Positions 1 through 64,000 of a stretch of DNA of 64,000 bases are shown here, in pieces; positions within the stretch are counted from its first letter, which is position 1, and each line of letters begins with the position of its first letter. The notes under the pieces were generated by a model that worked only from the letters and a program-made list of their open reading frames with translations, made no database searches and was not told the DNA's origin. The DNA lies in NCBI GenBank assembly GCA_018828385.1, contig JAHJVE010000003.1, positions 62,001 through 126,000 on the forward strand, written 5' to 3'. The position numbers were made by a program, and so were the translations under genes. Source of the DNA: Gammaproteobacteria bacterium (GTDB lineage Bacteria > Pseudomonadota > Gammaproteobacteria > Burkholderiales > Rhodocyclaceae).

Positions 1-1586
1 AGTTGGTTGGTGACGTTATCCTCGGCAATCAGAATGCGTAAACCGCTCAGGGCTGGCGCCTCGGCTTCCGGGCGCAGCGATGCTATTGGTCTGCCGGTAA
101 TACAGGGGATGGTGAACCAGAACAGGCTGCCTTGGCCAGGCCTGCCTTCGACGCCAATCTCGCCACCGAGCAGATGTACGACTTGCTTGCAGATGGAGAG
201 ACCGAGGCCGCTTCCACCGTAGCGCCTTGTGGTCGATGTGTCGGCCTGGGTGAAGGAATCGAAAATGACCGACTGGTGCTCCTCGGCTATGCCTATGCCC
301 GTATCACGCACGCCGAATTGCAGTACTTCTCCGTTTTCTGCGGTTTCGACCGTTAGCGTGACTGAGCCTTGCTCGGTAAATTTGACGGCGTTGCCGATCA
401 GGTTGATCAGAATCTGGCGAATTCGGGCCGGGTCGCCATTGAGTATTTTCGGCACGGTAGGAGCAAGGATGGCGGCAAGCTCCAGCCCCTTGCCGGCCGC
501 CTGTGTCTGAAACATGCCGAAGACGCCATCGACCAGTGGCTGGAGTGCGAAATCGCAAGCGTCGATGGCCATCCGACCTGCTTCCAGGCGGGAGAAATCG
601 AGGATATTGTTGATCAGTTCCAGCAGGTATTGCGACGAGTCCCAAGCCAGACCGAGCAATTCGTGCTGCTCATGGTCCAGTTTGCCGAGTTTGAGCATAT
701 CGAGCGTGCCGATTACGCCGTTCAGCGGTGTCCGGATCTCATGGCTGACGGTGGCGGCAAAATCGGACTTCAGTTTGGCAAAACGCAAGGCGCTGTCGCG
801 GGCCGTGCGCAATTCCTGTTCGCGTTGCTCCAGTGCAACCATCATGCTGTTGAACGCATGGGCCATTTCTGCCAGGTCTTGGGGGCCGGAGATGTCCGCT
901 CGCAGACCGCCTTCGCCCTTTTCGGCGCGAGCCATCGTAGCTGACAGATTGGCCAGTGGCCGGATCAGCCGACGGGCCAGAAAACGCAGACCGATGCCGA
1001 AAATCAGTGCGAAGGCGAGTCCAGCCGTGAAATTGACGACAAATACTTCCCGAACCAGCGCTTTTAGCGTGGCCTTGCTTTGGTCGATGATGACAAATCC
1101 AAGCAATATGTCCTTGCCCTCGGTCACCTCGAATTGGGAGTCGGGGCCGGAAAGCGACCAGACGGGCGCGACGAAACGCCAGCCAGCAGCGTTTTCGGCA
1201 AGCAGATAGGGGCGGCGACTGCTGTTTGGCAGATTGGTGGCCACTTCGCCGACAATGACGTTTCCACTTTCAAAAAGGACGCGCCCGTCGGTATGGCGGA
1301 TTTCGATCCGGGTGACATCGGGAAAGGCTGCCGCCGTCTCGAGTGCCTCGGCAACGTTGTCGGTCGAGCCAAAGGCTAGAGCCAGGCGACTTTGCGTGGC
1401 CAAAGTCTGCGTGATGCGCAGACCGTCGTCCAGTTTGCTGGAATATAACTGGCGGCTACCTTGCCAGGACGTGGCGAAAGCCGCGAGCAAGGAGACGCCA
1501 AGGACGCCGGCGCCAAACAGGATGGCCAGTTGGCGGCGGAAGGTTGTTCTTTTGAATCGTAGTAGCCAGCCCGACAACCACGCCAT
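1..1586 (-). CDS. Hybrid sensor histidine kinase, runs off the left edge
   Basis: Minus-strand open frame, missing from the ORF track because no stop lies in the window. Starts [31 protein letters not shown]-box [20 protein letters not shown] boxes [31 protein letters not shown]; enters a receiver-like [12 protein letters not shown]. Confidence 0.9.
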
Positions 1587-1592
1587 GGCTCG

Positions 1593-2738
1593 CTAGTGCT
1601 CCGGGAAGAGCAGGTCGAAGCCCTGCTGTTGGGCGAATGACACCGACAGGCCGAGGTGGCTGGCGGTGCGGGTGTTGAATGCAGTCAGTACATTGCGCAG
1701 GGGCTGAGTGCCGCGCACGCTTGGGTTGCCGTTGGCAATGCCAAGTGCAGAAGCGGCCAGGTTGCGTCCCAGTTCAAGGTTGTTGGGGTACAGCGCAAAG
1801 AGGGCCCCTCGTTTGACATGCGATACGTTGCTCGAGAAGACCGGGATGCTCTTGTTCCAGGACTCCTGCAAGACAAGCGGCAGAACCAGTGACTCGTCCA
1901 CCGTCGCGCCGTCCTGCGGCAGCCATAACGCATCCCGCCGGGGGTCGGCCGTGGCAAAGATGGTCTGGTAATGGCTTAGCGCGCTCTTCAGGTTATCCGC
2001 TTCCAAGGGCACCAATTCAATGCCCTGGCTGCGTGCAGCGTCACGGGCCAGTTTGATCAGCCAGGTGTTGTGGCGGGGGTCGAAAACGACAAAAACGCGC
2101 TGGGTTTTCGGTGACAAGGTTTTTAGCCGGGAGAACAGCAGGGCCGGGTCCGGCGCCAAGCTGAGAACGGCTGCGCTGCGGCCATCTGATTCCGGGACAG
2201 AGACAACGCCGCCAGTTACGACACCAATATCCTTGTCGAGCGTACTGGCAGCTTTCAGGCCATTCCGGCCGAGGGCAATGACGACGCGAATATCCTGCCG
2301 CTTCAATTCGCCGGACAGTGCCTGAATGTTGAAGTTGCTGCCGATCGCGTAGCTGGTAACCTTGGTTTGGGCGTTTTCCTCGATGCCCTCGATGATTTTC
2401 GAGAAAACGCTCCGGTAGGGTTCCCCGATGTCCGGGTAGAGCACGGCGATCGGCCCGATGTTTCCGCCGGCTGCGGCAAGCTGCAATACGCCGCCACGTT
2501 GATTGGCTGCCATCAACAACTGACTCAAACGAGGTTCGCTGAGGTCTTTCAGGGAGAGGAGGATGACCTCGACGCCGGGGGTGTTTTCTATGCCACCCAG
2601 GACCCCGGCAAAGTTGCTCGCAATGCTGTCGTCCGATGCGGAATAAATGACCGCGATACGAGTTGGCTCTGCCTTGGCCTGGAAAATACCAGCGGCTAGA
2701 ACGCAAATCAGCGCGAAGCGGACGAAACGCAATGTCAT
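1593..2738 (-). CDS. Periplasmic ABC-type substrate-binding protein
   Basis: Signal peptide MTLRFVRFALICVLAAGIFQAKA; Rossmann-like periplasmic binding fold. ATG at 2738 preferred over the longer ORF. Confidence 0.7.
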   Translation of the reverse strand: MTLRFVRFALICVLAAGIFQAKAEPTRIAVIYSASDDSIASNFAGVLGGIENTPGVEVILLSLKDLSEPRLSQLLMAANQRGGVLQLAAAGGNIGPIAVLYPDIGEPYRSVFSKIIEGIEENAQTKVTSYAIGSNFNIQALSGELKRQDIRVVIALGRNGLKAASTLDKDIGVVTGGVVSVPESDGRSAAVLSLAPDPALLFSRLKTLSPKTQRVFVVFDPRHNTWLIKLARDAARSQGIELVPLEADNLKSALSHYQTIFATADPRRDALWLPQDGATVDESLVLPLVLQESWNKSIPVFSSNVSHVKRGALFALYPNNLELGRNLAASALGIANGNPSVRGTQPLRNVLTAFNTRTASHLGLSVSFAQQQGFDLLFPEH

Positions 2739-2745
2739 GACGGCA

Positions 2746-4833
2746 TTATAGGCTGTAACGGGCCTGGAGCCAGAAGGTTCGGCCGGGCATTGGCAGATCG
2801 TAGGTGATGCCGGAGCCGTTCTGGCTCGGTTCGCGCACGTCGGCATCGAAGAGGTTGCGTGCCGATGCGGCAAAACCCCAGCCTTGTATTGCCTGGGTGG
2901 TGCGCAGGGTGAGGTCTACAGTAGTGTAGTCGGGAGTCTGCTGACGGTTATCACCCCAGGCACGGCTGCGGTCGGCGACGTAGTTGACTTGCCCGTTTAG
3001 CTGCCAGCCAGGGGTGAAGCGCCAGTCGGCGCGAGTGTACAGCATATGATGTGGTGCGTAGCCGGCATCGTGGTTGGTCGCTTGGTCGATGTTCTTCTGG
3101 TAGGCATAGTTGCCGGATACGCGCAATGTTTTGGTCGCGTCCCAGGTGACTTCAAGCTCTCCGCCGTTACCGGTTTGCTCGCCGGTGTTCTGGTATGTTT
3201 TTCCAGTGGCGGCTACCGGGTTGGTGGTTAACCGGATGATGTCGGTCAGCCGGTGGGTAAACAGGCTCAGGTTGACCTGGGTGTCCTGGCGGGGCTGCCA
3301 CGAAATACCGGCTTCCAGCGTTTCGATCGTTTCGGCTTGCAGGCTGGGGTTGCCCACGGCGACCGGGTTGTTGACCGAGGCGGATTCGTTGATCGAAGGG
3401 GCGCGGAAGGCGGTGCCGTACATCACCTTGGCGGTCAGATCGTGCCGGACATTCCAGACTAGGGCCAGGCGAGGGTTGGTGGTGGCGCCAAAATCGGAAT
3501 AATGGTCGTAACGAATGCCGGCGGTTAGTGCCAAGTCCTGGGCAAAAGTCCATTCATCCTGCAGGTAGGTGTAGTTCAAGTATCGCTTGTATGGCAAGAC
3601 ATAAGGACTGGTATCCGAAACGTCGACGACCGAGGGCAGGGGGGTTGGCAGCAGCCCGACAAAGGTGAAGTTCTTCGTTTCCCGGATCTTGTAGAGATCA
3701 AGTGCATCGTGACCAGCGCCTATGCGCAAGCGGTGGTTGTTGAAACCAGTGTATTGGGCCGTGGTGGAAAGTCCGTATTGCCTCTGCCAGCGGGAAGGGT
3801 TGCCGATCATGCCGGCGGTGAATGTTCCAGTCGGCAGTCTGGCGCCGGGTGGATAGATGGTCAGGCTGGCTTCCTCGGACAGGTCCAGGAAGCGTGCATC
3901 GAATGACAGGCTCCAGTCCTTAGTAAATTGAGGGTCGTGCCAAGACAGGTCAGCGTTAAATCGGTGACTGTCATTGCTGCCGTTGGGATCCAGCGCATTG
4001 GAAACCCCGGCGCCGGTTTCCATATTAAAACGATTCTTGACGCCCAGGCGCATTTGCCATTTTTCGTAGCCGACATCCAGTCCGGCGTCGAACGATTCGC
4101 GACCGAGATTGACCGATCCCGGGGCCAGCGAGGCATTCGTACCAAAGGCCGGGTCAAGGACAGAGGATTGATAATCCTGAGAGATGATTCGGTTCTGTCC
4201 ATTGGTGGCGCCAATCTGGACATAGGCGGCGACATCGATGGGGCCGACATTGCCGCCGCTCTGCGCCCATGTTGTCCAGGTATCGAAGGAACCGGCACGG
4301 ACGCCGAATTGGGTGCCATCAAGTTCGGCCGCCGTCTTGGTGACCAGGTTGATGGTGCCAGCGTAGGAGTCGGCCCCGTAAAGGGCCGAACCGGGGCCGC
4401 GGATGACTTCGATGCGCGAGATGTTTTCCAGCGGCAGTCCGCCCCAAAGGTTCCCGCGGCTACCGGTGAACATGTCGGTGACGGGTTTGCCATTGACCAG
4501 CATCAATACTTGCGGGTTATAGGTGGAGAAGATGCCGCGGAATATATAGACGGGCGGGTAGGTATTGGTGGAGCGGCCGACATGGACGCCAGGGATCGTT
4601 TCCATGACCTCGTCTAGGTCGGTCGCCCCCATGGCGGCTATTTCCTCGGCCGTGATGACGGTGGCACTCGACGGAGCGTTGCGCAGGAGTTGTTTGTTAC
4701 CGGTGGCAATGTGGACAAACCCTTTTTCGCCGTAGGCCATGGCCAGATCCTCTTCCTCCAGCGCTGTTTGAGCGGAGGAGTAGCCTGCCGAGCTGGCAAT
4801 CAGGACGGCCAGAAGGCAAGGTAATGAACGCAT
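2746..4833 (-). CDS. TonB-dependent outer membrane receptor
   Basis: Signal peptide, plug domain (SSATVITAEEIAAMGATDLDEVMETIPGVHVGR; IEVIRGPGSALYGADSYAGTINLVTK), C-terminal beta-barrel. Confidence 0.93.
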   Translation of the reverse strand: MRSLPCLLAVLIASSAGYSSAQTALEEEDLAMAYGEKGFVHIATGNKQLLRNAPSSATVITAEEIAAMGATDLDEVMETIPGVHVGRSTNTYPPVYIFRGIFSTYNPQVLMLVNGKPVTDMFTGSRGNLWGGLPLENISRIEVIRGPGSALYGADSYAGTINLVTKTAAELDGTQFGVRAGSFDTWTTWAQSGGNVGPIDVAAYVQIGATNGQNRIISQDYQSSVLDPAFGTNASLAPGSVNLGRESFDAGLDVGYEKWQMRLGVKNRFNMETGAGVSNALDPNGSNDSHRFNADLSWHDPQFTKDWSLSFDARFLDLSEEASLTIYPPGARLPTGTFTAGMIGNPSRWQRQYGLSTTAQYTGFNNHRLRIGAGHDALDLYKIRETKNFTFVGLLPTPLPSVVDVSDTSPYVLPYKRYLNYTYLQDEWTFAQDLALTAGIRYDHYSDFGATTNPRLALVWNVRHDLTAKVMYGTAFRAPSINESASVNNPVAVGNPSLQAETIETLEAGISWQPRQDTQVNLSLFTHRLTDIIRLTTNPVAATGKTYQNTGEQTGNGGELEVTWDATKTLRVSGNYAYQKNIDQATNHDAGYAPHHMLYTRADWRFTPGWQLNGQVNYVADRSRAWGDNRQQTPDYTTVDLTLRTTQAIQGWGFAASARNLFDADVREPSQNGSGITYDLPMPGRTFWLQARYSL

Positions 4834-4925
4834 GATTTCCCCAGTTGGTATAATTTTTCTCGAAGCCTATGGTAAATGTTCATTCGGAGCAACATATGCG
4901 AACAATTTCCTGTTTATGGAATACG

Positions 4926-5744
4926 TCAGGTGTTTTCCGTTGATCCAGTCCACGGTCTGGGTGCTTGCCCCCGGTAATCGATGTCGTTGCAACGTGTAGG
5001 AAACAGGGCTCCGGCGGGCTTTTCGGCCGCTTCGAGAATGCATGGCGGGATGCCGGCAAGGGTCTTGAGGATGTTGAAAAGATGATACTGGCGCGGCGTG
5101 AATCCTAGGTCGGCAGCTAGGGCAGCCGTCAGGGCGGCGAAATTCATTTTCAGGAAGGGTTTGTATTCGCCGACCAGGATTTTCTCGACCTTGAATGCCA
5201 GGCGGTAATGTTGCCCTTGCTCAAAGCCTAAAGATTCGACCAGCTTGATCAGCGGCGGCAGGCGTTCGTCGATGCAGTTGATCGGACGGCCATAGCCATA
5301 AATGCGGCGGGACGCCAGTTCCCGGGCCACGAATTCGCCGATTTCACCGCCGGCGCTTACGGCGGTGCCCGCCCGCAGGAAAAAATCGATCGCCCGGATG
5401 CCCGGTCGGCCGCCGTAGACGCCCGCTTCGGTAATGGCGATGCCCGCCGCCAGGCCGAGCACCGACGAACTCCGGGTATTGGCGGCGATGGCGGCAACGC
5501 GGTTGTTCCACAGGCGGCTGTCGGGATAGCTGGTCAGCGTCCAGATGCCGTGCAGCAAGCGAATTTGTTCGGGGCCGAAGTGGCGCCCGGTGATCCCGAA
5601 AACATAGAGCGCCATCCAGTCGATGCCGTGCAGGTCCGCATGCAGGTCATGACCGCGAAAAACGGCGCGTTCTCCCGGCCAGCAGGCACCCACCCGGGTG
5701 CGCAGGATGCTGGCATTGGCAGCGAGCAGGTCGGGTCCGTTCAT
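4926..5744 (-). CDS. Citrate-synthase/citryl-CoA lyase family protein, divergent active site
   Basis: Citrate-synthase fold motifs, but YGGRPG where HGGA is expected and GYGRPINCIDERLP where GFGHP..DpR is expected. 4-bp overlap with the upstream gene. Confidence 0.7.
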   Translation of the reverse strand: MNGPDLLAANASILRTRVGACWPGERAVFRGHDLHADLHGIDWMALYVFGITGRHFGPEQIRLLHGIWTLTSYPDSRLWNNRVAAIAANTRSSSVLGLAAGIAITEAGVYGGRPGIRAIDFFLRAGTAVSAGGEIGEFVARELASRRIYGYGRPINCIDERLPPLIKLVESLGFEQGQHYRLAFKVEKILVGEYKPFLKMNFAALTAALAADLGFTPRQYHLFNILKTLAGIPPCILEAAEKPAGALFPTRCNDIDYRGQAPRPWTGSTENT

Positions 5745-6544
5745 TTTTCCTCCTGGCGGCCGGGATCGTCCGACAGTTCGACGGGGTAGAAGGGGAAGTT
5801 CCTGAAGCCGTAGTCTTCCTGTTCCAGGGCGTGTGCGGCGGCGCCGGGCAAGCGCAGGATCAGGTAGAGCATTTCGCCTTCCCGGGGGCTGAAGCCAAGG
5901 TCGATGAAAGTGGCCGCGGCGACGCCGGCCTGGTTCAAGGGCATGCCGGCCAAGGCTTCAAGTTCCGCTCGGTGTTCGGCTAGCCAGGCGAGATACGGGA
6001 AGGGACCTATTGCGGCAAGCGTCGATAACAATTGCCGGACGCTGCTTGCGGTCGACACGCCGTTCGGGTCGAATCCGGGCAAATGTTCGTCCGGGGGCCA
6101 GATATCTACGATTTGGTCGGCTTCGTCGATGTCATGGTTGGCCCACGCATTCAGGTCGCGGCCATGGGTCAACCAGCCCGTCATGGCAGCGAAGACTTCC
6201 CGGGCGCCGCCGTGACGGCCTGCGCCAGCTGCCAGGGCGGCCATCAGCGACGCCGCTGCTGGCGAACCGCAGGCGCCACCGCACATGGCCGAATAGACCG
6301 AAGGGTCGCGTGGCCCGGGATTGGCCAGGGCGACGGCCAGGGCTTCCAATAAACGGAGGGCTGCCGGCGAAGGCAGATCGTCGCGAAAGAGCAGGCAGAG
6401 CATTTCCGTCCACCGGGCTTGGCCAACCATCTGGCCGAATACGTCGTATCCCCGGCAATGGGCCGAGCGCACGGCGAACGGATTGTCGGCTTCGGCTTCT
6501 TCGTGCCAGATGCGGGTTTGGATAGTTTGGACGGGAGTGCTCAC
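5741..6544 (-). CDS. Citrate-synthase family protein (second paralogue)
   Basis: GRHGGAREVFAAM retains the HGGA His; LPGFDPNG at the second motif; LRLPGAAAHALEQ C-terminal signature. Confidence 0.72.
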   Translation of the reverse strand: MSTPVQTIQTRIWHEEAEADNPFAVRSAHCRGYDVFGQMVGQARWTEMLCLLFRDDLPSPAALRLLEALAVALANPGPRDPSVYSAMCGGACGSPAAASLMAALAAGAGRHGGAREVFAAMTGWLTHGRDLNAWANHDIDEADQIVDIWPPDEHLPGFDPNGVSTASSVRQLLSTLAAIGPFPYLAWLAEHRAELEALAGMPLNQAGVAAATFIDLGFSPREGEMLYLILRLPGAAAHALEQEDYGFRNFPFYPVELSDDPGRQEEK

Positions 6545-6562
6545 GGTCTTCCTCTTGGCGGG

Positions 6563-8392
6563 CTACATATCGGTGCCGAGAATCTGCATGCGCAGATTCA
6601 TTGGTGGTACTTCTTCGGGATCGATATAGACATCGAGCAGAGAAGGTCCTTTCTTTTTGCAGATGGCATCGATATCGAGCGCTTCCATGTCTTCCGGGGA
6701 ACGGACGGTGTATCCGTCGGCGCCCATGGCGCGGGCGATGGCGGCGAAATCGGTGGTCGGCAGTTGATAGCCGATCTGCTCGGCGCCGGCCAGGCGCTGA
6801 CCGTGCTTGACCATGCCCAGCGCCTGGTCGTTGAGAATGACGAAAATCACGGTGAGTCCCTCGGCGACTGCCACCGAGAGCTCCTGTCCGTTCATCATCA
6901 GGCTGCCGTCGCCGGTGATGCAGACGACTGGCACGTCCGGGTTGCCGGCAGCAGTGCCGATGGCGCCGCCGATGGCCCAGCCCATAGGGGCGAAATCCAT
7001 GGTCAGACGCAGCCAGCCGCCATCGGTCTGGCGTCGCCCGCTTTCACGCCGGCGACCGCCGCCGAGTCGCCGTTCGCCGCTCCTACGGTCAACCGGATTT
7101 AGGTAATGAATTGACCAGGCGACGCTGTTGCCTGCATCGGCCAGAAAACGGGTGCTCGACGGAAACAGGCGGCCGAGGTCGTACATCAGTCGTTGCGGCG
7201 TGATCGGGTTGGCCGGACTGGTGTGTTTTTTCGGATCGGCCAGCATGCCTTCGCTGGTCTGGTGGCGTTGATATTCGAAGCCGCTGCTTTCCGTTGTCTT
7301 GTGGGTGCGTTCGATCAGACGGTCGAAAATGCTGCGCAGGCGGCCGCGCACATGCAGTCGGGCCATCGGCGAGCGGGCCAGATGCTCGGCCGATTCGTCG
7401 ATATGGACCAGTTTGTCGTTGAGCAGGGTGTCGCTCCAGCCACTGCTGGTCCATTCGTTCATGCTGGTGCCGACGGCGAGGATCAGGTCGAGCTTGTCGT
7501 CATTGAGCAATTGTTTGGCCGTGGCGTGGCCGGCAAAACCGAAGACGCCGCGGAAAAGAGGATGAGCCGGGTTGATCAGGCCCTTGCCATCCGGTGTGGT
7601 GACGAAGGGAATGTCGCGAAGGGCGGCAAACTGCAGGATGGAACCGATGGCCTCGCCGCACGAGCCGCCGATCAGCAGGCGGATATTCGTCGAGCGCTTG
7701 ATTAGGTTGATCAGCTCGTCGGTTGCATCGGCGTCAAGTAGCGAGGTTGGTCGAATCTTGTCGGCGATGTCGTAGGAGGGCGCATCGACCGGGCTGGGGC
7801 TTTTCATGATGTCCAGCGGAATGCTCAGGTGCACCGGCCCGCGAGGCGCGCGCACGGCTCGTTGCAGTGCGGTGATGAGCTTCGATTCGATCTGTTCCGG
7901 GTGCGAGATCAGCGAGTTGTAGCGCGTGCAGTGGCGGAACATGCCGAGCGTATTGATGCCGGTGCACGCCGATTCCTGCAAGGCGCGCTTGCCGAAGGAG
8001 GGCAGCGACGGCTGGCCAGTGATGACCAGCATCGGGATCCCGTTGTCGTAGGCGCAGGCAACGCCGGTGATCAGGTTGGTTGCGCCGGGGCCGGAGGTGG
8101 CGCAGCAGACGCCGATCTTGCCGGTTTCGCGGGTGTAGCCGTCGGCCATGAAGGCAGCGCCGGCTTCGTGGCGAGCGACCATGGGGCGCGGGCCGCCACG
8201 TCGGCTGCTGCGGGCGAGGGCGTTGTAAAGTGGCTCGATGGCGCCGCCGGGAACGCCAAAAACGTACTCGATGCCCATTTGTTCGAGGTAGGAGACGATG
8301 AGGTCGGCAACCTGAGGTGTTTCCGTGACTGCCTGCGGATAAGGTTCTTCGTAACTTGCATCGTAGGCAAGTCCAACGCGTCGGCTGTTCAT
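6563..8392 (-). CDS. Thiamine pyrophosphate-dependent enzyme, acetolactate-synthase-like
   Basis: YVFGVPGGAIEPLYNAL, RHEAGAAFMADGYTRETGKIGVCCATSGPGATNLITG, TPP motif GDGSLMMNGQELSVAVAEGLTVIFVILND. Confidence 0.9.
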   Translation of the reverse strand: MNSRRVGLAYDASYEEPYPQAVTETPQVADLIVSYLEQMGIEYVFGVPGGAIEPLYNALARSSRRGGPRPMVARHEAGAAFMADGYTRETGKIGVCCATSGPGATNLITGVACAYDNGIPMLVITGQPSLPSFGKRALQESACTGINTLGMFRHCTRYNSLISHPEQIESKLITALQRAVRAPRGPVHLSIPLDIMKSPSPVDAPSYDIADKIRPTSLLDADATDELINLIKRSTNIRLLIGGSCGEAIGSILQFAALRDIPFVTTPDGKGLINPAHPLFRGVFGFAGHATAKQLLNDDKLDLILAVGTSMNEWTSSGWSDTLLNDKLVHIDESAEHLARSPMARLHVRGRLRSIFDRLIERTHKTTESSGFEYQRHQTSEGMLADPKKHTSPANPITPQRLMYDLGRLFPSSTRFLADAGNSVAWSIHYLNPVDRRSGERRLGGGRRRESGRRQTDGGWLRLTMDFAPMGWAIGGAIGTAAGNPDVPVVCITGDGSLMMNGQELSVAVAEGLTVIFVILNDQALGMVKHGQRLAGAEQIGYQLPTTDFAAIARAMGADGYTVRSPEDMEALDIDAICKKKGPSLLDVYIDPEEVPPMNLRMQILGTDM

Positions 8393-8741
8393 GAGCTGTT
8401 CCCTTGTGTTCCTGGCTTATAAGAAGTGTTTTAATGACAAGGGGCGGACTATCTACGCCTTTTGGCATAGTTTTTGTGATGTATTTCACATAATTATTTT
8501 GTTTTCATAAAAACGTGTACGTTTATGTATGCAGCGATGCGTCGTGGGAAATGTCATTCGAACCGACTTCGTCGGGATGCTGCGAAGCAAGTTCACAGCA
8601 AGCCATCTAAAAGATAAAATATATAAGACTTGGGCAGGGGGCATCCCGATGTCGCCTGAACCGATTCCCCCTGTTGCTGTCGTAGAATTATCGTTTTTGC
8701 CAAGAATCCCCTAGAGCAACCCTTTACGAAAGGAAGTCGCC

Positions 8742-11330
8742 GTGCTTGAAGCCTATCGCGCCCATGTAGCAGAGCGTGCAGCCCTCGGTATCCCGCCGCT
8801 GCCCCTGTCCAAGCAACAGACCACCGAACTGGTGGCCCTGCTGAAGAATCCCCCTGCTGGCGAAGAAGCCGCGCTGGTTGAGTTGATCACCTACCGCGTG
8901 CCGGCAGGCGTTGATGATGCCGCCAAGGTCAAGGCCGAGTTCTTGGCCAAGGTCGCCAAGGGCGAAGAAGCCTGCGCCCTGATTTCCAATGTCAAGGCCA
9001 CCGAACTGCTCGGCACCATGCTCGGCGGTTACAACGTCAAGCCGCTGATTGACCTGCTGGGCGATGCAGCCTGCGGCGCCGTTGCTGCCGAGGGCCTGAA
9101 GAAGACCCTGCTCGTTTTCGATTTCTTCCACGATGTTGCCGAACTGGCCAAGGGCGGTAACGCCAATGCCAAGGCTGTCATGCAGTCGTGGGCCGACGGC
9201 GAGTGGTTCACCTCGCGTCCGGAAGTCCCGGCTTCGCAGAAGCTGACCGTTTTCAAGGTCACCGGCGAAACCAATACCGACGACCTGTCGCCGGCCCCGG
9301 ATGCCTGGTCGCGTCCCGATATCCCACTGCACGCACTGGCCATGCTGAAGAACCCGCGTCCGGGTATCGAAGCCGACGAACCGGGTACCCGCGGTCCGTT
9401 GAAACAACTGGAAAAGCTCGCTGCCAAGGGCAACCTGATCGCCTACGTCGGTGACGTGGTCGGTACCGGTTCCTCGCGCAAGTCCGCCACCAATTCCGTA
9501 CTGTGGTTCACCGGCGAAGACATCCCGTTCGTCCCGAACAAGCGTTTCGGTGGTTTCTGCCTCGGTTCCAAGATTGCTCCGATCTTCTTCAACACCATGG
9601 AAGATGCCGGCGCCCTGCCGATCGAAATCGATTGCAGCGCAATGGACATGGGCGACGAGATCGAACTGAAGGTCGATCAGGCCACCGGCAAGGTCACCGC
9701 CACCAAAAACGGTGCCGTGATCGCCGAATCGCAACTGAAGACCCTGGTGATCATGGACGAAGTCCGCGCTGGCGGCCGTATCCCCCTGATCATCGGTCGC
9801 GGCCTGACCACCAAGGCGCGTGAATTCCTCGGCCTGCCGCAATCCACGCTGTTCCGCCTGCCGCAAAACCCGGCCGACGACGGCAAGGGCTACTCGCTGG
9901 CCCAGAAGATGGTCGGCAAGGCATGCGGCGTGACCGGCATCCTGCCGGGCACCTACTGCGAGCCGAAGATGACCACCGTGGGTTCGCAAGACACCACCGG
10001 CCCGATGACCCGCGACGAACTGAAAGACCTGGCCTGCCTCGGTTTCTCCGCCGACCTGGTCATGCAGTCCTTCTGCCACACCGCCGCCTATCCGAAGCTG
10101 GTCGACGTCCGCATGCACCGCGAACTGCCGTCCTTCATCTCGACCCGTGGCGGCGTTGCGCTGCGTCCGGGCGACGGCGTCATCCACTCCTGGTTGAACC
10201 GCCTGCTGCTGCCGGATACCGTTGGTACCGGCGGTGACTCGCACACCCGTTTCCCGATCGGCATCTCCTTCCCGGCCGGTTCCGGTCTGGTCGCCTTTGC
10301 CGCCGCCACCGGCGTCATGCCGCTCGACATGCCGGAATCCGTGCTGGTCCGCTTCAAGGGCGAAATGCAACCGGGCATCACCCTGCGTGACCTGGTCAAC
10401 GCCATTCCGCTCTACGCCATCAAGGCCGGCCTGCTGACTGTCGAGAAGAAGGGCAAGATCAACGTCTTCTCTGGCCGCATCCTGGAAATAGAAGGTCTGC
10501 CGAACCTCAAGGTCGAACAAGCTTTCGAGCTCTCCGATGCTGCCGCCGAGCGTTCCGCTGCTGCCTGTGCCGTCGCCCTGAACAAGGAACCGATGGTCGA
10601 GTACATGCGTTCGAACATCACGCTGATGAAGTGGATGATTGCCGAAGGCTACGCCGATGCCCGCACCCTGAAGCGCCGCATCAACGCCATGGAAGACTGG
10701 ATCGCCAACGGCACGCTGCTCAAGGCTGACGCCAACGCCCAGTACGCCGCGGTCATCGAAATCGACCTGGCCGAAGTCACCGAGCCGATCCTGGCCTGCC
10801 CGAACGACCCGGACGACGTCAAGATCCTGTCCGAAGTCGCCGGCGCCAAGATCGATGAAGTCTTCATCGGCTCCTGCATGACCAACATCGGCCACTTCCG
10901 TGCCGCCGGCAAGGTCCTCGAAGGCAAGTCGGACATCCCGACCCGCCTGTGGATCGCTCCGCCGACCAAGATGGACGCGCTGATCCTGACCGAAGAAGGC
11001 TACTACGGCGTCCTCGGCAAGTCCGGTGCCCGCATGGAAATGCCGGGCTGCTCGCTGTGCATGGGCAACCAGGCACAGATCCGCAAGGGCTCCACCGCGA
11101 TCTCCACTTCCACCCGCAACTTCCCGAACCGCCTCGGCATCGACACCCAGGTCTATCTGGGTTCAGCCGAACTGGCCGCCATGTGCGCCCTGGCCGGCCG
11201 CATCGTGACCGTCGCCGAGTACATGGAGCAGATCAAGCTGGTGAACGCCAAGGCCGGTGAAGTCTATCGCTACATGAACTTCGACCAGATTCCGCAATTC
11301 GTTGAAATTGCAGCAGAAGTTCAGATGTAA
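8742..11330 (+). CDS. acnB: Bifunctional aconitate hydratase 2/2-methylisocitrate dehydratase
   Basis: 862 aa; [58 protein letters not shown]. The 3' end coincides with the island left junction. Confidence 0.97.
11268..11294 (+). repeat. Left direct repeat (attL-like core)
   Basis: CGCTACATGAACTTCGACCAGATTCCG, inside acnB codons for RYMNFDQIP. Confidence 0.92.
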
Positions 11331-11362
11331 CGTCTAAGAATCGCGGTTAGTTCAACGCCTGA

Positions 11363-11396
11363 AAACCCCCGCCGTTACTGGCGGGGGTTTTTGTTT
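11363..11396 (+). terminator. Rho-independent terminator downstream of acnB
   Basis: AAACCCCCGCC-GTTACT-GGCGGGGGTTT followed by a T-run. Confidence 0.9.
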
Positions 11397-11658
11397 TTAG
11401 ACAGGAAAGTTGTACGGAATTGTGCGTCCAAAAGTCCTTTTTGGCCTCCTTTAGCGTGCTGTATGAGCTGCTTGTATCTGGCAGTCAGCAGCCCTTGGTG
11501 TCAGTTTTAGGGAAACGTCTGCTTTGAGTTTCTGGCTAGGACGGCATCCGACCCATTGCAGACTCTGCGCAGTTTGGGAGCTCATGGCGTCGGCGCGTTG
11601 GCTAGACGTCTCGTTGACGAAAGTGCTGCTAAAACCTGCCACAACGTATCCCCATGCC

Positions 11659-13458
11659 TTATGTCTTGGCCTCGGTTTGCTCGATGCTATTCCAAAGATT
11701 GTGGACGTGAACCGTTGTGCCAGCTACGTTGAGTGAAGTCGGTATTGGTACAACCTCTGGCACTTGCCCGTACTGTTCATGTAGTTGTACATGGATATCT
11801 CGCAAGACGCGTTCCGAGGGTCCAATTTCCATCCGGGCGCGAGCAAACTGCGGCCAGACGGCCATGGCAAGATCAGGCGCGTTGGTCCTGACGCCATAAC
11901 CTTGCGTGCGGACAGTCGACCTTGAAATGGCGAAGAGGAAGATGTTCCGGACCGATTCGCGCCGTTTCTGCTTGAGCCGCAGGGATTGGTTGAGCGCAGA
12001 AATACCGCGCTCTTGAATCCACAACTTCACCTTCCCGGACCAGTCCATCAGCTCAGCTGAAAGGTTTGCGGCTTTGCTTCGGAGCTGTCGGACGTCGTTG
12101 GTGGAGTAATCCTGCCACTTCAATTGGAAGAGGCCAACGTCTCCAGTAAGCCGGTCATACACCACAGCATCAATGTCCGTGAGGATTGATCCCGCGCTAC
12201 GCAATCTTAGGTTGCCCGGGAAGCATGCATATCGCTTCCCCTGGAACATTCCATAGAGATGCGACCGCATCCAATCCTCACGATCGGCGGCGATCGCATG
12301 TTCAGTGCGCGAATCCAGCCATTGATGCTGAGTTTTGACTGCCGTGAATGAATTTCGGGTCAGACATGACACTGGCCGCAGGATAAAGCCGTTGCCCAGA
12401 TCAAAGAGCAAGGGGATCAGGGGAGTCGAATGATCAGCCAATTTCTTCGCCAGCTCCGATGTCATTGCCAACGCAGTGAAGGCAGAGCGAACGACTGGCC
12501 CAGGGCAACCGCTCATGAGGGAGATCGACTCTTCTAGCCCCGACATTGGCCCCCAGATGGTTAAGCTCTGAGGGACTGACACTTGGCTAAGTAGCTTTTT
12601 CGCGACCGAAACGCATCCGACATGCTTTGCATGAAGGCTGATGAGCGCCACACTCACGCTTGTAATGTCGGCACCGGTGATGGAACCAAGCTTTGCTTCG
12701 GGGTGAATGCCTGAGTCTTCGCGCCAAGCTGTCGCCAAGGCCAATGCCTCGGCCATGTAGTGCCTGTCAACCTCGATTCGGGCATCGTAGGCCACCATAA
12801 CGCCGCGCCCCGTGTCCCAAGTTCTAACTAACGGCTTGATGAGCTCTTCGATGTCGCTCCGAAGCCAGCGCTTGACCGGCGGGCCTGTCAAAGCATAGTA
12901 AGACCCTGGCATTCCAGGAAAGCGCAAAACATCCCGCATCGAAGCCACCTTCCAGCCAGCCCTCGACGACGGTAGTCGCTCCTCGGCATCCTTGAGGCGA
13001 TCCAACTGCATGAAGTCAGCAAACTGCGCCTTAGCGTCCTCGGTCATGCGGATCTGGAATTCGGCGCCATCCTTGGCGACTTCCGCGATGCCCCGCTCGC
13101 TCATGTCGGCCAGCCTCCGTAGCAGCGAAACCTTTCCTAACTCCTGCATGATTCCAACTGCGAAACCGCGCGAGCGCTGCGTGCTCTCCATTAGCGGGAA
13201 CGCGTCAGGCTGTTCTAGCGGCTCAAAGAGCTCGGCGATGGCTCTGTTCCATCCCCAATACATAAGATCGAGAGATTGCTGCCCCCCTTCTTTATCAGCG
13301 CTAGTGAGGTTGGTGTAAATGCCCCAGTAATCCATCGCACGGACTACTTCGATGAACAAGACGAAGCGGCCCATCCGGTCACTAGGAAGTTGTTTTAGGA
13401 CGGTCGCTAGATGGGTTTCGGCCAAATCTCTAAGCATTTGGGCGGTTGAGTCGGTCAT
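11659..13458 (-). CDS. Hypothetical protein with nuclease-like (NERD/Mrr-type) motif
   Basis: 599 aa; C-terminal ILTDIDAVVYDRLTGDVGLFQLKWQDY resembles the D...(E/Q)xK core of restriction-like nucleases. Confidence 0.6.
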   Translation of the reverse strand: MTDSTAQMLRDLAETHLATVLKQLPSDRMGRFVLFIEVVRAMDYWGIYTNLTSADKEGGQQSLDLMYWGWNRAIAELFEPLEQPDAFPLMESTQRSRGFAVGIMQELGKVSLLRRLADMSERGIAEVAKDGAEFQIRMTEDAKAQFADFMQLDRLKDAEERLPSSRAGWKVASMRDVLRFPGMPGSYYALTGPPVKRWLRSDIEELIKPLVRTWDTGRGVMVAYDARIEVDRHYMAEALALATAWREDSGIHPEAKLGSITGADITSVSVALISLHAKHVGCVSVAKKLLSQVSVPQSLTIWGPMSGLEESISLMSGCPGPVVRSAFTALAMTSELAKKLADHSTPLIPLLFDLGNGFILRPVSCLTRNSFTAVKTQHQWLDSRTEHAIAADREDWMRSHLYGMFQGKRYACFPGNLRLRSAGSILTDIDAVVYDRLTGDVGLFQLKWQDYSTNDVRQLRSKAANLSAELMDWSGKVKLWIQERGISALNQSLRLKQKRRESVRNIFLFAISRSTVRTQGYGVRTNAPDLAMAVWPQFARARMEIGPSERVLRDIHVQLHEQYGQVPEVVPIPTSLNVAGTTVHVHNLWNSIEQTEAKT

Positions 13459-13661
13459 GGTTCATCTTCCTAAGTCAGTGCCAATCTCGCTGAACCGCCC
13501 ATCCCTCGTGATCCTTCCACGCATAGCTCGATGGCCCTGCGGCTGCTTTCTGAGTGTAGTGCTCGAACAGGGCACAAACTGCCTAAGTGCTGTTCGGCCA
13601 AATCTGACTATCAAATGAATAGAGATCAGTGGCTGCTTGAATCAGAATTCTGAACACCTCT

Positions 13662-14417
13662 TCATGGGGCTTGGGTATTCGATGTGGCGGCGAGATTGAA
13701 GTGATTGTCAATCAGATCAGCAAGTGCCTTGGCATCAAGAGACGACAGGCTGCGCGCTTCATTAAGAATTCGAATCCGGAGCACAGCGAGACGCATGATC
13801 GACTCCATTTGACCGCGCCCAAATTTCGCAACGGCCCTGACCCAAGCCTCGGCAATTGCCAGCGCGAGAATTCGATTTCCACCGATGCTTGGACGCTCGA
13901 TTATTTGAACGAACGCATCTTCGGTCAAGTCTCGAAGAAGGCCCCAACGATCATCGACGATAGATCCGCGGTCTGTGGCGCAAGCACGCAGCCAGAGTCG
14001 CTGAAAGGTGTTTCGGACCCCGCCGAGGTAGCGTTCCTTCGCATTGCCAAATCGCCAGCGCACGATGTCGGGAAACATGACAACACCGAAAAATGACCAT
14101 ACATCCTCACGCAATGCTTCACCGGGACTCAGAAATGGACAGTCGGCCAGCCACGCCGCTGCGTCTGCGTCAAAGCGTGCATGATCCGACTTTCCGGCGC
14201 CATCAAAGCCACAATCACGTGCCAGCAAGAGTATTCCACTGCGTATCGCTTCAAGTGAAGTCGGAGAAATCATGGTTCCGCCCACCGCAGCGAAGCGTAT
14301 GGAGTCAGGCAATCTGGTGGCGACAAACCCGCTCCATTCGGCTGGACTGGATCTGAGGAATTCGCCGAGCATCTGTTCGGCAGCGACGGTCGGCAGTCGC
14401 GGCAAGAGAATAGTCAC
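13662..14417 (-). CDS. Hypothetical protein of the MORC-Z1 cluster
   Basis: GTG start at 14417 overlaps the upstream TGA (GTGA), giving translational coupling; no recognised domain. Confidence 0.65.
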   Translation of the reverse strand: MTILLPRLPTVAAEQMLGEFLRSSPAEWSGFVATRLPDSIRFAAVGGTMISPTSLEAIRSGILLLARDCGFDGAGKSDHARFDADAAAWLADCPFLSPGEALREDVWSFFGVVMFPDIVRWRFGNAKERYLGGVRNTFQRLWLRACATDRGSIVDDRWGLLRDLTEDAFVQIIERPSIGGNRILALAIAEAWVRAVAKFGRGQMESIMRLAVLRIRILNEARSLSSLDAKALADLIDNHFNLAATSNTQAP

Positions 14418-15322
14418 GTTACCTCCCTTGTTTCGGCCAGCGCAAGAAAAGCGGAACGAAATTCTCCGGGACGGTTCTGCAACAGTGATCGGGTGAATCC
14501 GAAGTCGCGTCCGGGCCACGATTGTTGCAGCCACGCCGTCGCTTGGGCACCAAGTGTCCCGCTTTCATACGCGTCAATGGCGCCTTGGTCATCATGATCG
14601 GCAACGAAGCGTTCGCAGACCTGACTCATGATGTCAGCGAGGAGTGCCTGCAATGTGGGGCCATCCTGCTGCTCGAACCTCTCGATCAGCTGCTCGCTGT
14701 TCCGGTTGAGGAACAAGCGTATTGCTCCATGAAAGTCACGTGACCAGTCCTGTGGGGACCAGTGGAGATACCAAGGGGATTCTGCAGCCGGGATGTGTCC
14801 GAGAAGACGTTGAAAGTCGGTGACTTCGATCGGAAAGCGCGGCTCGACACCTTCGATCCGGATTCGCAACCGGTCCTGCCACAGGCGGTCTCCTGGACTT
14901 GATGGCGTGATCAACGAGGCGTTAGATGGTCCGCTGGTCACGATAATCTCGGTGAACAAATCAAGTACTGTTGACAGGCATTCTCCGGGAATTTCGATAG
15001 CAACGTGAATATTCCCGTTGCTTGCAGTCAGATCCTGAGAATCCACCTTGACCAGCTGTTGTGGCAATCGCCCAGCACCGGTCCCGATCTGTACGCGAAC
15101 GGCCATGCCAAGATCTCCGTTGTCCGCGGAAAGTTCTGTCATGGCCAGTGGCATGTCGACCCTGATGTGCCGATACATGGTGATGGTCGATGCAGCATCC
15201 CAATGGGGCAGATAGTCTTCAGCCGGGACCGATGGTCCGCCATTCAGTGAAACCTGCCAGCATGAAACCGTGGTCGACGCTTCTGAAAGGGTCAGGTAGG
15301 GGAAAGCAATCCGCCGATTCAT
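14414..15322 (-). CDS. Hypothetical protein of the MORC-Z1 cluster
   Basis: 302 aa; start overlaps the GHKL ATPase stop by 4 bp. Confidence 0.75.
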   Translation of the reverse strand: MNRRIAFPYLTLSEASTTVSCWQVSLNGGPSVPAEDYLPHWDAASTITMYRHIRVDMPLAMTELSADNGDLGMAVRVQIGTGAGRLPQQLVKVDSQDLTASNGNIHVAIEIPGECLSTVLDLFTEIIVTSGPSNASLITPSSPGDRLWQDRLRIRIEGVEPRFPIEVTDFQRLLGHIPAAESPWYLHWSPQDWSRDFHGAIRLFLNRNSEQLIERFEQQDGPTLQALLADIMSQVCERFVADHDDQGAIDAYESGTLGAQATAWLQQSWPGRDFGFTRSLLQNRPGEFRSAFLALAETREVT

Positions 15323-17163
15323 GCCTGACCTCCGGTAGAAATAGTTGCTTCAACGATTGCCGCGGCATCCGGTGGCATCCGAACGACGATTTCGAACGTG
15401 CCTTCGGTCCCATTCAGCTCCAGCCGGTCAGTCTTGCTCGATGGGGCGCCGTATGCGCCACGGATTCCAACGACTTGTGGCATCGATGCCATGCCGGCAA
15501 TCGTGTTCGCTGGAGCACCGTCAATTGCCACCGAAGCCTTTGCCGTCAGAATCAGTCCTGATTGCTGTGCATCCTGATGAACGTCAGCCCTGAAAACGGC
15601 TAAAATTTGTCCGTTTTCGGATTCCAGACGCATGAAGACCGGCTTGGAAACTCCCGCCCGCAGTGGTCGCTTTCCATTCGTGCTGCGGTCTTTGTGAACC
15701 GGACCGGCTCCTTCGCCATCAGGGCCCGCCAATGCGGCACCGAGTCTGCTGGCGACTTTTGCCAGAGGAGGCGTCGCCGAACTTTGGGGCGCGTGTCCTC
15801 GAGCTGCAGTCCCCATGTTGAACGCAATCTGCTTGAGTTCGCGAAGCGCAACGTTCACAAAGGTCTTGGCGTGCCCTTTGTGCAAGTTGTCGGGTATCCA
15901 GTCATCGTGAGCCGGCGGTTCGGAGTCTGCAAATGCACGTTCGACTTCTTCATCGCCGTCGACAACAAAGACGCCGGCCCATTCTATGCGTTCGTCCGGG
16001 AAAGACTGTCCCTCAAGGTATTTGACGACGAGCTTGACCGGTCGCATCAGTGCAATATGCCGTGATACCGGGGGAAACACAGATTCCCATTCCGGGATGT
16101 TTTCACGGGGGGCTTTCAGATTCTTCTCAATAGCCAGATTGCCAAGATGCTTCTGAGGGCGCTGGCAGACGATCTTGCTGAAATCCGAACTGTTCTTCTG
16201 TTCGGCATTTCTCAGCGCTTTAACGAAGAGGTGCAGGGGGGCCATTTCCTCTGGTTCGGGAATTGCGACGGGTTTGCCCTCCACTTCGATTCGGCAGGAG
16301 AAACGCTTCGCTGGCGGGGTGTCGTTCAGCATCCTTGGCCAGAAGTTCCAGAGAAGGGTTTCTACAATCTTTCGGCCGATCAATTCCGGACTCAGATCTT
16401 CGGTGTCGAAGTCGAGAATCATAATCGATGTTCCGGACCGGCCGTTCGGACGCTCGGGGAAGCCGAGGAGCGTGGCGGCCTTTGTTGCGTCGGCATCCAG
16501 CATGGGATCAACCACGCCATCGTCCGGGTCCGCATAACCCCACCAGTGTCGGCCGGTATAACGCCGACGCATTCCGTTTTCTGGGACTTCGTAGGATGAG
16601 CCGATATGGCAGCCGATCAGTCGCCTGGAATCAGGGGCTCCTCCTTGGACGAGCGAATCCACGATGATTGTGCTGCATCGGCTCACCCGATACAACGCGA
16701 CCTTGCCAAAACCGTACGTGCCACCGCCATGCGAGACGTTGCGTGGTGTGCCGATGTTCCGCAGAAAATCAATGAAATCGGTGCGGTATTCGTTCTCCGG
16801 AATCCGGTCTGCCCGGGTCGGTCCTCCCAGCCCGGATGTTCCGAAGTCGCATATTTCAAGGACAACCGGGTTTGCCCGTTCGAGAAACTGCTGCAATTGT
16901 TCCCTTGATTTCCTTTCCTCTGGAAGAGATGAAAAGAAATCGCGCCGCAGGGCCATCTGCTGTGTCTTGGACAATGTCCTGACACGGATGAATACCTCGG
17001 GTCCTGCGGAGCCTGTCGCCGCATCGGCAACGTTTTGAATTGCCTCCCGGATGACGGTCTGTACCGCATCTAGTGCAGGGGCTCCAAGCAGGCGACGAAA
17101 GTTTTCACCGATGTTTCCGGTGCTTCCGTAGGCTTCTGACTGCAGGCTTACCTTCCTCAACAT
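15319..17163 (-). CDS. GHKL (MutL/MORC/Hsp90-like) ATPase
   Basis: IREAIQNVADA (N-box), LEICDFGTSGLGGP (DxGxxG), GGGTYGFGKVALYRVSR (G-box). Confidence 0.85.
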   Translation of the reverse strand: MLRKVSLQSEAYGSTGNIGENFRRLLGAPALDAVQTVIREAIQNVADAATGSAGPEVFIRVRTLSKTQQMALRRDFFSSLPEERKSREQLQQFLERANPVVLEICDFGTSGLGGPTRADRIPENEYRTDFIDFLRNIGTPRNVSHGGGTYGFGKVALYRVSRCSTIIVDSLVQGGAPDSRRLIGCHIGSSYEVPENGMRRRYTGRHWWGYADPDDGVVDPMLDADATKAATLLGFPERPNGRSGTSIMILDFDTEDLSPELIGRKIVETLLWNFWPRMLNDTPPAKRFSCRIEVEGKPVAIPEPEEMAPLHLFVKALRNAEQKNSSDFSKIVCQRPQKHLGNLAIEKNLKAPRENIPEWESVFPPVSRHIALMRPVKLVVKYLEGQSFPDERIEWAGVFVVDGDEEVERAFADSEPPAHDDWIPDNLHKGHAKTFVNVALRELKQIAFNMGTAARGHAPQSSATPPLAKVASRLGAALAGPDGEGAGPVHKDRSTNGKRPLRAGVSKPVFMRLESENGQILAVFRADVHQDAQQSGLILTAKASVAIDGAPANTIAGMASMPQVVGIRGAYGAPSSKTDRLELNGTEGTFEIVVRMPPDAAAIVEATISTGGQA

Positions 17164-18173
17164 GAAGCAAACTCCGTATCCATGGAGGCAGCAGCTCGCT
17201 CGGCAAGGCGATGCTCTTTGGCGCAGGCAAGGTCAACCTTGTATACCACGTCGGAAACTCCAGCCGGTACGCTCCCATCGACCATGGTTTGCGGAACTAT
17301 CCGAGGAAATCCGTCGCCAACCTCATACAGATTCTCGTTTTCAAGTCGATACGCCGTTACATTCCATGCCGGATCGTCAACGTTCGAACAGCCTGCCGAA
17401 TTGATCAATTGAGCGAGGGCAACAGGATCATCTGCTTTGGCGAGCGCGCTGCGCCCCAACGAAGAGATGGAGAGCAGTCCGCCGGCAACTGCTTCAAGGG
17501 TGAGATGCAGCAGATGCAGCGTGCCGCCGGATGGTGGCAGAAGCTGATCGGTGCCGTGGATGGTGATGACCGAGTTGTCGGCTTGGCTCGTGGTTTTTAC
17601 TTCAAGCGAGGAGTCGCCATTGCGGAAATCATGGCGATCGCCAGCAGGCCCTCTCCATGCCTTCCAACCGCATGGAGCACATGCAAGCAGGCGGTTAAGA
17701 TAAAAAAGTTCGCCGACAAGTCCGACAATTTCGGTCTGTGTTACTGCCGAGGACTGATTGCGTTCGAGTAGCTCGCGGAAGTCCGAGATGGTTGTGGCAG
17801 CTGCCTCAAGCCCATCCATCCCGCCAGCAATGCGAGTCAGGATTTCTTCCACGACCTCCCCGAAAACCAGCTCGAGATTGCGCGACAGGCACGTCAGGTC
17901 TACAAAGCGCGAACTGCGACCGGCATGAAGATAGTTCGAAAAGATGACTTTCAGAAAACGTGTCCCGGCGAGGATGCTTGACCCCGTGGCCGGTGGTACC
18001 GGAACAAGAATCCGGGCTTCGCTGAAGTTCCCCAGTGCATAGCGAACCGGTCCGGCCGGGGTGGATATATCGGTACGCAGGGTTGGTGCCTGTAGGTCGC
18101 TTGCTTCGCCCTTTCCGGCCCGCAGCAGAGCCCATGCGTCGGCTGGGGACATCGCATTGTGGTCATGCGACAT
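17157..18173 (-). CDS. PD-(D/E)XK motif protein
   Basis: VGELFYLNRLL...GDRHDFRNGDSSLEVKTTS, i.e. E...D...ExK. ATG at 18173 (MSHDHNAMSPADAW) preferred. Confidence 0.82.
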   Translation of the reverse strand: MSHDHNAMSPADAWALLRAGKGEASDLQAPTLRTDISTPAGPVRYALGNFSEARILVPVPPATGSSILAGTRFLKVIFSNYLHAGRSSRFVDLTCLSRNLELVFGEVVEEILTRIAGGMDGLEAAATTISDFRELLERNQSSAVTQTEIVGLVGELFYLNRLLACAPCGWKAWRGPAGDRHDFRNGDSSLEVKTTSQADNSVITIHGTDQLLPPSGGTLHLLHLTLEAVAGGLLSISSLGRSALAKADDPVALAQLINSAGCSNVDDPAWNVTAYRLENENLYEVGDGFPRIVPQTMVDGSVPAGVSDVVYKVDLACAKEHRLAERAAASMDTEFASC

Positions 18174-20793
18174 CAGCTGCCTCCGCCTGCTCCATTTCGT
18201 CTGCTGCAATTTCGTCCAGTTCGTCTGCGGAAAGCGGGCGCAGCTCGATAGACACAAAATTGCCACCTTCGGTTACGGATCCTGGAAAGACCACCCCAAA
18301 ACCGAGAACATCCATCTCGGCATCCAGTGCGGTTCGCGTTTTGCTCGGATGCTGAGGCTCGGATCGGTGGTCGATCGGATAGAGCAGCAGCAAGGGGACA
18401 TCGCCAACATGCTCTGCCCTTTTGATCTTTGCATCCTGCCAGCCCAGCGAGGAATCAATTTTGAAAGGACTGTCAAATGCGATGTCGGTAGTAGACATCA
18501 GGGCCTTGATGTCGGCATTGCCTTCAATATCCGCCAGTCGTGCGCGAGTCACTGTCTTGACCCTGTCGATTGTGCCCAGATCCAACTGGGAAAGCCTGCC
18601 TTGCCCAGATTCGACAATGCCGACATTCCAGCTGTCGAGTCTGGTATCTGCCTGTTCGAGGAAAGAGCAGAACAGATCTGGTGCGAGATCGGCATGGCTT
18701 GCGTCGACGTGATAGGTCTTGAAGAATCGGACGATCGATGCGCGACTGACATTCCGCCAGAGGAGCCTTTCACCGACATCCTTGGCCCGGTTGCCCAATG
18801 TTTCCTCCCGGCTTACCAGTTCGGCAGCCGCACGCCAGTTGGCTTCGAGAACGGCCTTGTCCTTGTGGGGGAAACGGAAGGTTTGGCGATGTGTTCCCCA
18901 GTAACTGATTGCACAGCGAGTGGCATGTTTCATCTTGGTTGCACTCGTGATTGCCATGCCCGGAATCGTTCGTATTCTTACCGCAATGTCCATTGGTGAC
19001 AGTTCCCGCAGCCTGTATTGCTCGATGTCTTCTCGTATTTCGGATTCGATTGCTGCAAGAGAACGAAACTTCGACCGGAGGTCGTCCGGCATCCAAATTC
19101 TTGGCAGATCTTCGTAGCCGCCTCGATATCCGAACCATCGCCCCATCTGCAACAGGGTGTCGTACTGGGAGCTTGTACGAAGAAAGTAGCTTACGGTCAG
19201 ACCTTCGAGTGTCAGGCCCCGGGCCAGGATTGACCCGCCGACGACCACATAGGTCTTTGGCGGGCCGTCATAGTCGATCCGGTCGTCGCTGGATCCGTTT
19301 TCAACCGGAACCTCCAGTGCCGCCAAAACCTCGGGAATCCTTGTAAGGATTTCATTGGGTTCGATTTTTCGCGCTGTCGTGATGTCGGCAGGGAGGCGGC
19401 CCTGCTCCGACTCCCATACTGAAATCAGTTTCTTCCCTAGTCTGGTCTGCGGATCTGCGAATTGTGCCCGGTTCGTATTCAGCCAGCTCTCGACGAGTGC
19501 GGCAAGTCTTTCATGCATCACCACATAAGCCGAGGTATGGATGAGCATTGTCATGTGTTGTCCAGCCTGACCGCGCGCCCGTCTTGCTGCACAACATGCA
19601 AGGTAGTACAGCAGGGCATTTTCCAAGCTGGGTACTAGTTCCGGGTGAAAATTGTCCCGATGCTGTCGGGACGAAGGCTGAAGTTGTTCCACTTCGGTGT
19701 CTTCCACCGTGCGGATCATGTCTAGCCCTTCTTCTTCGGGCAATGGGCTGGAAGCGTTGGCAGGGGGTCTTCCAAACAGCTTTTCGGTTCCAAAGTAATT
19801 GCCAGATTTTGGCAATGCCGTGATGAAATCCCGGGGGTAAAGATCGTCGATCTCCTGTCCTTCAATCCGGTAAGGATTGATCAGGACGTTCGCGAACGGT
19901 GTTGCCGTGTAGCCAACGTAGCAAGCGGTAGGAAGCAGGCTCAACAGTTCCCGAATTCGCTCGTTGATTGCCGTCATGTCCAGTTCGCCGCGCGCCGAAT
20001 TGACGCTTGCCTGATCGCATTCGTCATCGATAACCAGTATCCGAAGCTGCCGCATGACTGCGGGAAGTGTTCTTTCGATTGCCGTTCGCAGTTCACTCAA
20101 CGGTGAAACGTTCTTCTTGATGATGGCAATCTGCGCCTTGTTGCTATGTGCGAGAAAGCCCCCGTGAGGCGGAGCACGGAAATCACCATCCTGACTGGTT
20201 GGAGTCAGGACTTGCCAGTCCACCGGATGGCGCTGGACGAGGTCGCCGATCATTCGCGATTGTGTCTGGTAACGGAGCTTGTTGGTCAAACCGGCCAAGA
20301 TTATGACCGTGTTGTACCCGGCATCGAGCGCCTTGGCCATGACTGCGGTCATGTTCGCCGTCTTTCCCGACTGCACATGGCCGACCACCAGTCCTCGGCC
20401 AGAAAAAATCCTCGAAGACGGGTTGTTGAGCAGGGATACCACCTCGCTGGAGGCTTGGTTCAGCGAGGCGATTTCGTCATCACCCCAGTGCTTTGAATTT
20501 TTCAGGAAATCCCGAAATGCAGGCCAGTGCTTGTCGCCGACGGTTGGGCCGAAATACCATGGGGTTCGACGCCGGATGATCGAATGGACGTGAAGAATTT
20601 CGATCTTTTCGAATTCTGCCGCTACTATTTCCGAGGCAGCTGCGAGTTCTGCTCTGTTCTTGGCTGACCAGCCAGGTACAAGCAAATCCATTTCTTCGCA
20701 GACGAGACGCGTTGCCATCTCGATATTGCCAGTACCCGGCAATTCCTTGCGAATTCTGCTGACTAGTGCCTGTATCTCTGGCTTTTTCATCAT
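18163..20793 (-). CDS. Z1 domain superfamily II helicase-like protein
   Basis: Walker A VVGHVQSGKTANMTAVMAKALD; DExD-like ILVIDDECDQASV; VVVGGSILARGLTLEGLTVSYFLR. ATG at 20793 has a GGAGAGG ribosome site. Confidence 0.87.
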   Translation of the reverse strand: MMKKPEIQALVSRIRKELPGTGNIEMATRLVCEEMDLLVPGWSAKNRAELAAASEIVAAEFEKIEILHVHSIIRRRTPWYFGPTVGDKHWPAFRDFLKNSKHWGDDEIASLNQASSEVVSLLNNPSSRIFSGRGLVVGHVQSGKTANMTAVMAKALDAGYNTVIILAGLTNKLRYQTQSRMIGDLVQRHPVDWQVLTPTSQDGDFRAPPHGGFLAHSNKAQIAIIKKNVSPLSELRTAIERTLPAVMRQLRILVIDDECDQASVNSARGELDMTAINERIRELLSLLPTACYVGYTATPFANVLINPYRIEGQEIDDLYPRDFITALPKSGNYFGTEKLFGRPPANASSPLPEEEGLDMIRTVEDTEVEQLQPSSRQHRDNFHPELVPSLENALLYYLACCAARRARGQAGQHMTMLIHTSAYVVMHERLAALVESWLNTNRAQFADPQTRLGKKLISVWESEQGRLPADITTARKIEPNEILTRIPEVLAALEVPVENGSSDDRIDYDGPPKTYVVVGGSILARGLTLEGLTVSYFLRTSSQYDTLLQMGRWFGYRGGYEDLPRIWMPDDLRSKFRSLAAIESEIREDIEQYRLRELSPMDIAVRIRTIPGMAITSATKMKHATRCAISYWGTHRQTFRFPHKDKAVLEANWRAAAELVSREETLGNRAKDVGERLLWRNVSRASIVRFFKTYHVDASHADLAPDLFCSFLEQADTRLDSWNVGIVESGQGRLSQLDLGTIDRVKTVTRARLADIEGNADIKALMSTTDIAFDSPFKIDSSLGWQDAKIKRAEHVGDVPLLLLYPIDHRSEPQHPSKTRTALDAEMDVLGFGVVFPGSVTEGGNFVSIELRPLSADELDEIAADEMEQAEAADVA

Positions 20794-21142
20794 GCCCCTC
20801 TCCAATGATCATGTAATTGTCGATTGCACCATGATTCTGGCGTTTGAAAACTATGCCCGATCAATTCCTGAGAGTGATACGGATCCTTCACTGGTGCCGA
20901 TGACACCTTGTAAGACCGCATGGAGATTGAGAGGGAAAGGAAACAGGCCGATGGGCAATGCAAAATGCAATTATGCTAAAGGTGTCAGATCCATGCAATC
21001 GCGTTATTGCAGCAGTTCGATTGCCGATTTTCCTTGAGCAGAGCGCGATTTCCGGTTAGCAATGCAGGCTGAAAAATATTCGGTCAACCAACAGATGACA
21101 AATTCTGACTACAGTCAGTGCTCCGGTAACAGAGCCATGTAT

Positions 21143-22681
21143 TCAGGAGAGCAACCTTTTCACCTTGGCTGCAATTTCTGCTGCAAGGAGTGGCGGGACT
21201 GCGTTTCCGACCTGATGAAACTGCTCGGTCCTGTTTCCCTGGAAGAAATAGTTGTCAGGGAAGGTTTGCAGACGCGCGGCTTCGCGAACCGTCAGACTTC
21301 GACATTGCGCAGCATCGGGATGGATGAAGTAGTGTCCGTCCTTAGAGATGTGACTGGTGATCGTCGTTGACGGTCGATTCCCGACCTGGACACGGAACCG
21401 GTCGGAGAAGTTTCCAGACTCCCAATTAGCATGTTTCGGGGCCAGCCCCGGAAGGCTGAATTCGTTATGGCCCTTTGGCGATCGCTTCTCAATGGTGGCA
21501 AATGTTGCGGCAAAAACGTATCTGCGGAGATCCTCGGACATGTGGCCCCGACTTTCGTGGTTGAGGATCACTGGAAGTGCTGGGTCACGCAGGCGGAACA
21601 GCAGGTCATTGGAAGTTTCCATCCGGGTCGGTGGTTTGGGGATGCGGAGTGCCCCGGAATCAACCTTGACCAACAAACCCGGAATGGCCTGAAGCAATTC
21701 CGCCGACAGCGTCGTCATGCCTGCAGCAATTGCATGTCGGGAAAGATCGAGGCAATGGCTGGACACAACCTCTGCCCAAGCCTCCTTCGAGTCGGGTTGT
21801 CGGGTGAGTTTGCTTCGCAGTTTTGGCAAATCGCCAATGGCATCAAGGACGGAAATCTTCTTTCGAGGGGAGAGTGGTTGCGTTCTGCCAGAAATGTCGC
21901 TGCGAACGCCGAGCAGAATCACACGATGTCGTGCCTGCGGAATGCCGTGCTCTTCAGCGTGGACAACGAAGTCGAAGGGATCGATGCTGTCGATATCCAT
22001 GTCTTCGGTGAATGTTGTAGTGCTCGTCAGCGAATGAATTCGATAGGTGGTCTGAGTGCCATTAGCCATGGCGAGTGCGGCCGAGGGGTTGACCAGATCG
22101 GTCAGTATGTCCTGAAAAATCTGGCGATTACCCACCCTGGACGAAAGAATGCCTTTAACGTTTTCCATTACGAACACGGCGGGGCGTGTCTTCTGGAGCA
22201 CCCGCAGGTATTCGCGGTAAAGGAAGTGCCGCTTGTCGTCTTCAGGCCGATAGTCTGCCTTGCCACGATTTCTCGAACGGCCTACCAGCGAATAGGCCTG
22301 GCAGGGCGGGCCGCCTATTAGGACGCAATCCTCGCCGGGTTTCAGGCGCTCGTCGATTGCTTTGTCCAGAAGTCGGTCGCCCTCGGACGAGCCCAAAGTG
22401 ATATTGAGCGTTTCCTCGCTTGCCTTGTCCCAGAGTTTCCGGGTGTTTTCGGAATTCCACGGTAGCGTCGAGACACCACGGCAGAAATCGTAATAGGCCT
22501 GCATGCCTGATCCGGAGGCCCTGAGATGACGGTAATAGCTTCTCAGCCGAAGCGTTTGGTGTGCCGCCGGGTTCATTTCGGCTGACACCAGAATCCGGAA
22601 GACTTGGCCGTCATCAAGCCCGGCAAAGCCTTCGCCCAGTCCACCCGGCCCGGAGAAAAGGTCAATTACCGGAATACTCAT
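21143..22681 (-). CDS. dcm: DNA (cytosine-5-)-methyltransferase
   Basis: IDLFSGPGGLGEGF (motif I), GGPPCQAYSLVGRSRN (IV), VMENVKGIL (VI), QARHRVILLGVR (VIII), QVGNAVPPLLA (X). Confidence 0.95.
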   Translation of the reverse strand: MSIPVIDLFSGPGGLGEGFAGLDDGQVFRILVSAEMNPAAHQTLRLRSYYRHLRASGSGMQAYYDFCRGVSTLPWNSENTRKLWDKASEETLNITLGSSEGDRLLDKAIDERLKPGEDCVLIGGPPCQAYSLVGRSRNRGKADYRPEDDKRHFLYREYLRVLQKTRPAVFVMENVKGILSSRVGNRQIFQDILTDLVNPSAALAMANGTQTTYRIHSLTSTTTFTEDMDIDSIDPFDFVVHAEEHGIPQARHRVILLGVRSDISGRTQPLSPRKKISVLDAIGDLPKLRSKLTRQPDSKEAWAEVVSSHCLDLSRHAIAAGMTTLSAELLQAIPGLLVKVDSGALRIPKPPTRMETSNDLLFRLRDPALPVILNHESRGHMSEDLRRYVFAATFATIEKRSPKGHNEFSLPGLAPKHANWESGNFSDRFRVQVGNRPSTTITSHISKDGHYFIHPDAAQCRSLTVREAARLQTFPDNYFFQGNRTEQFHQVGNAVPPLLAAEIAAKVKRLLS

Positions 22682-22728
22682 TCGGATACGTCTTTCGGGG
22701 TTGTCCGCTTGGCACTCCGGCTGGAATA

Positions 22729-23196
22729 ATGACCGGTATGACAGATGTGGTTACGCCAGCAGTACGGTCGCGCATGATGTCCGGGATCCGTGGCAAGGAT
22801 ACGCGGCCGGAAATGGCTGTCCGACGTTTTCTGCATCGAGCCGGATTGCGTTTTCGGTTGCATGACAGGAGTCTGCCCGGTGCTCCTGATCTGGTTTTTC
22901 CGCGCCATGGTGCGGTGGTGTTCGTTCACGGTTGTTACTGGCATCGACACGAGGGCTGCAAGTATGCCTCGACACCGGCTAGCAATGTTGAATTCTGGCA
23001 AAGAAAATTTGCCGGCAATGTCCGGCGCGACCGCGATACCGTTCATATGCTGATTAAATCCGGCTGGCGGGTATTTATCCTTTGGGAGTGTGCATTTCGT
23101 TACCCAGAGTTCGACGTAATGCTGGCTTGGCTGCCCGATGCAATTCGGTTGGGTAGCGAAGAATTAACGGAATGGCCTACTCATCCCTCGGCATGA
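22729..23196 (+). CDS. vsr: Very short patch repair endonuclease
   Basis: RSRMMSGIRGKDTRPEMAVRRFLHRAGLRFRLHDRSLPGAPDLVFPRHGAVVFVHGCYWHRHEGC; divergent from dcm. Confidence 0.93.
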   Translation: MTGMTDVVTPAVRSRMMSGIRGKDTRPEMAVRRFLHRAGLRFRLHDRSLPGAPDLVFPRHGAVVFVHGCYWHRHEGCKYASTPASNVEFWQRKFAGNVRRDRDTVHMLIKSGWRVFILWECAFRYPEFDVMLAWLPDAIRLGSEELTEWPTHPSA

Positions 23197-23386
23197 CGAT
23201 CAGGGCAGGTAGCATCGAGATCACCTCCGTCATAGACAACGAATTCCCAAATTTTGAGAAAGCTAAGCGACAGATTTTGGCCTGATCTTTGCGCTAGGCC
23301 AATAGTCAGCTTGGCCAATGTGCAAACTATTGGATAGTCTTCGAGAACAGAGAGGATGCCCAAGGCGGTGGCGTTGCCTCCTATCA

Positions 23387-23605
23387 CTAATCCCAATAGC
23401 TATCCGTAACCATTGGTGCGATCAGGTCAAATCCATCATTAGTAAAGTCGCAGCCATAGAGATTTCCGCACAAGTCCAAACCGCAACATCCACCTACCAT
23501 GGAAAGCCCAGTGACAGGATTGGTTACAGAATCGTCTGTCGAGTAGATTGTCGCGGCAGTGGTGGTTTCGAACCAGTCGTTTGAGGCCATAAAAGCTCCA
23601 TTCAT
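23387..23605 (-). CDS. Small hypothetical protein
   Basis: MNGAFMASNDWFETTTAATIYSTDDS...; ATGA overlap with the upstream ORF stop. Confidence 0.4.
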   Translation of the reverse strand: MNGAFMASNDWFETTTAATIYSTDDSVTNPVTGLSMVGGCCGLDLCGNLYGCDFTNDGFDLIAPMVTDSYWD

Positions 23606-23937
23606 TTGCTGTGATTGATCAGTGAGATGATCCGAGCGCAGCCCAATGACAACAGTCCCGCGGTCAGGATCATCAATAGTGCAACCGCTCCTGTAGCCAA
23701 ACAATCTGCGATTCCCGACTCATCATCCAGCAGCCATTGGGCAAGTGTGATTCCGAGAACGGGGTGAATTGCATCGAGAAGGAGGTTTCTTCCGAGCGTC
23801 TCGAGAAACTTGCCTAGCTCGTTTGAAGTCCAGTTCATGTTTTGATCGACAGGTTGCGCTAGGAACCAATCTACCGAGCAGAGGCGTGTATTTCTGAAAA
23901 ACCTTTTACCAGTACCAGGCGCCCAACCAGCCAGCAA
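23602..23937 (-). CDS. Small membrane protein
   Basis: Hydrophobic helix GAVALLMILTAGLLSLGCARIISLI; ATGA-coupled to the next ORF. Confidence 0.45.
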   Translation of the reverse strand: MLAGWAPGTGKRFFRNTRLCSVDWFLAQPVDQNMNWTSNELGKFLETLGRNLLLDAIHPVLGITLAQWLLDDESGIADCLATGAVALLMILTAGLLSLGCARIISLINHSK

Positions 23938-23941
23938 CTCT

Positions 23942-24562
23942 TCAAAGGCTCACGTCCAATGTTGATGGGCGATTGCGTGCGACCCACGCGCGTAGGGTGG
24001 GGCGGCTGACTCCAACTAGCTTAGCGATCGCAGTCTGATTGATACCCAACTTTTGATACCGCTCTATTTCCGATCGTTTCTCATCTAGCTTGTAGCTCTT
24101 GGCTTGAGCCCCTCGTGGCCGCCCAAGTTGCTTTCCGGCTTCTTTACGCTTGGCGAGAGCTTCACGTGTACGCATGGAAATGAAATCGCGTTCGATTTCG
24201 GCTGCGAGCCCGAGGATCGTTGCTGTAATTTTCGATTGCATCGAGTTGTCGAATGCCAGTCCATTCTTGACGATCACTACGGAGACCTGTCGTTCAGACG
24301 CAAACTTGAGAATTTCGAGCACTTGCAGTGTGCTTCTGGCCAAGCGGCTCACCTCGGCGACCAAGAGGACATCGCCTTTGTCCGCAACGGACAACAATTC
24401 GCCGATTTTTCGGCTACTCCAGGAAACACTACCGGACGCTGTGTCTTCGATCACGCTATCTGGTTCTATACCGCGTTCCTGGCAGTATTGGTGGATGCCA
24501 TGGAGCTGATTTTGCGCGTCCTGTGCGCTCGTCGATACTCGCAAATAGATATAAATTGCCAT
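23942..24562 (-). CDS. Serine recombinase (resolvase/invertase family)
   Basis: MAIYIYLRVSTSAQDAQNQL, LLVAEVSRLARSTLQVLEIL, C-terminal HTH INQTAIAKLVGVSRPTLRAWVA. Confidence 0.92.
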   Translation of the reverse strand: MAIYIYLRVSTSAQDAQNQLHGIHQYCQERGIEPDSVIEDTASGSVSWSSRKIGELLSVADKGDVLLVAEVSRLARSTLQVLEILKFASERQVSVVIVKNGLAFDNSMQSKITATILGLAAEIERDFISMRTREALAKRKEAGKQLGRPRGAQAKSYKLDEKRSEIERYQKLGINQTAIAKLVGVSRPTLRAWVARNRPSTLDVSL

Positions 24563-24701
24563 GTCTCTCCTCTTGGAAAAAACAAACCCTGTATTCAGTT
24601 AAAGCTACCGATACGGGTAAGGTTTTTCTGTTTTTTCCCTTGCCGGTTAGTGAAAGGCGAAAACGGTGGTTTTTTATTTCCAGAAAAATCCCAGGGAGTC
24701 C

Positions 24702-25007
24702 CTAATTGATGCGCATGGTTTGCCCATCTTCAACAACGTATAGAGTGACGTCGCGTAATCGGTATTGACCACCGGGGCCGCCTTGGATGCAATACTCTCC
24801 ATAGGCAGGATGCACCATAACAAGGAACGGAAATCCTCCCCATCTCTGTGGTTCGGCTTTAGCCAAGGCATTCTGGTTGTAATACTTGCTTGATCGCTTG
24901 ATCGTTGCGTAAAGCTGCTGTCCTTTAGCGACCATTTCTTTCTTGCGGTGATCGTGTTCAGTAGCTTTCGTTCTGCCAACGTCGGTACTCATGTCTAAGA
25001 TGTCCAT
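24702..25007 (-). CDS. Conserved hypothetical protein of the mobile module
   Basis: 101 aa ORF, well formed, same strand as neighbours. Confidence 0.5.
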   Translation of the reverse strand: MDILDMSTDVGRTKATEHDHRKKEMVAKGQQLYATIKRSSKYYNQNALAKAEPQRWGGFPFLVMVHPAYGEYCIQGGPGGQYRLRDVTLYVVEDGQTMRIN

Positions 25008-25114
25008 TTAACTTTCCTAACAGCGGTAGATACCGCTCCATGATTGGGCGAGCCGGGCAGCCAAGTGATGTCTGGCTGCCCGTCGGTTTAGATGAATGAA
25101 GTGAGCTGCTGCAC

Positions 25115-25597
25115 TCAGATCGGTAGGGTGTTGCCAGATTTAGCCTCAAGTAATAGTTCTTCGTCGGTTACCAGGAGCTCGGCAATTACGTTGTCCAGGT
25201 TGCTCGCTTGGTATGCATTCTTGAAGCGGCGACTATTGCAAAGTTGCAGTGCGAAGATTCGGCAGATGTAACGGACGTCATCGTTCCAAGGAACTCTTCC
25301 TTTATTCATTCGGCGAACCGACTCGAATTGAACTCCCAGCGCACGGCGCAATCCCCAGTGAGCGGCATCACAAAAGTCGACGTCCATTTTTTCCGCCAGA
25401 ATCTCGATCTGGTCGTATAGCAGCCAGTCCTCTGCGGATTTTTTGTCGAATGAAAGCTTGATGAGCGGCTTTCTCATACAAGCCAATGTCATCCAGTCAA
25501 TTTGGAGGAAAAATGCCGGGGGTTTCATCCCGCACAATGGAAGGATGTCTTTTTCATCCATGGGCTTGGTCGGGATAGTCAGAGCTTCTTTCTTCAT
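25115..25597 (-). CDS. Hypothetical protein of the mobile module
   Basis: MKKEALTIPTKPMDEKDILPLCGMKPPAFFLQIDWM...; overlaps the end of the integrase gene. Confidence 0.55.
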   Translation of the reverse strand: MKKEALTIPTKPMDEKDILPLCGMKPPAFFLQIDWMTLACMRKPLIKLSFDKKSAEDWLLYDQIEILAEKMDVDFCDAAHWGLRRALGVQFESVRRMNKGRVPWNDDVRYICRIFALQLCNSRRFKNAYQASNLDNVIAELLVTDEELLLEAKSGNTLPI

Positions 25598-26648
25598 TGA
25601 TATTTTCCTTGTCATTAAGGGATGGTGCAGTGATAGAAGGGACGGATTTAGGGCGAAGTTGGTGTCCAACGCTGCCGCAGTACATGCCGGTCGCTGATTC
25701 GCGGTAATGGCCTGCCTCTAGGGAAACGGCGAGCATTGCCTTTTTGTGTTCCAGCCTGTCTGTAGGCAGGATTCCGTGGTTCTTTATGGGGGCTGCTACA
25801 CCGGCGTAGTAAGCGTATTCATCCTGTAGAAATCCGTGACGGAGTCCGTGCGCCGTTACACCCAGTTCTTCCCTAGTGGCGCCTAGCTGACCCATCAAGT
25901 AGTAAAAATGGGATTGGGCCTGGCGCCATGTCTTATCAGGCCAGCGCATTTGGGCATTTAGCTGCTTGCCGACAATTTCCTTGGCTCGATCAACGATTTC
26001 CCGTTGCCGTTCGGTACGGATCGGGATCATTCGATGCTTCCCACCTTTGGTGCCGTCGGTGATGTAGAGGTGATCTTGGCCTAGTGCGGTTGCTCGCCAA
26101 GGACGCAGCTCGAGTGACTCCTTTGCACGAAGACCAAAGTAGCGTTGCAACTGGAGGAGGGCAGCGAGGCGTGGGTCAAGCTGGCCGGCATTTTGAATGA
26201 ACTTGTCCACATCGATTCCCTGTGCTTCCCACGACAAGTCTTCGGTGGCTGCGGTTTTCCGGACGAGATGCTCACGGCCGCCGGCATAAACCCCGATGTC
26301 CTCGATCATTCCTTCTTTGTCGATCCATCTGCAGAAAGAACGCAAGTTCGAAAACAAGCCGTGAATGGACTTCGCGGCCAGTCCTTTTTCCATCCAATGG
26401 GTGAATACTGCCTGCACATGCTTCGGTTTCAGATGAGTCGGGCTTTCCAGGCGATATCCGAGTTGGCTAAGCTGGGCAAATATCAGCCGCAGGTTGCCGC
26501 GACGCTCGCGGCGGGTTTTCCGGCTGCTGTCTCGCGGAATGTCGCGAAGGCGAGAGTGATTTTTCTGATTGTTGTGATTGATAATCCGATCCAACTCATC
26601 CCTGAAACGCTTGGGTAATAGTTGGTCCGCAAGGGAGGTTCTACTCAT
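25554..26648 (-). CDS. Integrase domain-containing tyrosine recombinase
   Basis: LQRYFGLRAKESLELRPW; TAHGLRHGFLQDEYAYYAG (HxxR); SLEAGHYRESATGMYCG (H...Y). ATG at 26648 with upstream GGAGGG. Confidence 0.82.
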   Translation of the reverse strand: MSRTSLADQLLPKRFRDELDRIINHNNQKNHSRLRDIPRDSSRKTRRERRGNLRLIFAQLSQLGYRLESPTHLKPKHVQAVFTHWMEKGLAAKSIHGLFSNLRSFCRWIDKEGMIEDIGVYAGGREHLVRKTAATEDLSWEAQGIDVDKFIQNAGQLDPRLAALLQLQRYFGLRAKESLELRPWRATALGQDHLYITDGTKGGKHRMIPIRTERQREIVDRAKEIVGKQLNAQMRWPDKTWRQAQSHFYYLMGQLGATREELGVTAHGLRHGFLQDEYAYYAGVAAPIKNHGILPTDRLEHKKAMLAVSLEAGHYRESATGMYCGSVGHQLRPKSVPSITAPSLNDKENINEERSSDYPDQAHG

Positions 26649-26760
26649 TTCCGTCCCTCCCTGACATCCATTAAAACTTTGTTCTGGTGAAAAGCAGGTT
26701 TTAAAAACTGCACGTATCCCAGTAATGGTGCGGGAAGTGATGTATGTCTGGTTTTTCCGT

Positions 26761-27579
26761 TCATTTGTTTGAATTAGGCGAGAATGTGGGCAAAGACGTG
26801 TCCTGTTGTGGCAAGCGGCCCAGCGCCGCCAACGCGGAAGCGATTCCAGCTTTCGCATCGCCAAACGATTCGGCTTGTTGTTTCTGCTTTTGCACATCAG
26901 AAATGCGAGATGCCTTGCGATTGGCGGCCGCGATTTGACGCTCAATTTCCTTTTGGACCAGCCCCGGGACTGGCTCCTTGTTTCGCTCTTCAACGACCTT
27001 AATGGCATTGGCGATCTGTGCTGGTTGGTACATCAACTCGAGCTGAGTCGCGCGTTCTGGGTCTGTAGGAGTAAAGGTCACGATGCCGCTTGGGCGCCGA
27101 ATCCGTATTTTTTCTGCAGCAGAAGAAATTGGATTTGCTGCTGCTGTTGCAGTTGGCAGGCAATGTTCCTGTTTTAAAAGGGATTGCGATTCTTGCCTCG
27201 GCGGAGTCTGGTCAGGCTCAAGCCAAGGAGCTGCTTTCAGCACTGCGTTGCCCAAAGCACTTGAACTAATTTTTAGAAATTCTCTTTTGGCGATCTGGAC
27301 GCCATGCCCGCGAAACGTATGGAAGCGGAACCAGTCGGCAATAAAGAATTGGAATCGATCAAAATCACCGACCAGAAGTTTCTCTCCACACAACGTCTTG
27401 ATTCCTGTTTGAAGTGCAGCAGGATCCAAACCGAGTGTTGCCGCCAGCGGTCGGAGGGGGATTTCGGCAACTCCGATCAAGTTCGTGTAGCGCCCACCCC
27501 AGAATCCCATTCCAAGAATGAGCTTGATTTCGGGTAGCAAGCCGGAGACGCGCGGCCAGTCGAGCAGATTGGTCGGCAT
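26761..27579 (-). CDS. Hypothetical protein of the mobile module, possible wHTH
   Basis: 272 aa; MPTNLLDWPRVSGLLPEIKLILGMGFWGGRYTNLIGVAEIPLRPLAATLGLDPAALQTGIKTL. Confidence 0.55.
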   Translation of the reverse strand: MPTNLLDWPRVSGLLPEIKLILGMGFWGGRYTNLIGVAEIPLRPLAATLGLDPAALQTGIKTLCGEKLLVGDFDRFQFFIADWFRFHTFRGHGVQIAKREFLKISSSALGNAVLKAAPWLEPDQTPPRQESQSLLKQEHCLPTATAAANPISSAAEKIRIRRPSGIVTFTPTDPERATQLELMYQPAQIANAIKVVEERNKEPVPGLVQKEIERQIAAANRKASRISDVQKQKQQAESFGDAKAGIASALAALGRLPQQDTSLPTFSPNSNK

Positions 27580-27766
27580 GATTGATTTCTCCCTCATGAT
27601 TTACAGCTTCAAACCACCCGTGGTGGGTTGGAGGGAGAAGGGAAAAACTCCAAATCTAGGTGCTTCAGTTGGTGTCGCCATCCTTTACTCCATGCGTCGA
27701 AAAATTGTTTTTTTATGCTGATCGACGGACGGGGTGACGGCAATGCAGGAATGCAGTCGAAAAACC

Positions 27767-27907
27767 GGGGTTAGACGTAGGAATGGATAAATTCAGTCAG
27801 TTTTTTGGCCAGGATGATCAAAAAACCGAACGGAACATTGATCCGGTGTTTTAGCTAGCGTTGTGGCAGATTTCTTTGAGTTCGAGTCCATTCCTACGCC
27901 TAACCCC
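27767..27907. repeat. Long near-perfect inverted repeat between divergent mobile modules
   Basis: GGGGTTAGACGTAGGAATGGA (27767-27787) versus TCCATTCCTACGCCTAACCCC (27887-27907), 20/21 complementary; inner GTTTTTTG/CAAAAAAC hairpin. Confidence 0.8.
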
Positions 27908-28056
27908 CCATTTTTTGCTGCATTTGTCGATGGTCGAGGCGGAAGTCGGTCGTGATAATTCAATACATGGCTTGATACAGATAAATCAGATCGAGCAGGC
28001 TCAATTCCTTAGACTTTCTGAAGTCGGTAGCGACTTGTTAAATGCAAGGTGAATTT

Positions 28057-28272
28057 ATGACCCTCAACACAGTATCGCCAGAAGAGTTAAAACTGATTAC
28101 TGGCCTACAGCGGCCATCAGCAATTTGCCGCTTCCTTTCCGAACACCGGATTCCTTATCTCACCGGAGCGGATGGCTGGCCTCGTGTTCTCAGTGCAATC
28201 ATCATGGAGCGAATGGGGGGTAAGCTGGCTCCTGCCTCCGTAGAGCCGCAATTGAGACTGCGGAATGGCTAG
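28057..28272 (+). CDS. DUF4224-like small protein, probable excisionase partner
   Basis: SPEELKLITGLQRPSAICRFLSEHRIPYLTGADGWPRV; 8-bp overlap with the integrase gene. Confidence 0.75.
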   Translation: MTLNTVSPEELKLITGLQRPSAICRFLSEHRIPYLTGADGWPRVLSAIIMERMGGKLAPASVEPQLRLRNG

Positions 28273-29218
28273 ATCGCTGCCTCGGTGGATGCACGAAAAG
28301 CATGGGGCCTACTATCTTGTTCGTCGGAACAAGTGGCATCGCTTGGCGGGTAATCTGCATGACGCATTGGTTGAGTATGCTCGGCTGACTTCAGGTGGTG
28401 CCCAAGGTGCGCTGGGCGAGTTGGTCAGCAAGGCATTGGACGATATGAAGTTGACCGTGGCCAGCAGCACCTTCAAAAATTACACAACTTGCTCCAGACG
28501 GGTGCTCGAGGCATTCGCGGAGTTCAATCCGCAGCAAATCAGGCCGCATCATGTGGCTCGTTTCCTGGATGACAACAAGTCGACGCCGAGCATGGCCAAC
28601 CTGTTGCGGTCCTTTCTGAAGGGCGTATTCCAGCGGGCTGTCAGATGGGGAGTCGTTGATTCAAACCCTGTGCGGGACATCGATCAATTCAAGACTGGTA
28701 AGCGGGACCGTTACATCACCTCTGACGAATACAAACGGATACGTGACAACGCTACGCCGACATTAGCTTGCCTGATGGATTTGGCCTACATCACTGGCCA
28801 GAGAATGGGTGATTGCCGGCACATTCGCTATGCCGACATCAGCGAAGCGGGTGTGTATGTGAAACAGCAAAAGACAGGGGCGAGGGTGTTGATCGCGATG
28901 ACGCCTGACCTGGAGGAGGTCATCTCGAGGGCAAAGATGCTTCATCAGTCAGTCAAAGGGCTGACCTTGTTTCATAAGCGGGATGGCGTACCAATTCCCT
29001 ACGGAACGCTGTACCACCAGTGGCGAAAGGCTTGCGATTTGGCAAAAGTCGAAAATGCCAACTTCCACGATATCAGGGCGGCGGCAGCTACTGATGCGAA
29101 GGCGCAAGGGTTGGATAGCATGACGCTCCTTGGACACACCACTGAAAGCAGCCACAAACGGTATCTTCGCAGTAAGGAGACCAAGGTTGCGATGCCAAAC
29201 CGAGCTCGGAAATCATAA
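28265..29218 (+). CDS. Phage-type tyrosine integrase
   Basis: AYITGQRMGDCRHIRYADI (Arg), NFHDIRAAAATDA (HxxR), LLGHTTESSHKRYLR (H...Y). Confidence 0.92.
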   Translation: MARSLPRWMHEKHGAYYLVRRNKWHRLAGNLHDALVEYARLTSGGAQGALGELVSKALDDMKLTVASSTFKNYTTCSRRVLEAFAEFNPQQIRPHHVARFLDDNKSTPSMANLLRSFLKGVFQRAVRWGVVDSNPVRDIDQFKTGKRDRYITSDEYKRIRDNATPTLACLMDLAYITGQRMGDCRHIRYADISEAGVYVKQQKTGARVLIAMTPDLEEVISRAKMLHQSVKGLTLFHKRDGVPIPYGTLYHQWRKACDLAKVENANFHDIRAAAATDAKAQGLDSMTLLGHTTESSHKRYLRSKETKVAMPNRARKS

Positions 29219-29293
29219 TTACGCTCGGTTTTGAGCCTCTCACACTGTTACCAGAGTCGCTGATGGAGCGCTATCGGGTTTGGTTTATCACCT

Positions 29294-29371
29294 ATGGCGA
29301 TATTTGTGATTTATCGCCATTAACAATATTTGCGTTTTATTGCCTTTGGCGATAAAGTTAAGATATCGCCA
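29294..29371 (+). promoter_or_regulatory. Two tandem palindromic operators upstream of hipB
   Basis: ATGGCGATA-N9-TATCGCCAT (29294-29320) and TGGCGATA-N9-TATCGCCA (29347-29371), centres 52 bp apart. Confidence 0.8.
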
Positions 29372-29392
29372 TTACCGATATCCGAGGCACGC

Positions 29393-29659
29393 ATGTCTTT
29401 ACTAACCTCGTTAACTACTATTCACACACCGGAGCAGTTGGGCGCCATCTTGCGGGACCAGCGCCGCGCGAAGAAGATGTCGCAAAGTCAAGTTGCGACA
29501 AGCCTTAACATCGGCCAGAGTTGGTTCTCTGAGTTGGAGCAGAACCCGGCGGAGCTTAATCTGGCCCGACTGCTGGTGCTCGCAAAAACGCTGGGGCTGG
29601 AAGTGATGCTCCGCGCGCAGGAGGCGAGCCCCAGCAGCACACCAGGCGAGGATTGGTGA
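29393..29659 (+). CDS. hipB: HipB-like XRE antitoxin
   Basis: LGAILRDQRRAKKMSQSQVATSLNIGQSWFSELEQNPAELNLARLLVLAKTLGLEVML; overlaps hipA. Confidence 0.88.
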   Translation: MSLLTSLTTIHTPEQLGAILRDQRRAKKMSQSQVATSLNIGQSWFSELEQNPAELNLARLLVLAKTLGLEVMLRAQEASPSSTPGEDW

Positions 29660-30996
29660 TGGGGCGCAAGTCACATCAGCGGGTCTTGGCGCTTTGGATG
29701 AATGGCAGCCGGGTAGCGTACTGGACGATATCGCAAAATGGCTACGATCAATTGCGATACGACGAGGAATGGCTGCAGTCTGAGCGCCTGCGACCGCTGT
29801 CGTTGTCGCTACCGCTGCAAACTGGCGTCATCCGGAGTTCGGCAGTAGGGGCATATTTTGACAACCTGCTGCCGGACAGCGACCCGATCCGCAAACGGTT
29901 GCAGGCACGGTTCGGGACCGCAACGCGAGGCGCTTTCGATTTGCTGGAAGCGATCGGCCAGGACTGCGTGGGTGCGGTCCAACTGATGCCCTTGGGCAGC
30001 GAACCAAGCGATTACCGAAAAACGGAAGCTACGCCCCTGAGCGAGGCCGAGGTGGCGCAGGTGCTACGCGACACGATCCTGCCCAGTGGCGGAATCCACC
30101 GTGAGGATCAAGCGAATTTTCGTATCTCGATTGCGGGTGCGCAGGAAAAAACCGCGCTGACCTTGATTGACGGCCAGTGGTGCCTGCCTCACGGGGCCAC
30201 ACCGACGACGCACATCTTCAAACTGCCCCTGGGCCTGGTCGGTGCGCGCAAAGCAGATATGCGCACGTCAGTGGAAAACGAGTGGCTGTGCGCTCAGTTG
30301 CTGGATTTGTTCGGCATTCCGGTCGCCGAGACTGCGATGGCGATGTTCGAAGATCAAAAGGCACTACTGGTTACCCGCTTTGACCGCCAGCGGATGGCGG
30401 AGGGATACTGGCTGCGATTGCCACAGGAAGATTTTTGCCAGGCACTCGGCTGTCAGAGTGCGCTGAAGTACGAAAGCGATGGTGGGCCTGGGCACGCGGA
30501 AATCGTCGAAAAACTGGTGTATTCGCGCAATGGCCGAGACCTCGAGACCTTTTTCCGTACGCAGGTCCTGTTTTGGATGTTGGCGGCAACAGATGGCCAC
30601 GCCAAAAACTTCTCGATCCGGCTGCTACCGGGTTCGGCGTACGAAATGACGCCGATGTACGACGTGCTTTCTGCATGGCCGGTGACCGGGCAGGGGGCCA
30701 ATTTGCTTAACTACAAAGAGCTCAAGCTGGCAATGGCGCTCCGCAGCACGAATGCACACTACCAGCTGGAAACGGTACAGGCCAGGCATTTTGTGCACTT
30801 GGCGGCGCGGTGCCGTATTCCGCGTGATCCCGCAATACGGCTTATCGAGGAGCTGATCTCGATGACGCCGAGCGTGGTTGATAAGGCAGGGGCATCGCTG
30901 ACCGATGGGTACCCAATGGATGTGTTTGAGGCTATCACCAAGGGGCTTCAGTGGTCGGCGGATCGGCTTGGTAAGAGCCTTGCGCTAGGTGTTTAG
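29659..30996 (+). CDS. hipA: HipA-like Ser/Thr kinase toxin
   Basis: FRISIAGAQEKTALTLIDGQWCLPHGATPTTHIFKLPLG, ALLVTRFDRQR, LAATDGHAKNFSI, YDVLSAWPV. Confidence 0.93.
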   Translation: MGRKSHQRVLALWMNGSRVAYWTISQNGYDQLRYDEEWLQSERLRPLSLSLPLQTGVIRSSAVGAYFDNLLPDSDPIRKRLQARFGTATRGAFDLLEAIGQDCVGAVQLMPLGSEPSDYRKTEATPLSEAEVAQVLRDTILPSGGIHREDQANFRISIAGAQEKTALTLIDGQWCLPHGATPTTHIFKLPLGLVGARKADMRTSVENEWLCAQLLDLFGIPVAETAMAMFEDQKALLVTRFDRQRMAEGYWLRLPQEDFCQALGCQSALKYESDGGPGHAEIVEKLVYSRNGRDLETFFRTQVLFWMLAATDGHAKNFSIRLLPGSAYEMTPMYDVLSAWPVTGQGANLLNYKELKLAMALRSTNAHYQLETVQARHFVHLAARCRIPRDPAIRLIEELISMTPSVVDKAGASLTDGYPMDVFEAITKGLQWSADRLGKSLALGV

Positions 30997-31274
30997 TCCC
31001 GCGGTGCGCTGGATCGGATTGATCCGGGTGTCCGGAATTTTGTGTAAGGCCGCCGTCGATTGCCACGCGCACGACAGTCCGCAATGGCCGAGAACCGGTA
31101 ATCCGCCTGCGGCGGCTCTTCGGCCAAAGCCGACGGTGGGGGGCTGGTCGGCCACTGGCAGGTATGAAGCAGTAAACCGCCATAGGTCTTGAAACCGTCC
31201 TGGTCAACTGATTCGCTACCTCCACGTTTATTGGTGAAGGCAACCTGCCTTTCATAGAACGAGGTGATAAAGAA

Positions 31275-31676
31275 ATGAACAAGATTATTTCTGGATTGGT
31301 TGCTGGCTTGTTTGCGGCCAGCTTCGCTTATGCCCAAACGCCTACCCCAGCCCAACCTTACACGCCTGCCAAACCGGCAGTTGTGGCACCGGCGCAGCCA
31401 GCGGCTGCAAAACCCGCCGCTCCTGCGGTGAAAGCTGAAGCTGCGTCACCTGCCGCAACTACTGCAACCTCTGACTGCGAAGCAAAAGCTGTTGGCAAGA
31501 ATGGCAAGCCACTGACGGGGGCCGCCAAAGCCTCTTCCATCAAAAAATGTGAAGGCGGCAGCAAAGCTGCAGGACCATCTGGCTGCGCTGAAAAGGCCGT
31601 CAGCAAAAATGGGAAACCGTTGGCCGGTGCCGCCAAGAACTCTTTCATGAAGAAGTGCGAAGCTGAAGCAAAGTAA
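31275..31676 (+). CDS. PsiF-repeat family secreted protein
   Basis: Signal peptide, Ala/Pro-rich linker, two repeats CEAKAVGKNGKPLTGAAKASSIKKCE and CAEKAVSKNGKPLAGAAKNSFMKKCE. Confidence 0.85.
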   Translation: MNKIISGLVAGLFAASFAYAQTPTPAQPYTPAKPAVVAPAQPAAAKPAAPAVKAEAASPAATTATSDCEAKAVGKNGKPLTGAAKASSIKKCEGGSKAAGPSGCAEKAVSKNGKPLAGAAKNSFMKKCEAEAK

Positions 31677-31698
31677 TCTGGCGACAACTTTTTCATCG

Positions 31699-31724
31699 AA
31701 GCCGGCTAGCTGCCGGCTTTTTTA
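31699..31724 (+). terminator. Rho-independent terminator after the PsiF-like gene
   Basis: AAGCCGGC-TAGCT-GCCGGCTTTTTT. Confidence 0.85.
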
Positions 31725-32246
31725 ATCGACCAGAGAATATCGACACCCACCGCATAACCACGCACAAGCCTCTGGTGTGCCCATCAGTGCTTTAGGAGCA
31801 TCGATGAAAGGCAGCTTTGCCCTTCACGCAGCGGCAGGATCGTGCCCATACCTGCCTGATGACAAATAAAAGTCACCGGGCAGCTTAATGAACATAAAGC
31901 TGCCGCTAAGGCATTTCAACTGAGTGCCTCTTGGTCGACCAATCCGGCCGTTCAATTCGAAGCTCGTATATGGCAGCAAAGGATCGCTTACCTGCCGCTC
32001 AACTGGGAGTAGTGAACGGCAGATTCGTTCTCGGGTAAACGTAAACGTCCGACACTGTCCTTCCTGACGCAAATTTCTTGGGCAGAGGCGGCTTCGCAGG
32101 CAGTGTATGGAGGGTGGCGGGACGGTCTTACTCACCGGCACACCTGCAGACCTCAGTCCGTCGCCACTTTCCCCTATGAGATTTACCATTTGCATACTGC
32201 GCAGGATAGAATGAAATTTATGTAATCACATAATTTCTTGTGCCCG

Positions 32247-33764
32247 ATGCCCACACTTTTTGCCTGGCTTGGTAACTCAGACCTCCGCGCCTCGGAGGAT
32301 GTATCGGGCGCGGACTTCGGCCCTATCTTGATGGCGCTGGAGACGGGGGCGTACGAGCGTTTAGTGCTCCTGTCAGATCACGGACAGGACAGAACACAGA
32401 ATTTTGTGGCATGGCTGAGAGGCAAATTTGCGGGCGCCATTAACGTGAGTCACGCGAATCTGCGCAGCCCAACCGATTTTGAAGACATTTACGTTGCAGC
32501 CAACGGGGCGGTGTCTGCGGCGCTCTCTACTTCACCTGGGCTGCAAGTCACTTTCCATGTGAGCCCTGGCACCCCCGCCATGGCTGCTGTCTGGGTGCTA
32601 TTGGCAAAAGCCAAATACGGGGCCACCCTCATCGAGACCTCTCGTGAGCATGGCGTGCGTCCGGTCATTGTCCCATTCGACCTGGCTGCAGAGTTCCTTC
32701 CCGTTGCCAGTAAGAAGGCCGATGAGGCTTTGGCGCAACTAGTTCAAGGATTGCCGCCTGCTGCGCCAGAGTTCTCCAGCATCATTCATCGCTGCGGTGC
32801 GATGAAGCGTGTAATCGCGATGGCACAGCGACTGGCGCAACGTGATCTGCCAGTGTTGATCCAGGGCGAATCTGGAACTGGTAAGGAGCTGTTTGCGCGC
32901 GCAATTCATGCCTCAAGCAAGCGGAGCGCCGCACAATTCGTGGCAGTCAATTGCGGAGCCATACCTCTCGAACTCATTGACTCTGAGCTATTTGGGCACG
33001 AAAAGGGCGCGTTTACTGGCGCTCATGCCGGCCGTATTGGTCACTTCGAGGCGGCTGGTGGTGGAACTCTTTTTCTGGACGAGATCGGTGAGCTTCCGCT
33101 GTCATCGCAAGTCCGATTGCTTCGCGTGCTCCAAGAGCACGAGGTGACTCGTCTGGGAGCCAGCAAGCCCCGCAGAGTCGATGTGCGCATCATTGCCGCC
33201 ACCAATCGAGTCCTTCCGGAAGAAGTTCGGACTGGTCGGTTCAGGGAGGATGTCTTTCACCGAATCGCGGTTGGTATCTTGGCCCTGCCTCCGCTGCGGA
33301 ATCGAGAGGGAGACATCAATCTACTGATCGATGCCTTACTTGCTCAGATCAACCGCGAAGCAACATCACAGCCCGGCTTTAAGCATAAAACATTGTCTGT
33401 TGGCGCAAGAAAACTTCTGTTGCATCACGCATGGCCGGGCAATGTAAGGGAGTTGCACAACGCTCTTCTGCGAGCCTCCATCTGGGTACCTGATGAGGAA
33501 ATTGCGGCCGAGGATGTAGCTGAAGTTCTCGCTCTGACATCCAGTCTCTCCGACGACACCATTCTTGGTGCAGCCCTTGGTGAATCGTTCTGCTTGCCAG
33601 ATTTAATGGGAGAGGTAGCTCGACACTACCTTGGCAGGGCTATGGCGCAGAGTCACGGAAATAAGACCGAGGCAGCGAAACTGTTGGGTCTGGCGAGCTA
33701 CCAAACACTGACAAACTGGCTGATCAAGTACAAGTCAAATGTTCGTGGCACGGACAGTGCTTAA
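32247..33764 (+). CDS. Sigma-54-dependent activator with CARF-like N-terminal domain (RtcR-like architecture)
   Basis: AAA+ GESGTGKELFARAIHASS, GHEKGAFTGAHAGRIGHFEAAGGGTLFLDEIGELP (GAFTGA loop), NVRELHNALLRA; N-terminal ~170 aa with VTFHVSPGTPAMAAVWVLLAKAKYGATLIETS. Confidence 0.88.
   Translation: MPTLFAWLGNSDLRASEDVSGADFGPILMALETGAYERLVLLSDHGQDRTQNFVAWLRGKFAGAINVSHANLRSPTDFEDIYVAANGAVSAALSTSPGLQVTFHVSPGTPAMAAVWVLLAKAKYGATLIETSREHGVRPVIVPFDLAAEFLPVASKKADEALAQLVQGLPPAAPEFSSIIHRCGAMKRVIAMAQRLAQRDLPVLIQGESGTGKELFARAIHASSKRSAAQFVAVNCGAIPLELIDSELFGHEKGAFTGAHAGRIGHFEAAGGGTLFLDEIGELPLSSQVRLLRVLQEHEVTRLGASKPRRVDVRIIAATNRVLPEEVRTGRFREDVFHRIAVGILALPPLRNREGDINLLIDALLAQINREATSQPGFKHKTLSVGARKLLLHHAWPGNVRELHNALLRASIWVPDEEIAAEDVAEVLALTSSLSDDTILGAALGESFCLPDLMGEVARHYLGRAMAQSHGNKTEAAKLLGLASYQTLTNWLIKYKSNVRGTDSA
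33746..33760 (+). promoter_or_regulatory. Predicted sigma-54 (-24/-12) promoter
   Basis: TGGCACG-GACA-GTGC with correct GG-N10-GC spacing; predicted +1 near 33772; GGAGG at 33786-33790; ATG at 33798. Confidence 0.75.
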
Positions 33765-33797
33765 CAGTAAGAACTTTTATTAATTGGAGGCTGGGTC

Positions 33798-34616
33798 ATG
33801 GGGTTTGCAAAATACCAAGAAGACATCGTGAGTCGGTACGTCGGCGATTTCGTGATGCGTGCCACTCAGTCGCCAGTTTCGCCACCCAAAGCCGCAACCC
33901 CGAATACCAAAAATCAATCTGATCAAAGGACAAAGAAAATGAGCAGTCTCAAGAAATTTGCTGTCGCCACGCCACGGCCTCTACCCGTGATCGTCTTGGC
34001 TGACGCGAGCGGCAGCATGGGGGAGAGCGGCAAGATTGAGGCGCTCAACGCTGCGATGAAGGACATGGTCTCGACTTTCTCCAAGGAAAGTCGCCTGCGC
34101 GCCGAGATCCAAGTGGGCTTGATCACCTTCGGCGGTAAGGCACAGATGCACCTACCGTTGGTTGCGGCACACAGCGTCGCTGGATTCGCGGAATTGAAGG
34201 CTGAAGGTGTGACGCCGATGGGTGCTGCATTTGACCTCGCCCGTCAGTTGCTGGAGGACAAGGATCGCATCCCCTCCCGAGCCTACCGCCCCGTTTTGAT
34301 TCTTTTGTCTGATGGGCAACCGACGGACGACTGGGAGGCTCCCTTCAAGGCTCTTTGCGATTCCGAGCGGGCACAGAAAGCAACCCGACTTGCAATGGCA
34401 ATTGGTCCAGATGCCGACGAAGCAATGCTGAGGGATTTTGCAAACGACGCAGAAGCGCCTATTTTCAAGGCCCACAACGCCCGGGACATCCATCGGTTCT
34501 TCCGTGCCGTGACCATGAGCGTTAGCACTCGCACTGCAAGCCAAAATCCAGATATCTCAACCGTCTTTGTTGTCCCGCCGCCGGATGACGACGCACTGGA
34601 CCTCGACTTCCAATGA
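33798..34616 (+). CDS. TerY-like von Willebrand factor A protein
   Basis: MIDAS DASGSMGESGKIEALN; LILLSDGQPTDDWEAPFKAL. Confidence 0.9.
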   Translation: MGFAKYQEDIVSRYVGDFVMRATQSPVSPPKAATPNTKNQSDQRTKKMSSLKKFAVATPRPLPVIVLADASGSMGESGKIEALNAAMKDMVSTFSKESRLRAEIQVGLITFGGKAQMHLPLVAAHSVAGFAELKAEGVTPMGAAFDLARQLLEDKDRIPSRAYRPVLILLSDGQPTDDWEAPFKALCDSERAQKATRLAMAIGPDADEAMLRDFANDAEAPIFKAHNARDIHRFFRAVTMSVSTRTASQNPDISTVFVVPPPDDDALDLDFQ

Positions 34617-35317
34617 GGTTTTCTGCATGCGGCGCGAGCGTCATCGGCCCCAGACACCTAGATCTGGGCGAACCTAACCAGGACGCGATGGCTTTGACGG
34701 GCTGCCTGGACGGCTGGATTGCGGCCGTGGCTGACGGATTGGGATCTCGAGTTCGTAGTGATCTGGGGGCACGTAGTGCCTGTCGGGTTTCCCGACGGAT
34801 CTTGCGCGCCGCATCGAGCAGCTTCGATCTACCTGCAACACTGCCATTGATTCATCAGCAATGGCTCCAAGCCATTGAGCCGACAACTCCAAGAGACGCC
34901 GCAACAACGCTGTTATTCGGTCGCGTGACAGCTGAAGGCGATGTCCATGCAGCTCAATTGGGTGACGGTTTGCTGTTGGTGAGATGCGCTGGCGAGTTCC
35001 GTCGCGTCACGCCAGACCGCACTGCCTATGGCAATCAGACGTGGGCACTTGAGTCCACACACGTGCAGGACAGATGGAGCACCACACAGGGCCGACTCAC
35101 TGAACCAGGTGATGGTGTAGTCCTGATGACAGATGGCGTGGCGGATGACCTCGAACCAGCCCAACTCGCCGATTTCTTTGATGCGCTTTATCAAGACCTA
35201 AGCACGCGGAATCGCCGTAGAGGCAAGCGCTGGCTGCAGTCTGAATTGAATGACTGGGCAACCCCCTTGCACAGCGACGACAAGACACTGGTGGCCATAT
35301 TTAGGACGTCCAAATGA
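34613..35317 (+). CDS. PP2C-family protein phosphatase
   Basis: EPNQDAMAL, AAVADGLGSRVRSDLGAR, AAQLGDGLLLV, VVLMTDGVADDL; 4-bp overlaps on both sides. Confidence 0.9.
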   Translation: MRFSACGASVIGPRHLDLGEPNQDAMALTGCLDGWIAAVADGLGSRVRSDLGARSACRVSRRILRAASSSFDLPATLPLIHQQWLQAIEPTTPRDAATTLLFGRVTAEGDVHAAQLGDGLLLVRCAGEFRRVTPDRTAYGNQTWALESTHVQDRWSTTQGRLTEPGDGVVLMTDGVADDLEPAQLADFFDALYQDLSTRNRRRGKRWLQSELNDWATPLHSDDKTLVAIFRTSK

Positions 35318-36741
35318 GCATAACAACAGCAGAAGCACCGAAAAAGAACAGGACGGTGCTAGACCAACACGGTCAGTCCTATGAGTTGACGGGGCGTATC
35401 GGTGAAGGTGGACAGGGGATCGTCTGCACTACCAACTACCCCAACGTTCTCGTCAAAGTTGCGCGCGCAACTACAGAAGAAAAGAGAGCCAGTTGGACAA
35501 ACAAGATCCGCGCGCTTATGCGCCAGCCACTTGAAGGCCTTCCTATCGCTCATCCGTTGGCCCTCATCACGCAGCCGCAACCCGGCTACGTCATGGAATT
35601 GATGGATGGACTGGCCCCAATGACTGAGCTGATGCAGGTGGCGACGGATGCATTGATGTCTGATGACGGCCTCTCCGGCTATGTAAAAACAGGCGGCCTG
35701 TTGCGTCGGTTGAAGATGATTGCGCGACTGGCGCGGGTACTGGCTGAACTGCATGGCCGTGGACTGGCCTACGGCGATCTCTCTCCTGCAAATGTCTTCG
35801 CATCGCAGTCATTTGAGTACGCCGAAGTCTGGTTAATCGACGCCGACAACGTTGCGAGTCAGTCGCGTGATGGCCAGCAAGGCGTCTTCACTCCCGATTA
35901 CGGTGCCCCCGAGATTCTCCGGGGGGAGTCTGGCATCAATACGCTGACAGACAGTTGGAGTTTTGCGGTCATGGCTTATCGCATCCTCACCCTGGTGCAC
36001 CCACTCAAGGGGGATGTCGTCCTTGAAGGTGAGCCCGAGCGTGAAGAGGCAGCGCTTCGTGGTGAACTCCCTTGGGTAGATCACCCAACTGATCGCAGCA
36101 ATGCCTTGTCGATAGGTCTGCCCCGCGAGATCACGCTCAATGCCCCACTGCGTGCACTGTTTGAACGATGCTTCAATGCCGGGCTGAATAGTCCAGGCGA
36201 TCGACCAAGTCTGAGTGAATGGGCTGATGCCTTCGAGGCTGCCACAGGTCATTGCGATCAATGTGAGTCCTGTGGCAGTACGTTCTTCTATAGCTCAAAA
36301 CAGACCTGTCCATTTTGTGATCACTCTCAGGACAAGAATCGTACGATCCTGTTGCAGGAATATCGCTATTTGCCACCCGAGTTGCTCCGGGAGGGCTTGG
36401 CGGAGGACGTGCCAGAGTCATTGATTCGAAAGGAGTGCTGGACCCGCACAGGTAAGGCCATGGTGTTGAGCATGAGCCCTGCCGAGTTGAAAACCTTGCC
36501 CTTGGGAACGTCCTTGTACGCGGATGCGAGCACGCTATGCACTGTCCAGCTAGCCAAGGATGGGTTGTGGATAGAGCCCTCGGCCGGTACGCGAATCTCC
36601 TTGCAGAGAGCATCCGATGACAAAGTTGTCGCGGTTGCGCGTCGGCAGCGGCTCAAATCAGACAGTCGTTCAGGTGCGTCTTTCTGGCTCCACCTCGGAG
36701 CAGTAGAAGAAGAGCACGTCGTATGGCGTTTCAACTGGTGA
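35314..36741 (+). CDS. Ser/Thr protein kinase with C-terminal zinc ribbon
   Basis: GRIGEGGQGIV, VLVKVAR, GLAYGDLSPANVF, VWLIDADN, PDYGAPEIL; zinc ribbon CDQCESCGSTFFYSSKQTCPFCDHS. Confidence 0.9.
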   Translation: MSITTAEAPKKNRTVLDQHGQSYELTGRIGEGGQGIVCTTNYPNVLVKVARATTEEKRASWTNKIRALMRQPLEGLPIAHPLALITQPQPGYVMELMDGLAPMTELMQVATDALMSDDGLSGYVKTGGLLRRLKMIARLARVLAELHGRGLAYGDLSPANVFASQSFEYAEVWLIDADNVASQSRDGQQGVFTPDYGAPEILRGESGINTLTDSWSFAVMAYRILTLVHPLKGDVVLEGEPEREEAALRGELPWVDHPTDRSNALSIGLPREITLNAPLRALFERCFNAGLNSPGDRPSLSEWADAFEAATGHCDQCESCGSTFFYSSKQTCPFCDHSQDKNRTILLQEYRYLPPELLREGLAEDVPESLIRKECWTRTGKAMVLSMSPAELKTLPLGTSLYADASTLCTVQLAKDGLWIEPSAGTRISLQRASDDKVVAVARRQRLKSDSRSGASFWLHLGAVEEEHVVWRFNW

Positions 36742-36748
36742 GTCAACG

Positions 36749-39700
36749 ATGAAACTCAGCGATTTTTCTCTTCTGTCGAGTGAACTTGTCCAGTTCGTTT
36801 GTGACGACCTGGACACTGATTGGCAGATCGGCGAGGCTGTATCGGTGCAGCCACACGGCAATGACTATCTCCTCCGTCAGGGTGATTCCGTCTGCGTCGG
36901 CAAAGTAGCGGGAAGCCAAGATCGAACTGCGATTCAGGTGCAGCGAGGTCTGACGTTGTGGCTTTTAAGAAATCGACAGGGAAAGGTTCTCCACCTTCAA
37001 TCGCTGGATTTGGTCGAGCAGATCCAGGTGGATATGGCGGTTTCTGTTGATGAGGCCATTGCCGAGCAATTGGCCAGCAGGGGTGAGATTCCCGCACCCG
37101 ACGTACAGGCTGCTGTGGGTTGGTTGAGAGATCACTTTGTCGCTGCCGATGACACACCGACACCCTTGGCAGACGAAATTTCGGGGGAAGCTCAGACCTC
37201 AGAGATGGATCGCATTTTTCTTGGTCGCTTCGACAACGCTGCCGATGAAGGCTTCGTTCTATTTGGAGCGGGTTGGCGTGGCACAGTCAAACGAAATATG
37301 GGTGCGCTGAAGCTGATGAGCGTGACTCGTCTGAAGGGGGCTACCGTTCGGGTGGCGATGGCCGTAGGGAAGATATCTTTCCAAGATGCCAGTGTTGCCG
37401 TGCAAATTCAGAGTACGGAGCAGCGTGCCCTACTGGATGCTGCGCTACGCGACAACGGGAGCTACCTGCGCCTATGGCAGGAATACGGCGCACTCGAATG
37501 GGAACAGGCTCGAGATTGCGCGAGGGAGCTTGGCTCTCTTCGGTTTAAGAACGCGGATCTCATCGAGGGTGAGCTCTGGGCTTGGTTTCTAAAAGTTGAT
37601 GTTGACCATCTGAAGGATTTCCGAAAACGATGGAAAGCCTTGGGTTTGCCAGGCACGACTCAAGTAGAACTTGGGGAGAAGGAGCTCGATCTTGATTCCG
37701 AAGCTGAGGACGCACCGGAAAAAGGCGAACGGGCACGGCGTCGCCCAGTTCGAGGGGTACTGCGGTTTGAGAGAGACGGCGTTGTCTTAATTCCAAGCCA
37801 GGATCGGCGCTCAGAACGGCCACTAGCCAAGGGCTTCATCTACTACTCACTATCGGGTGACGAAGCTGTACAGACCCGTCGTGCGCGTGCAAAGCAATCC
37901 ATCAATGATGGACGCCGATTGCCGCAACTGAGCTACTTGCTTGAAGGGGTGGCCCCGCCAAGCGCTCGGCGGCGTCAGCTCGTTGGCTTATCCGCCTACG
38001 CCAAGGCTTGCTTTAAGGGCCCTCCAACCGAGCGCCAGAAACTGGCCTTGGATGTTGCAATCAATACGCCGGACATCGCGCTGATTGTCGGCCCGCCCGG
38101 GACGGGGAAAACCCAAGTCATTGCTGCGCTGCAGCGTCGCCTTGCCGAAACGCTAGGCGAAAACTCCTTGCAGCACCAAGTGCTGATCAGTAGTTATCAG
38201 CACGATGCCGTCGATAACGCCCTTAATCGTGCCGAAGTCTTTGGCTTGCCTGCCGTTCGCATTGGCGGTCGAGGGCGTCGTGACGAAGGCGGTGTCGACC
38301 CGGTTGGTGTTTGGTGTGAACGCAAACGGAAGGAAATCGCTGTCCGACTCGACGCGATCCAGCTAGACGAGCCCCTGACTCAGCCGTTGGAAGAGCTTGA
38401 TCGTCGGATCACGGCATTGAGGCTCGCAAGTTTGTCGTCACAGGAACGCCAAACACAGTTCGAGCAAATTGATGTTCTGTTGCGCCAGTTGTTCGATCTG
38501 GATGTTCGCCTCCCGGTCGATATAAAAGACCGATGGGATGAGTTCGTTGTTCATCAGACAAGGGTCGAAACCCAGCGTCAGGCCAATGAGCCAGCAGGGC
38601 TTGTGCGACTGCTGCGGGCTCTGCGAACAAGCTCCATCGGGTTCGCCGATGACGGCCCAGACAGAGCTCATCAGTTTGAGCGCACTCTGCGACGTGGCAG
38701 CGTCAAACTCGAAGAGTCCGAGTGGCGGTTGCTCCAGCGACTTTCAACGGTAGCCGATGCTACGGAAGCAGACCTTTCTGAATTGGCTGCCTTCAAGCTG
38801 TCCATGCTGGATCGACTGAGCCCCGATTACAGGCCCCCGCAGCTTAAGCAGGCGTTGAGCGGTGAAGCACTTGGGCTCTTGGCCGATATTGAGCACGCAA
38901 TCGACGCACCTTTGCGCCAATCTCGCCGTGGCATTTCTGCGGTAGTGGCCTCGTACCACGCTGCACTTGCCCAGGCCCCCAATGAGGCCGCGAGAGCGGT
39001 CCGGGAGTACGCGAGCATTGTCGGTGCGACGTGCCAGCAGTCAGCAGGCAAGGCTATGAGTAGTTTGAAGGAGTTGAGCGACCTAGAAGCATCCGAGGGA
39101 ATTGAATTCGACACGGTTGTCATTGACGAGGCTGCAAGAGCAAACCCTCTCGACCTCTTCGTTCCTATGGCCATGGCGCGCCGTCGCATCATCCTGGTTG
39201 GCGATCATCGACAGCTTCCTCACCTCGTTCAGCGAGAGTTGGAAGATGAACTCATTTCTAGGCAAAGCCTGACTGAGGCTCAAGCGAAGGCTTATGAGCA
39301 GAGTCTTTTTGAGCGGCTCGTGAAACAGCTTCGAGAGCAGGAGAAAGTCGACAACATCAAGCGTGTCGTGATGCTCGATACGCAATACAGAATGCATCCG
39401 ACATTGGGTGATTTCATCAGCAAGCAGTTCTATGAGCCTGAAGGGCTTGGCATCTTGCACTCAGGTCGGCCCGCGCACGATTTCGATCATGCGATTCCCT
39501 GCTACCAAGGAAAATGTGCTGCTTGGTTGGATGTTCCTTTGCAGGAGGGCAAAGAGGATCGACGGGGCTCTAGTCGCATTCGGCTAGCCGAAGCTCGAGC
39601 GATAGCAAAAGAAGTTAAACGGATCGCAGACTCTTGTGGGCCGACACTGAGTATTGGCGTAATCAGTTTTTACCGCGCGCAATGTGACCTCATTCTTGAG

Positions 39701-40099
39701 GCGCTCGTCGACCAGGGCCTTGCAGAGGAAGAGGACGGTGAAATCCGGATTGCGCGATCCTACCGGCAAACCGAATCAGGCGATGAGCGGCTACGTGTTG
39801 GCACGGTCGACGCGTTCCAAGGCAAAGAGTTTGATGTCGTCTTCCTGTCTATCGTGCGCGCTAACGACGTAGTCGTTTCCGATCAAAAGGAAGGAAATGA
39901 GCGTGAACGATTGCTAAACGGTAAGTATGGTCACTTACGCTTGGCAAATCGTTTGAATGTGGCAATGAGCCGCCAGAGGAAGCTCCTTGTTGCCGTTGGT
40001 GAAAAACGCATGGCTGAAGGCCCCGAAGCCGAGGAAGCCGTCCCGGCTCTTACTGCGTTTCTAACGCTTTGCAGAGAGGAGATGGCAAATGGTCGCTGA
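36749..40099 (+). CDS. UPF1/DNA2-like superfamily 1 helicase
   Basis: IVGPPGTGKTQVIAALQRRL, DTVVIDEAARANPLDLFVPMAMARRRIILVGDHRQLPHLV, LDTQYRMHPTLGDFIS, VGTVDAFQGKEFDVVFLSIVRAND, RLNVAMSRQRKLLVAVG. Confidence 0.93.
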   Translation: MKLSDFSLLSSELVQFVCDDLDTDWQIGEAVSVQPHGNDYLLRQGDSVCVGKVAGSQDRTAIQVQRGLTLWLLRNRQGKVLHLQSLDLVEQIQVDMAVSVDEAIAEQLASRGEIPAPDVQAAVGWLRDHFVAADDTPTPLADEISGEAQTSEMDRIFLGRFDNAADEGFVLFGAGWRGTVKRNMGALKLMSVTRLKGATVRVAMAVGKISFQDASVAVQIQSTEQRALLDAALRDNGSYLRLWQEYGALEWEQARDCARELGSLRFKNADLIEGELWAWFLKVDVDHLKDFRKRWKALGLPGTTQVELGEKELDLDSEAEDAPEKGERARRRPVRGVLRFERDGVVLIPSQDRRSERPLAKGFIYYSLSGDEAVQTRRARAKQSINDGRRLPQLSYLLEGVAPPSARRRQLVGLSAYAKACFKGPPTERQKLALDVAINTPDIALIVGPPGTGKTQVIAALQRRLAETLGENSLQHQVLISSYQHDAVDNALNRAEVFGLPAVRIGGRGRRDEGGVDPVGVWCERKRKEIAVRLDAIQLDEPLTQPLEELDRRITALRLASLSSQERQTQFEQIDVLLRQLFDLDVRLPVDIKDRWDEFVVHQTRVETQRQANEPAGLVRLLRALRTSSIGFADDGPDRAHQFERTLRRGSVKLEESEWRLLQRLSTVADATEADLSELAAFKLSMLDRLSPDYRPPQLKQALSGEALGLLADIEHAIDAPLRQSRRGISAVVASYHAALAQAPNEAARAVREYASIVGATCQQSAGKAMSSLKELSDLEASEGIEFDTVVIDEAARANPLDLFVPMAMARRRIILVGDHRQLPHLVQRELEDELISRQSLTEAQAKAYEQSLFERLVKQLREQEKVDNIKRVVMLDTQYRMHPTLGDFISKQFYEPEGLGILHSGRPAHDFDHAIPCYQGKCAAWLDVPLQEGKEDRRGSSRIRLAEARAIAKEVKRIADSCGPTLSIGVISFYRAQCDLILEALVDQGLAEEEDGEIRIARSYRQTESGDERLRVGTVDAFQGKEFDVVFLSIVRANDVVVSDQKEGNERERLLNGKYGHLRLANRLNVAMSRQRKLLVAVGEKRMAEGPEAEEAVPALTAFLTLCREEMANGR

Positions 40100-41552
40100 T
40101 CGCTATCTCCGCTTCGATGTGCGTCGTCCCTCTGGTGGGCGTCCGTTTCTATGGCCTGTTCGAGTTTGGAAGGTTCTTTATCCGACAAAGCGTGTCTTGA
40201 AGCTGAATCTGTTCCAGCAGGCGATCCTTGGACTTGCACGGGCTCGATGCCAGGACAGCTCGGAAATGGCGGAACTGCTGGGGCTGGACGGAGAACTCGT
40301 GGCGTTCATCATTGCGACACAGCTGATCCCCAATGGCTGGATGACTACATTGGGGGCAGTTACTCCTCAAGGTGAGCGTGTTCTCGAAGAGGCTCAGGAT
40401 GCCAGTGAGGAAGTCCGCATGGGGTACGCGTATCAGGACGCAATCTCGGGGAATTGGCTGCCTCGATTCACTGAAGAACTTCCAGAGATTGAAGCAAAGA
40501 GAATCGATGAGCGTGGTTACCCAATATTCCTGCGTGATCTGGATTCCGGAAAGGAAGATCGTCCGTTCCGCCTGAATCACTTCCGGGAAAGTGCGCTGGA
40601 CATAGGGGCACTCTTTGATGCGTTCGAGCGCTATCGGACGGATCACGACCACGCCAAGCAGCGTGATGATGAACTTCCGACACGTGTCCGCATTGAGAGC
40701 CTGAGCTTTGTCGAAGATTCAGCGCAGCCGATGTGGTTGTGGACTTGGATCTTCCCGGACGAGGCCGGGCCACAACCTTGGCTGGTTGCCGACCCGTTCG
40801 GGCTGCAGCAGGCTGCATCATGGTTGCGCAAGCCATTGCAGGAAGTCCTGCCGCGAAACGATAACGTTGCGCGATACATCGCTAACGCAGTAGGTGAGAC
40901 AAGATCGAACGACTTGTCGGCAGAGAAGTGGCTGCGATCTTTGGAGAACCAGATCGATTTGACACTACTGGCGGACTACAGCTGGTCACGGAAGGTGCCG
41001 CTTGTTGAGGGATATCTCGCCAGCGTTTTGAGAAGAAGAGCATTACTCGCAGGCCAGGAGAGATCTTGGCAGGAGGATGTGACTAGTCTTCTCATTGAGA
41101 CTCATAACTTGGCAGAAAGCGTGTTGCAGTGGCTGTTGAAAGCGTATCCAGCTGAGATCAGGAGGTTGCCCCACTGGAAAGATCAGCGGGACTGGAAGGA
41201 TGGAGAAGCTCAGTACTACCTCCAATTTTTCAATCTTTCGTGCCTCACAGATGACGTCATCAAGCGACTTTCAGAGCAGCGCTTGGATCAGGTGAGAACT
41301 GCCGCAAAGCGAGGTAGCAGTTCGCTCAAGGCGTTGTTGTTTGCGGGACTGCTAGGGACGGTTGATCAAGTTGGCCATCCCTTCCTTAATCTATCCGCTG
41401 ATGAGCTGCGACTGAGTTGCCTGCTGGATATGGCCGACGCTCGAAACAAAAAAGCCGGGCATTCAGGTGGCGAAAGAATCGATCGAGAGGCCGCCATGGA
41501 ATACGCTGATTTCGTCATCGAATGGGTTCAAATTTTTAAGGGCTGGTATTGA
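40089..41552 (+). CDS. Putative effector: N-terminal HTH-like region, C-terminal HEPN-like motif
   Basis: C-terminal DARNKKAGHSGG matches RX4-6H with the common RN start; ~487 aa; overlaps the helicase gene. Confidence 0.65.
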   Translation: MVADRYLRFDVRRPSGGRPFLWPVRVWKVLYPTKRVLKLNLFQQAILGLARARCQDSSEMAELLGLDGELVAFIIATQLIPNGWMTTLGAVTPQGERVLEEAQDASEEVRMGYAYQDAISGNWLPRFTEELPEIEAKRIDERGYPIFLRDLDSGKEDRPFRLNHFRESALDIGALFDAFERYRTDHDHAKQRDDELPTRVRIESLSFVEDSAQPMWLWTWIFPDEAGPQPWLVADPFGLQQAASWLRKPLQEVLPRNDNVARYIANAVGETRSNDLSAEKWLRSLENQIDLTLLADYSWSRKVPLVEGYLASVLRRRALLAGQERSWQEDVTSLLIETHNLAESVLQWLLKAYPAEIRRLPHWKDQRDWKDGEAQYYLQFFNLSCLTDDVIKRLSEQRLDQVRTAAKRGSSSLKALLFAGLLGTVDQVGHPFLNLSADELRLSCLLDMADARNKKAGHSGGERIDREAAMEYADFVIEWVQIFKGWY

Positions 41553-41553
41553 T

Positions 41554-43926
41554 ATGGCAAAACACCATAAGGGGAACAAAACCCCAGTGGCACAAAACAA
41601 GAACGCTGCACAAAGTGCTGTCGCAACGGCATGGCAGAAAGCAACGGCTGGCATTGGATCGATTGCATCGCTTGTGCAAAGCGATGCCCCCGTCGTGACG
41701 CTACCGAACTTGGACAATGATCAGGTCACTGCTTTGGACAAGGCCGAGCCTGAGAAAAAAGTTGAGATCGAGATGCTGTTGGTGGAAATCGTCGATGTGG
41801 CGATGAGACTTCGTGATCTGCACGAGGAAGTGAAAAAGCGTACGGATGACCTTGCTCGCAAGGAAGAGGCATTCTCCAGGAGAAGTGAGGAGAACAAAAA
41901 GCGAGCTGAAGAGATCCACAAACTTGATGATGAGTTGAAGCAACGACAAGCTGAAATCAAAAAGTCAGAATCGAAGCAGGCTGATACAGAGCGCGAACTT
42001 GAAAAGCGAGAGCTGGATGCGCGCTCCGGTTTTGCCGCCCAAAACGTCGCAGCACTCAGTGGCCTCAAAAAAGAGATCGTGGAGCTAGAGTCTAAGAAGA
42101 CAGAGATCCAACTTGGCATCCTTCAGGCGGAGCAGAAAGCACGTGACGATGAGTCTGCGCGCGCCTCCGAACTGATGGAGCGTGAGGCGGAGATTGCAAA
42201 CAAGGAAAGAGGTCTTCAGCAGCAGCAACGACGGCTGGATGCAGAGTGGAAAGACCTAGAACGCGAACGAACACAGATCCGTGAGGATGCACTTCGCGAG
42301 GCCAACCAGGAGATTGCGAGATTGACCGAGGGCCGCCAACGAGCTGAGGCTCGCGTCGAAAAGGTGTACCGCGATTGGACCTTGACTGAACAGAAACTGG
42401 AGCAATACCGAGAGTTCTCGGAGGCTTTGGCGGGACGACCTGCACGCGAGATTCTTGACGAGTTGGCTGCTCACAAGCGTCGAGTCACTCAGCTAGAGAA
42501 CCAAATTGCAAACAGTCAAGATGATCAGCTGCAATCTGAAAACGAGGCGCTGCGAAAACTTCGTGACGAGCAAAAGGCGCAACTCGATGAGGTCCATGTG
42601 GAATTGGCTGATGCAAAGGCTCAGCTTCATCGCCTGCGTCTCGGCGTCAGTGACAAAGAGAACCTTGAAAAGGAAAAGCGTGCCCTCGAAAAGAACAATC
42701 AGATCTTGAGTGCAAGGCTGAATGACTTGGGTAAAACGGTGGATGACCTAACCCAGTCACAGCAGTCCGAAAAGCCGTTCCCCCAAATGGCATGGATGGA
42801 TTCAGCATCCAATGCAGACTGGATCAAGGATCGTAAGGCCAAGGAGTTGAGCCTGCCGGAGCAGGACGTTCCTGATCTGAAAAAATTCTCGGTTGAATTG
42901 CAGCACAGGATCGCCCAAGCGGAGGACGGTGCAACACTGCATTTCCGTCTCGAAGATATTCAGTTGCTCATCGCCGGGTTGGCCATGAGCCAGCTTCACA
43001 TCTTTCAGGGGATCAGCGGCACAGGCAAAACGAGCTTGGCGAAGGCATTTGCAAAGGCTATGGGGGGGCATTGCACTGACATTGCCGTCCAGGCTGGATG
43101 GCGAGATCGTGATGACCTACTGGGACACTACAACGCATTCGAAAAGCGCTTCTATGAGCGCGACTGCCTGCAAGGTCTCTACCGTGCACAAACGGGGGCC
43201 TACAAGGACCGGTGCAACATCATCTTGCTTGACGAGATGAATCTCTCGCGCCCGGAGCAGTATTTTGCTGAATTCCTTTCGGCTCTCGAGAAAAATGATT
43301 CAAGAGATCGATTGATCAGCTTGTCGGAAAGCCAGTTGCCAAATGCACCGGCGCTGCTTGTCGAGGGACGAAGGATTCGAGTCCCCCATAACGTCTGGTT
43401 TGTAGGCACTGCTAACCACGATGAGACCACGAACGAGTTCGCTGACAAAACCTACGACCGTGCTCACGTCATGACGCTTCCCCGCCACGAAGCAGGATTC
43501 AAGATTGAGCCAAAACCGAAGGCCAGCTTTAGCTATGGGTCATTGATGGAGCGCTTTGATGGCGCTGTGACCCAGAACGCCGAGGAAGTTGAAGAGTTGT
43601 TGGCGGAGTTGACCACGGGGCCGCTCACAAGCATCTTGCAGGATCGCTTTGACCTGGGATGGGGCAATCGACTTGAGCGTCAGGCTATGCGATTTGTCCC
43701 GGTTTACATGGCTGCAGGCGGCCGCAAAGAAGACGCTCTGGATCATTTGCTTGCTAGCAGAGTATTTCGGCGTGGCAAGGTCACTGGTCGTTACGATGCG
43801 ACGATCGATGATTTATCCGCCATCGAACAAGCGCTTACTACTGTTTGGAAGGGGTGGAAATCGGAGCCTCGCCGTTCCATTGCCCTGTTGGCTGCCGACC
43901 GTCGCCGTAAGGAACGTGGCGCATGA
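41554..43926 (+). CDS. Coiled-coil McrB-like AAA+ GTPase
   Basis: ~350-aa Glu/Lys/Arg/Gln-rich coiled coil; HIFQGISGTGKTSLAKAFAKAMG, NIILLDEMNLSRPEQYFAEFLSALE, VWFVGTANHDETT (McrB-type NxxD). Confidence 0.92.
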   Translation: MAKHHKGNKTPVAQNKNAAQSAVATAWQKATAGIGSIASLVQSDAPVVTLPNLDNDQVTALDKAEPEKKVEIEMLLVEIVDVAMRLRDLHEEVKKRTDDLARKEEAFSRRSEENKKRAEEIHKLDDELKQRQAEIKKSESKQADTERELEKRELDARSGFAAQNVAALSGLKKEIVELESKKTEIQLGILQAEQKARDDESARASELMEREAEIANKERGLQQQQRRLDAEWKDLERERTQIREDALREANQEIARLTEGRQRAEARVEKVYRDWTLTEQKLEQYREFSEALAGRPAREILDELAAHKRRVTQLENQIANSQDDQLQSENEALRKLRDEQKAQLDEVHVELADAKAQLHRLRLGVSDKENLEKEKRALEKNNQILSARLNDLGKTVDDLTQSQQSEKPFPQMAWMDSASNADWIKDRKAKELSLPEQDVPDLKKFSVELQHRIAQAEDGATLHFRLEDIQLLIAGLAMSQLHIFQGISGTGKTSLAKAFAKAMGGHCTDIAVQAGWRDRDDLLGHYNAFEKRFYERDCLQGLYRAQTGAYKDRCNIILLDEMNLSRPEQYFAEFLSALEKNDSRDRLISLSESQLPNAPALLVEGRRIRVPHNVWFVGTANHDETTNEFADKTYDRAHVMTLPRHEAGFKIEPKPKASFSYGSLMERFDGAVTQNAEEVEELLAELTTGPLTSILQDRFDLGWGNRLERQAMRFVPVYMAAGGRKEDALDHLLASRVFRRGKVTGRYDATIDDLSAIEQALTTVWKGWKSEPRRSIALLAADRRRKERGA

Positions 43927-45746
43927 GATTTTTGGACCGCCTTACCGGTGGGAAGCTCAGTGACCTACCCGACACGTTCCTGCCGGGGCGGTATTGCTTG
44001 CTTGAGCCACTCGTAGTCAACGGACACAGCCACTTGCAGCCCGGTGATCTGCTGTCGGATGACGGCTCTGGCGCAATCCGGATTCAGGACGCTGAACGCC
44101 AAGTGCTCTCCAGCGAGCAGGCCGACGAAGATCAGGCTGACTCCGATCTTTCCGCCGAGGCGATTGTTTCGATCGCTGGCAAACTTGCTCACGCACATGA
44201 TACAAATGTCTCACCGATGCTTCCGGCTGAAATGGCAGCTCAATGTGCACTTGAAGAACTCGAGCGGAACTTGGCGACGGTACTGAGAGATGGTCATTTG
44301 CACTCAATATCCGACCGGCCCCGCAGAGATCTTCGGTATGACGATTTGGTTGCACCCGTGGCGCGAGCTCGACGTCTTGCGACATCGGCGTTAAGTCACT
44401 TGGCTTCACACTCAGATTGCTGGCAGCAACGCACGCTCAGCGGCGTCCAACCTCGCAAGGTTCTGGCTCGTTTCAGCGAGGACGACTATTCCATCTATGA
44501 GAACCGGCTCTATAAGCGATTGCTGGATCGGCTTGATCGACACCTTGCGAGGAGACTGGCTCGCATCCGGGGTGTCAATTCACGGCTTGAACGAGCTTTG
44601 GAGTTTCAAGGCTCAGAGCAGACGCATTTTCGACTTCGACAGGATATTTGCCGCCTTTGGGGGGAGTCATACCTTGATGACAAGATCGGGATGCAGTTGG
44701 AGGCAGGAAAGGGTGCTCTCTGCGAGTTGGAGTCTCAGTTGCGTGCAATCAGAGGATTGAAGCAACGGGGCCTTTATTCGTTGGTGCCCGCAGCTTCGGT
44801 AGTCCCCGCCCAAATCCATCGAACAAACATTCTGAATCACGACCCTCAATATCGTTATCTGCCTCCTCTATGGGAAAAGCTGAAAGATGATCGAGAGGAA
44901 CGGCTATTGCCCCCGGAAGAGCGCTTGGCGCGACAACAGCAATTGCAACACGCTTACGTCAGCTACGTCGGTCTAGTGGTCAGATGTGCACTGGAGCGCT
45001 ATGGATTGCGCAGCGTAGATGGAAAATTTGTGTTCGGTTGGGCTGGCCGGAATTTCGTACTCAAACATGACGCGCATGATTGGGTCGTAACTCAGTCTGG
45101 CGGATCTACTCTGAGGATCGTACCGATTGCCTGGTTCGGCGCGTCCATAAAGAGCAGCGAGAGTCTGGAAGCTGGCCGCATTGTGTGCTGGCCAGGTGCT
45201 CCAACCAGTGTCACATCGCCGCAGTGTCTTCCCGTTTCTCCGCTGGATCTTTACGTCGTGGAGAAAGTGGGGAAATTGATCGATGAATGGATGTTGCGGC
45301 AATTGCTCCACGGTCATGGCCGAAAACTGGGGCCGCTGCCTACACCGACTAAAAAACTGACAGAGGCCTGGCCGGAACAGTTCGAATCCATTTCTCCAAC
45401 GCACGTTAGGCTTCTCGCACCAATCGATGCTCAGAAAGCACGCGAACTGAAGGCATTGCTCAGAGGTTCGGCGAATCCACAAGTTGAGGACGCCGTCGGG
45501 GTTGCTATCGAACAGGTCGCAGCGCTTGCTCAGCTTTGTGGCCATACTGCGCGATTTGAACCCGGGCAGCAGCAAGACTTCTACTGCCAATGTGCGACTT
45601 GTCAGACGACTTGGTCGCTGAAGACAACAGGGAAAAAGCGACGCTTTTCCATGCGGCCGAAGGGTGCATCAAACATATCGGAGGCGAACGGTTTTGTTTG
45701 GTCTGGCAGGGATTGGCTGGAGTTTGACTTGGATTCTGCAGGGTGA
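43923..45746 (+). CDS. DUF2357/McrC-like partner
   Basis: DDYSIYENRLYKRLLDRLDRHL, NILNHDPQYRYLPPLWEKL typical of McrC/DUF2357; C-terminal FYCQCATCQTTW. 4-bp overlap with the McrB-like gene. Confidence 0.8.
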   Translation: MRFLDRLTGGKLSDLPDTFLPGRYCLLEPLVVNGHSHLQPGDLLSDDGSGAIRIQDAERQVLSSEQADEDQADSDLSAEAIVSIAGKLAHAHDTNVSPMLPAEMAAQCALEELERNLATVLRDGHLHSISDRPRRDLRYDDLVAPVARARRLATSALSHLASHSDCWQQRTLSGVQPRKVLARFSEDDYSIYENRLYKRLLDRLDRHLARRLARIRGVNSRLERALEFQGSEQTHFRLRQDICRLWGESYLDDKIGMQLEAGKGALCELESQLRAIRGLKQRGLYSLVPAASVVPAQIHRTNILNHDPQYRYLPPLWEKLKDDREERLLPPEERLARQQQLQHAYVSYVGLVVRCALERYGLRSVDGKFVFGWAGRNFVLKHDAHDWVVTQSGGSTLRIVPIAWFGASIKSSESLEAGRIVCWPGAPTSVTSPQCLPVSPLDLYVVEKVGKLIDEWMLRQLLHGHGRKLGPLPTPTKKLTEAWPEQFESISPTHVRLLAPIDAQKARELKALLRGSANPQVEDAVGVAIEQVAALAQLCGHTARFEPGQQQDFYCQCATCQTTWSLKTTGKKRRFSMRPKGASNISEANGFVWSGRDWLEFDLDSAG

Positions 45747-46174
45747 TGATGGACAAATCGTCAAATCTACGTGATTCACATTCACTTCGGTCGGAAACAT
45801 CCATTCAGCGAGAACGGCTGTTGAGGGGCCGCTTTACGAGGTATTGCTGACCGAATCAGCCAGTAGGCAGAATGACAGCAACGGCCGAGTTGTTTGAATT
45901 CGCCTTCCGGCCGGTTCCGGGGTGCAGCAGTCGTTTGGTTGGCTGCTTTCCGGAATCATCGAGTGACGGCAGTTGGCCGGTAGCACTAGCTTGGATTTTC
46001 GCCGAAAGCTGTCATAGCCAGGAGCGATGTTTTCTCGACTGACTGCTTACAGGCGTCACGTCGAACTCACACAACCAGCCAACTGCTGACCGTCGCCATC
46101 CATTAAGCATGGCGCTATGATGTCTCCTTCCGGACCAGAAGCGGTCCTTCACCAAAACGAAAAGATATATAAAT

Positions 46175-47095
46175 ATGCTGCTGAGACAAACGTCGATTGA
46201 CGAAATCCGCCTTGGACTCGCTGTTTTGCAGGGATACATCCGACCAGGAGGCCCGCTCAATCTAACCGACATTAACATTCATGCGGAAGATTTTGTAGGC
46301 GAGGTTCTGAACCTACTATACGACTGGAACCTCATCAATACGAATAGCGTTAAGGCGAATTACCCATGCATAGATCTACTCGACAAAAACAAATATATAG
46401 GGGTCCAAGTTACCACTGAACAGGGTGTAAAAAAAGTCAATAAAACATATTCCTGCTGTACCAATGAACTCGTCGGCACCATAACCCAGCTATATGTATT
46501 TTCTTTGATTCCTAAGCAGAACTCCTATGCACTCAAAAACATCGGGGGCACGATTTCGTTCAGTAAAAATGAGATCTTGGACTTCGACGACGTACTACGA
46601 AAAGTCAAGGGAAGCTCGGACGAAAAGGTTATCGAAGTTCATAAATACATTGCGAATCAGATGCCAGCTGTGTTTGCAAACTCTCGCTCTAAAAAGCAGG
46701 CATTGCGTCAAGAAATCGCATCTTGTTTAAACATGTTGAATAGAGAAGTTCTCAAAGCGCCAGAAAGATTCGAGCAACCCATGCAAATGATTGAGGCAAT
46801 AAAAGAGATACGAATCGACTTACAAAAAGTGGGCGCGAGCAGGATTGCATCTGAAACGGTAGCAGCCGAGTTTCAAAAAATCACCGAGGAGCTGCGGCAA
46901 TGCTATTACAAAATTATGGATGAATTCCCATGCTTTGCAGATTTTCCAAGAGGAACTAACCCGCCTTACAATCAGTTCAAGGCAGGCGATTATGAACGGT
47001 CAATCCAAAGGATGATGGAAATTCGCCATCCGATCAATGCGAGCATTGCAGCGATTGAGGTCGAGTTGAAGGCTATTGATACAGCTTTAGCTTAA
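46175..47095 (+). CDS. SMEK-domain-like protein
   Basis: LLRQTSIDEIRLGLAVLQGYIRPGGPLNLTDINIHAEDFVGEVLNLLYDWNLINTN...CIDLLDKNKYIGVQVTTE; visibly AT-rich. Confidence 0.72.
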   Translation: MLLRQTSIDEIRLGLAVLQGYIRPGGPLNLTDINIHAEDFVGEVLNLLYDWNLINTNSVKANYPCIDLLDKNKYIGVQVTTEQGVKKVNKTYSCCTNELVGTITQLYVFSLIPKQNSYALKNIGGTISFSKNEILDFDDVLRKVKGSSDEKVIEVHKYIANQMPAVFANSRSKKQALRQEIASCLNMLNREVLKAPERFEQPMQMIEAIKEIRIDLQKVGASRIASETVAAEFQKITEELRQCYYKIMDEFPCFADFPRGTNPPYNQFKAGDYERSIQRMMEIRHPINASIAAIEVELKAIDTALA

Positions 47096-47637
47096 CCCGT
47101 TGGTAAGGCCATTCTTCACCACGCGCGCGGCTACCATCGGGAGTTCTGTACAGTGAGTCATGTTTGAAGAAGTACTGGTAGTGGTGAACCACGATCGGTT
47201 GAGGCTAATCGAAACCACAACTTCTGTCACCCCGCGATATGGGATGATTGGCTAAAGTCTCTCGAGAGTGGCATTTCTGAGCAGGACTATCAATCTAATA
47301 CGTAGACTAACTGCGACTTGAGCACCTCCGCTTCGAGCAAGAATCGGATATCGTACTTCTAGCCATCATAATGCAGCAAAGGGTCGAACCCGGGCATTGC
47401 TCCAAGATCGTGAGCAGACATTTGCTACCGGTCAGCGACAGAACCAATGGTCAATCGTAACCGGAACGCCGGTCAACGGAGAGCGGCATCAGCAGCCAGC
47501 CCCACAGCGCCGCGCCGGCAGCCAGGACTTTTTTGTTTGTCCTGGCTGTTTTGTTTCTACCGCCTTGAAGTACCAGCCAGCTTCTGACGAACATTTCATT
47601 ATCATTGACCGTTTACTGGTCGATAGAGAAGAAAAAC

Positions 47638-48486
47638 ATGCTTGAGAAAGACCCTTTGCACATCGCAATCCTCGACCGAAACGCTGTCATCTTCCTTCGG
47701 GATTGGGGGCCAGGAACTTTTGGGGGCAACATGTCCCGGTTCATTCGGCTGAGGAGATTGGATCGCCACTTCACGATGGTAACGCCCATGTTCTCGATAT
47801 GGGAAGGTAAAACCGGGGTGGTTGAATCTACCGAGGAGAAGATACTAACTGTCGCCGAAGAAGCGAAAGTCATGCGCCGGTTTTTCAGGCGAGCTAGAAC
47901 TGATGGTCTATTTTTCGAAACCGAAAAGCAGATGTTTGCTGAAGCCTTCGCTGGGCATTCAGAAGAGAAGTTTCCCGCCTATCTTCAAATTGTCTCCTAC
48001 ATTCAGCAGACGCTTTATCAAAGACCTGCCCCCCGAGACAGGAAGGACATTCAGGAAACTATAATCGCTATGGCTAAGGAATCAGAGATAGGCTTGGGAC
48101 ACCCCATTGTCGTCATCGCCTTGGCGCAACTTCATGGTTCGCTAGTAACGCAAGGTGTTTTTAAGGCGAAGCAGAAAATCAAAAACCCTGAGAACGCTGC
48201 ATACAACGCTGCAATGGATATTTTGGTGCTCTCAAGGCTCGCTCAGATTCAAAGCGTCATCAATGACAAATCGATGGCAGCACACACTCGATTGAGCTAC
48301 GTTACCTTTGACCCAAGTCTCGAAAAGCTGCTGGTCCTGCTAAGACCAAATTCGTCGTCTTCCATTCTGATGGGTGAAGGCCAAGTGAGCAGCACTTACA
48401 CCCCATACCGTGAGCTATTTCCGGACCTCGATGAAGACGGCTACTTCGAACTAATGACTGATTTGGGTGGTTTCAAGAACGACTGA
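47638..48486 (+). CDS. Hypothetical protein, possible PIN-like domain
   Basis: HIAILDRNAVIFL near the N-terminus and RLSYVTFDPSLEKLL near the C-terminus. Confidence 0.55.
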   Translation: MLEKDPLHIAILDRNAVIFLRDWGPGTFGGNMSRFIRLRRLDRHFTMVTPMFSIWEGKTGVVESTEEKILTVAEEAKVMRRFFRRARTDGLFFETEKQMFAEAFAGHSEEKFPAYLQIVSYIQQTLYQRPAPRDRKDIQETIIAMAKESEIGLGHPIVVIALAQLHGSLVTQGVFKAKQKIKNPENAAYNAAMDILVLSRLAQIQSVINDKSMAAHTRLSYVTFDPSLEKLLVLLRPNSSSSILMGEGQVSSTYTPYRELFPDLDEDGYFELMTDLGGFKND

Positions 48487-48724
48487 ACGCCTGCCTGCAC
48501 TCATGTCCGCAAAGGGCAAGAACCGGAAATCGATCTTCTGAATGTCATGAGGCAGCAAAGGGCAGAGAGTACGCATTCGCCAGATGGGAAAGCTGCCGTT
48601 CACGCCATCTCAAAGCTCAACGGCAGGTTAGGGTCGGATTGCTGCCCGATTGAGCGCATTAGGCCAATGACCGCTCTGGCCGAAAAATTGACAACTAATG
48701 CTTGTCACCGCATTAGCCAAGTAA

Positions 48725-48757
48725 GAAAAAAAGCCCACCGAGTTTCCCCGGCGGGCA
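48725..48757 (-). terminator. Terminator for the minus-strand gene at 48840
   Basis: On minus strand GCCCGCCGGGGAAACTCGGTGGGCTTTTTTT. Confidence 0.7.
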
Positions 48758-48839
48758 AAGTTACCACTACGAAAGGTCCGTGGCTCTCCATGGTGTCACG
48801 CCTAGCAGCCGGCGTTCAGATGATCGGAATTTAGCTGCG

Positions 48840-50078
48840 TCACAAGGTCTGCACGCTGAATGCCTTAAGGAACTTGTTCAGGTTTTGCAGGGTGTTAAAG
48901 GTGAGCTGCCATCCATGCGCCATCGGCGTTTCTCCACCATTGAAGCGTTTTGGGTAGCCGGTCAAATTGGAATGAAACACGTGTCCGTCGCTGACCGAAT
49001 CGACACCGTCCACCCCTCGCAACATTTCAGGAGAGAAGTCCGGATGCACCATGACGTTAATCCGGTTGAGCTTCGAAGTCTGCTTTACGATGTACACGAC
49101 CTGTCCAGCCTTGGATTTAAAACCAGCGACATACACGATGTTTTTAGTTTCCATGTAGTTGGCGTTACGGAAAGCCTTGAGTAGCGTCTCGGTAACGGCG
49201 TTCGCAGCCGGGGCAGCGGTCTTTGCAGTCATTGGTTTTACTTCCTTCATTTTGTTGGCGGTAGCTGGAATAGCTGTCGGAGTAGTGCCCCTGAATTGCG
49301 GCTTTCCTGTCGCGAGAGCTACGGATTCTTGAGCCATGCGGCCGTAACGACCTCGTGAATGTCCATCGACACCTCTCCATTGATTAATCAGCGGGCCTTG
49401 AGAAGCAAAGTGCTCGACGTGGACAACAATGATCTTGCCGTCGGTATAGGAAACATCGTTGAGCCACTTCCACGAGCCTTTGCGTACTCGCTCATAAAGC
49501 TTGAACGATTCGCGGACGTAGTTGAGGGCGGTGCCAAACCCGAACATCACGACCAGCTTGGTGACTGAGGGGAGTGCAGCCAAGAACTGATCGGCGCAGT
49601 TGCCGGCGACCTCTCGGCCAAATGGCGTGGCAACGAACTTGTCGAGCATCCCGCCGCCGGAGCCTTTCCATACTGAACTGCCCGATTCATACCGCTCCAC
49701 AGTGCAACGGATGAGCGATCCAAAGTGAAACCGGCCCTGCGTATCCGAGATGGCTTGGGACACCGCCAGCGACAGATTGGCTGGATCGTCCCCTGCAATC
49801 AGCCCAACATGAGCCAAGATCTTCCCGACGTTATGGCGCCCTCCTTTGTAGGCGATCTCATTGTGCGGAGTACTCACTAGCGCTCCGGCTTGGGTTGGCC
49901 CCTTGGAGAATCCAAGTACCATAATCTCAGGGGTCACGTTGCCCCAAGCCATCGGATTGGCCGTGATTCTCCAGTCACCCTCAGTTCGTTTGGTTTGATC
50001 AAACTGGATTGAGGCGCCACAACTGCTGAAGCAACGAGCACAGGCGATTTGGCCTGATGCGGGAAGGCTCTTGTTCAT
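48840..50078 (-). CDS. Hypothetical protein, possibly uracil-DNA-glycosylase-fold
   Basis: CARCFSSC N-terminal cysteines; PEIMVLGFSKGPTQ; VTKLVVMFGFGTALNYV; IIVVHVEHFASQGPLINQWRG. Confidence 0.5.
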   Translation of the reverse strand: MNKSLPASGQIACARCFSSCGASIQFDQTKRTEGDWRITANPMAWGNVTPEIMVLGFSKGPTQAGALVSTPHNEIAYKGGRHNVGKILAHVGLIAGDDPANLSLAVSQAISDTQGRFHFGSLIRCTVERYESGSSVWKGSGGGMLDKFVATPFGREVAGNCADQFLAALPSVTKLVVMFGFGTALNYVRESFKLYERVRKGSWKWLNDVSYTDGKIIVVHVEHFASQGPLINQWRGVDGHSRGRYGRMAQESVALATGKPQFRGTTPTAIPATANKMKEVKPMTAKTAAPAANAVTETLLKAFRNANYMETKNIVYVAGFKSKAGQVVYIVKQTSKLNRINVMVHPDFSPEMLRGVDGVDSVSDGHVFHSNLTGYPKRFNGGETPMAHGWQLTFNTLQNLNKFLKAFSVQTL

Positions 50079-50104
50079 TTTTTCTCTAGCAATTCGTGGC
50101 TACA

Positions 50105-51091
50105 TCAAGCGTTGGTTTCGCTGAAAATGCGGCGTTGAAGATTGGAAAAATCGTCCTTCTGCTTGGCCTCCAGCATGCGTAGTGCAAACAGTGTCCCATT
50201 CAGTCCCAATGCTGCGCCTAAAGCAGTCAGCATTTCTTCATCGTGGGGAATTTCTCCCTTTTCAAGCTGCGCCAGCCACTTCACCCCGACATTGAGCTTG
50301 GCTTTCTCAAGCAAAGCCTTGGGGGCCAGGTTCAACCGCTCCCTGGTCTTGCGGACGTAATCGCCCGCTTCTTCCTGACCAATAAAAGAGTCGTTCAGCA
50401 CAGCAATACTTGGCAGATCGTCTCCAACCCGCGTAGGGATGAATCCGCGCTTGGTGCTAAGCCATGCTTTGGCGGCCTCCCGGGGAATGAAGATGTTCGA
50501 ATCCACCACGGTCGTTTCAAGTCGATTGGCTGCGCTTTTGCTGGTGGCATTCCGCACAGTCCTGTCATCAAGTCCTGAGAGGATGGCCACCTCAGAGATC
50601 GTCAGCATGTCGCTCGGCGCGCCTTCATCGCCATACAAATACGTGCGGTGACCGCCATCGAGAACCAAGCGGGCAAAGAACGCTTTGCCGGCATACAGGC
50701 ACTTATGGGCCTGTACTGGATCGCCGTTACACGACTCGGAGATCAGGAATGAGTTGGATGCGTCCCAGACCATCCCGTAGGCAAAGGTCCATTCGTTGGC
50801 ACCGCCGCTATCAACGGGAGGCATGCAGCGGATGCCCAGCAAGCCGTAGTCGTAGAACTGCTCAATGCTTTGTGTGGCCTGAAAGTGGTCAATGGAGAAA
50901 GGCTCATCGTAGGTTCGTGAATTAACTTCCGGATTCATAAAGTGAAGCACATCATCGAAGCTCTTTGGCTTGCGGTCGAACAGCAGGCGGTAGCCGGCCT
51001 CAGGGTCAAGGCAGTAGCTCGCCGAGCGGGCGAACTGATAAACGACCTCACGGAACTCTTCCATCATTTCTGCCTTACTGAACTTAATCAT
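50105..51091 (-). CDS. HTH-containing hypothetical protein at the island right end
   Basis: LTISEVAILSGLDDRTVRNATSKSAANRL...IPREAAKAWL; second HTH-like KLNVGVKWLAQLEKGEIPHDEEMLTALGAALGL. Confidence 0.7.
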   Translation of the reverse strand: MIKFSKAEMMEEFREVVYQFARSASYCLDPEAGYRLLFDRKPKSFDDVLHFMNPEVNSRTYDEPFSIDHFQATQSIEQFYDYGLLGIRCMPPVDSGGANEWTFAYGMVWDASNSFLISESCNGDPVQAHKCLYAGKAFFARLVLDGGHRTYLYGDEGAPSDMLTISEVAILSGLDDRTVRNATSKSAANRLETTVVDSNIFIPREAAKAWLSTKRGFIPTRVGDDLPSIAVLNDSFIGQEEAGDYVRKTRERLNLAPKALLEKAKLNVGVKWLAQLEKGEIPHDEEMLTALGAALGLNGTLFALRMLEAKQKDDFSNLQRRIFSETNA

Positions 51092-51399
51092 CGCCGCTCC
51101 CTATTTGGTGTTAGTTAGTCATCACTGATGGCACTTTATTGCCCCAAGGAAGATATGTCAATTGGTCATCACGGAAATCACGGATTTGCAATATCGACAG
51201 GCGACTGCCGTCCTGCCAAAGAAGGTTTTGGAGCAACAGTAATTAGGGGGAAAGGCGAAAAAAGCCGCACGCTGGCAGCTTTGGCGGAGTGGCAGTCTCT
51301 GTGCCGGCCACGTTGCATACATTCCGAGATAAACGAGATTTCTTAGACAACTTTAGACAAATCGGCCTGTAAACCCCGTGGTTGCGTGATCGAAATTAA

Positions 51400-51426
51400 C
51401 GCTACATGAACTTCGACCAGATTCCG
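51400..51426 (+). repeat. Right direct repeat (attR-like core)
   Basis: Identical 27-mer. Confidence 0.92.
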
Positions 51427-51462
51427 GAGTTTGTGGAACAGGCGGCTACGGTCGAGATGTAA
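51403..51462 (+). pseudogene. acnB: Orphan acnB 3' end (displaced original C-terminus)
   Basis: TACATGAACTTCGACCAGATTCCGGAGTTTGTGGAACAGGCGGCTACGGTCGAGATGTAA translates [19 protein letters not shown], versus [19 protein letters not shown] at the end of intact acnB; no start codon. Confidence 0.9.
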
Positions 51463-51526
51463 GTTTGCGAAAATCGGCTGGTTTTTACGTTTCACGTAGT
51501 AAACCCGGTCGACCGTAGCATTCTGT

Positions 51527-51564
51527 AAAATCCCCCGACGGGAAACTGGCGGGGGATTTTGTTT
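51527..51564 (+). terminator. Displaced original acnB terminator
   Basis: AAAATCCCCCG...CGGGGGATTTT perfect 11-bp stem followed by a T-rich tract. Confidence 0.85.
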
Positions 51565-51626
51565 GTGGACGTCTTGATCTTTCAGGGACGGAGCGGCGCG
51601 GCGTTACGAGGAATGGCTGGTCGGCA

Positions 51627-52124
51627 ATGACTGAACCGGCCGCGCAGTCGGACGATTGCTATTCCCGAATTTTCTTCGCGGACGTTGCCACCGAGGGCGA
51701 GCTCGAAGGCACTGTCGGCTGGCGCGAGGGCGCGGAAAGCCGGGTCGTCTTCCAGGTGTGGGATGGCCCCTCCTTCGCGGCCGAGGGCGACGACCTGCAC
51801 GAGGCGTTCCGCAAGGCGCGGGCTGGGATCGAGACCCAGGGGTTTCTGCCAATGGTTGCCGGAGTGCTTGCCGAAATCCCGACGGACCCGCATGCCTTGT
51901 TTGAGCCGGTCGCGCTGGCGGAGATCGCGTCCCGCATCGATGCCGGCGACGGTGCCGACCAGGAAGCGATGCCAAAATTCGAGCCGATGCTGTGGGTGCT
52001 GGTGGCGATCATCGTCCTGGCGCTGCTTTTTCCCGTCCTTGCCCATGCCGAAATCCGGGTGCCGGGCGCAGCCCTGTGCGTGGGGCAGGGCGAGCAGGCG
52101 ACTGTTCTCTCTCCCGGAAAATGA
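51627..52124 (+). CDS. Hypothetical protein
   Basis: 165 aa; TM-like MLWVLVAIIVLALLFPVLAHA; first gene after the right junction. Confidence 0.5.
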   Translation: MTEPAAQSDDCYSRIFFADVATEGELEGTVGWREGAESRVVFQVWDGPSFAAEGDDLHEAFRKARAGIETQGFLPMVAGVLAEIPTDPHALFEPVALAEIASRIDAGDGADQEAMPKFEPMLWVLVAIIVLALLFPVLAHAEIRVPGAALCVGQGEQATVLSPGK

Positions 52125-52268
52125 AAAAGCAGGAGAATCGAAACCATGCTCAAAGGAGACGGAGGTTATGCTTGCTGACCGCCCCATCGCTGGGTACGGG
52201 CTGACCGCCACGACTGGCAGCGGTGACGCTTGAAAAAACCATTAACGTCGCCGCATCAGTGAAACTAA

Positions 52269-53204
52269 TTGATCGAGGCTGGAAAGGAATGCAAAGCAAT
52301 GAACCGATTCAAATTCAACCTGACCGCAACGTTGCTTGCAGCAATCGTTGCGGCCCATCCGTTGACTACTTTCGCACAGTCGCATCAACGTCCACTCGAC
52401 AACCGAAGTAGCGTGGAGCGCGATAAGTATCTTCTAGGCATTTCGCAGGCGGTCAAATCGTCGGATCACACCGAGGCTTTGCGCCTGATTGACAGGCTGG
52501 AACGCAGTGGCGTCAAGGTGCCTGCTCCTGTGCTTTATTTCAAAGCCGAAAGCATGTTGGCGCTCAGTCGTTATGCCGAGGCGCTCACCGCATCTGACCT
52601 GTACCTGGCACAAGGCCCATCGGCACGGTACTACGAGGAAGCCCTGCGCGTATCGCTGGCGGCCGACAAGGGATTGGAAGGGGTACGCAAGGCTTGGCAA
52701 AACGGAATCAACGACCTGCAACGGGAGCTATCCGGGGCGCACGCTATCGGAGATGGCTGGACCAAAGAGGGATATTTCAATGACGATTACAAGGTGTACA
52801 AATGCCGGATTTCCGGTCCCACTGTCAAACTCGACGCAAAAGTCGATGGCAATATCCTGGTGATTCGCCGAGTCGCGCTCGAACAACAGGGGCGCGGCGG
52901 CTGCATCAATCAGCGCAATACACGCGAAACCGTATCGGTCGGTTCGCTGAATGTGCGCGACGAATTTATTGACGGCTATACAGAGATCGCTCTCAAAGAC
53001 ATTCCGCGTATCAAGATTGAGTGGACTTACGCCAAATGCGAGAAGCGCTGGAAGGACCAGTTTTGCAACTCAGCGAAATATCATGTACTTGTTTTGCCTG
53101 ACGGAAAACGTCGAGCACTGGGATATATCGGTTCGAATATTGAGGCTACGCTGGCAACGTTACGGTCGCTATACGCCGACAACGGAGCGGTCGTTTTTCG
53201 ATGA
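52269..53204 (+). CDS. Secreted hypothetical protein
   Basis: Signal-like FNLTATLLAAIVAAHPLTTFAQS; ATGA overlap with the next gene. Confidence 0.65.
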   Translation: MIEAGKECKAMNRFKFNLTATLLAAIVAAHPLTTFAQSHQRPLDNRSSVERDKYLLGISQAVKSSDHTEALRLIDRLERSGVKVPAPVLYFKAESMLALSRYAEALTASDLYLAQGPSARYYEEALRVSLAADKGLEGVRKAWQNGINDLQRELSGAHAIGDGWTKEGYFNDDYKVYKCRISGPTVKLDAKVDGNILVIRRVALEQQGRGGCINQRNTRETVSVGSLNVRDEFIDGYTEIALKDIPRIKIEWTYAKCEKRWKDQFCNSAKYHVLVLPDGKRRALGYIGSNIEATLATLRSLYADNGAVVFR

Positions 53205-54037
53205 ACCCGGCAGTGGAAAGTCCCTTGTTGCGACTGTTGCTGCTCCGGGAAGGAAAGGGTACCGCGTTGAAGCAAATCTTGCGCTGCTCCCTTGGTATTG
53301 TCATGAGTATGTTTGCTGCGCACATGGCGATGGCCGATCTGTCCGACACTGACATGTTCAACGAGCGACCCAACGTGCGCGGTTTCGATGCCGAGTCAAG
53401 AATCGATGCGGTCAAGCGTGAGCGATTGGAAACGCAGCGTGCCAGCATCGCCAATCAGCGCAAGAACTACTCAAATCAAATGCAGGCGTTTTGCGCATGC
53501 GTGTCGCCGACGTTCGACTGCAAGTACGACGCGCTGATGCTGTTTAGATACGACCCTAAAAAAAGTTGGGAGGAAAACAAGGCATGGGAACGCAAAGTTC
53601 TTAAGGATCGAAGCATCAAAAGCCGCAACCGAAGGAAGATTGCCGAGCAATGCGAGGGCTGGGAAAAAAATGGCGTGAACGATGAAAACACGCGGCAATT
53701 CGAACGAAAGCTGCAGGCAATGGACGCACAGGTGCAAAATGAGCTGGACGTAGAAAAGCGCCTGCACGAGCAACGCATGATCAAGATCAAGGCTGATCAG
53801 GCGCAACGTCGGGCAGAGCAAGACGATCTGCAACTTAAATTGAAAAATCAGCGCGATGCCGTCAACGACGCGAATCGCATCAAATATCTGGAAAGCAAGC
53901 GCAAAACCGATGCCGCGCTGGATAGGCAGCGTGAATGGTGCCGCATCCAGTTGGCGCAAGGACAATACCCCTGTGGCTGCCCGACACCGAATACTGGTGG
54001 CGCAAAGAAAAACACCGGGACCAGTTGTAGCAAATAG
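53201..54037 (+). CDS. Secreted coiled-coil hypothetical protein
   Basis: Signal-like region, charged helical middle, Cys-containing C-terminus CPTPNTGGAKKNTGTSCSK. Confidence 0.6.
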   Translation: MNPAVESPLLRLLLLREGKGTALKQILRCSLGIVMSMFAAHMAMADLSDTDMFNERPNVRGFDAESRIDAVKRERLETQRASIANQRKNYSNQMQAFCACVSPTFDCKYDALMLFRYDPKKSWEENKAWERKVLKDRSIKSRNRRKIAEQCEGWEKNGVNDENTRQFERKLQAMDAQVQNELDVEKRLHEQRMIKIKADQAQRRAEQDDLQLKLKNQRDAVNDANRIKYLESKRKTDAALDRQREWCRIQLAQGQYPCGCPTPNTGGAKKNTGTSCSK

Positions 54038-54078
54038 CGCGTCAGTTCAATGAGCTGGCACGCATAACCAAATTACAA

Positions 54079-54291
54079 ATGAACCACACACGAATGCTGT
54101 TCGATCGCTTGCTGGTCGCAGGGAAGCCAACTGCCGCCGAGCGCGAGCGCATCTACGAAGACTGCCGCAAGGAAGTTGCCGCCCTTGCCAAGGATGATTC
54201 CGCCCGCGCCAAGGCACTGGACTCGCTGGAAAAGGCCATTCGTCGCCAGGAAATGCAGGCGCTGTATGAGGACACGCTCGATGCGCCTTAG
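54079..54291 (+). CDS. Small hypothetical protein
   Basis: 70 aa; overlaps the next gene start by 11 bp. Confidence 0.45.
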   Translation: MNHTRMLFDRLLVAGKPTAAERERIYEDCRKEVAALAKDDSARAKALDSLEKAIRRQEMQALYEDTLDAP

Positions 54292-54853
54292 CCGGATCGT
54301 TGTCTGGTCGCTACTGGTCATCGTCACGCCGTCGGTGATGGGTGGTTCGCCGGTGGCGCCAGCGCAAATGAGCGCCAGGCCCGCCGTGCTGCACGCCCGC
54401 GGTTACGGGCCCGTCCGCGTCGGAATGACGGTGGCGCGCGCCGCCAAGGTTTTGGGCATGCCGCTTGTCGTTTCGGAAGGCGAAAAAGAGAACCGCGAGT
54501 GCTATCACGTGCAGCCACAAAGCGGGCCCACGGCCTTGCATTTCATGGTGCAGGGCGACCGGATCATGCGCGTGTCGCTGTATCAGGGGCCAAGCGCTAT
54601 CGCTACCGACCGCGGCATCCGCTTGGGCGCGTCAATCGATGCGGTTCGCAGCGCCTATAAAAAGGCGATTCGCGGCGGCGACATATCGTTGCTGGACGAG
54701 GAGCACGAATACCTCGGCCCCGTTGGCCGCTACCTGACGTGGTGGGACAATGAGAAGCGCTACGGCATACGCCATGAAACGGATGCCGAAGGCAAGGTGG
54801 ATACCATTCATGCCGGCGGCAAGGCGATTACCCTGATCGAAGGGTGTTCTTGA
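54281..54853 (+). CDS. Secreted hypothetical protein
   Basis: MRLSRIVVWSLLVIVTPSVMGG signal; GYGPVRVGMTVARAAKVLG repeat-like motif. Confidence 0.65.
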   Translation: MRLSRIVVWSLLVIVTPSVMGGSPVAPAQMSARPAVLHARGYGPVRVGMTVARAAKVLGMPLVVSEGEKENRECYHVQPQSGPTALHFMVQGDRIMRVSLYQGPSAIATDRGIRLGASIDAVRSAYKKAIRGGDISLLDEEHEYLGPVGRYLTWWDNEKRYGIRHETDAEGKVDTIHAGGKAITLIEGCS

Positions 54854-55464
54854 TGTGCGTGCGGACAAAGTCGGATACCGAAACGGCAATTGGACGATGC
54901 GCTGAGGGGGCCGTAAAACAAATGATTCCTCGGTCAGCGGCCCGGCCGTTGTTCAAGTCCCTGATCGGTTCCGCATTGATCGTTGTCAGCGCTTTGTCGC
55001 TTGCCCAGGAAATGCCTACCCAGCCTTGCCTCGGGAACACCGTCCCGCAGTTTGCCGACTATGCCGTCGAACCGGAAACCGTCACCTGGCGCGCCAAACT
55101 GAAGCTCAACAACGAATTCAGCCGCATGTTCCGTACCCGTCTGCGCGCCGGCTTGCGCGATGACCCGATCGAACTGGCCGGCCATTACGTGGTGGTGACC
55201 TTCGGCTGCGGCAGCAGTTGCCTCTACGGCGGCTTTGTCGATGCCAGAACCGGCGAAGCGACGGAGCTGCCCTTTGCCTTGAGTTCGTTTGTCCTGTTTG
55301 GCGTGGATGATCCGCTGCAGTTTCGCCCGGACAGCCGCCTGGTGATCATGCGCGGGGCTATCAACGAGGCCGACGATCCGGCAGTGGAAGCTTATTTCGA
55401 GTGGACCGGCAAGCACCTGGAGTCGATCTGCCATCGGCCGCTGCCGAATCAAGCTGGTGAATAA
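54853..55464 (+). CDS. Secreted hypothetical protein
   Basis: Overlaps the previous stop; FIGSALIVVSALSLAQE-like hydrophobic segment. Confidence 0.6.
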   Translation: MCVRTKSDTETAIGRCAEGAVKQMIPRSAARPLFKSLIGSALIVVSALSLAQEMPTQPCLGNTVPQFADYAVEPETVTWRAKLKLNNEFSRMFRTRLRAGLRDDPIELAGHYVVVTFGCGSSCLYGGFVDARTGEATELPFALSSFVLFGVDDPLQFRPDSRLVIMRGAINEADDPAVEAYFEWTGKHLESICHRPLPNQAGE

Positions 55465-55566
55465 GTGTCCGCCCGGTGGCACCATACCGGGGCAATCGGA
55501 ATCAGGTAGTGGCGGCGAGATGTGATTTCGATTTCGGCCGAAATTTCCGGTTGACCGTAGCAATCA

Positions 55567-55606
55567 AAAAAATCCCCTGCCGGAAAACCGGCTGGGGATT
55601 TTTTCT
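55567..55606 (+). terminator. Rho-independent terminator
   Basis: AAAATCCCCTGCCGG-AAAA-CCGGCTGGGGATTTTTT. Confidence 0.85.
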
Positions 55607-55743
55607 TTTCATTACTTGTCGAACCAGATACCGAGCGCGAGGCCTATGGATTTCACTAGATAGTGAACGGGATGCGCCGGATGTATTATTGTGGATGAAT
55701 AGTATCGAAGCATTTTTCGATTAATCCTTTGCTTGGGTGGTGT

Positions 55744-56160
55744 ATGGCTTACGAGCTTGTCTGGGAACCTGATGGTGTGATCAAGCAATTTTCGGGGACG
55801 GTTTCCGCCCGGGAATTTGTCGAGGCTGTCGAGAACACTCAGGGCGATTTTCGCTTTGACGATGCGCGCTATGTCATCAATGATTTTTCGTTGGTGACAA
55901 AACATGAAATTACCGAGGATGTGCTGACCGAGGTCGCCGTGCTTCAGTACGGCGCCTTTGCTTCGAATCCGAATTGCCGGGTGGTGTTTGTGACGACCGA
56001 TGAGCAATTGGCGGCGCGGGTCAGGAATACACCGGCTGTGGCCGGCCTTGTTTCCTACCAGACGGAGGTCTGTCCGACGGTTTCGGCCGCGCGGGACTGG
56101 CTGGACAGCCAGCCGCAGTTGCATCTGATGAGCAACGTGATGGGGTTCCGGATCAATTAG
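55744..56160 (+). CDS. Hypothetical protein
   Basis: [48 protein letters not shown]. Confidence 0.65.
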
Positions 56161-56623
56161 CGGCCGGGCTTGGCTTTGCCGGAATCCGGGCCAGAAAGCG
56201 GTCGAGCTGGTTGGCGAAAGCTTGCCGGTCGGCTTGGCTGAAAGCGCTCGGGCCGCCGGTTTCGACGCCGGCGCCGCGCAGTTCTTCCATGAAGTTGCGC
56301 ATCGTCAGGCGTTCCTGGATGGTTGCCGTGGTGTACAACTCGCCGCGCGGGTTGAGGGCGTGGGCGCCCCGTGCTATGACCAGCGAAGCGAGCGGGATGT
56401 CGGCGGTGACGACGAGATCGCCGGCTGAAAGTTGATCGACGATGTGCGCATCGGCGACGTCGAAACCGCTCGGCACCTGGATGGCGCGGATGAATTTCGA
56501 TGGCGGCGTGCGCAGCATCTGGTTGGCGACCAGGATGGTCTGGATCTGCCGACGCTCGGCAGCGCGGAAGATGATTTCCTTGATGACACCCGGGCAGGCG
56601 TCGGCATCGACCCAGATTTGCAT
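56153..56623 (-). CDS. YaiI/YqxD family protein (DUF188)
   Basis: [50 protein letters not shown]. Confidence 0.9.
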
Positions 56624-56628
56624 GGCGC

Positions 56629-57603
56629 TTATTTCGCTGGCAGGGGCGAGAATTCGGCCGGTACCCAGGCGTAGCCCTTGCCTTCCTTGCGGACGTGGCC
56701 GATGCCGGGGAAGGGCAGGTGCATGCCGGCGACGAGTTCGCGCCGCTTGGCTACTTCGGCGAAGACGCGCTTGCGGGTGAGCACGGCTTGCTTGGCATCG
56801 ACATCGAACTCGATGGCGACTTCCGGATGGGCGAATTGCACGGCGTGGCTATGGACGAGATCGCCGAGAATCAGCAATTGCTGGCCATTGCTGGCGAAGC
56901 GGTAGCTGGCGTGGCCGGGCGTGTGGCCGTGGGTGTCGACGGCGCTGACGCCGGGCAGCAGTTCGCCGTCGCTGTTGAAGGTCTTCCACTTGCCGCTGGC
57001 GCGATACGGGGTGGCGGCGTCGCGGGCCATCTTGAAGAAGCCCTGGGCTTCTTTTGGCGCCTTGGCGGCAACTTCCTCGCTCAGCCAGAATTCGTTGTCA
57101 GCCTTGGCCGACCAGACTTCGGCATTGGAGAAGACGGCCTTGCCCTCGGGCGAAACCAGGCCATTGACGTGGTCGCCATGCAGGTGGGTGAGGAGCACGA
57201 CATCGACCTGTTCCGGCGTATGACCGGCCGCCTTGAGATTGTCGACAATGTTGCCGAGGGTCGGGCCAAAGAGCTTGGCGGCGCCGGCGTCGACGAGGAT
57301 CAGCTTGCTGCCGGTGTTGATCAGGTAGGCGTTGACAGCGGTCTGCACGGCTGGGCCTTGCAGGAACTGGCGGGCGATCAGACGCTCGATGTCGCGCGTG
57401 CGCATGTTCTTGAGCAGCTTTTCTTCGAGATTGATGGTGCCGTCGAACAGTGCGGTGACCTCGAAGGAGCCGACCATCAGGCGGTAGTAGCCGGGAACCT
57501 GGGCTTTCTGTAGCGGCGCTTCGGCGGCGGCGAAGCTCGACGCGACAAGGAGCAGGCCGGCAAAGAAAAAGCGGCGAAAGAGGGATGAAGCGGTCCTGGA
57601 CAT
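56629..57603 (-). CDS. MBL-fold metallo-hydrolase, exported
   Basis: Signal peptide; [46 protein letters not shown]. Confidence 0.9.
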
Positions 57604-57799
57604 CGATTTCTCCTGAGGGGAATGAACGGGGTGTGACGGCGGTTCGGCTGTTCGTCGCCGGTTTGGCCGGAAGGCGAATATTGCCACGGCTTGGCTGGTT
57701 GACAAATGCATGGCTGCTGCCGTTTCATGAGGGGCGGGGCGAACTCTCGTTTTCCTTGCCCGCGCTTGGCAGCCCAATCTCCGACAGGAGGAGATACCG

Positions 57800-59086
57800 A
57801 TGATTCGAGAAAGCTCGCAGCGCAGCCTCCGTCCTTTTGGCCTGATGCTCATTCTCCTTGCTCAGGCAGCGACGGTGGCGGCGCAAATTCCCGACAAACT
57901 CCCGCCGGAGCCGGCTTATCTCGGCGAAATCCGCCGTTTGCCGGACGGCCAGTTGAAGACGGTTGCCGCCGACGCGAAGCTGGCGGCGGCCGCCGTAAAA
58001 CCGGCGACGATGGTCGTCGGTCCGGGCGAGAAAATCACCACGATCACCGAGGCGGCGCGGCTGGCGCAAGATGGCGAGGTGATCGAGATTCGCCCGGGCA
58101 ATTACTACGGTCAACCGGCAATTTGGGCCAAAAATGAAATCATCATCCGTGGCGTTGGCGGCCGGCCGGTCATGCTGGCCGACGGCAAGAGCGCCGAGGG
58201 CAAGGCGATCTGGGTCGTCCGCGGCGGCAAGGTGACGATCCAGAATATCGAATTCCGCGGCGCCCGGGTGCCTGACCTCAACGGCGCCGGCATCCGTTTT
58301 GAAAAGGGCGAGCTGACGATTCAGTCCTGCGCCTTCTTCGACAACGAAATGGGGATATTGACGGCCAACTTGCCGGAACTGAGTCTCGAGGTCATCGACA
58401 GCGAATTCGGCGATGCGCCGCGCCATTCGGGTGACCTGCACCATCTGCTTTACGTCGGCGGGATCGGCAAGTTCGTGCTGCGCGGCAGTCGCTTCCACAA
58501 CGGCTATCTCGGCCATCTGGTCAAGTCGCGGGCGCGCGAAAGTCACATTTTGTACAACATGCTGGTCGATGGCGCCAGCGGCCGGGCCTCCTACGAACTG
58601 GAATTTCCAAATGGCGGGCTGGCCTACGTCATCGGCAATGCTATTGGCCAGAGTGCCGGAACGGACAATCCGACCATCGTGGCCTATGGCGCCGAAGGCC
58701 GGCGCTGGCCGGACAACGCGCTGTTCATGGCGCACAACACGCTGATCAACGACAACTATTCCGGGAAATTCCTGAACGTTTTCAGTGACAAGATCGGGGC
58801 GGATGTCGAGGTCTGGCTGCTCAACAATCTGATGGTCGGCAACGGCGATTTGAACAAGCCGGCGCAGGGACGGTTCGATGGCAACCGGCTGGTGGCGCGT
58901 GGCGATCTCATCGAATTTGGCGGCGTTCCGCTGCGCCTGACCAATATGTCGCCGCTGCGTGGGGCGGTCAGGCCACCGGGGCAGGCGAGAGGCGTCGAGT
59001 TGATGCCGAGCGCCGAGTTCCGTTTTCCCGTGGGCAGCCGCCCGATGCGCCCAAACAGCATGCTGGCGCCCGGGGCTTTCCAGTAA
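57800..59086 (+). CDS. Right-handed parallel beta-helix protein
   Basis: Signal peptide; IRPGNYYGQPAIWAKNEIIIRGVGG; VTIQNIEFRGARV...; NEMGILTA. Confidence 0.82.
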   Translation: MIRESSQRSLRPFGLMLILLAQAATVAAQIPDKLPPEPAYLGEIRRLPDGQLKTVAADAKLAAAAVKPATMVVGPGEKITTITEAARLAQDGEVIEIRPGNYYGQPAIWAKNEIIIRGVGGRPVMLADGKSAEGKAIWVVRGGKVTIQNIEFRGARVPDLNGAGIRFEKGELTIQSCAFFDNEMGILTANLPELSLEVIDSEFGDAPRHSGDLHHLLYVGGIGKFVLRGSRFHNGYLGHLVKSRARESHILYNMLVDGASGRASYELEFPNGGLAYVIGNAIGQSAGTDNPTIVAYGAEGRRWPDNALFMAHNTLINDNYSGKFLNVFSDKIGADVEVWLLNNLMVGNGDLNKPAQGRFDGNRLVARGDLIEFGGVPLRLTNMSPLRGAVRPPGQARGVELMPSAEFRFPVGSRPMRPNSMLAPGAFQ

Positions 59087-59089
59087 GTT

Positions 59090-59938
59090 TCAGAGCGGCT
59101 TGCCGCCCATTGCCTCGCCCATCCGGATGGCGCCGGTCGGCGCCCAGTCGGGGTTGAAGGCCAGCGTGTCTTTCGGGAAGAGCATGACGACGGTCGAGCC
59201 GAGCAGGAAGCGGCCCATTTCCTCACCTTTTTTCAGCACGATGTTCTGCTCGTCGTAGCGCCATTCACGGACGACCCCCGGGCGCGGCGGATTGACCATG
59301 CCGTGCCAGACGGTGGCCATGCTGCCGACGATGGTGGCGCCGACCAGGGTCAGCACGAAAGGGCCGAACTCGGATTCGAAAACGCAGACGACGCGTTCGT
59401 TGCGGGCAAAGAGGCCGGGCACGCCACGCGCCGTGGTCGGATTGACCGAGAACAGTTCGCCGGGCACGTAGATCATGCGCGTCAGCTTGCCGGTGCAGGG
59501 CATGTGGATGCGGTGGTAGTCGCGCGGGCTCAGGTAGAGGGTGGCGAAGCTGCCGTTCTCGAATTGCTTGGCCAGTTCGCGGTCGCCGCCGACCAGCGCG
59601 GTGGTCGAGTAGTTGTGGCCCTTGGCCTGGAAAATCTGGTCGCGTTCAATGGGGCCGAACTGGCTGATTGCGCCATCGACCGGGCTGATGAAAGCTGCGT
59701 CGGCCTGTGGCCGGGCGCCTTCCTTGAGCGGCCGCGTGAAGAATTCGTTGAAGCTCTTGTAGGTGGCGATGTCCGGGTTGGCCGCCTCGGCCATATTCAC
59801 GTTGTAGCGACCGACGAACCAGCGGATGACGCTGGTCGTCAGGCTGCCGGCTTCCTTCGAGGCCAGCTTGCCGGCGAGGACGGTGAGCGCCTGTTTCGGG
59901 ATGAGGTATTGGGGCAGGACGGCTAGGCGGTCGGACAT
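59090..59938 (-). CDS. psd: Phosphatidylserine decarboxylase
   Basis: [42 protein letters not shown]-terminal [12 protein letters not shown] (LGST processing site). Confidence 0.95.
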
Positions 59939-60021
59939 GGAGAAGCCAGGGAAACGGAAGCCCGCAATTATACGGGCTAGCCGCTTGGCAATTCTATTTC
60001 GCCGGGCTGCCGGAGTAGAGC

Positions 60022-60390
60022 TCAGTCCTTCGAGTAGAGGCCGACCCGGTTGCCTTCGCAGTCGATGAACAGGGCGATGTGGCCGATGTTATTGCCAAGA
60101 TCGGTCTTGACCATGACGACCTGGCCGCCGGCAGCCGGGATGCGGGCGAGCACGACATTGAGGTCGGCACCGCCGTCGAGATAGATCAGCGTGCCGTTGT
60201 CGCGCGGCTGCAGTTGCGGCATGGCGACCAGGGCGCCGCTCGGGTAGGGCTCGGCGTAGGGGAAAATGGCCATGTTGCCGCCGCCGCAGTGTTCCCGGCG
60301 CAGTTCGATGGCAAGGATGGTCTGGTAAAAGGCGACGGCCCGGTCGAGGTTGGTGGTGGGGATTTCGAACCAGCGCAGCGGATTGTCCAT
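60022..60390 (-). CDS. VOC/glyoxalase family protein
   Basis: [46 protein letters not shown]. Confidence 0.9.
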
Positions 60391-60536
60391 GAGGTTTTCT
60401 CCTGAAAGTTCAGCGGCGGGATGCCGTTGATGCGCTGCATTCTGGCTGGGGGCTCCTGACAGCATGGTGTCAGGAGGCTTGTCATGGCCTGCGAAACGTC
60501 GTGCTATGCTGAAATTCCCGTCTTTCCCGTCATGAC

Positions 60537-61232
60537 ATGCGCCCGGCCGACCGACTGTTCCAGATCATCCTGCTCCTGCGTAATGGGCGCGTCGTTACGG
60601 CCGCCTTCCTGGCCGAAACGCTGGAGGTTTCCGAACGGACCATCTACCGCGATATTGCCGACCTGGTGAAGTCCGGCGCGCCGATTGATGGCGAGGCGGG
60701 CGTTGGTTATCGCCTGCGCCGTGGTTACCAGGTGCCGCCGCTGATGTTTACCGGCGACGAACTCGAAGCGCTGGTGGTCGGTGCCAAGCTGGTTCGGGCC
60801 TGGGGCGATTCGGTGCTGGGCAAGGCGGCGGAACAGGCGATGGCGCGCATCGAGGCGGTTTTGCCGCGGGCGCTGGAAGATCGCGTCAATGCCTCAAGCC
60901 GGCGTTTTCTGGCGCTCGACTGCCTGCAACCGGCGCCCTTGCGCGAGCCGATGGCCTTGTTGCGGTCCGGCATGGAAAGCGGCCGCAAGGTGTCAGTTAC
61001 TTATCGGCGGGCCGATGGCGAGCTTTCGCAACGCACGCTATGGCCGCTCGGCCTGGTTTTCTGGGGGCATTGCTGGACGCTCGGCGCCTGGTGCGAGTTG
61101 CGCCAGAGCTTTCGGACTTTCCGGGTTGATCGTATCCAGGCGGTCGAGCTGATCGACGCAACTTTCGACGACCGTTACGGCCATCTCTGGCGCGATTACC
61201 TGGCCACGGCGCGCGGCGAGGGTGAAGCCTAG
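60537..61232 (+). CDS. YafY-type WYL-domain transcriptional regulator
   Basis: N-terminal HTH TAAFLAETLEVSERTIYRDIADLVKSGAPIDGEAGVGYRLRRGYQVPPL; C-terminal RTLWPLGLVFWGHCWTLGAWCELRQSFRTFRVDRI. Confidence 0.92.
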   Translation: MRPADRLFQIILLLRNGRVVTAAFLAETLEVSERTIYRDIADLVKSGAPIDGEAGVGYRLRRGYQVPPLMFTGDELEALVVGAKLVRAWGDSVLGKAAEQAMARIEAVLPRALEDRVNASSRRFLALDCLQPAPLREPMALLRSGMESGRKVSVTYRRADGELSQRTLWPLGLVFWGHCWTLGAWCELRQSFRTFRVDRIQAVELIDATFDDRYGHLWRDYLATARGEGEA

Positions 61233-62233
61233 TCCGCGCTTTCGCTACCCGGGAAGGCCGGTTGGGCGTCGGGCGCCGTGGTGCCGAAGGCCGGTGCGGA
61301 TGACCAGTGTTCCTTGCGCCATTTCTCGCGTTCGCCGTTGCCGAAGAAGCTCCAGGCGATCAGGCGACTTTGCTTCTGGCCCTGGGCCATCGGGATGATG
61401 CGCGATTCGACCACCTTGGCTTTCTTGAGCGCGGCTTCGATGTGCGGCAGGTTGTCGCCTTGCGAGAGCAGGCTGGTGAACCACATGACGCGCTTCGGGA
61501 TGTTGCAGCTTTGCTCGATCATCAGTTTGACGAAGGCGCGTTCGCCGCCGTTGCACCACAGCTCGGCGCCGCCGCCGCCGAAATTCAGACGCGGTTCAGC
61601 CGCGCCGCGCTTGGCGCCCGGCTTGTTGAGATTGTTCCATTTGCGCTGGCTGACGGCATGAACGTCATCCGGCGAGTTGTGGAAGGGCGGGTTGCAGATC
61701 GACAGGTCGAAGACTTCGCCGGAGCGTAGCAGGCCGGTGAAGATGTTCTCCCAGACGGTCTGGTGGCGCAGTTCGATCTCGCCATCGAGTTCGGGGTTCT
61801 TGGCGATGATGGCGGCGGCGTTGGCCAGCGCCGCCTCGTCGATATCGACGCCGAGGAAGGACCAGCCGTACTCGGCGTGGCCGATGAGCGGATAGACCAG
61901 GTTGGCGCCGGTGCCGATGTCGAGCACACGCACGCCGGGGCCGCTCGGGATGTTCTTCTTGTTGCAGGTGGCGAGCAGGTCGGCGACGCTGTGCAGGTAG
62001 TCGGCGCGGCCGGGGATCGGCGGGCACAGGTAGCCGGCCGGAATGTCCCAGCCCTTGACGCCGTAGTGATGCATGAGGATCGCCCGGTTGAGCATTTTGA
62101 CCGCGGTCGGGTTGGCGAAATCGATGCTTGGCGTGCCGGCAACGGTGGTCTTGATGTGCTTGGCGAGCGCGGCCGAGGTGGCGGCCAGGGCGGCGAAATC
62201 GTAGCCAGCGGCGTTCTTGTTGCGGGGATGCAT
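61229..62233 (-). CDS. rlmF: 23S rRNA (adenine(1618)-N(6))-methyltransferase
   Basis: MHPRNKNAAGYDFAAL; VLDIGTGANLVYPLIG; LSICNPPFHNS; LNFGGGGAELWCNGGE. Confidence 0.93.
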   Translation of the reverse strand: MHPRNKNAAGYDFAALAATSAALAKHIKTTVAGTPSIDFANPTAVKMLNRAILMHHYGVKGWDIPAGYLCPPIPGRADYLHSVADLLATCNKKNIPSGPGVRVLDIGTGANLVYPLIGHAEYGWSFLGVDIDEAALANAAAIIAKNPELDGEIELRHQTVWENIFTGLLRSGEVFDLSICNPPFHNSPDDVHAVSQRKWNNLNKPGAKRGAAEPRLNFGGGGAELWCNGGERAFVKLMIEQSCNIPKRVMWFTSLLSQGDNLPHIEAALKKAKVVESRIIPMAQGQKQSRLIAWSFFGNGEREKWRKEHWSSAPAFGTTAPDAQPAFPGSESAD

Positions 62234-62397
62234 GGTGGTCCTTCCTACAGCGGGGACGGGATTGTCCCACGAAAGTGTCGCCAACACGACAATGGCGGGT
62301 TCGGCATGGCTTTGATTTTTGGCTGTTTTTTCCAGTTGACCGTGGCGGCATGAAACTGGCTAGGGGCTAGCTATCGGACAACTCAGGGAGGCAGCCC

Positions 62398-64000
62398 ATG
62401 AAGCTGCAAATCGACCGGCGGCACATCGAACCGATGATGCAGTCCTTTCCACGACTGGAATTCTTGCGCGAGCAGTTGCGCTTCGGCAATCGCGTCGAGG
62501 TCTCGTTCAACCAGCTTGAGGACGGCGAACTGGATCTGCTGCAAAGCCTCTACGCGGCGGGCGACAGCGAGTTGCGGGCGCGGGCGGCGCAGATCGCCAC
62601 CTTGCGCCAGGCGCTGCACGAAGGCGGCCGGCGCTTCGAGGCCGAGGAGCTGGAAATGGCCGTGCCGGCCATCGCCCGTTATCTGGCTGAAAATGCCTCG
62701 CGCGGCTGGCTGTTTTCGGCCGGGATCACCGGCAAGCCGCTGGCCTATGTGGTGACGCGGCTTGATTTCACGCCGCCGTCCGAGGAAGAAACCGGCAAGA
62801 TTTTCGTTGAACTCAAAGCCAACGCCAAGGCGCGGCTGGCGACGGCGACGCTGCGCATTTCCGGCCCCGACATCGCCGGCCGGACCATCCCCGAAGTCTT
62901 TGCCACCAAGGGTTTCGTCAAGGAAACACCGGCCTTGCTGGCCAGCTACGACGAAGGCGTCGAGCGTTATTTCGACTGGCGCGGGCAATACGGCGCGCAG
63001 TTTTCCGGGACCGGTGTTGGTTACTTTGCCGAAAACCCGACGGCGACGCACCGCGATACCGATTACTCGCGCAAGGACATGATCATCCTCTCGTCGACCG
63101 GCAGCCCGGCCCGGCTGGTCAACGACGAGAGCATTCTCGGTGAGCGCGTGCTGGCGCTCGACGCAACGGGCGACATCATGGCCAAGTTCGTCCGCCGCGT
63201 GCAGCGCAATTCGCGGCTGTCCGGCAAGGAGGAGGCGGAGATCGAGGAAACCCAGGCCGGCATCGCCAAGGGCCTGTTCACCGAACTGCCTGTGCATTTC
63301 TACATGCTGATGTTCCACCTCGATCTGCACCATTACGTCTGGGTGCACGTCGATGACATGGAACCCTACGCCTACCAGCCGGAACTCAAGACCAAACTGG
63401 TCCTGCCGCCCGAGCAGACCGATCTGATCGACATCCTGACTGCCGAGATGGACGTGCTGATGGACGACATCGTTTCCGGCAAGTCGGGCGGGACGACCGT
63501 GTTGTGCGCCGGGCCACCCGGGGTGGGCAAGACGCTGACTGCCGAGGTGTATTCCGAGATCATCCGGCGGCCACTCTACCGGGTGCATTCCGGCCAGCTC
63601 GGCCTCAACGTGGCGGCGATGGAGGTGGCGCTCAAGGAAGTGCTGACCCGCGCCCAGCGCTGGGGGGCGGTCATGCTCATCGACGAGGCAGATGTTTACA
63701 TCAAGAAGCGCGACGACAACATCACGATGAACGCCGTCGTCGGCGTGTTTTTGCGCGTGCTCGAATACTTCAACGGCCTGCTTTTCCTGACCACCAACCG
63801 CGTCGACGACATCGACGAAGCCATTGTCTCGCGCTGCATCGCGTTGATCCGTTTTTACCCGCCGGATCGCGTCGACCGCAAGAAGATCTGGGGCGTCATG
63901 GCCGCGCAATTCGGGCTCAAATTAGCTCCGGAACTGCATGATCGCCTGCCCGATATTTTCCCGAAGGCGTCGGGTCGAGACATCAAAGGGCTGGCCAAGC
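62398..64000 (+). CDS. AAA family ATPase, runs off the right edge
   Basis: Open + frame missing from the ORF track (no stop in window): MKLQIDRRHIEPMMQSFPRLEFLREQ...; CAGPPGVGKTLTAEVYSEII; VMLIDEADVYI; LFLTTNRVDDIDEAIVSRC. Confidence 0.85.
   Translation, partial: MKLQIDRRHIEPMMQSFPRLEFLREQLRFGNRVEVSFNQLEDGELDLLQSLYAAGDSELRARAAQIATLRQALHEGGRRFEAEELEMAVPAIARYLAENASRGWLFSAGITGKPLAYVVTRLDFTPPSEEETGKIFVELKANAKARLATATLRISGPDIAGRTIPEVFATKGFVKETPALLASYDEGVERYFDWRGQYGAQFSGTGVGYFAENPTATHRDTDYSRKDMIILSSTGSPARLVNDESILGERVLALDATGDIMAKFVRRVQRNSRLSGKEEAEIEETQAGIAKGLFTELPVHFYMLMFHLDLHHYVWVHVDDMEPYAYQPELKTKLVLPPEQTDLIDILTAEMDVLMDDIVSGKSGGTTVLCAGPPGVGKTLTAEVYSEIIRRPLYRVHSGQLGLNVAAMEVALKEVLTRAQRWGAVMLIDEADVYIKKRDDNITMNAVVGVFLRVLEYFNGLLFLTTNRVDDIDEAIVSRCIALIRFYPPDRVDRKKIWGVMAAQFGLKLAPELHDRLPDIFPKASGRDIKGLAK

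What the first reader, a model, noticed from the sequence alone, without database searches (positions are those of the whole stretch)
13662..23196. MORC/GHKL ATPase - Z1 helicase - PD-(D/E)XK - Dcm - Vsr cluster, a MutL/MORC-type restriction system
Minus-strand order: dcm, Z1 helicase, PD-(D/E)XK protein, GHKL ATPase, two unknown proteins, with overlapping stop/start codons from Z1 onward; vsr divergent. This matches the class of restriction-modification-like loci predicted from comparative genomics in which prokaryotic MORC-like ATPases associate with Z1 helicases. The two unknown ORFs (13662-14417, 14414-15322) are integral by translational coupling and uncharacterised.
Basis: partly seen in the sequence, partly recalled or inferred. 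Interest (0 to 1): 0.62.

Follow-up and report, generated by a model that had tools for sequence, protein, structure and literature searches.

The report
Modular paraMORC–Z1 restriction system in genomic island
A bacterial mobile island carries a predicted DNA-restriction (anti-phage) system in which five tightly linked genes travel together as one machine, while the DNA-marking gene that tells self from foreign is always present but is freely swapped with an otherwise different defence system, hinting that the cutting machine may have no DNA-sequence preference of its own.

Summary
On the minus strand lie dcm, a Z1 helicase, a DUF4420 PD-(D/E)XK protein, a GHKL ATPase, U2 and U1. Stop/start overlaps run from Z1 to U1, and vsr is divergent. 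It is a real, widespread system: 75 of 83 fetched loci from several phyla carry Z1–DUF4420–GHKL–U2–U1. In an even 398-genome sample, U2 and U1 occur only in the 3 genomes with this cluster. Dcm is present in 49/49 well-flanked loci and Vsr in 45/49.

The class was predicted in 2008 (Iyer et al.). The GHKL protein is a paraMORC2, not a MORC: it has EPPxH and lacks the MORC motif. Its cousin MZA uses a true MORC and AIPR instead of paraMORC2, U2 and U1. U1 is a diverged DUF6339 (all-helical). U2 is an Ig-like sandwich plus helices.

New here: the Dcm(–Vsr) cassette is exchanged between the two core types and between similar cores, while no core segment swaps with it. I therefore propose an exchangeable self-marking and recognition cassette plus a sequence-blind effector core. 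Restriction, methylation motif and trigger are untested. The cluster sits in a 40.1-kb island with 27-bp direct repeats at the 3' end of acnB.

The parts
22738..23196 (+). vsr, very-short-patch-type endonuclease, divergent from dcm (ORF open from 22561)
   Evidence: TIGR00632 138 bits over cut-off, PF03852; catalytic D and both H present
21143..22681 (-). dcm, C5-cytosine methyltransferase (best PADLOC model DrmMII)
   Evidence: PF00145 1.6e-42, TIGR00675 over cut-off, PADLOC DrmMII 2.7e-92; a Dcm is present in 49/49 well-flanked loci
18163..20793 (-). Z1-domain SF2 helicase/ATPase (MzaC homologue, below the MzaC equivalog cut-off)
   Evidence: PF10593 4.4e-64, MzaC 3.5e-101 at 340 of 1500 bits; Walker A, DDECD, DTLLQMGRWFG conserved
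17157..18173 (-). DUF4420 PD-(D/E)XK protein, predicted nuclease (MzaD homologue, below cut-off)
   Evidence: PF14390 6.5e-41, MzaD 1.1e-13; E-D-ExK conserved in 78 homologues
15319..17163 (-). GHKL ATPase of paraMORC2 type with C-terminal extension
   Evidence: GHKL motifs conserved; EPPxH in 79/83 and MORC motif in 1/83 of all aligned rows, 26/27 and 0/27 in alignment A10; PDC-M33A 1.3e-12
14414..15322 (-). U2: Ig-like beta-sandwich plus helical C-terminal domain, predicted adaptor/scaffold subunit
   Evidence: no Pfam/PADLOC family in 68 homologues above noise; AF2 pLDDT 90.6; Foldseek best hits are generic Ig/Fn3-like sandwiches
13662..14417 (-). U1: diverged DUF6339 protein, all-helical, with an invariant W/R/N/Q/E/D set
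   Evidence: PF19866 in 37/58 homologues, best 1.8e-18, window itself 0.0059 below cut-off; PDC-M33C models match 10, 3 and 1 of 58 homologues; AF2 pLDDT 95.2; no solved fold match
11659..13458 (-). 599-aa protein with a D-x-D...QLKxQ motif (PD-(D/E)XK-like), possible accessory nuclease of Dcm-Vsr cassettes
   Evidence: homologues near core clusters L049, L053, L054, L070, L073 and MZA-type locus L142, and next to vsr on plasmids L005, L006; no family hit
11268..11294 (.). left 27-bp direct repeat at the acnB 3' end (attL-like)
   Evidence: identical to 51400-51426; empty sites in same-genus genomes
51400..51426 (.). right 27-bp direct repeat followed by the displaced original acnB 3' end (attR-like)
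25554..27008 (-). tyrosine integrase of the island (one of two)
   Evidence: PF12835 6.5e-11

Best explanation
This is a paraMORC2-type Z1 restriction-modification system, a sister of MZA, made of two separable parts. Part 1 is a self-marking cassette: Dcm methylates a motif in host DNA, and Vsr acts at the same motif. Part 2 is a five-protein effector core: Z1 is an ATP-driven DNA translocase, DUF4420 is the nuclease, paraMORC2 is an ATP-gated MutL-like clamp, and U2 (Ig-like adaptor) and U1 (DUF6339) complete the complex in place of the AIPR protein of MZA. The core carries no motif reader matched to its Dcm. Invading DNA is flagged through the cassette, either by Dcm bound at an unmethylated site (as PglX/BrxX does in BREX) or by a Vsr nick, and the core then loads, translocates and cuts. 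Shown: composition, order, obligate linkage of U1/U2, obligate Dcm, intact active sites, exchange of Dcm(-Vsr) without exchange of any core segment. Inferred: restriction activity, subunit roles, the trigger. My odds: belongs to the 2008-predicted restriction class 0.9; acts against phage or foreign DNA 0.8; specificity lies in the cassette rather than in the core 0.6.
For: Five-gene core in 75/83 loci with conserved order. U2 and U1 only where the cluster is, 3/398 genomes. Dcm in 49/49 and Vsr in 45/49 well-flanked loci, against 120/200 genomes with any Dcm and 49/200 with any Vsr. Pairwise distances among the core proteins correlate at 0.72-0.89, core versus Dcm 0.17-0.24, core versus Dcm TRD 0.22-0.29, core versus Vsr 0.12-0.20, Dcm versus Vsr 0.49. 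In the Z1 tree MZA-type and this type separate with one change; in the Dcm tree 10-11 changes are needed, at least 8 of them forced by starred branches. MZA-type locus L138 and this-type L070 share Dcm at 88% and Vsr at 82% with Z1 at 30%. L019 and L023 share the core at 70-84% with Dcm 23% and Vsr 41%, without a swapped window in any core protein; L019 and L063 are the reverse, core 33-46% with Dcm 83%. Precedent: BREX site binding by the methyltransferase is required for defence and methylation (PMC11842806 abstract); a Z1 N-protein couples ATP hydrolysis to cleavage in CglI (PMC4267653).
Against: No experiment on any member was found. The swapped Dcms could share one target motif despite 16-37% TRD identity; their motifs are unknown. 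Four well-flanked loci have Dcm without Vsr (L009, L061, L076, L080), so Vsr is not strictly needed in cis. Related loci on rhizobial plasmids lack DUF4420 (L002, L003) and one haloarchaeal locus has the trio without Z1 or DUF4420, so the core is not absolutely fixed. The core may sense something else (DNA ends, replication forks), with Dcm only protecting.
Confidence: 0.6

Rival explanations
1. Classical restriction-modification: one core subunit (U2, U1 or DUF4420) reads the same motif that Dcm methylates, as R.CglI does with its B3 domain.
For: Known for the Z1 systems studied biochemically (PMC4267653); Dcm is obligate here.
Against: No core protein or 40-residue window changes when Dcm is swapped; U2 distances follow Dcm TRD no better than Z1 distances do (0.29 versus 0.28); no B3 or other DNA-reading domain found by sequence or by fold.
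Confidence: 0.2
2. Dcm-Vsr is only a neighbour: the core is an abortive-infection or DNA-damage-sensing defence without methylation-based discrimination.
For: Core and Dcm do not co-evolve; the MZA and PDC-M33 models as listed say nothing of methylation.
Against: Dcm present in 49/49 well-flanked loci and in 14 of 15 MZA-type loci of this set; a mere neighbour would be lost sometimes.
Confidence: 0.15
3. A m5C-dependent mismatch-repair module: Vsr, paraMORC2, helicase and nuclease repair T:G mismatches, not foreign DNA.
For: MutL-like GHKL plus Vsr resembles very-short-patch repair; Iyer et al. mention possible repair recruitment.
Against: Patchy distribution (3/398 genomes), residence in a mobile island with other conflict genes, Dcm turnover, and close kinship of modules with MZA.
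Confidence: 0.05

Closest known systems
paraMORC2/MORC–Z1 helicase–NRE–Dcm–Vsr predicted R-M operons (Iyer, Abhiman, Aravind 2008, PMC2292703)
   Same: GHKL ATPase with ExxxH, Z1 SF2 helicase with the DThhQXuRhFG motif, E-D-ExK nuclease, Dcm, Vsr
   Different: The main text read here does not describe U2 or DUF6339 as components, nor exchange of Dcm-Vsr between cores (its figures, with uncharacterised X and Z domains, were not readable)
MZA (MzaA-E) anti-phage system (from memory: Gao et al. 2020; models NF041932-NF041935)
   Same: Homologous Z1 (MzaC) and DUF4420 (MzaD); usually next to Dcm and Vsr in the loci seen here
   Different: MZA has a true MORC GHKL (MzaB) and AIPR (MzaE) in the order MORC-Z1-DUF4420-AIPR; here paraMORC2-U2-DUF6339 follow DUF4420 and AIPR is absent
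PDC-M33 (PADLOC phage-defence candidate)
   Same: PDC-M33A matches the GHKL protein, PDC-M33C matches some U1 homologues
   Different: No model matched U2; the window's own U1 does not reach the models; no Z1/DUF4420 membership known to me
CglI / NgoAVII (PMC4267653)
   Same: Z1-domain N-protein helicase/ATPase, C5-methyltransferase
   Different: Nuclease is PLD with a B3 DNA-reading domain; no GHKL, U2 or U1
DISARM
   Same: The Dcm best matches DrmMII
   Different: no DrmA, DrmB or DrmC in the cluster

Membership tests
paraMORC2-type R-M class of Iyer 2008 | GHKL with conserved ATP-binding motifs | tested here: met
paraMORC2-type R-M class of Iyer 2008 | ExxxH motif (paraMORC2) and no MORC S5 motif | tested here: met
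   EPPxH 26/27, MORC motif 0/27
paraMORC2-type R-M class of Iyer 2008 | S5-fold domain after the GHKL domain | not tested
   the GHKL protein was not folded; structure jobs went to U1 and U2
paraMORC2-type R-M class of Iyer 2008 | SFII helicase with DThhQXuRhFG, E-D-ExK nuclease, Dcm, Vsr in the neighbourhood | tested here: met
paraMORC2-type R-M class of Iyer 2008 | restriction of unmethylated DNA | not testable with these tools
   needs plaque assays and methylome
MZA | MzaC Z1 protein at equivalog level | tested here: not met
   homologous, 340 bits against a cut-off of 1500; note that the MZA-type loci used here also score below the equivalog cut-offs
MZA | MzaB MORC-type GHKL | tested here: not met
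   no MzaB hit; MORC motif absent; profile comparison with MzaB-type GHKL not significant
MZA | MzaE AIPR | tested here: not met
   no AIPR in the window cluster or within any five-gene core; one locus (L061) has a separate AIPR about 4 kb from its core; U1/U2 not related to AIPR by hhalign
MZA | MzaA | not tested
   no MzaA hit among the window proteins scanned, but the model was not examined directly
PDC-M33 | PDC-M33A and PDC-M33C proteins | tested here: inconclusive
   A matched (1.3e-12); C only in homologues of U1
CglI/NgoAVII-type | PLD nuclease with B3 domain | tested here: not met
   no PLD or B3 family among the cluster proteins
DISARM | DrmA, DrmB and DrmC core | tested here: not met
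   only the Dcm matches a DISARM model

The most novel reading that the evidence does not exclude
A restriction system whose effector core is sequence-blind and plugs into interchangeable Dcm-Vsr cassettes that it shares with a different core (MZA): Vsr, usually seen as a repair enzyme, would be the motif-specific nickase that marks unmethylated invader DNA for a MutL-like paraMORC2/Z1/DUF4420 machine, with DUF6339 and an Ig-like protein as obligate new subunits.
Probability: 0.22. Interest if true: 0.75.

Novelty: new variant of a known kind. Interest (0 to 1): 0.5.

Why it matters
It turns a 2008 prediction into a defined seven-gene system with a natural swap experiment. If the core has no motif of its own, its target could be reset by exchanging one methyltransferase cassette, and Vsr next to defence loci would need a second look as a restriction component. 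It also names two obligate proteins (U2 and DUF6339) that no characterised system explains, and identifies which GHKL (MORC or paraMORC2) goes with which partner set, which is useful for annotating defence islands and for the prokaryotic origin of eukaryotic MORC proteins.

Tried and rejected
MORC membership of the GHKL protein: rejected by motif. MZA membership: rejected by missing AIPR and MORC. U2 or U1 as a split AIPR: hhalign not significant. Solved relatives by sequence for Z1, DUF4420, GHKL, U1, U2: none. Fold matches: U1 none (best E 0.22); U2 only generic Ig-like sandwiches with low TM-scores. A core specificity segment co-swapped with Dcm: not found. Relatives on viral contigs: none confirmed. 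Literature on DUF6339, PDC-M33 and MZA mechanism: nothing usable in the held library.
Full report
OBSERVATION. The window has, on the minus strand, dcm (21143-22681), a Z1-domain SF2 helicase (18163-20793), a DUF4420 PD-(D/E)XK protein (17157-18173), a GHKL ATPase (15319-17163), U2 (14414-15322) and U1 (13662-14417), with vsr divergent on the plus strand. Junctions from Z1 to U1 overlap by 11, 7, 4 and 4 nt. Active-site motifs of all enzymes are intact and conserved in homologues. The finding's coordinates and description are confirmed.

CONSERVATION. A profile of the GHKL protein found 474 relatives in 84,980 genomes; the best 78 loci were kept. With own HMMs, 75 of 83 loci (including plasmid loci and the window) have all five genes Z1-DUF4420-GHKL-U2-U1 in this order, in Pseudomonadota, Cyanobacteriota, Acidobacteriota, Planctomycetota, Verrucomicrobiota, Nitrospinota and others. 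That set was chosen by GHKL similarity, so I also ran an even phylum survey: Z1 occurs in 26 of 399 genomes. Fetching their surroundings showed mostly MORC-Z1-DUF4420-AIPR clusters (MZA type), a few MORC-Z1-DUF4420 clusters without AIPR, and three clusters of the window's type, including the window. U2 and U1 profiles hit exactly those three genomes and no other of 398. The two unknown proteins are therefore integral and, in this sample, specific to the system.

WHAT THE SUBUNITS ARE. The GHKL protein is a paraMORC2 by the criteria of Iyer et al.: ExxxH present (26/27), MORC motif absent (0/27). The GHKL of the MZA-type loci shows the opposite (0/18 and 18/18) and matches MzaB, with MzaC, MzaD and MzaE beside it. 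U1 is a diverged DUF6339 (37/58 homologues match PF19866) and overlaps PADLOC candidate PDC-M33C, as the GHKL protein does PDC-M33A. AlphaFold gives U1 as a confident all-helical fold (pLDDT 95.2) without a solved relative; its invariant residues are mostly W, R, N, Q, E and D, suggesting a functional surface rather than a passive scaffold. U2 is a beta-sandwich plus helical domain (pLDDT 90.6) with generic Ig-like matches, most consistent with an adaptor.

METHYLATION PARTNERS. Among 49 five-gene loci with at least 3.5 kb on both sides, 49 have dcm and 45 have vsr, on either side and in many orientations. In 200 phylum genomes, 120 have any Dcm and 49 any Vsr. Dcm is thus effectively obligate, and Vsr strongly associated.

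EXCHANGE. Pairwise distances of the five core proteins correlate tightly (0.72-0.89), but not with Dcm (0.17-0.24), its target-recognition region (0.22-0.29) or Vsr (0.12-0.20). In a Z1 tree this type and the MZA type are separated by one change; in the Dcm tree the two types need 10-11 changes, at least 8 forced by well-supported branches. Some long branches in that tree are unsure, but the close cross-type pairs are not. Examples: MZA-type L138 and this-type L070 have Dcm 88%, Vsr 82%, Z1 30% identical. Two Pseudomonas loci, L019 and L023, have core proteins 70-84% identical, Dcm 23%, Vsr 41%, and no core window behaves as if swapped; L019 and L063 are the mirror image. Hence Dcm-Vsr behaves as a plug-in cassette and I find no core segment that could be its matched motif reader. 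The limits are that the methylation motifs are unknown and that distance correlations ignore tree structure; the paired examples do not depend on that.

MECHANISM. Best supported: Dcm marks host sites; on invading DNA the cassette (Dcm at an unmethylated site, or a Vsr nick) recruits a sequence-blind core, in which Z1 translocates, paraMORC2 clamps DNA and DUF4420 cuts. The BREX methyltransferase as site reader (PMC11842806 abstract) is a precedent for the first version. For the second, Caulobacter VsrA causes an SOS response when its methyltransferase is deleted (PMC12907096), which its authors read as accidental breaks during repair. Neither is tested here. Loci with Dcm but no Vsr (4/49) favour the first version.

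MOBILITY. The cluster lies in a 40,132-bp island between two copies of CGCTACATGAACTTCGACCAGATTCCG (11268-11294 and 51400-51426). The island supplies a new acnB 3' end and the original 3' end remains at the right edge; several same-genus genomes show the empty site. GC is 0.47-0.57 inside against about 0.58-0.64 outside.

VERDICT. An intact member of a predicted but uncharacterised restriction class, a distinct variant alongside MZA. The class is known; the obligate U2/DUF6339 pair and the cassette exchange are what I consider new, subject to the limits of the literature held here.

Noticed in passing
window 11268-51426: Complete 40.1-kb integrative island in the 3' end of acnB with 27-bp direct repeats, own replacement of the acnB C-terminus and empty sites in same-genus genomes.
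   Followed up: yes
same-genus genomes G164, G168, G177, G180: Extra partial acnB copies near acnB, suggesting repeated insertion and decay of islands at this hotspot.
   Followed up: no
window 32238-45746: Second putative conflict cluster on the island: sigma-54 activator, VWA, PP2C, protein kinase, SF1-like helicase, AAA_5 ATPase and a DUF2357 protein.
   Followed up: partly
window 46175-47095: SMEK-domain protein (PF21941, 5e-34).
   Followed up: no
window 11659-13458: 599-aa protein with a PD-(D/E)XK-like D-x-D...QLK motif that recurs near Dcm-Vsr cassettes of both core types; no family model.
   Followed up: partly
L007, L077, L081, L084: A second GHKL protein of the same broad family next to dcm in haloarchaeal and cyanobacterial loci; L007 has GHKL-U2-DUF6339 without Z1 or DUF4420.
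   Followed up: no
L002 and L003 (rhizobial plasmids): Z1-GHKL-U2-DUF6339 without DUF4420, beside an AAA ATPase/UvrD pair and a DEAD helicase-EcoRII_N-MORC-HNH cluster.
   Followed up: no
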